20,297 bases of DNA, taken from IMG/VR virus record IMGVR_UViG_3300021960_000675, positions 1 through 20,297 of that record. One strand, written 5' to 3'. The notes under the pieces are model-generated. The model was not told the DNA's origin. It was given only the letters and a program-made list of their open reading frames with translations, and ran no database searches. This document shows, in pieces, positions 1 to 20,297 of the stretch (its first letter is position 1; every line of letters starts with the position of its first letter). The position numbers and the translations under genes are program-made. The DNA is from a virus.

Positions 1-1125
1 CAGGATGCTCTTCGCTCGACTGGTAAGTCTGAATTTACCAGGCCCGAAATTCAGGATCAGGCTAGGTCCTTGGGAGTCAACCCAAACGTAATCCTGAACG
101 ATCCTAATCATAAGATTAGGCGTGGTATGTATTCGCTGGAAAAACATGAGCCTGTTACAATTGCTCCAGCAGCCGCGCAGCCTCAGGCGCATCTTGGTAT
201 GCAGACCCAGATGCTTCTGTCTCAACCAAAGCTCCATGTTGAGATTAAGGACCTGGTCCCATCCAAGGATTCTACTTTTGTTCCTTTCGGGTTCTACAAG
301 GATCTTAAGACCATCGTGGGAAGTAATTCTTTCTACCCAGTTTTCGTAACGGGTCTTTCAGGTAATGGTAAGACCACAATGGTAGAGCAGGTTTGTGCTT
401 CTCTGAACCGTGAGTGTATCCGTGTCAATATCAGTATTGAAACCGACGAGGATGATCTCATTGGTGGTAACACTCTGGTAGACGGGAACGTAGTTTATCG
501 TGAAGGGCCTGTGTCTATCGCCATGAAGCGTGGTGCTATTCTGATTCTGGATGAGGTGGATCGTGGCAGCAACAAGCTCATGTGTCTACAGGCTATTCTT
601 GAAGGTAAGCCCTACTTTAATAAGAAGACAGGCGAGACCATCTACCCTGCTCCTGGTTTCAATATCATTGCTACAGCAAATACCAAGGGACAGGGAACCG
701 AGGACGGCAAGTTTATTACAGCACAGATTCTTGACGATGCCTTCCTTGAGCGTTTCGCCATCACCGTCGAGCAGGAATATCCTACTCCTTCAATCGAAAA
801 GAAGATTCTTATTAAGAAGATGGAGCGTGTGGACCGTGTAGACGAGGACTTTGCTGACAAGCTCACAATTTGGTCCGAGATTATTCGTAAGACCTATCTC
901 GACGGTGGTGTGGATGAGGTTATCTCAACCCGCAGACTTGAGCACGTGGTGAATGCCTTTGCAATGTTTGGTGATAGGATCAAGGCTGTTACCCTGTGTG
1001 TGTCCAGGTTCAATACTGAAACTAAGAATAGTTTCATTGACCTGTATACCAAGATTGATGCAGGTGAAGAGGTTGGTGAGCCTACTGAAACCTCGGAGGA
1101 GGAGTATGAATCTTTGCCCTTCTGA
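1..1125 (+). CDS. CobS/MoxR-like AAA+ ATPase, N-terminus outside window
   Basis: The frame is open from the first base, so the gene is cut by the window edge. The TTG at 70 and later ATGs are internal codons. It encodes an AAA+ ATPase of the MoxR/CobS (AAA_5) type. The Walker A GLSGNGKTT is at 352-378 and the Walker B ILILDEVDR at 538-564. A sensor-1-like IIATANT and the C-terminal DAFLERF arginine-finger region follow. Related proteins are common in T4-like cyanophages, where they are labelled CobS from similarity to the cobaltochelatase subunit. A cobalamin role in phage is unproven, and a chaperone-like remodelling role is equally possible. The acidic C-terminus overlaps the next gene by 20 nt. 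The gene is visibly richer in G+C and in AAG/CGT codons than the replication genes that follow. Family assignment is strong; the substrate is unknown. Confidence 0.85.
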   Translation, partial: QDALRSTGKSEFTRPEIQDQARSLGVNPNVILNDPNHKIRRGMYSLEKHEPVTIAPAAAQPQAHLGMQTQMLLSQPKLHVEIKDLVPSKDSTFVPFGFYKDLKTIVGSNSFYPVFVTGLSGNGKTTMVEQVCASLNRECIRVNISIETDEDDLIGGNTLVDGNVVYREGPVSIAMKRGAILILDEVDRGSNKLMCLQAILEGKPYFNKKTGETIYPAPGFNIIATANTKGQGTEDGKFITAQILDDAFLERFAITVEQEYPTPSIEKKILIKKMERVDRVDEDFADKLTIWSEIIRKTYLDGGVDEVISTRRLEHVVNAFAMFGDRIKAVTLCVSRFNTETKNSFIDLYTKIDAGEEVGEPTETSEEEYESLPF

Positions 1126-1468
1126 TATTAATCCGCAGGAACCAAATTACGAAGGTTATACATTGGATCTCGCCCTTCGCTCAGTAGGCGAAGGGTGGGC
1201 TCCTTTGCTTCATGAAGTTTTTGATGCTATAAAGGATACCTTCCCACCAGTAAAAATTTTACAGGTAAAAGAAAGATGGGGTATATTAAGAATATACACA
1301 AATATAATTAACGAAAAAGTGGATAAAGTAATAATTGACATTGCAAAAAGAAGTCGTTATATTTGTGAGGCTTGTGGAGCCGCAGGCTCCTTAAGATCTG
1401 GTGAACATATTATGGCTCTGTGTGATGCTCATGCAGAAGGACGGGAAACAATAAATGAAGAAGATTGA
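1106..1468 (+). CDS. Conserved phage protein with CxxC...CxxH zinc-ribbon-like end
   Basis: This is a 120-residue protein of unknown function. I chose the ATG at 1106 because a strong ribosome site (GGAGGAG) lies just upstream. Longer versions of the frame run only through the coding sequence of the preceding ATPase. The centre carries KERWGILRIY, like the KEKFGGLRFY block of a widespread small phage protein family. The C-terminal third has CEACG and CDAH, which could bind one zinc ion. The gene overlaps the ATPase upstream by 20 nt and the DUF3310 gene downstream by 14 nt, so it is probably translated as part of one unit. A strong promoter-like sequence lies inside it (1335-1363). Family resemblance is recognised; function is not. 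Confidence 0.75.
   Translation: MNLCPSDINPQEPNYEGYTLDLALRSVGEGWAPLLHEVFDAIKDTFPPVKILQVKERWGILRIYTNIINEKVDKVIIDIAKRSRYICEACGAAGSLRSGEHIMALCDAHAEGRETINEED
1335..1363 (+). promoter_or_regulatory. Sigma70-like early promoter inside the upstream ORF
   Basis: TTGACA at 1335-1340, a 17-nt spacer and TATATT at 1358-1363, in the context GTTATATTT. Both boxes and the spacing are identical to the intergenic promoters at 11815 and 12080. It would start transcription near 1370, ahead of the DUF3310 gene and the clamp/clamp-loader cluster. It lies in coding sequence, so chance is possible, but the full match makes that less likely. Confidence 0.6.
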
Positions 1469-1763
1469 TTATCGTTATTCAGAGGATAAGATTTTACAGG
1501 AGCTTAAGAAGTATATTGACTCTACCTATGGTGAGCATTATTCTCGTAGAAAGTTCCAAGCCTCAGAATTTATTTTTGATACTGGTCATGGTGTTGGTTT
1601 TACGGTTGGCAACATCATGAAGTATGCCCAACGTTATGGGAAAAAGGATGGATTCAATCGTAAGGACATCTTGAAAATTTTACATTATGCTGTTATGTTA
1701 CTTCATGTACATGACTTTTATGTTGAGCCTGATAGTGAAATAGGCGACTACATTCAATTTTAA
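1455..1763 (+). CDS. DUF3310-type nucleotide-kinase-like small protein
   Basis: This 102-residue protein resembles the DUF3310 family found in many phages. The fit is EHYSRRKFQASEFI, then a glycine and GNIMKYAQRYGKKDGFNRKDILKILHYAV split over residues of the middle third. That matches the family pattern of HY, GN-hydrophobic-KY, R-GKK and a D-L/I-K-helix-Y. Family members are sometimes labelled nucleotide kinase, but this lacks a P-loop and the activity is not established. The start overlaps the stop of the preceding gene by 14 nt. Its TAA stop sits within the leader shared by gp45 and uvsX (1759-1769), so it is packed directly against the clamp gene. Confidence 0.7.
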   Translation: MKKIDYRYSEDKILQELKKYIDSTYGEHYSRRKFQASEFIFDTGHGVGFTVGNIMKYAQRYGKKDGFNRKDILKILHYAVMLLHVHDFYVEPDSEIGDYIQF

Positions 1764-1777
1764 CCGGAGGATATATT

Positions 1778-2458
1778 ATGAAGATTAGTTCGGAAACCGT
1801 TTCACTCTTGCAAAGTTTTTCACAGATTAGCAGCAATCTGTTGGTAAAGCCTGGTAATAAAATGGCAACAAAAAATGCTGTGAATAGCATTCAGGCAAGA
1901 GCAATTGTTTCAGAAAACTTCCCTGCACAGTTTGCTATCTATGATCTTAATCAGCTTTTGTCCCTTATTTCAGTTTCTAGTGGTGCTGAAATTGAGTTTG
2001 GTGATAAGAGTCTTCTTATTAAGACAGAGGATGGGGGAGAGATGGAGTATTTTTATGCAGATGAAAGTCTGGTAAGTGCTCCTCTTGAAACTCCTCCTGA
2101 GTTAGAAGAAATGTATTCGTTCACACTCGAATCGAACGATATTACTTCTATTACTAAGATTGCTGGCATTGTCAATGCAACAATGATGAGTGTTACTGCT
2201 GAGAATGGTGAGGTAACACTTATACTTAACGATCCTAGAAATCCTACTTCACATTCTTTTAGAAAGAAGCTAGGTGTTTCAGATATGAGTTTTGATGTTA
2301 AGCTGTCCATTGATAGTTTTAAGGTTATTCCTAAGACATATAAAGTTCATATAGCTAATGCTATTGGTCGTGGGGGAAAGGTTCTTGTTTTCTTCTTTGA
2401 ATGTGAGGGATGTGATCTCACTTATTTGATTGCAGCAGATGCTAGCTCTAGGATTTAA
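1778..2458 (+). CDS. 45: Sliding clamp, DNA polymerase processivity factor (gp45)
   Basis: This 226-residue protein matches T4 gp45 in length (228) and in its start, MKISSETVSLLQSFS. In T4, gp45 is a trimeric ring that tethers gp43 polymerase to DNA. With gp33 and gp55 it also activates RNA polymerase at late promoters. Such clamps have no catalytic motif, so the call rests on overall similarity and on the order clamp, clamp loader large subunit, small subunit, RegA. The ribosome site GGAGG is at 1766-1770. The leader TTTAACCGGAG is repeated before uvsX. The next gene begins 2 nt after the stop. The TATAAATA late promoters in this window fit a clamp that also serves late transcription. Confidence 0.93.
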   Translation: MKISSETVSLLQSFSQISSNLLVKPGNKMATKNAVNSIQARAIVSENFPAQFAIYDLNQLLSLISVSSGAEIEFGDKSLLIKTEDGGEMEYFYADESLVSAPLETPPELEEMYSFTLESNDITSITKIAGIVNATMMSVTAENGEVTLILNDPRNPTSHSFRKKLGVSDMSFDVKLSIDSFKVIPKTYKVHIANAIGRGGKVLVFFFECEGCDLTYLIAADASSRI

Positions 2459-2460
2459 AT

Positions 2461-3405
2461 ATGGTAACAAAAACAGAAGGACAATTCTTGTGGGTAGAAG
2501 CATATCGTCCTAAGAAAATTAAAGATTGTATTCTTCCCGAAGAATTGAAGAATACATTCCAAGAATTTGTAGAACAAGATAATGTTCCAAATCTGTTACT
2601 GTCCGGTACAGCAGGTACTGGTAAGACCACTATTGCTAGAGCTTTATGTGAAGAAATTGGTTGTGACTATATTATTATTAACGGTTCCGAAGAATCGGGT
2701 ATTGATGTTCTTAGAACAAAGATTAAAGACTTTGCTAGTACAGTTAGTTTCACGGGTAAGGTAAAGATTGTAATCTTAGATGAGGCCGATTATTTAAATC
2801 CTAATAGTACACAACCTGCACTTCGTGGTTTTATTGAGGAGTTCAGTAAAAATTGTAGGTTTATTTTCACTTGTAACTTCAAGAACAGGATTATTTCTCC
2901 TTTGCATTCTAGAACCACAGTTATTGATTTTAGAATTACAAAAGAAGAACGTCCTAAGATTGCAGCAAAGTTCTTCAAGAGAGTTACAGAAATTCTGGAC
3001 AATGAAAATATAGAATATCAAGAAAAGGTTGTTGCTGAATTATTGAACAAGCATTTTCCAGATTATCGTAGAGTTTTGAATGAACTACAAAGATATTCCG
3101 TATCAGGCAAAATTGATAGTGGAATTCTTGTAAATATCTCCGAGGATAATATCAAAAATCTTTTATCTTCTCTTAGAGAAAAAGATTTTAAGAAAATGAG
3201 AACCTGGGTTGCTAATAACCTAGATAATGATCCTGCAGTTTTGTTTAGGCTTCTTTATGATAACCTATCTAACGAAGTGGTACAGGTACCTCAGTTGATT
3301 CTTTTGTTGGCTGATTATCAATACAAAGCTGCCTTTGTTGCAGATGCTGAGATTAATTTGGTTGCTTGTTTGACAGAAATCATGGCTGTGTGTGAATTCA
3401 AATGA
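2461..3405 (+). CDS. 44: Clamp loader large subunit, AAA+ ATPase (gp44)
   Basis: This 314-residue protein is close to T4 gp44 (319). It is an AAA+ clamp loader. WVEAYRPKKI near residues 11-20 is the classical N-terminus. Walker A GTAGTGKTT is at 49-57, Walker B VILDEAD at 104-110, sensor 1 FTCNF at 136-140, and a serine-arginine (SRC-type) element in LHSRT at 148-152. Four copies with one gp62 open the gp45 ring using ATP and load it at primer ends. The start ATG lies 2 nt after the gp45 stop, with a short AGGA ribosome site inside the gp45 end. The 3' end overlaps gp62 in an ATGA. Confidence 0.95.
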   Translation: MVTKTEGQFLWVEAYRPKKIKDCILPEELKNTFQEFVEQDNVPNLLLSGTAGTGKTTIARALCEEIGCDYIIINGSEESGIDVLRTKIKDFASTVSFTGKVKIVILDEADYLNPNSTQPALRGFIEEFSKNCRFIFTCNFKNRIISPLHSRTTVIDFRITKEERPKIAAKFFKRVTEILDNENIEYQEKVVAELLNKHFPDYRRVLNELQRYSVSGKIDSGILVNISEDNIKNLLSSLREKDFKKMRTWVANNLDNDPAVLFRLLYDNLSNEVVQVPQLILLLADYQYKAAFVADAEINLVACLTEIMAVCEFK

Positions 3406-3851
3406 TTAATCTTGACGGTGAAGAAATTATAGAAATACAAGAGGAAGAACATAAAATTTCTAAGCCTTCTCCTTTTGATTATGTTAATGCTATTCATTAC
3501 ACTAAAGAAGATTTGTGTGAGGATGAGTATGGTGAGAAATATTATAATCCTTATATTGTGAATCGAGCACTTAGTTTTGGTAGTGATACAGTAATACAAG
3601 CTAATGAAATGAATAGCAGAACTCACTTAGATAAGAAATTACAATTCCACTATCTTATAAATATTGTCAGAGGCAAAAAGCGTTTTAATAAATGGATTAA
3701 AAGCGAAAAGATCGAAGATTTGGAAATAGTTAAAAAGTATTATAATTATAATACGGAAAAGGGACTCCAGGCTTTGAAAATTTTGACTCCTGAAAACATT
3801 GACAATATTAAAAAAAGATTGAACATAGGTGGAATTAGTAATGGCGCATGA
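3402..3851 (+). CDS. 62: Clamp loader small subunit (gp62)
   Basis: This 149-residue protein is shorter than T4 gp62 (187) but typical of marine T4-like phages. It carries the recognisable blocks SPFDYVNAIHYTKEDL, YNPYIVNRALS and LDKKLQFHYLINIVRGKKR, followed by RFNKWIK. It is the single non-ATPase subunit of the 4:1 gp44-gp62 clamp loader. Its ATG overlaps the gp44 TGA by 4 nt. That arrangement suggests translational coupling and could help set subunit ratio. Its last codons overlap the RegA start by 11 nt. Confidence 0.9.
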   Translation: MINLDGEEIIEIQEEEHKISKPSPFDYVNAIHYTKEDLCEDEYGEKYYNPYIVNRALSFGSDTVIQANEMNSRTHLDKKLQFHYLINIVRGKKRFNKWIKSEKIEDLEIVKKYYNYNTEKGLQALKILTPENIDNIKKRLNIGGISNGA

Positions 3852-4260
3852 TTTAATACATATACCTGGAATTCCTGGATACAAACCAGTAGAAATAATG
3901 CTTGTTAATCCAGATGATTTCCTAAAAGTCAGAGAGACTTTAACTCGCATAGGGGTTGCTTCTAAGAAAGAACAAACTCTATTCCAAAGCTGCCATATTT
4001 TACACAAGCAAGGCCGATATTTCATTGTACATTTCAAAGAATTATTTGCTTTGGATGGTAAAAGAGCAGATTTATCTGATAATGATTTGCACCGTAGAAA
4101 CACAATAGCACATCTTTTAGAAGATTGGGGATTAGTAGAGATTCTTAATCCAGATGATTGTGAAGATACTGCACCATTATCACAAATTAAGGTTTTGTCT
4201 TTCGGAGAAAAGAAAGATTGGAACTTAGTTACCAAATATAATATTGGTAAAAAGCTGTAA
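3841..4260 (+). CDS. regA: RegA translational repressor
   Basis: This 139-residue protein is clearly RegA (T4 122 residues). It has NPDDFLKVRETLTRIG, QSCHILHKQGRYFIVHFKE, then IAHLLEDWGLVEI and a final LVTKYNIGKK, all matching the T4 protein. RegA binds AU-rich sequence around start codons of early mRNAs, including clamp and clamp loader genes, and blocks translation. I prefer ATG 3841 over the in-frame GTG at 3829 because AGGTGG at 3827-3832 is well spaced for 3841. The N-terminus MAHDLIHIPGIPGYKP is an extension of about 18 residues relative to T4. In T4 gene 43 follows directly; here about 1.6 kb of other genes intervenes. Confidence 0.93.
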   Translation: MAHDLIHIPGIPGYKPVEIMLVNPDDFLKVRETLTRIGVASKKEQTLFQSCHILHKQGRYFIVHFKELFALDGKRADLSDNDLHRRNTIAHLLEDWGLVEILNPDDCEDTAPLSQIKVLSFGEKKDWNLVTKYNIGKKL

Positions 4261-4262
4261 AA

Positions 4263-4288
4263 GAGCTTGACTGTAGGGGTGTTAGGAG
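4263..4288. repeat. Left arm of the inverted repeat flanking hsp20
   Basis: The segment 4270-4288 is the reverse complement of 4790-4808 at 18 of 19 positions; the exception is a G-T pair, which still pairs in RNA. Allowing G-U pairs, the RNA complement runs without a gap from 4263 to 4288 against 4790-4815. The arm contains the -35 box and most of the spacer of the hsp20 promoter, so RNA begun at that promoter lacks this arm while read-through RNA has it. Confidence 0.85.
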
Positions 4289-4295
4289 TTATATT
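4267..4295 (+). promoter_or_regulatory. Sigma70-like promoter of hsp20
   Basis: TTGACT at 4267-4272, 17-nt spacer, TATATT at 4290-4295, followed by TTAAC. It is intergenic, between regA and hsp20, and has the same layout as the promoters at 1335, 11815 and 12080. A start near 4302 would give a leader of about 50 nt that begins with a GNRA hairpin. Confidence 0.75.
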
Positions 4296-4305
4296 TTAAC
4301 TCAAC

Positions 4306-4324
4306 GATACGCCGAAAGGGTATC
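4306..4324 (+). promoter_or_regulatory. 5'-leader hairpin with GAAA tetraloop
   Basis: GATAC (4306-4310) pairs with GTATC (4320-4324), CC (4312-4313) pairs with GG (4318-4319), G4311 is bulged and GAAA (4314-4317) is the loop. It lies a few bases from the predicted 5' end of the hsp20 transcript. It may stabilise the mRNA. There is no T tract, so it is not an intrinsic terminator. Confidence 0.55.
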
Positions 4325-4352
4325 ACTAACACATTCGCTCTAAGGAGGAATT

Positions 4353-4778
4353 ATGAATACTCGTACCTTTACTTTTAGTTCAACACATAACCCATGGGCA
4401 ATTGGCTTTGATGGTTGGTTTGATCGTTTGTCACAGATTCAAACTGCCAATGAAGCTACAAATTACCCACCTTATAACATCATCAAGCATGATCCTGAGA
4501 ATTGGACCATCGAAATTGCTGTGGCTGGATTCAAGCGCAGTGATTTAGATGTGGAGTTAGCCGAAGGAGTCCTTTCTATTTCAGGCTCAGGTGAGAAGGC
4601 CGAAGACGAGCCTCAATATATTCACCGTGGCTTGGCTAAGCGTGCCTTTACTCGTAAGTGGACCTTAGCAGAAGATGTTATTGTAGAGGGAGCTTCATTA
4701 CAGGATGGTGTTCTTAATATTAATTTAAGGCGCATTATTCCTGAAGATAAGAAGCCTAAGAAGTTTGAAATTTCGTAA
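4353..4778 (+). CDS. Small heat shock protein, Hsp20/IbpA-like
   Basis: This 141-residue protein is an alpha-crystallin-domain chaperone. NWTIEIAVAGFKRSDLDVEL opens the domain at about residue 50, EGVLSISG follows, and the family-typical G-V-L-x-I (DGVLNINLRR) ends it near 128. The C-terminal tail PEDKKPKKFEIS resembles that of IbpA. Hsp20 proteins hold unfolding proteins in soluble form, and phage copies are common in T4-like cyanophages. The gene has its own promoter, a leader hairpin, a strong ribosome site (AAGGAGG at 4342-4348), and lies between long complementary arms. This looks like a self-contained accessory cassette placed between regA and the polymerase. Identification is secure; the client proteins are unknown. 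Confidence 0.92.
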   Translation: MNTRTFTFSSTHNPWAIGFDGWFDRLSQIQTANEATNYPPYNIIKHDPENWTIEIAVAGFKRSDLDVELAEGVLSISGSGEKAEDEPQYIHRGLAKRAFTRKWTLAEDVIVEGASLQDGVLNINLRRIIPEDKKPKKFEIS

Positions 4779-4789
4779 TTAAGTAGTAC

Positions 4790-4815
4790 CTCCTAACACC
4801 CTTACAGTTGAGTTT
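4790..4815. repeat. Right arm of the inverted repeat flanking hsp20
   Basis: Complement of 4263-4288. It lies after the hsp20 stop and covers the region just before the ATG at 4819. Its CCTCCT (4789-4794) is also exactly complementary to AGGAGG (4343-4348) in the hsp20 ribosome site, so the same stretch has two possible partners. Confidence 0.85.
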
Positions 4816-4818
4816 ATT

Positions 4819-5124
4819 ATGATTATTGGTATTAAAACTATTGCTGGTGAAAGTTTGGTTGGTGAGCGTATAGAAAAATTAGGGAACACTAATACCTTAA
4901 CTTTAGCCCAACCATTCAATATTATGATTGCACCCACGGGAAATGGCTCGTATGGGATAGGTCTAGCTCCTTATCTTTCTTTTTCAGATGATAAGGAATT
5001 TTCTTTTGAATCATCTCATATTCTTCATGTATTTGAGCCTGCTGCTGATATTAAGAATGAGTATCACAGATTAACCGGTCGTGGTTTACTTGTGCCTTCT
5101 TCAGGTATTAAAGTCGTAAAATGA
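4819..5124 (+). CDS. Small conserved phage protein, possible Sm-like beta-barrel
   Basis: This 101-residue protein of unknown function starts MIIGIKTIAGESLVGERIEK and continues with a proline-phenylalanine block (LAQPFNIMIAP) and a YGIGLAPYL block. The layout of short beta strands with a G-E-x-L-x-G turn is like small Sm-like proteins seen in T4-like marine phages, but this is only a visual impression. The ribosome site is weak (TTGAG) and falls in the right arm of the hsp20 inverted repeat. Its end overlaps the phosphoribosyltransferase start in an ATGA, so the two genes are probably co-translated. Confidence 0.6.
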   Translation: MIIGIKTIAGESLVGERIEKLGNTNTLTLAQPFNIMIAPTGNGSYGIGLAPYLSFSDDKEFSFESSHILHVFEPAADIKNEYHRLTGRGLLVPSSGIKVVK

Positions 5125-5564
5125 AAACCTATTACATGAATTTTTTAAAGTTTGCTACTGCTGTTGATCTTATTGCTTCCGATATCAGAAAATCTAATAT
5201 ACAATTTGATAAAATATATGGGATTGCTCGTGGTGGGTTGCCTTTGGCTGTAGCACTTTCTCACAAACTGAATGTTCCTATGGATGTTGTTAAATGGTCC
5301 CTGCGTGATTTTAAAGATAGAGACCTAGGGAATTTACCTAATGATTTGTTTGCTGGGAGAAAAGTTTTATTGGTTGATGATATCATTGACAGTGGTGTTA
5401 CAATGCATGAAATATCTTTCAATCTAGGAGAATATAATTCCACAGACCTTAAAATTGCTTGCTGGATTTATAATGTGGACCAAGATATAAAGCCTGATTA
5501 TTTTGCTGATTCAATAGACAGGAGTGTTGATAAAACTTGGTTTGAATTTTGGTGGGAAAGATGA
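5121..5564 (+). CDS. Type I phosphoribosyltransferase, purine-salvage type
   Basis: This 147-residue protein has the fold-defining PRPP loop VLLVDDIIDSGVT at residues 82-94, preceded by YGIARGGLPLAV at 33-44. The end, DKTWFEFWWE, resembles the W-I-V-F-P-W-E end of xanthine/hypoxanthine-guanine phosphoribosyltransferases. That suggests a base-salvage enzyme which joins a purine to PRPP to make a nucleotide monophosphate. Substrate cannot be fixed from sequence. The gene overlaps its neighbours by 4 nt on each side. Its place just before the polymerase fits a role in nucleotide supply during replication. Confidence 0.85.
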   Translation: MKTYYMNFLKFATAVDLIASDIRKSNIQFDKIYGIARGGLPLAVALSHKLNVPMDVVKWSLRDFKDRDLGNLPNDLFAGRKVLLVDDIIDSGVTMHEISFNLGEYNSTDLKIACWIYNVDQDIKPDYFADSIDRSVDKTWFEFWWER

Positions 5565-5899
5565 GCTATATTACATTTGAGGATATGATACCTCAACGTC
5601 CTACAAGAGGAAGAACCTTTATTATAAGCAGTGGTATTTCAGGTTATGAAAAATATTTGGTGACCAGTAAGAATCGTTTAATGGGGATAAATTTTTCTAC
5701 ATATGAGCACTTGACAAATTTTACTGGAACAATTAGATTTAACGATCATATTGATACAGACAAAGATTACATTGATGAATTTTTTATTATGGACATCGAA
5801 AAAGGAAATGTTCGTAAAATATCATTTAAGACCCGGGGGAGGTTAAATGAAGAGATTTTACACGAATGTTATGCAAAGAGGGAATCAGATATTTGTTAG
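5561..5899 (+). CDS. Hypothetical protein overlapping the polymerase start
   Basis: This 112-residue protein is of unknown function. ATG 5561 overlaps the preceding stop (ATGA) and is preceded by GGGAAAG; an upstream extension to 5549 has only TTG/GTG codons. No known motif is visible. The protein mixes short beta-like stretches (RTFIISSG, TGTIRFND, EFFIMDI) with charged turns. Its last 53 nt overlap the start of gene 43 in another frame, which is long for this window. A promoter candidate lies inside it (5711-5739). The overlap could place polymerase translation under the control of ribosomes finishing this gene. Confidence 0.6.
   Translation: MSYITFEDMIPQRPTRGRTFIISSGISGYEKYLVTSKNRLMGINFSTYEHLTNFTGTIRFNDHIDTDKDYIDEFFIMDIEKGNVRKISFKTRGRLNEEILHECYAKRESDIC
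5711..5739 (+). promoter_or_regulatory. Promoter candidate for gene 43
   Basis: TTGACA at 5711-5716, 17-nt spacer, TAGATT at 5734-5739 in the context TTAGATTTAAC. This matches the TTATATTTAA context of the 11815 and 12080 promoters at all but one base. It lies about 110 nt before the polymerase start and inside the upstream ORF. Confidence 0.5.
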
Positions 5900-8354
5900 A
5901 GAAGTTAATAATGGTGTTAGAGATAATTTTAAAGTAAAATTTTCGCCTAAGCTGTATGTTTTGTCACAAAACGAATCCAAGTATAAGAGTTTGTTTGGTG
6001 ACAATCTAGAAGAACTTAATTTCTCGGACATTAATGATGCAAAAGATTTTTTAACAACCTATAAAGAAACAGAAAATTTTCCAGTATTTGGAAATACTTC
6101 TTATGCATATCAATACATCACAGAGAATTATTCGGGTGATATTGATTATGACATCTCAAACCTATCCATTTTATCGTTGGATATTGAAACAACTTCTGAA
6201 CACGGATTCCCTTCAGTTGATAACCCAATTGAAGAAGTTCTGTTGATAACTGTTCAGAACAATCATACCAAAGAAATCACTACTTTTGGTGTTAAGGATT
6301 TCGATCTATCTAAAACAGAAACTCTTTCTGATAAAAAAGATTTTACCTATGTTAAATGTACGAATGAAATTGACCTATTAAACAGGTTTCTTTTGTTTTG
6401 GGATATGGTCAAGCCTGATATTGTCACAGGCTGGAACATACAGTTATTCGATCTTCCCTATCTTCTAGCTAGAATCAATAGAATACTTGAGGATAAATCT
6501 AAACTTCTTTCTCCTTGGAGAATAGTTAACCCTAGACCTATAACTATTAGTGGTAGGACACAAACTGCGATTGATATTTTAGGTGTTAGTGTATTAGATT
6601 ATTTTGACCTTTACAAAAAATTTACTTACACTACACAAGAAAGCTACAAATTAGATTATATTGCTCAAGTAGAACTGGGTAGAAATAAGTTAGAGAGCAA
6701 CTATGAAACCTTTAAAGATTTCTACACAAATGATTGGTCCAGATTTGTCGAATACAACATCATTGACGTAGAGCTAGTTGATGCTCTTGAAGATAAAATG
6801 AAGTTGATTGAGCTGATCATTACAATGGCCTATGATGCAAAATGTAATTTTACTGATGTTTTTTCTGCTGTTAGAACTTGGGATTGTATTCTTTATAATC
6901 ATCTTTGGAATAAGAATATTATTGTCCCGCCAAAGAAAGACAATCATGATAGAACTATTGCGGGGGCCTATGTTAAAGAACCTATCCCTGGGAAATATGA
7001 ATGGGTTGTGAGTTTTGATGCCGCTTCTCTATATCCTAGCATTATTATGCAATATAATATGAGCCCTGAAACCATGTTGAAAGGTATAACGGTTGACTCG
7101 TCTCCTGAACAACTTCTGGAAGGCAAAAAGAATTATTCTTCTTATGCAAAGGAAAATAAAGCATCCATGGCAGCAAATGGATATTTTTACACACACAATA
7201 AACAAGGACTGTTCCCTGAAATTGTAGAAAAGATTTTTAGTGAGCGTGTGTTTTATAAGAACAAGATGATTCAGGCTGAAAAGGATTACGAAAAAACTAA
7301 AGATCCTAATCAAGTAAAGCTAATTTCTAAGTACAACAATATTCAGATGGCTAGAAAGATTCAGCTTAACTCTCTTTATGGTGCATGGGCTAACAAGTAT
7401 TTCAGATTCTATGATGATAGAATTGCTGAAGGTATTACATTGACTGGTCAATATATTATTCAGTATATTGGTAAGTCTTTGGATGAGTATTTAAATAAGG
7501 TTTGTCAGACGGAAAATATTCAATATACATTTTATTCTGACACAGATAGTTGTTATATCACTTTGGAAAATCTAGTTAACACTTTACCAAAGAATATAGA
7601 TAAAGATAAGATAACTGAAATGTTAGATACATTTTCTAAGGAAAAGATCACAAAGATATTAAACAAGGCTTGTGCTGAGATATCTTCGGCAACCAATGCT
7701 TTTGAGAATAAAATGCTCTTTAAGAGAGAGGTTATTGCTGATCGTGCAGTTTGGGTGGCCAAGAAAAAGTATGCACTAAATGTTTACGATAGTGAAGGTG
7801 TTAGGTATAAGACACCAAAACTAAAGGTACAGGGGCTAGAGATTGTTAGAAGTAGTACTCCAGGTGTTGTCAGAGAATATCTTAAAGAAAGCGTGAAGAT
7901 GGCTCTTACTAAGACGGAGAAGGAACTTCAACAATATATAGCAGATGTTGAGAATGAATTCTCAAAAATGAGTCCGGAAGATATTGCATTTCCTAGAAGT
8001 GCCAATAATATTTCAAAATATTCTTCCAGAGCAGATATATACACGAAGGGAACTCCTATGCACGTCCGAGGATCCTTATTGTACAACCATCACATATCTG
8101 ATAAAAAATTGGATAAGAAGTATGAAAAAATCAAGGAAGGCGACAAAATTAAATATTTGTATTTGAAAGAGCCCAATCCCATTAGAGAAAACAGTATTGC
8201 TTTTATTGGTAAATTGCCTACAGAGCTTGACCTTCATAGGTTTATTGATTATAATACTATGTTTGAAAAGGCCTTTCTTGATCCTATGAAAAGTATTTTA
8301 GATTGTATGGGTTGGAACACTTCTCATGTGGCAACCCTAGATGATTTGTTTTAA
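5847..8354 (+). CDS. 43: Family B DNA polymerase (gp43)
   Basis: This 835-residue replicative polymerase (T4 898) has both active sites intact. The 3'-5' exonuclease motifs are LDIETT (D112, E114), NIQLFD (197-202) and YNIID (303-307). The polymerase motifs are DAASLYPSII (391-400), KIQLNSLYG (504-512) and YSDTDS (563-568), with KKKYALNV further on. The C-terminus ends TLDDLF, like the SLDFLFG tail by which T4-type gp43 binds the gp45 clamp. This is good evidence that it works with the clamp encoded upstream. The start at 5847 has a GGAGG site and lies within the end of the preceding ORF. A possible uvsX promoter lies near the 3' end. Confidence 0.97.
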   Translation: MKRFYTNVMQRGNQIFVREVNNGVRDNFKVKFSPKLYVLSQNESKYKSLFGDNLEELNFSDINDAKDFLTTYKETENFPVFGNTSYAYQYITENYSGDIDYDISNLSILSLDIETTSEHGFPSVDNPIEEVLLITVQNNHTKEITTFGVKDFDLSKTETLSDKKDFTYVKCTNEIDLLNRFLLFWDMVKPDIVTGWNIQLFDLPYLLARINRILEDKSKLLSPWRIVNPRPITISGRTQTAIDILGVSVLDYFDLYKKFTYTTQESYKLDYIAQVELGRNKLESNYETFKDFYTNDWSRFVEYNIIDVELVDALEDKMKLIELIITMAYDAKCNFTDVFSAVRTWDCILYNHLWNKNIIVPPKKDNHDRTIAGAYVKEPIPGKYEWVVSFDAASLYPSIIMQYNMSPETMLKGITVDSSPEQLLEGKKNYSSYAKENKASMAANGYFYTHNKQGLFPEIVEKIFSERVFYKNKMIQAEKDYEKTKDPNQVKLISKYNNIQMARKIQLNSLYGAWANKYFRFYDDRIAEGITLTGQYIIQYIGKSLDEYLNKVCQTENIQYTFYSDTDSCYITLENLVNTLPKNIDKDKITEMLDTFSKEKITKILNKACAEISSATNAFENKMLFKREVIADRAVWVAKKKYALNVYDSEGVRYKTPKLKVQGLEIVRSSTPGVVREYLKESVKMALTKTEKELQQYIADVENEFSKMSPEDIAFPRSANNISKYSSRADIYTKGTPMHVRGSLLYNHHISDKKLDKKYEKIKEGDKIKYLYLKEPNPIRENSIAFIGKLPTELDLHRFIDYNTMFEKAFLDPMKSILDCMGWNTSHVATLDDLF
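8227..8255 (+). promoter_or_regulatory. Promoter candidate for uvsX
   Basis: TTGACC at 8227-8232, 17-nt spacer, perfect TATAAT at 8250-8255. It lies within the last 130 nt of gene 43 and about 120 nt before the uvsX ATG. The boxes are strong, but the context after -10 (ACTATG) differs from the TATATTT set, so it may be a different promoter class or a coincidence. Confidence 0.45.
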
Positions 8355-8372
8355 ATTTAACCGGAGTATAAT

Positions 8373-9422
8373 ATGAGTTTACTTGATAAACTTAAGAAAA
8401 ATTCAACTATTAAAGAAACAGAAATTCTTTCTAGTTCTAAATTTTTCTCTTCAAAAGACATGATTCAAACACCTGTTCCAATGGTCAATGTTGCTTTGTC
8501 TGGAAGATTGGATGGTGGGTTGACTCCTGGGCTTACTGTGTTTGCTGGACCGTCTAAGCATTTTAAAACAGCATTTGCTATGCTACTTTCTAAATCTTAT
8601 ATGGAGAAATATAAGGATGCTGTTCTTTTGTTTTATGATTCAGAGTTTGGTGCTCCAGCAGGCTATTTCGAAAACTTTGGCATTGATACCGAAAGAGTAC
8701 TACATACTCCTATTACAGACATAGAACAACTAAAACACGATATCATGTCTCAGATTAACAATCTAGAACGTGGAGATCATGTTATTATAGTTGTGGACTC
8801 GGTTGGTAATTTGGCTTCCAAGAAGGAAGTGGAGGATGCTCTTGAGGGTAAGAGTGTTGCTGACATGACGAGAGCTAAACAGCTTAAGAGTCTTTTTAGA
8901 ATGTGTACACCTCACTTAACCATTAAGGACATTCCTATGGTTGTTGTGAATCACACATATAAAGAAATAGGACTATTTCCGAAGGATATTGTTTCAGGTG
9001 GTACTGGTGTTTATTATAGTGCTGACAATATCTTTATTATTGGTCGTCAACAGGAAAAGACAGGTCAAGAAGTTACAGGATATAATTTTATTATTAATGT
9101 GGAAAAGTCTCGTTTTGTTAGAGAGAAAAGTAAGATACCTGTTGAGGTATCTTGGGAAGGTGGCATTTCAACCTGGTCTGGTTTAATAAACGTTGCACTT
9201 GAATCAGGTCATGTTATAAAGCCTAGCAATGGTTGGTATCAAAAGGCAGATGAAGAAAAGAAGTATCGTTTGTCTGAAACCAACAGTAAAGAATTTTGGT
9301 TACCAATATTAAATGACGAAACATTCCGTTCCTGGATTAAGCAAAGGTATTCGGTTACTTCCGGCGCAATGGTTGCGGAACTTTCTGACGAATTTATACA
9401 GGAGGAATATGATAATGTCTAA
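8373..9422 (+). CDS. uvsX: UvsX, RecA-like recombinase
   Basis: This 349-residue protein (T4 UvsX 391) is the phage strand-exchange protein used in recombination-dependent replication. Walker A GPSKHFKT at 59-66 is the UvsX-type variant (T4 GPSKSFKS). FYDSEFGAP near 88-94 contains the expected glutamate, Walker B VIIVVDSVGN is at 137-146, and the DNA-binding loop region VSGGTGVYYSAD is at 207-218. The ribosome site GGAG is at 8363-8366, in a leader (TTTAACCGGAG) also found before gp45. The acidic C-terminus is typical of recombinases. The stop overlaps the next start by 8 nt. Confidence 0.95.
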   Translation: MSLLDKLKKNSTIKETEILSSSKFFSSKDMIQTPVPMVNVALSGRLDGGLTPGLTVFAGPSKHFKTAFAMLLSKSYMEKYKDAVLLFYDSEFGAPAGYFENFGIDTERVLHTPITDIEQLKHDIMSQINNLERGDHVIIVVDSVGNLASKKEVEDALEGKSVADMTRAKQLKSLFRMCTPHLTIKDIPMVVVNHTYKEIGLFPKDIVSGGTGVYYSADNIFIIGRQQEKTGQEVTGYNFIINVEKSRFVREKSKIPVEVSWEGGISTWSGLINVALESGHVIKPSNGWYQKADEEKKYRLSETNSKEFWLPILNDETFRSWIKQRYSVTSGAMVAELSDEFIQEEYDNV

Positions 9423-9699
9423 GGTTTCTTTTGAAGTACAAGGTAAAGATGATAAGATTTTTGTGAAAATTACCGAAGGTGAATTTGCGGATGTGGCGTT
9501 TGTTATCAGTGGCATAGAAACAGATGATTCAGAAGAAGGTAAAATAACTGTGGACTATGAATTGATTTCTACACCTAATGATGTTAATTTAGTAGGAGAC
9601 CCGCTATTCGAAAGCGTGTTAAATCCCATACTTATTAAAATCATAACTCATGCCTTGTCTGGAGAAAATGATGAAGTTGGAAACTCTGATACTGAATAA
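9415..9699 (+). CDS. Small hypothetical protein between uvsX and gene 41
   Basis: This 94-residue acidic protein has no known motif. I chose ATG 9415 because AGGAGG at 9400-9405 gives a normal 9-nt gap, whereas the in-frame ATGs at 9409 and 9412 are too close. It starts MSKVSFEVQGKDDKIFVKI, ends in an acidic tail (GENDEVGNSDTE), and looks like a small alpha-beta domain. It overlaps uvsX by 8 nt and gene 41 by 29 nt, so it is in the recombination/helicase translation unit. A small partner of either protein is conceivable, but nothing in the sequence shows it. Confidence 0.65.
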   Translation: MSKVSFEVQGKDDKIFVKITEGEFADVAFVISGIETDDSEEGKITVDYELISTPNDVNLVGDPLFESVLNPILIKIITHALSGENDEVGNSDTE

Positions 9700-11053
9700 T
9701 CTAATTAAAGACGAAGATTTCTTAAGAAGAACTATTCCTTTTATTCGGGATGAATATTTTGTTGATAGTTCAGAAAGAAAAATATTTAAACAGATATTCG
9801 ATTTTGCAGAACAATATAATTCTGCACCTACAAAGGCAGCTTTAGTAATTGAATTTCAAAATGATAAAACTATAACTGAAGATGAATACGAAAAGATTAT
9901 TGGCATACTTGATGAATTTGATGATAGTATTGCTAATAAACAATGGTTATTAGATGAAACAGAAAAATTCTGTAAAGATAAGGCTGTATATAATGCTATC
10001 TTGAGGTCTATTCAAATTATTGATGGTAAAGATAAGATATTAACAAATGAAGCTATTCCTGAAATATTAAAGGATGCTTTATCCGTTGGATTCGATAATT
10101 CGGTTGGTCATGATTATCTTATAGACTCAGACAATCGTTTTGATTTTTATCATAAGGACGAGGAACGCTTGCCTTTTGATTTGGATATGTTTAACAAGGT
10201 AACTAAAGGTGGATTACCTAATAAAACTTTAAACATTGCCTTGGCAGGTACAGGTGTTGGTAAGAGTTTGTTTATGTGTCACATGGCAGCAGCAGCTTTA
10301 AGTCAAGGTAAAAATGTTCTGTATATTACAATGGAAATGGCAGAAGAACGTATTGCAGAACGTATTGATGCTAACTTGATGAATGTGGCAATGAATGATC
10401 TTAAATCATTACCTAAGCAAATGTTTGATGATAGAATTTCAAGAATCAGAAATAAAACCGAAGGTAAACTTATTATTAAGGAATATCCTACAGCATCAGC
10501 ACATTCTGGTCATTTCAGAGCATTGTTAAATGAATTATCTTTGAAGAAAGAATTCAAGCCAGACCTTATCTTTATTGATTATTTGAATATTTGTGCAAGT
10601 AGTAGATTTAAAATGTCAGGTTCGGTCAATACTTATGTTTATATTAAAGGTATTGCAGAAGAACTTCGTGGTTTGGCTGTAGAATTTGATGTTCCAATTG
10701 TATCAGCAACACAAACAACAAGGAGTGGATATGCGAATAGTGATGTGGAACTTACTGATACTTCTGAATCGTTTGGACTTCCAGCTACTGCTGACTTCAT
10801 GTTTGCTCTTATTGTTACAGAAGAGCTAGAAAAATTAGGGCAAATATTAATTAAACAATTAAAAAATAGATATAATGACCCTTCACAATATCGCAGATTT
10901 GTTGTTGGTGTGGACAAATCTAAGATGAGACTTTTTGATTTGGAGATGAGTGCTCAAAAGGATCTCTATGAAACCAAAGAAGTAAAGTTTTTTGAAAAAG
11001 AAAAACCTAATTTTAAGAGAAAAGAATTGGATTTTAGTAGTATAAAAATATAA
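9671..11053 (+). CDS. 41: DnaB-type replicative helicase (gp41)
   Basis: This 460-residue protein (T4 475) is the hexameric 5'-3' helicase that works with the primase at the fork. Walker A AGTGVGKS is at 192-199. The catalytic-glutamate region YITMEMAEERIAERI is near 218-232. Walker B PDLIFIDYLN is near 300, and a later ATQTTRSG block carries the sensor residues. I prefer ATG 9671 over 9650 or 9668 because GGAG at 9661-9664 then has a 6-nt gap, and MKLETLILNNLI lines up with the T4 N-terminus. The stop codon lies inside the TATAAATA late promoter of the next gene. This is the last clear replication gene in the window. Confidence 0.93.
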   Translation: MKLETLILNNLIKDEDFLRRTIPFIRDEYFVDSSERKIFKQIFDFAEQYNSAPTKAALVIEFQNDKTITEDEYEKIIGILDEFDDSIANKQWLLDETEKFCKDKAVYNAILRSIQIIDGKDKILTNEAIPEILKDALSVGFDNSVGHDYLIDSDNRFDFYHKDEERLPFDLDMFNKVTKGGLPNKTLNIALAGTGVGKSLFMCHMAAAALSQGKNVLYITMEMAEERIAERIDANLMNVAMNDLKSLPKQMFDDRISRIRNKTEGKLIIKEYPTASAHSGHFRALLNELSLKKEFKPDLIFIDYLNICASSRFKMSGSVNTYVYIKGIAEELRGLAVEFDVPIVSATQTTRSGYANSDVELTDTSESFGLPATADFMFALIVTEELEKLGQILIKQLKNRYNDPSQYRRFVVGVDKSKMRLFDLEMSAQKDLYETKEVKFFEKEKPNFKRKELDFSSIKI

Positions 11054-11056
11054 ATA
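11049..11056 (+). promoter_or_regulatory. T4-type late promoter TATAAATA
   Basis: Exact TATAAATA, 31 nt before the metallopeptidase ATG. Its bases 3-5 are the TAA stop of gene 41. The stretch continues as a weak A/T dyad to 11065. Confidence 0.7.
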
Positions 11057-11086
11057 TTTTTTATAAACTGTTCAGAGATATAGACC

Positions 11087-11785
11087 ATGTATTATGCTCC
11101 AATTTTATATGAGGATTTGAAAAATAATTTCGGCCCGGAATATATTGGACAAGAATTAAGGTATAGCCAAATTTGTAGAAGGCTGAATAAATTTTTAACA
11201 AAAACAGGATCAAAAGTTAAAACTTATAAAGATCCTACTTTAGAACAGTCTAAAAACAGTAAGTACCAGCCTTTTACATTTTCTGGTTATTACGAGGGAG
11301 ATAAGGAAGAATTTCCGATTACCATTTTTATTCACATGGAACCAAATCGTAATTATTTTAAATTCACTAAAAATAATTATTCTAATTTTATCTTTGTCTT
11401 GTCACAAACAATTCAGCACGAGCTTATCCATTTTTCTCAAGATTGTTTTAGGGATGAAGATTATGAATACTCGGAGCAAGAAAAGACATTAAAGGTAAAG
11501 CATTCTAACCGACTTGGTAAACAGCGTATCCAACAAATTAAATATTTGAGTGATTGGTCAGAAATCGAAGCCTATGCACATGATATTGCAATGGAAATCA
11601 ATTTCTACTATCCTGACCAAAATCACTATCATATTCTTAAGAATATGGAAAAATATCCAAAATTGGTCACCTACCGCTATTTTACTTCGGTTTTTAAGGG
11701 TACCGAATGGTTTGACCTAAAAAAGACCTTAATTTCCAAGATTTTGCGCTGGATTGACTATGCCCCAGTGCCCTATTTCCTGTAG
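11087..11785 (+). CDS. Putative HExxH zinc metallopeptidase
   Basis: This 232-residue protein carries HELIH at residues 111-115 inside a helix (SQTIQHELIHFSQ), the zinc and catalytic motif of many metallopeptidases. About 45 residues on is WSEIEAYAHDIA, whose glutamates (159 and 161) can supply the third zinc ligand. Proteins with this HExxH plus EIEAYA pair are common in T4-like marine phages and are of unknown substrate. No signal peptide or membrane segment is seen, so it should act in the cytoplasm or virion. The late promoter at 11049 suggests late expression, which would fit processing of structural proteins or lysis. That is inference. Confidence 0.75.
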   Translation: MYYAPILYEDLKNNFGPEYIGQELRYSQICRRLNKFLTKTGSKVKTYKDPTLEQSKNSKYQPFTFSGYYEGDKEEFPITIFIHMEPNRNYFKFTKNNYSNFIFVLSQTIQHELIHFSQDCFRDEDYEYSEQEKTLKVKHSNRLGKQRIQQIKYLSDWSEIEAYAHDIAMEINFYYPDQNHYHILKNMEKYPKLVTYRYFTSVFKGTEWFDLKKTLISKILRWIDYAPVPYFL

Positions 11786-11816
11786 GTGCTTATTTTACAA
11801 GCACTTAGAGGTGCTT
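11784..11816. repeat. Three-arm repeat AGGTGCTT / AAGCACTT / AGGTGCTT
   Basis: AGGTGCTT at 11784-11791 and again at 11809-11816 flank its near-complement AAGCACTT at 11799-11806. The middle arm can pair with either side: eight pairs on the left with one G-U, six on the right. The right copy overlaps the -35 box at 11815, and the left begins in the stop codon of the peptidase. There is no T tract. It may be an operator, an attenuating leader or a weak terminator. Confidence 0.6.
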
Positions 11817-11843
11817 GACAAACACACCAATATCTGTTATATT
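11815..11843 (+). promoter_or_regulatory. Strong sigma70-like promoter
   Basis: TTGACA at 11815-11820, 17-nt spacer, TATATT at 11838-11843, context GTTATATTTAAT. It is intergenic and directly precedes the 64-residue gene. Its twin is at 12080. Confidence 0.85.
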
Positions 11844-11881
11844 TAATATATACAAAATTAACTCTCTCAGGAGAAAAAAAC

Positions 11882-12076
11882 ATGAGTAAGTGGGATTTCG
11901 ATCATCTTGATGAGATCGAAGAAATGTATGAAAATTGGTCTTCCGTAGAAAAGATTCGCAGGAAGAAGCCACGTAAGTCTGAATTTGGTGATACGGTTCG
12001 CCGTGATCAAAAGAACAACTTCCATCAGGAGCGTCAAATCAAGAATCATGATCCGGAGTATGATACAGAATTCTAG
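11882..12076 (+). CDS. Small charged hypothetical protein
   Basis: This 64-residue protein is not recognised. It is supported by a strong promoter 40 nt upstream and a well-placed AGGAG (11869-11873). It begins with an acidic half (KWDFDHLDEIEEMYENW), followed by a basic patch (KIRRKKPRK) and a polar tail ending DPEYDTEF. A small two-charge protein with its own strong early promoter fits the pattern of host-takeover factors, but nothing identifies a target. Codon use (CGT, AAG, CGC) is unlike the AT-rich replication genes. The next promoter's -35 box begins 4 nt after the stop. Confidence 0.65.
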   Translation: MSKWDFDHLDEIEEMYENWSSVEKIRRKKPRKSEFGDTVRRDQKNNFHQERQIKNHDPEYDTEF

Positions 12077-12079
12077 GAC

Positions 12080-12108
12080 TTGACAAGTTGGATTGGTTGT
12101 GTTATATT
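12080..12108 (+). promoter_or_regulatory. Strong sigma70-like promoter
   Basis: TTGACA at 12080-12085, 17-nt spacer, TATATT at 12103-12108, context GTTATATTTAAT. The 12 bases around -10 are identical to those at 11815. It drives the 93-residue gene. Confidence 0.85.
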
Positions 12109-12146
12109 TAATGTGTAAGTAGTCAAACTCAAACAGGAGAATTATT

Positions 12147-12428
12147 ATGCGTAACAGTGATCAGGTAACGGACGTTTGCTTCACTACAGGTGGTAATACT
12201 GCTGCAGGTCAGGACATGGGAACTAAGGTTCGTTTCACTAATGACAAGGTTCGCCGTGTAAAGATCTTTCGGCGTCTTGGTGTTCAGACTCAGCATTGGA
12301 TTTCTCTTGGTCGTCCTATGACCAAGGCCGAGGCTGTGACCTATCTTCAGAGCACCGAAGACAATACTATCCGTAGCAACACTGCATATCAGGATGCAAT
12401 TGCTCACGCTGCCGCTCGGCTCCTGTAA
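12147..12428 (+). CDS. Hypothetical early protein
   Basis: This 93-residue protein is not recognised. It starts MRNSDQVTDVCFTTGGNTAA, has a basic middle (VRRVKIFRRLG) and ends with an alanine-rich helix (QDAIAHAAARLL). It forms a complete single-gene unit: strong promoter at 12080, ribosome site in the leader AAACTCAAACAGGAG, and an intrinsic terminator whose loop holds the stop codon. Such a compact unit implies strong, separate early expression. Codon use is GC-richer than the replication genes. No domain can be assigned. Confidence 0.7.
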   Translation: MRNSDQVTDVCFTTGGNTAAGQDMGTKVRFTNDKVRRVKIFRRLGVQTQHWISLGRPMTKAEAVTYLQSTEDNTIRSNTAYQDAIAHAAARLL

Positions 12429-12452
12429 TAGGAGCCCTGCGGTACCTTTTTT
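12412..12452 (+). terminator. Intrinsic terminator overlapping the stop codon
   Basis: GGCTCCT (12418-12424) pairs with AGGAGCC (12430-12436) around the loop GTAAT. CCGC (12412-12415) pairs with GCGG (12439-12442) beyond a 2x2 internal loop. A six-T run follows at 12447-12452. The TAA stop of the 93-residue gene is in the loop. Confidence 0.85.
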
Positions 12453-12527
12453 CTAGGTTAGTGGTGACCCTCATTAAAAACCACACTTTTTGATGTGATT
12501 TGATTAAACTCAAAACAGGAGTATATT
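12453..12527 (+). other. Leader of the winged-helix gene
   Basis: Seventy-five bases without a convincing promoter. GTGGT (12461-12465) can pair with ACCAC (12480-12484), followed by five Ts, so a second weak terminator or attenuator is possible. The ribosome-site leader AAACTCAAAACAGGAG (12506-12521) nearly repeats 12125-12139 before the previous gene. Confidence 0.4.
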
Positions 12528-12773
12528 ATGACTCAGAATGAACGTCTCGTTGGTTATCTGTCTTCCGGTCGCAGCATTTCCGCTGCACAGGCTCGTTCCA
12601 TGTTCGGAATTCAGCGCCTTTCGGCTCGTATTCACGACCTTCGTAATGAGGGATTCTGTGTTTACACCAACGTTAACAATGCTGGTCGTACCACCTATCG
12701 TCTTGGTACACCTAGCCGCCAGATCGTTAGCGCAGCTTATGCTGTTGGTGGCGCCGACTTCTTCGGCCGTTAA
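12528..12773 (+). CDS. Winged helix-turn-helix small protein
   Basis: This 81-residue protein resembles a small winged-helix family common in phages. NERLVGYLSSGRSISAAQARSMFGI gives helices 1 and 2, QRLSARIHDLRNEGF the recognition helix, and VYTNVNNAGRTTYRLG the beta wing. Here the first block is longer than one motif and is given only as landmarks at residues 4-28. DNA binding is therefore likely, as a local regulator or a host-directed factor. The gene lies after a terminator and has no clear promoter of its own, so it may depend on read-through. The following ORF starts 1 nt after its stop. Confidence 0.75.
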   Translation: MTQNERLVGYLSSGRSISAAQARSMFGIQRLSARIHDLRNEGFCVYTNVNNAGRTTYRLGTPSRQIVSAAYAVGGADFFGR

Positions 12774-12774
12774 A

Positions 12775-12963
12775 ATGGTTCAGGAGGCCATGGGCGAAGT
12801 AATGCCCATGGCCTCCTCCATGGACCTAGACAGGGATGAACACGTTCTAAATAATATTATAAGAATGATTGCCGAAGCCCCAAATGAAAGTATGCAAGAA
12901 CTTTGGCAAAAGAAGTATGTAGAATTCACATCCAAACTAAAATCCAAGGTGTCCAATGTCTGA
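12775..12963 (+). CDS. Small hypothetical protein with a hairpin over its start region
   Basis: This is a 62-residue frame if begun at ATG 12775, which directly follows the preceding stop and may be reached by re-initiation. ATGs at 12790, 12802, 12808 and 12820 are also in frame. The frame stays open upstream of 12775, but that part is a shadow of the winged-helix gene. The C-terminal part (DEHVLNNIIRMIAEAPNESM, then QELWQKKYVEF) reads like a real helical protein. The first 15 codons contain a 14-bp perfect hairpin that buries AGGAGG and ATG 12790. It overlaps the next gene by 8 nt. Function unknown; start uncertain. Confidence 0.55.
   Translation: MVQEAMGEVMPMASSMDLDRDEHVLNNIIRMIAEAPNESMQELWQKKYVEFTSKLKSKVSNV
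12782..12817 (+). promoter_or_regulatory. Perfect 14-bp hairpin over AGGAGG and ATG
   Basis: AGGAGGCCATGGGC (12782-12795) is exactly complementary to 12804-12817, with an 8-nt loop GAAGTAAT. The stem holds a full ribosome-binding consensus and the ATG at 12790. No T tract follows on this strand, so it is not a standard terminator. Likely roles are translational control or RNA processing and stability. Confidence 0.75.
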
Positions 12964-13234
12964 AGAAAGATTTCTCCTTTTTGAGAAGATTGCTGACAAA
13001 ATTACGAGACACATGGAAATAGATTGGAATTTACCTAATGCAGAATCTATAGAGATCGAGGATGCTGCTATATCCAACATTATTTTTTATGAAGAGCTTT
13101 TGGATGAATATAATGAAGATCTCTCAGAAGGTGAGATGGAGCTCATTATGAAAAGACTCATGGAAGGATATGTTGCTCTCTCTATAATCGAAAGAAAAAG
13201 AGCCATAGAAGAACTTATTAACGGTGTTCTATAA
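12956..13234 (+). CDS. Acidic helical hypothetical protein
   Basis: This 92-residue, strongly acidic, mostly helical protein has no recognised motif. It starts MSEERFLLFEKIADKITRHM and has an acidic middle (EYNEDLSEGEMELIM). The ribosome site AAGGTG is well placed, and the start overlaps the preceding gene by 8 nt, suggesting coupling to it. Its TAA stop lies inside the late promoter at 13230. It may be a small protein-binding factor, but this rests on composition alone. Confidence 0.6.
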   Translation: MSEERFLLFEKIADKITRHMEIDWNLPNAESIEIEDAAISNIIFYEELLDEYNEDLSEGEMELIMKRLMEGYVALSIIERKRAIEELINGVL

Positions 13235-13237
13235 ATA
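13230..13237 (+). promoter_or_regulatory. T4-type late promoter TATAAATA
   Basis: Exact TATAAATA followed by ATAC, 26 nt before the ATG at 13264. It contains the stop codon of the preceding gene and shares the 12-base string TATAAATAATAC with 15059. Confidence 0.8.
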
Positions 13238-13263
13238 ATACAAAACCTTTATCGGTTAGTATC

Positions 13264-15051
13264 ATGGCTGAATCCAAACAAAACAAACATCTAGAACATT
13301 TAGAAGATGATATTATCAATCTGGGCTATGAAGGCGCAGAGAGAAGTATTGCCTTCTTAGAAGCTCTTTTGCAATTGTTTTCAGGAAACAACAATAGTTC
13401 TATCGACATCACGGTTAAATGGGACGGTGCTCCTGCTGTGGTTGCGGGTCCTGATCCTGCAACAGGTTTGTTCTTTGTAGCAACTAAGCACGCCGCTTTT
13501 GGTAAAACTCCTAAACTTTGTTTCAGTGAAAAATTAATTGATTATTATCATGATGGTGGTTTGGCTGAAACTTTAAAAGTTGCTTTTCGGGAATTATCTG
13601 AGGTGGGCATGACCGAAGTTCTTCAAGGTGATATCATGTTTACACCAGACAGAAAAAAAGAACAGATTATAGACGGTGTGAAGCACATTACTTTTAAACC
13701 AAACACCATTATGTATGCTGTTCCCAAGGATGATCCTTTAGGAAAAATCATTGATAATTCAAACCTTGGAGTAGTGTTTCATACTAAATATTCTGGAAGG
13801 GAAGCAGTTAATAAAATGACTGCTTCGTTTGGTGTTGATGTTAGCAAGCTAAAATCTAAAACCGCCTGGATCAAGGACGCATCCTATTCTGATATGTCAG
13901 GAAAGGCTACGTTAACTGCACAGGAAACTAGAACGGTTAGTTCAACATTGGCTAATGCTAAAAGGAATGCCACAGCAGCAAAAAAGTTTTTGGATGAATT
14001 GGCAACACAGAAAACAGATCTAACTATTGGTTATATGTTTAAGATCTTTATCAACGGATTAGTTCGTGATGGTAAAGAAATAAATCAAACCAATATTAAT
14101 CAAGGGTTAGAAAAGTTTATTATTGATAGAATAAAAAAGAAAGAAGAAACAGTTAAGACAGCTGCAGCCAAAGAAAGATATAAAGGCATTCAGGCTGAAA
14201 TTAAAAATTATCTTTCTGATAATAGAACTCAATTAAATAGCATGATTAAATTATATTCAGATTTAGTTGTGCTAAAAAATATCTTTGTTGTACAGCTTAA
14301 CAAGGTTCAAGGAATTCCTACCTTTGTTGAGACAGAAAAGGGATTTCAGCACACAGACCCAGAAGGATATGTTGCTATAGATAAATCCGGCGCGGCAGTA
14401 AAACTTATTAACCGAATGGAATTCTCACAGGCTAACTTCAATGCCGTGAAAGATTGGAGTTCGCCTCCTCCAGAACCAACAGAGCCGCCACAGAAATTAA
14501 AAACCATGGTGTTTGCTTTCGGCCGTATGAATCCTCCAACTACTGGCCATAAAAAACTAGTAAGTAAAGTAAAGAGTATTGCGCTCAGAGAAAAGGGTGA
14601 TCACACCATCGTTCTTTCCAAAACTCAGAAAGCACCTAAAGATCCTTTGTCGCCTGAAGATAAATTGTTTTATGCTAAAAAAATGTTCCCACAAACCAAT
14701 CTTGAAATTGCTACTGATACATTAAACACCTTCTTGAAATGGTTGGAACATTGGAATGGTAAATACGATAAGATTGTTATGGTAGGTGGTTCTGATCGTG
14801 TTGCAGAGTTTCAGAAAACTATTAGTCAATATAATGGTAAGCTATACACGTTTAAGATTGTTGATGTAGAAAGTGCAGGTGAACGTGATGCAGACAGCGA
14901 GGGTGTTAGTGGTATGTCTGCTAGTAAAATGCGTGCTTTTGCCGAACAAAATGATCTTAAAAAATTCAAAACAGGTATCCCTCCTGGGACTTTATCTCCT
15001 AACCAAATAAAAGAATTGATGGAAAAAGTGCAAAAAGGTATGACGAAATAA
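13264..15051 (+). CDS. Two-headed protein: ligase-like KWDG domain plus HxGH-type nucleotidyltransferase
   Basis: This is a 595-residue late protein. Residues 1-400 match a family widespread in T4-like marine phages that I recall as DUF6267. VKWDGAPAVV (51-60) has the KxDG motif at which ligases and capping enzymes bind nucleotide covalently. LQGDIMF (120-126) could be motif III, PEGYVAI (366-372) motif IV and AVKLINR (378-384) motif V. A long helical insert (about 215-350) separates the halves. After a proline-rich linker (400-410), residues 411-595 form a second domain with FGRMNPPTTGHKKL (419-432), the T/HxGH motif of cytidylyl/NMN-adenylyltransferases. It also has VMVGGSDR (505-512) and SGMSASKMR (549-557), like the ISSTxxR motif. 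The start follows a late promoter with a weak ribosome site. Substrates are unknown; the ligase-fold reading is inference. Confidence 0.75.
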   Translation: MAESKQNKHLEHLEDDIINLGYEGAERSIAFLEALLQLFSGNNNSSIDITVKWDGAPAVVAGPDPATGLFFVATKHAAFGKTPKLCFSEKLIDYYHDGGLAETLKVAFRELSEVGMTEVLQGDIMFTPDRKKEQIIDGVKHITFKPNTIMYAVPKDDPLGKIIDNSNLGVVFHTKYSGREAVNKMTASFGVDVSKLKSKTAWIKDASYSDMSGKATLTAQETRTVSSTLANAKRNATAAKKFLDELATQKTDLTIGYMFKIFINGLVRDGKEINQTNINQGLEKFIIDRIKKKEETVKTAAAKERYKGIQAEIKNYLSDNRTQLNSMIKLYSDLVVLKNIFVVQLNKVQGIPTFVETEKGFQHTDPEGYVAIDKSGAAVKLINRMEFSQANFNAVKDWSSPPPEPTEPPQKLKTMVFAFGRMNPPTTGHKKLVSKVKSIALREKGDHTIVLSKTQKAPKDPLSPEDKLFYAKKMFPQTNLEIATDTLNTFLKWLEHWNGKYDKIVMVGGSDRVAEFQKTISQYNGKLYTFKIVDVESAGERDADSEGVSGMSASKMRAFAEQNDLKKFKTGIPPGTLSPNQIKELMEKVQKGMTK

Positions 15052-15058
15052 GTATTCT

Positions 15059-15066
15059 TATAAATA
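15059..15066 (+). promoter_or_regulatory. T4-type late promoter TATAAATA
   Basis: Exact TATAAATA followed by ATAC, 30 nt before the ATG at 15097 and intergenic. Confidence 0.85.
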
Positions 15067-15096
15067 ATACTAGAATTCTTTCATGTTGGAGATTAC

Positions 15097-16857
15097 ATGG
15101 CTCAATACATTAAATCCTCAGATACCCAAGATGGCGAGCAAAGATATGAAGTAATGATGCTTGCTGCTGGAAAGGATGGTAGTGTCGTTGAAGCAACCAA
15201 CCCATTACCGGTTACATTGGGTTCTGAAAATGTGAACATCACCGGTCCTGTGACCATTCCAGGAACTGTGGAAATCAATAATGATAGTGGTAATCCCATC
15301 CCAGTGAGCAGAAACACCACAGTTAATTCTTCATCTAATCCGTTATATATTTCCGGTCAAGTACAATCTACCTCCTCTTCTGCTGCTGGAGAATCAGCAT
15401 TTGGAGAACTTTCCACCATACAAATTGTTCCCAAGATTCAAGGCGATGCTGTTTATGGTTTAGATCCAAGGGAATTTCAGACATTTACATTTGCTAATGG
15501 TACTGCTACTAACAGCAATAGTCGTTTTAACGTAACAGCTACATCTGATGCAAATTCTTATGGTGTTATCAGAAGTACAAACTTTCTAAGGTATAAACCC
15601 GGTCAAGGTGCTCTTTGTAGACTTACTGCCTCTTTTTCTTCTAATCCTGTAGGATTTACACAAAGAGCAGGGTTATTTAATCAAGAGAATGCCATCCAAA
15701 TTGGATATGATAGCGTGACAGGTAACTTTGGTGTGCTTCGTGCCAATGGTGGTAAAACTCATATCGAAGAATTTTCGTTCAGTGCCCTAAACAATGGAGA
15801 CGTTACTGTTACCCTTAATGGTACAACCTTTACTGCAATAACTTTATCAGGTGGAACAATTGCAGCTAACCTAGCTCAACTATCTGCTGGCCTTCGTTTA
15901 CAAGCTGCTTTTACTGCACGGTATACTGAGGAATATGATCAAGCAAAGATTTCGTTCTTGCCAACTTCTCTAGGACTTCAGTCTGGAACATTTAATATGA
16001 CCAGCACTGCGACAATAACGTTTACTAAAACAACTAAACAGACGGGAGTTGCTCAGACAGAAAACTGGACGTTCCAGAATGACTTTAGTGTTGATAAGTT
16101 AGACGGTACAGGAGCATCTGGTGTGACCTTAGATCCGACTAAACTTAATGTGTATCAAATTAATTTTAGATGGTTAGGTGCTGGTGAGATTAGATATGCA
16201 GTTGAGGACCCTAATACTGGGAACATGATCTTTTTTCACCATGAACATTATACAAACAGATTTGAAACTCCTCATCTTGATAATCCATCAATGAAGATTG
16301 GATACGTTGCGGCAAACCTTGGTGCGGTAAGTGGATCTGTTAGTTGTAGAGGCGCGTCCTTTATGGGCGCGAATGAAGGTAAGGTCCAGCCTACCAGAGT
16401 TCCATATTCTGTGACAGCTACTAGAACGGGTAGTATGAATGTTCCAGGGTCTTTCTATCACTTGATATCACTTAAAAACAAACTTATCTATCAAGGGAAG
16501 ATTAATACAAGAGATCTTCTTCCAAGGAGATTAACTGCTTCTGTTAATACTACAGGCGACCCTGCAATTATTCGGTTGTTTTTCAACCCAACATTTGCAA
16601 ACAATATGCAATGGTTAACACAAACAGATTTTAATGCTTCACTTTATGCAACTCAGGATAGTACAGGGTTGTTTATTTTAGGTTCGCAGGCAATACCACC
16701 TGTCGCAGCATTCCATGTTTCCAACGGAGACACAATAGACGTTGATTTGCTGAATCTTTCTATTGATGTACCACCAAATAATATATTAACCGCTGTTATT
16801 ACTTCTACAAGTAATATCACACAAGCAAGTGCATCATTTATCTACGTTGAAGATTAA
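15097..16857 (+). CDS. Virion structural / fibre-like protein
   Basis: This 586-residue protein is rich in Ser, Thr, Asn and Gly and low in Cys, as typical of phage fibre or decoration proteins. The N-terminal 100 residues are beta-rich with repeated V-x-I/V-x-G-P/T patterns (NVNITGPVTIPGTVEI). A central domain (about 155-290) has YKPGQGALCRLTASFSS, RAGLFNQENAIQIGYDS and NFGVLRANGG, an architecture like lectin-type jelly rolls seen in viral fibre proteins. The C-terminal third looks like further beta domains. A ribosome site (GGAG) and a late promoter precede it. It may be an adsorption or head/tail decoration protein; the exact role is unknown. Confidence 0.65.
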   Translation: MAQYIKSSDTQDGEQRYEVMMLAAGKDGSVVEATNPLPVTLGSENVNITGPVTIPGTVEINNDSGNPIPVSRNTTVNSSSNPLYISGQVQSTSSSAAGESAFGELSTIQIVPKIQGDAVYGLDPREFQTFTFANGTATNSNSRFNVTATSDANSYGVIRSTNFLRYKPGQGALCRLTASFSSNPVGFTQRAGLFNQENAIQIGYDSVTGNFGVLRANGGKTHIEEFSFSALNNGDVTVTLNGTTFTAITLSGGTIAANLAQLSAGLRLQAAFTARYTEEYDQAKISFLPTSLGLQSGTFNMTSTATITFTKTTKQTGVAQTENWTFQNDFSVDKLDGTGASGVTLDPTKLNVYQINFRWLGAGEIRYAVEDPNTGNMIFFHHEHYTNRFETPHLDNPSMKIGYVAANLGAVSGSVSCRGASFMGANEGKVQPTRVPYSVTATRTGSMNVPGSFYHLISLKNKLIYQGKINTRDLLPRRLTASVNTTGDPAIIRLFFNPTFANNMQWLTQTDFNASLYATQDSTGLFILGSQAIPPVAAFHVSNGDTIDVDLLNLSIDVPPNNILTAVITSTSNITQASASFIYVED

Positions 16858-16874
16858 ACTACTAGGAGAAATAT

Positions 16875-17354
16875 ATGAAACTCGAAGTATTGAGATTTAG
16901 TTCACAGGCAGACGACACACTTGGTATGTTATTTGATGTAACTAATGGTCGTAAATTCTTGGCATTTACTTTGGAAGATGAATATAGAGAAATCAAAGTT
17001 AGTGGTGAGACAAGAGTTCCTGCTGGAACCTATAAAATTAAATTAAGAAAAGAAGGTGGTTTCCATGGCAAGTATGTTGCCAAGTATGGCGCAATGCACA
17101 AGGGAATGCTTCATGTTCAAAATGTCCCGGGCTTTGAGTACATTTTAATCCATACAGGTAACACAGATGAACATACAGATGGTTGTCTATTGGTAGGTAA
17201 TACATCACAACAGAATGTAACCAAGCCTGGTTTCATAGGTGAGTCTGGTGATGCCTATATGAGAATATATCCACCTATTGCAGCAGTTCTTGAGAAGGGT
17301 GAAGAAGTAACTATAACTTATGTTGATTATGATGCCCCTGTGGTAGGTAAGTAA
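16875..17354 (+). CDS. DUF5675 family protein
   Basis: This 159-residue protein matches the DUF5675 family: TRVPAGTYKIKL (46-57), HKGMLHVQNVPGFEYILIHTGN split over 75-96, and HTDGCLLVG (100-108). The conserved histidine (IHTGN) and cysteine (DGC) are arranged like the His/Cys pair of L,D-transpeptidase-type enzymes, so a peptidoglycan-active role is possible but not established. There is no signal peptide. A good AGGAG site precedes it. It overlaps the next gene, a membrane coiled-coil protein, by 1 nt. Together they could form a lysis or envelope module. Confidence 0.8.
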   Translation: MKLEVLRFSSQADDTLGMLFDVTNGRKFLAFTLEDEYREIKVSGETRVPAGTYKIKLRKEGGFHGKYVAKYGAMHKGMLHVQNVPGFEYILIHTGNTDEHTDGCLLVGNTSQQNVTKPGFIGESGDAYMRIYPPIAAVLEKGEEVTITYVDYDAPVVGK

Positions 17355-17965
17355 TGGATAAGATTAAATTAATATTAGGTGCGGCCATAGCAGCCGCATT
17401 AGTATTCTTCGTCATGGATGTTAGACACAAAGACGAAATAGAGATATATATTCAAGAGTACAAACAATTTCAAGCCGAAGCTAATGCTGCAAATGAATTT
17501 GCTGATAGCTTGAAAGAAGAAATTGAAGAAGCTGAACAAAAGGCGGAGGAGGCCTTAGAGTTAGCTGAAGAATATGCCGAAGACATACAAGATTTAGAAG
17601 AACAAACTGATTCATTAAAGCAAGAAGTCGCAATAAAAGTAGAAGAATTAAACGAAGAAAGTACAATCGAAGAAGCATTAGAAGTTGTTCAATCGCAAAA
17701 AGTTATTATAGAACAGCAAGATAGTACATTAAGATTAAAAGACGCACAAATAGCACAATTGTTTATTTCAATAACACAAAAAGATTATCAAATAAATTTA
17801 TTAACAGAATCAAGAGATAGTTTACAAACAATTATAGCTAATATTCCTCCTCCGCCACCAAATCCAAACAAGGCATTTGGTTTCATTCCATTGCCAAGTA
17901 GAAAGGTATCAGCCATCGTAGGTTTTGTTGGTGGTGTAGTTGTTGCAAGCCAAATTATAGGTTAA
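17354..17965 (+). CDS. Membrane-anchored coiled-coil protein, spanin-like layout
   Basis: This 203-residue protein begins with a membrane segment (ILGAAIAAALVFFVMDV, about 7-23). A long Glu/Ala-rich coiled coil (about 30-160) follows, then a polyproline run (PPPPPNP, about 166-172) and a second hydrophobic stretch (VSAIVGFVGGVVVASQIIG, 185-203) at the very end. An N-terminal anchor with a periplasmic coiled coil is the layout of inner-membrane spanins, but the C-terminal hydrophobic segment is not typical, and there is no lipobox cysteine. Pairing with the DUF5675 gene (1-nt overlap) supports a lysis or envelope role. Other options are a tail-related or injection protein. Confidence 0.6.
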   Translation: MDKIKLILGAAIAAALVFFVMDVRHKDEIEIYIQEYKQFQAEANAANEFADSLKEEIEEAEQKAEEALELAEEYAEDIQDLEEQTDSLKQEVAIKVEELNEESTIEEALEVVQSQKVIIEQQDSTLRLKDAQIAQLFISITQKDYQINLLTESRDSLQTIIANIPPPPPNPNKAFGFIPLPSRKVSAIVGFVGGVVVASQIIG

Positions 17966-17969
17966 CAAA

Positions 17970-19160
17970 ATGGAAAACACAATAACAGAAGAACTAGGCC
18001 GAGACAATGAATGGGGTCGTCCTGAATTAACTAAAAAAATGATGGACGCAACTCCAGGTCAAGGTAAAATTAAAACGTTTAATGAATATTTTCATCATGA
18101 CATTGAGGCTGAAACTGCTATTGTACACCAAGAGTTAAATCCTGTAGCTTGGGATGGTATGAATTTAAAGCCTGAAATCAGAAAAGCATTATTGAAAATT
18201 GCTAGTGATTTTGTTGGTACATGGGATATGGAGTTCCCAATTACAGATATAATTCTTACAGGTTCTAACGCAAATTATAACTGGACTAAGTATAGCGACT
18301 TTGATCTTCATGTTGTAGTTAACATGGGTGAGTCAGGCGTTACAAAAGATTTAGTAAAAAACTTATTAAATACTAAGAAAAATTTATATAACAATCAACA
18401 TAATATCAAAATTAAGGGATATGATGTTGAATTATATGCACAAGATAGATCCGAACATCATGTAGCATCAGGACAGTATAGTTTAAAACATGACAGATGG
18501 TTGGTTATTCCTACTATGCAAAGACCTAACTTTGCTCATAATAATATTCAGAAAAAGGCAGGAGAAATACTTGCTCAAGCCGAAGAGGCTTTAGAACAAA
18601 GAGACGAGCAAGTTCTTCGTGGTTTATTAAAGAAGATTGCAAAAATGAGAAAATCAGGTCTTGAAAGAGCTGGAGAATTTTCTGATGAGAACATGGCATT
18701 TAAAGTTCTTAGAAATTCAGGTATTATAGAAAAGATTCGTAATGCTATTGTTGAAATATCTGATAAAGCCATGTCTGTAAACGGAGATACTGTTGATCCT
18801 GTTAGTGAGGGATTAACACCAGCTGGTCGTGTTAAGAGACAAATTGCTATTAGAAAGAATCGTTGGAAGTTACAACGTCGTGCAAAGATTGCAAAAGGTA
18901 TTTCTGCCAGCAAAAGAAGAATTACAAGAAGAACCAAATTAACTGCAATAAGAAAAATTTACAAAAATATTGCAGGAGTAAAGTCTAGAAAAGGTCTTTC
19001 TTCTACACAAAAATCTGCTTTAGAAAAAGTTTATAAGCAACGCGGAAAACAATATCGTAAGTCTGTAGAAATTGCTACACAGCCAAAACTTCGTGTTGCT
19101 GATACAAAACGTGTAACTAAAGCAACTAAATATAAGACAATTAAAAAAGGTCAGAGATAA
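17970..19160 (+). CDS. Pol-beta-type nucleotidyltransferase with a very basic C-terminal domain
   Basis: This 396-residue protein has the pol-beta nucleotidyltransferase signature GSNANYNWTKYSDFDLH (98-114), with GS followed by SDFD. The third acidic residue is likely in YDVELY (151-156). Residues 1-45 contain the late-protein-like KTFNEYF. From about 278 to 396 the sequence is extremely Lys/Arg-rich (KRQIAIRKNRWKLQRRAKIA), ending with a block LSSTQKSALEKVYKQRGKQY. A similar basic domain occurs at the end of several proteins of T4-like marine phages. The enzyme could transfer nucleotides to RNA, protein or a small molecule; the tail suggests nucleic-acid binding. It overlaps the next gene by 1 nt. 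Substrate unknown. Confidence 0.75.
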   Translation: MENTITEELGRDNEWGRPELTKKMMDATPGQGKIKTFNEYFHHDIEAETAIVHQELNPVAWDGMNLKPEIRKALLKIASDFVGTWDMEFPITDIILTGSNANYNWTKYSDFDLHVVVNMGESGVTKDLVKNLLNTKKNLYNNQHNIKIKGYDVELYAQDRSEHHVASGQYSLKHDRWLVIPTMQRPNFAHNNIQKKAGEILAQAEEALEQRDEQVLRGLLKKIAKMRKSGLERAGEFSDENMAFKVLRNSGIIEKIRNAIVEISDKAMSVNGDTVDPVSEGLTPAGRVKRQIAIRKNRWKLQRRAKIAKGISASKRRITRRTKLTAIRKIYKNIAGVKSRKGLSSTQKSALEKVYKQRGKQYRKSVEIATQPKLRVADTKRVTKATKYKTIKKGQR

Positions 19161-19465
19161 TGTTATCTTTTTCAGAATTTATTGTTGAAGCAGCTCCTGC
19201 TTGGCAAAGAAAAGAAGGTAAAAGTGAGAGCGGTGGCCTCAACAGAAAGGGTATTGCTTCATATCGTAAAGCAAACCCAGGAAGTAAATTGTCCATGGCT
19301 GTCACTACAAAACCTTCTAAATTAAAGAAAGGAAGTAAGGCCGCAAATCGTAGAAAAAGCTTCTGTGCTCGTATGGGTGGCATGAAAAAACGTCTTACTT
19401 CAGCCAAAACTGCTCGTGATCCTGATTCAAGAATTAACAAAGCTCTTAGGAAATGGAATTGTTAG
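19160..19465 (+). CDS. Conserved basic late protein, DUF6321-like
   Basis: This 101-residue, strongly basic protein is of a family found across T4-like environmental phages, recognised from AWQRKEGKSESGGLNRKG, AVTTKPSKLKKGSKAANRRK and SFCARMGGMKKRLTSAKTA. The last two are short landmarks at about 51-70 and 71-89. It ends INKALRKWNC, and the two cysteines are at about 73 and 101. The first residues MLSFSEFIVE are a start seen on many late proteins of these phages. It lies directly after the basic tail of the nucleotidyltransferase. Its role is unknown; charge suggests nucleic-acid contact. Confidence 0.75.
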   Translation: MLSFSEFIVEAAPAWQRKEGKSESGGLNRKGIASYRKANPGSKLSMAVTTKPSKLKKGSKAANRRKSFCARMGGMKKRLTSAKTARDPDSRINKALRKWNC

Positions 19466-19476
19466 TTTGATACTAT

Positions 19477-19484
19477 TATAAATA
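19477..19484 (+). promoter_or_regulatory. T4-type late promoter TATAAATA
   Basis: Exact TATAAATA followed by TAATAAAC, 25 nt before the ATG at 19509, intergenic. Confidence 0.8.
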
Positions 19485-19508
19485 TAATAAACATTAAGAA
19501 AAAGACTT

Positions 19509-20171
19509 ATGGAAAACAATCTTCAAGAACAAGTAAACATGAAGCAGGTAGAAGAACTGCTTCGTATGGGCCTAATGCCTGTAGAAAACATTCCATGGAT
19601 TGCAAAAGGACTTGCACACATGGAACGTGATGCCTTTCTACCTCTTGTTGAAAGAAGAATAACTTATGATTTCCTTCGTAGAATTTTAGCACTGGTATTC
19701 GAGGATCAACTTATGTATCGTTTAGTTAGACAAAAAATTGCAATGCAAAAATATCGTTATGAGGAAAAAAATCCTTGCTGGAAAGGCTACAGACAACTTG
19801 GAACAAAAATGAAAAATGGAAAAGAAGTTCCTAACTGTGTACCTATTTCAGAAGCTATGAAAGCAAAATCTAAGCCAGGTGTAGATCTAAAGAAAACACC
19901 TGAAGGAATGCTTTCAACTTTAGCCGGCGCCGCTGAAAGAAAAGCCAAAGCAGGTGGTAAAGTTTCTCCTGATGAAAAGAAACTAGCCTCAAAAGCCAAA
20001 ACAGAACTTCGTCGCCGTCGTGATAATTTAAATAAAGAAGATTATGAAAAAGCATTTTCAATGGCATTACAAGAATACAATATTGATAACGTTTCTGAAT
20101 TGTCTAACGAAGACGCAAAAGAGTTTTTAAATAAAGTAGAAGAAATTTTCAATTCAAATCTAGGAGAATAA
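19509..20171 (+). CDS. Conserved late protein with a PCWKGY motif
   Basis: This 220-residue protein has a helical N-terminal half followed by NPCWKGYRQLGTK (88-100) and GKEVPNCVP (104-112). This short Cys-Trp...Pro-Asn-Cys block is repeated in many proteins of T4-like environmental phages and often sits next to head or prohead genes. Two cysteines (90, 110) could pair or bind metal. After the motif comes a Lys/Ala-rich region (AAERKAKAGGKVSPDEKKLA) and an acidic helical C-terminus (NEDAKEFLNKVEEIF). A late promoter precedes it, and the ribosome site is weak. No catalytic signature is seen; a virion or assembly role is inferred only from context. Confidence 0.65.
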   Translation: MENNLQEQVNMKQVEELLRMGLMPVENIPWIAKGLAHMERDAFLPLVERRITYDFLRRILALVFEDQLMYRLVRQKIAMQKYRYEEKNPCWKGYRQLGTKMKNGKEVPNCVPISEAMKAKSKPGVDLKKTPEGMLSTLAGAAERKAKAGGKVSPDEKKLASKAKTELRRRRDNLNKEDYEKAFSMALQEYNIDNVSELSNEDAKEFLNKVEEIFNSNLGE

Positions 20172-20174
20172 ACC

Positions 20175-20297
20175 ATGTCAGGATGGGGTATAAAAGACGC
20201 TAAAACTGCATCAGGTACGGTTGCAATTACAACTGGCGGCGCAGTTTCAGGCTCAAGTACAGCTTTCACAACACAAGCTGCTGTGGGTGATTTTCTT
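20175..20297 (+). CDS. Start of a putative structural protein, cut by window end
   Basis: Forty-one codons are visible, beginning MSGWGIKDAKTASGTVAI and rich in Thr, Ala, Gly and Ser. The T-G-G-x-V-x-G-S-S-T-x-F-T repeat ending in VGDFL is typical of beta-structured phage neck or tail proteins. A good AGGAG site (20162-20166) precedes the ATG, which lies 3 nt after the preceding stop. The family cannot be fixed from this piece. Confidence 0.55.
   Translation, partial: MSGWGIKDAKTASGTVAITTGGAVSGSSTAFTTQAAVGDFL

What the first reader, a model, noticed from the sequence alone, without database searches (positions are those of the whole stretch)
13264..15051. Late protein joining a ligase-like KxDG domain to an HxGH nucleotidyltransferase
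Two unrelated nucleotide-transfer active sites appear to be fused. The N-terminal part has KWDG, PEGYVAI and VKLINR in the order of covalent nucleotidyltransferase motifs I, IV and V, with an unusually long insert between. The C-terminal part has TTGHKKL and a SASKMR element as in NMN-adenylyl or cytidylyltransferases. The N-terminal family is very common in marine T4-like phages yet has no known role. One half could make an activated nucleotide and the other use it, for example in RNA repair, NAD-linked capping or protein tagging.
Basis: partly seen in the sequence, partly recalled or inferred. Interest (0 to 1): 0.7.

Follow-up and report, generated by a model that had tools for sequence, protein, structure and literature searches.

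The report
Phage ligase-like enzyme fused to adenylyltransferase
A late protein of a marine T4-like virus joins a domain folded like RNA ligases to a domain folded like NAD- or CoA-making adenylyltransferases; in related viruses the two are neighbouring genes that often carry a peptide tag like the one T4 uses to load proteins into its head, so they may be enzymes that the virus brings into the cell.

Summary
ORF 13264-15051 (595 aa) is Pfam DUF6267 (aa 7-396) fused to an HxGH nucleotidyltransferase (aa ~413-595). AlphaFold2 models DUF6267 at pLDDT 90.5. All 50 best PDB entries in the structural second look are RNA or DNA ligases (top: Naegleria RNA ligase, Z 8.7). That Z is middling and Foldseek alone gave no significant hit, but K52xDG, Q121xD123, E367GxV and K380 are invariant in 74 relatives. 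The second lysine of ligase motif V is missing. A ~170-aa helical insert separates motifs IIIa and IV; most cyanophage forms lack it. The C-terminal domain matches CoaD/NadM/NadD adenylyltransferases (Z 12-13.7).

New here: in relatives the two halves are usually neighbouring genes, and many of these proteins begin like T4's capsid-targeting sequence (MKTYQEFIAEA). HxGH homologues with such N-termini were detected in virions of two cyanophages by mass spectrometry (published). The window protein lacks the peptide but follows an exact late promoter. P-loop kinases, HAD phosphatases and Pol-beta nucleotidyltransferases with similar N-termini lie nearby. I favour a self-adenylylating, RNA-ligase-like enzyme working beside an NMN-type adenylyltransferase, in most relatives as virion cargo. 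Substrates are unknown; no activity was tested.

The parts
13264..15051 (+). Fused protein, 595 aa: DUF6267 + HxGH adenylyltransferase-like
13264..14448 (+). DUF6267 domain, aa 1-395: ligase-type nucleotidyltransferase fold with helical insert
   Evidence: Pfam E 1.6e-105; AF2 pLDDT 90.5, pTM 0.87; PDB second look, all 50 top entries ligases
13288..13308 (+). H9-x-x-H12-x-E14-D15, N-terminal signature of unknown role (D15 nearly invariant)
13417..13428 (+). Motif I-like K52-W-D-G; K52 is the predicted nucleotidyl-accepting lysine
   Evidence: K, D, G invariant in 74 sequences
13624..13632 (+). Motif III-like Q121-G-D123 (Asp where ligases have Glu)
13693..13716 (+). Motif IIIa-like F144-K-P-N147-T148-I-M-Y151
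13801..14313 (+). Mostly helical insert, aa ~180-350, between motifs IIIa and IV
   Evidence: DSSP of model; largely absent from short forms
14362..14373 (+). Motif IV-like E367-G-Y-V
   Evidence: E, G, V invariant; only stretch aligned by hhalign with T4 Rnl1, weakly
14401..14415 (+). Motif V-like K380-L-I-N-R384 (second Lys of KxK absent)
   Evidence: K380 and R384 invariant
14449..14499 (+). Low-confidence linker, aa ~396-412
   Evidence: pLDDT under 50
14500..15048 (+). HxGH nucleotidyltransferase domain, aa 413-595
   Evidence: PHROG 3041 E 1.4e-60; CoaD Z 13.7, NadM Z 13.1
14539..14550 (+). T426-T-G-H429, (T/H)xGH motif
   Evidence: T, G, H invariant in 22 sequences
14917..14934 (+). S552-A-S-K-M-R557, SxSKxR element
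   Evidence: first S and R invariant, middle S and K nearly so
13230..13237 (+). Exact T4-type late promoter TATAAATA, 26 nt before the ATG
   Evidence: in 10 of 19 fused-gene upstream regions against 0.8% of random 70-mers
15059..15066 (+). TATAAATA before the next gene (15097, virion structural protein)
17970..19160 (+). Pol-beta-type nucleotidyltransferase in the same late region; homologue of S-CREM2 gp156, which is in that phage's virion proteome
   Evidence: PF01909; 35% identity, E 6e-40; Table 3 of PMC10665884
19160..19465 (+). DUF6321 protein that begins MLSFSEFIVEAAP, resembling T4's MKTYQEFIAEA

Best explanation
The protein is a two-headed nucleotide-transfer enzyme. Step 1 (strong inference): the N-terminal domain has the covalent nucleotidyltransferase fold and transfers AMP from ATP (or NAD+) to K52. 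Step 2 (inference): as in RNA ligases without an OB domain, the AMP is passed to a nucleic-acid 5' end, most likely RNA, which is then sealed; the helical insert would bind the substrate. Step 3 (inference): the HxGH domain is an adenylyltransferase, most likely joining ATP to NMN to give NAD+, either to restore NAD+ consumed by host defence or to recycle NMN for its partner. Step 4 (supported for relatives, not for the window): in many relatives one or both proteins carry a T4-like capsid-targeting peptide, are packed into the head and act at once after injection, as T4 internal proteins and Alt do. The window's clade fused the two genes and has no such peptide; its protein is made late and is either carried in by a partner or acts in the producing cell.
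For: Fold: AF2 pLDDT 90.5, pTM 0.87; all 50 top entries of the PDB second look are covalent nucleotidyltransferases, RNA ligases first: NgrRnl Z 8.7 (186 aligned, 3.9 A), TbREL1 8.3, T4 Rnl2 7.5, T4 Rnl1 7.3, DNA ligases 6.5 and below. Motif residues invariant and in ligase order. C-domain: CoaD Z 13.7, NadM 13.1, NadD about 12; Foldseek E down to 2e-5. Link of the halves: 29 fused and 86 downstream-neighbour loci of 184; a divergent group has a different HxGH gene directly upstream; one phage without it nearby has it 6.7 kb on. Targeting peptide: T4-register pattern in 49 of 119 unfused DUF6267 and 14 of 72 unfused HxGH N-termini against 37 of 823 other genes (Fisher 4e-26, 2e-5); T4 ipII and ipIII fit it. 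S-SCSM1 (MKSFLQFLKEAAES) and S-CREM2 (MKNFSSFLTEADEK) HxGH proteins are reported in virions by mass spectrometry (PMC9602691; PMC10665884). RNA-repair-type neighbours with similar N-termini: AAA_33/zeta-type kinases, HAD, Pol-beta.
Against: Foldseek found no hit with E under 0.3 for the N-domain, and a best Z of 7-8 is typical even of models without a clear match (note). No sequence-profile link to known ligases. Motif V lacks its second lysine and motif III has Asp for Glu. No OB or other known nucleic-acid-binding domain was identified. Short DUF6267 proteins have no targeting peptide and are not listed in the virion proteomes of S-SCSM1 and S-CREM2. The window protein has no such peptide. 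The S-CREM2 authors themselves say that carry-over in CsCl purification is possible. RNA and NMN as substrates rest on analogy only.
Confidence: 0.42

Rival explanations
1. NAD+ counter-defence: the HxGH domain makes NAD+ (NMN adenylyltransferase) to offset NAD+-depleting host defences, and the DUF6267 domain uses or regulates the nucleotide, for example by NAD+-dependent self-modification, without joining nucleic acids.
For: C-domain closest to CoaD, NadM and NadD; homologues annotated NMNAT and found in virions; some relatives fuse HxGH to a P-loop kinase, and jumbo phages fuse NMN adenylyltransferase to a nicotinamide-riboside kinase (PMC7824862).
Against: Scores far below the NadR equivalog cut-off (13 against 341 bits); the P-loop domain is AAA_33/zeta-type; CoaD is an equally good structural match; an invariant ligase-type active site in DUF6267 would be unexplained.
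Confidence: 0.22
2. DUF6267 is a DNA ligase that replaces T4 gp30, which many marine T4-like phages lack.
For: HTVC008M, S-SCSM1, S-CREM2, P-SSM2, Melnitz-3 and S-RIM14 have DUF6267 but no match to four known ligase families, whereas T4 has three ligases and no DUF6267.
Against: S-CRM01, DLP_6 and two long contigs, one of which carries the fused form, have both DUF6267 and a DNA ligase; no OB domain identified; RNA ligases are the nearest folds; late promoter, and capsid-type N-termini on long forms.
Confidence: 0.12
3. Degenerate or non-ligase use of the fold: DUF6267 transfers a nucleotide to a protein (tagging) or is a structural internal head protein that has kept a nucleotide pocket.
For: Altered motifs III and V; no known nucleic-acid-binding domain identified; late expression; virion-type context.
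Against: Strict invariance of K, D, E and K through 28% identity is hard to explain without catalysis.
Confidence: 0.15
4. Chance resemblance: DUF6267 has a new fold that merely contains KxDG, EGxV and VKL strings.
For: No sequence-profile match; Foldseek hits not significant.
Against: All 50 top entries of the structural second look belong to one superfamily, and the motifs sit in strand and loop positions expected for that fold.
Confidence: 0.09

Closest known systems
RNA ligases of the covalent nucleotidyltransferase superfamily (NgrRnl, TbREL1, T4 Rnl2, T4 Rnl1)
   Same: Predicted fold; order of motifs I (KxDG), III, IIIa, IV (EGxV) and V (first Lys); no OB domain C-terminal to the core was identified
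   Different: No detectable sequence similarity; Asp for Glu in motif III; KxxxR for KxK in motif V; mostly helical insert of about 170 aa between IIIa and IV; fused to an HxGH domain
HxGH adenylyltransferases: CoaD (PPAT), NadM, NadD and the cyanophage 'cytidyltransferase/NMNAT' (PHROG 3041/395)
   Same: Fold (Z 12-13.7), (T/H)xGH and SxSKxR-type elements; PHROG membership
   Different: Below curated cut-offs for NadR and PF01467; fused to DUF6267; substrate unknown
T4 internal head proteins IPI-IPIII and Alt
   Same: Many unfused DUF6267 and HxGH relatives begin like the T4 capsid-targeting sequence; HxGH homologues reported in virions
   Different: Predicted enzymes rather than small basic proteins; the window's own fused protein lacks the peptide
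Phage RNA-repair sets (ligase + PNK-type kinase + HAD phosphatase + RlaP Pol-beta; PMC7824862)
   Same: P-loop kinase, HAD and Pol-beta genes occur around DUF6267/HxGH, several with capsid-type N-termini
   Different: Ligase-like component is DUF6267, not Rnl1, Rnl2 or RtcB; predicted delivery inside the virion

Membership tests
Covalent nucleotidyltransferase (ligase) superfamily | Motif I KxDG with nucleotidyl-accepting lysine | tested here: met
   K52, D54, G55 invariant in 74 sequences; labelling not testable
Covalent nucleotidyltransferase (ligase) superfamily | Motifs III, IIIa, IV in order on the expected strands | tested here: met
   Q121GD123 in E119-126, Y151 in E150-154, E367 beside E369-372; Asp instead of Glu in III
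Covalent nucleotidyltransferase (ligase) superfamily | Motif V KxK | tested here: not met
   K380 kept, second Lys replaced (KLINR; KLV[ND]R in the family consensus)
Covalent nucleotidyltransferase (ligase) superfamily | Nucleotidyltransferase fold | tested here: inconclusive
   All 50 top rows ligases, best Z 8.7, but Foldseek not significant and Z near the range of unrelated models
Rnl1 (PF09511), Rnl2 (PF09414) or other known ligase family | Sequence match to the family model | tested here: not met
   Only one of 74 members touches PF09511 (E 0.017, among noise); no ligase in PDB profile search
HxGH adenylyltransferases (CoaD/NMNAT type) | Fold plus (T/H)xGH and SxTxxR-like motifs | tested here: met
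   second motif is SASKMR
NadR-type NMN adenylyltransferase | NCBIfam TIGR01526 cut-off | tested here: not met
   13.3 against 341 bits
CTP_transf_like PF01467 | Pfam gathering score | tested here: not met
   window 15.2 against 21 bits; relative L119 reaches 23.3
T4-type internal (capsid-targeted) proteins | N-terminal capsid-targeting sequence | tested here: not met
   Window protein starts MAESKQNKHLEH; fused clade 0 of 16. Met by 49 of 119 unfused DUF6267 and 14 of 72 unfused HxGH relatives
T4-type internal (capsid-targeted) proteins | Presence in virions | not testable with these tools
   Published for HxGH homologues of S-SCSM1 and S-CREM2; no data for long or fused forms

The most novel reading that the evidence does not exclude
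Marine T4-like phages carry a new family of polynucleotide ligase (DUF6267) paired with an NAD+-forming enzyme, together with a kinase, a phosphatase and a Pol-beta nucleotidyltransferase, as a repair kit packed into the virion by T4-style capsid-targeting peptides and injected with the DNA to mend RNA cut by host defences at the first moment of infection.
Probability: 0.2. Interest if true: 0.88.

Novelty: new variant of a known kind. Interest (0 to 1): 0.62.

Why it matters
DUF6267 is found in hundreds of sequenced cyanophages and in pelagiphages and methylophilales phages, with no role assigned and no paper in the held library. A ligase-like reading gives a definite residue (K52) and assay. 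The capsid-targeting-like N-termini give a simple sequence rule that predicts which marine phage proteins are injected, would explain why NMNAT-like proteins keep turning up in cyanophage virion proteomes, and extend a T4 paradigm to some of the most abundant ocean viruses.

Tried and rejected
Sequence and profile comparison with PDB chains and with T4 Rnl1, Rnl2 and gp30: no ligase link beyond a 19-column motif IV-V match to Rnl1. Mixed alignment A3 misaligned N-only rows onto the C-domain and was not used; A4 and A5 were used instead. 'Missing gp30' idea: weakened because four DUF6267-bearing genomes or contigs also have a DNA ligase, one of them holding the fused form. Universal virion role of DUF6267: dropped, because the short forms lack the peptide and are not listed in virion proteomes. 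Paper searches: none on DUF6267; no marine-phage paper among those on capsid targeting sequences. Distances in the active site could not be measured because model coordinates are not exported. The absence of Rnl1 in the second set of genomes lacks a positive control in that run; T4 served as one.

Full report
WHAT IS THERE. The window is a 20.3-kb viral record with the T4-like replication block sliding clamp, clamp loader, regA, DNA polymerase, UvsX and gp41 helicase, assigned here by reading the translations, followed by a late region. ORF 13264-15051 (+) is a single 595-aa frame. Residues 7-396 are Pfam DUF6267 (E 1.6e-105; PHROG 455). Residues 406-594 match PHROG 3041 and 395, 'cytidyltransferase'.

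N-TERMINAL HALF. In 74 relatives K52, D54, G55, Q121, D123, N147, T148, Y151, E367, G368, V370, K380 and R384 are invariant, as are H9, H12 and E14 near the N-terminus. AlphaFold2 gives a confident model (pLDDT 90.5, pTM 0.87). Foldseek alone is not significant, but in the structural second look all 50 top PDB entries are ligases, with RNA ligases first (NgrRnl Z 8.7, TbREL1 8.3, T4 Rnl2 7.5, T4 Rnl1 7.3). A Z of 7-8 can occur without relationship, so the argument rests on the combination: one superfamily filling the list, invariant residues, and motif positions on the right strands. Departures from textbook ligases are Asp for Glu in motif III and loss of the second motif V lysine. Residues ~180-350 form a mostly helical insert; ~295-aa cyanophage forms largely lack it and keep every motif.

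C-TERMINAL HALF. The full-length model (pLDDT 84.4, pTM 0.63) leaves the domain arrangement uncertain. The C-domain matches CoaD (Z 13.7), NadM (13.1) and NadD (about 12), with Foldseek E down to 2e-5. It is an adenylyltransferase by fold; NMN and phosphopantetheine cannot be told apart here, and the NadR cut-off is not met.

THE TWO HALVES BELONG TOGETHER. Of 184 loci, 29 have the fusion (one clade), 86 have the HxGH gene as a separate downstream gene, usually within a few hundred bases or overlapping, and 69 show none, many being truncated. In a divergent group (27% identity) a different HxGH gene lies directly upstream. A 169-kb contig without it nearby has it 6.7 kb downstream. Unfused HxGH proteins are themselves fused to P-loop kinase, Pol-beta nucleotidyltransferase, RimK ATP-grasp, PAP2 or HNH modules in various phages.

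A CAPSID-TARGETING-LIKE PEPTIDE. T4 packs internal proteins through a cleaved 10-residue N-terminal sequence; residues 4 and 7 matter for targeting and 8 and 10 for processing (PMC9026906). T4 ipII and ipIII start MKTYQEFIAEA. Unfused DUF6267 and HxGH proteins start, for example, MYSFKQYLNEAKNTHLEHLED, MKFLEYITEAKEGKN or MKTFNGFLVEAKEKG. A pattern in T4 register is found in 49 of 119 unfused DUF6267 and 14 of 72 unfused HxGH N-termini, against 37 of 823 other genes of the same loci and 0 of 16 fused proteins (Fisher 4e-26 and 2e-5, no correction for relatedness). Looser patterns give 69 of 119, 44 of 72 and 97 of 823 and 10 of 118 T4 genes. HxGH proteins of S-SCSM1 (MKSFLQFLKEAAES) and S-CREM2 (MKNFSSFLTEADEK) carry it, and both were detected in virions by mass spectrometry (PMC9602691; PMC10665884), though the S-CREM2 authors caution about co-purification. 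The short DUF6267 proteins of the same two phages lack the peptide and are not listed as virion proteins. So a head-cargo role is well supported for HxGH proteins, suggested by sequence for many long DUF6267 proteins, and not shown for the window's fused protein.

LATE EXPRESSION. TATAAATA occurs five times on the + strand of the window; four copies lie 24-31 nt before the start codons of genes 11087, 13264, 15097 and 19509. Ten of 19 fused-gene upstream regions have it, against 0.8% of random 70-mers. Downstream of the fusion lie a virion structural protein (15097), a Pol-beta nucleotidyltransferase (17970) whose S-CREM2 homologue is in the virion proteome, and a DUF6321 protein starting MLSFSEFIVEAAP (19160).

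MECHANISM. I propose that DUF6267 loads AMP on K52 and passes it to a nucleic-acid end, most likely RNA, and that the HxGH domain makes NAD+ or a related dinucleotide. Kinase (AAA_33/zeta type), HAD and Pol-beta genes with capsid-type N-termini nearby resemble published phage RNA-repair sets (PMC7824862). Shown: sequence, motifs, neighbourhood, late promoter. Predicted: both folds. Inferred: catalysis, substrates, packaging of the DUF6267 half.

KNOWN OR NEW. T4 has gp30, Rnl1 and Rnl2 and no DUF6267. HTVC008M, S-SCSM1, S-CREM2, P-SSM2, Melnitz-3 and S-RIM14 have DUF6267 and match none of four known ligase families. S-CRM01, DLP_6 and two contigs have DUF6267 and a DNA ligase. No paper in the held library mentions DUF6267. 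I rate this a new variant of a known kind: a probable new branch of the ligase fold, in a new fusion, in a T4-like delivery setting.

Noticed in passing
L081, L118, L110, L150 and similar HxGH proteins: HxGH proteins of many marine phages run to 400-1200 aa as strings of modules (DUF5824-like, HNH, PAP2, DUF192-like, CWxxHKQVGxKxKxGKxVPNCVP) joined by xLDE-type linkers; these resemble head-protease sites and suggest polyproteins cut apart in the prohead.
   Followed up: partly
L064-L068, 3306-3929: A different HxGH family (GAFKPPHKGH) with the N-terminus MKTFKQFLLEA sits directly upstream of the most divergent DUF6267 genes.
   Followed up: partly
L115, 5185-8550: Four consecutive genes with capsid-targeting-like N-termini (MKTFKHYLTE, MKSFTQHLKEA and others); three share a VFHTT-type motif that looks ADP-ribosyltransferase-like; no Pfam match for the one scanned.
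   Followed up: partly
HTVC008M (L191) 3767-16426: The cluster after gp41 has several N-termini like T4 internal proteins (MLSFTGYSNLSEA, MKSFKDFQNVNE, MKTFTDFSTD): a candidate internal-protein island.
   Followed up: partly
window 19509-20171: Shares a CWxGYxxxGxK...NCV module with S-CREM2 gp160, which is in the S-CREM2 virion proteome.
   Followed up: partly
window 11087-11785: Late-promoter gene without family match; ELIHFSQD looks like part of a zinc-protease site.
   Followed up: no
L149-L184 (genome contigs): Matches in bacterial and archaeal genome assemblies look mostly like phage contigs binned into MAGs.
   Followed up: no
P-SSM2 58600-59475, S-CREM2 gp87, S-SCSM1_257: Short DUF6267 genes sit among small hypothetical genes away from the HxGH gene, suggesting a separate, perhaps early, role.
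   Followed up: partly
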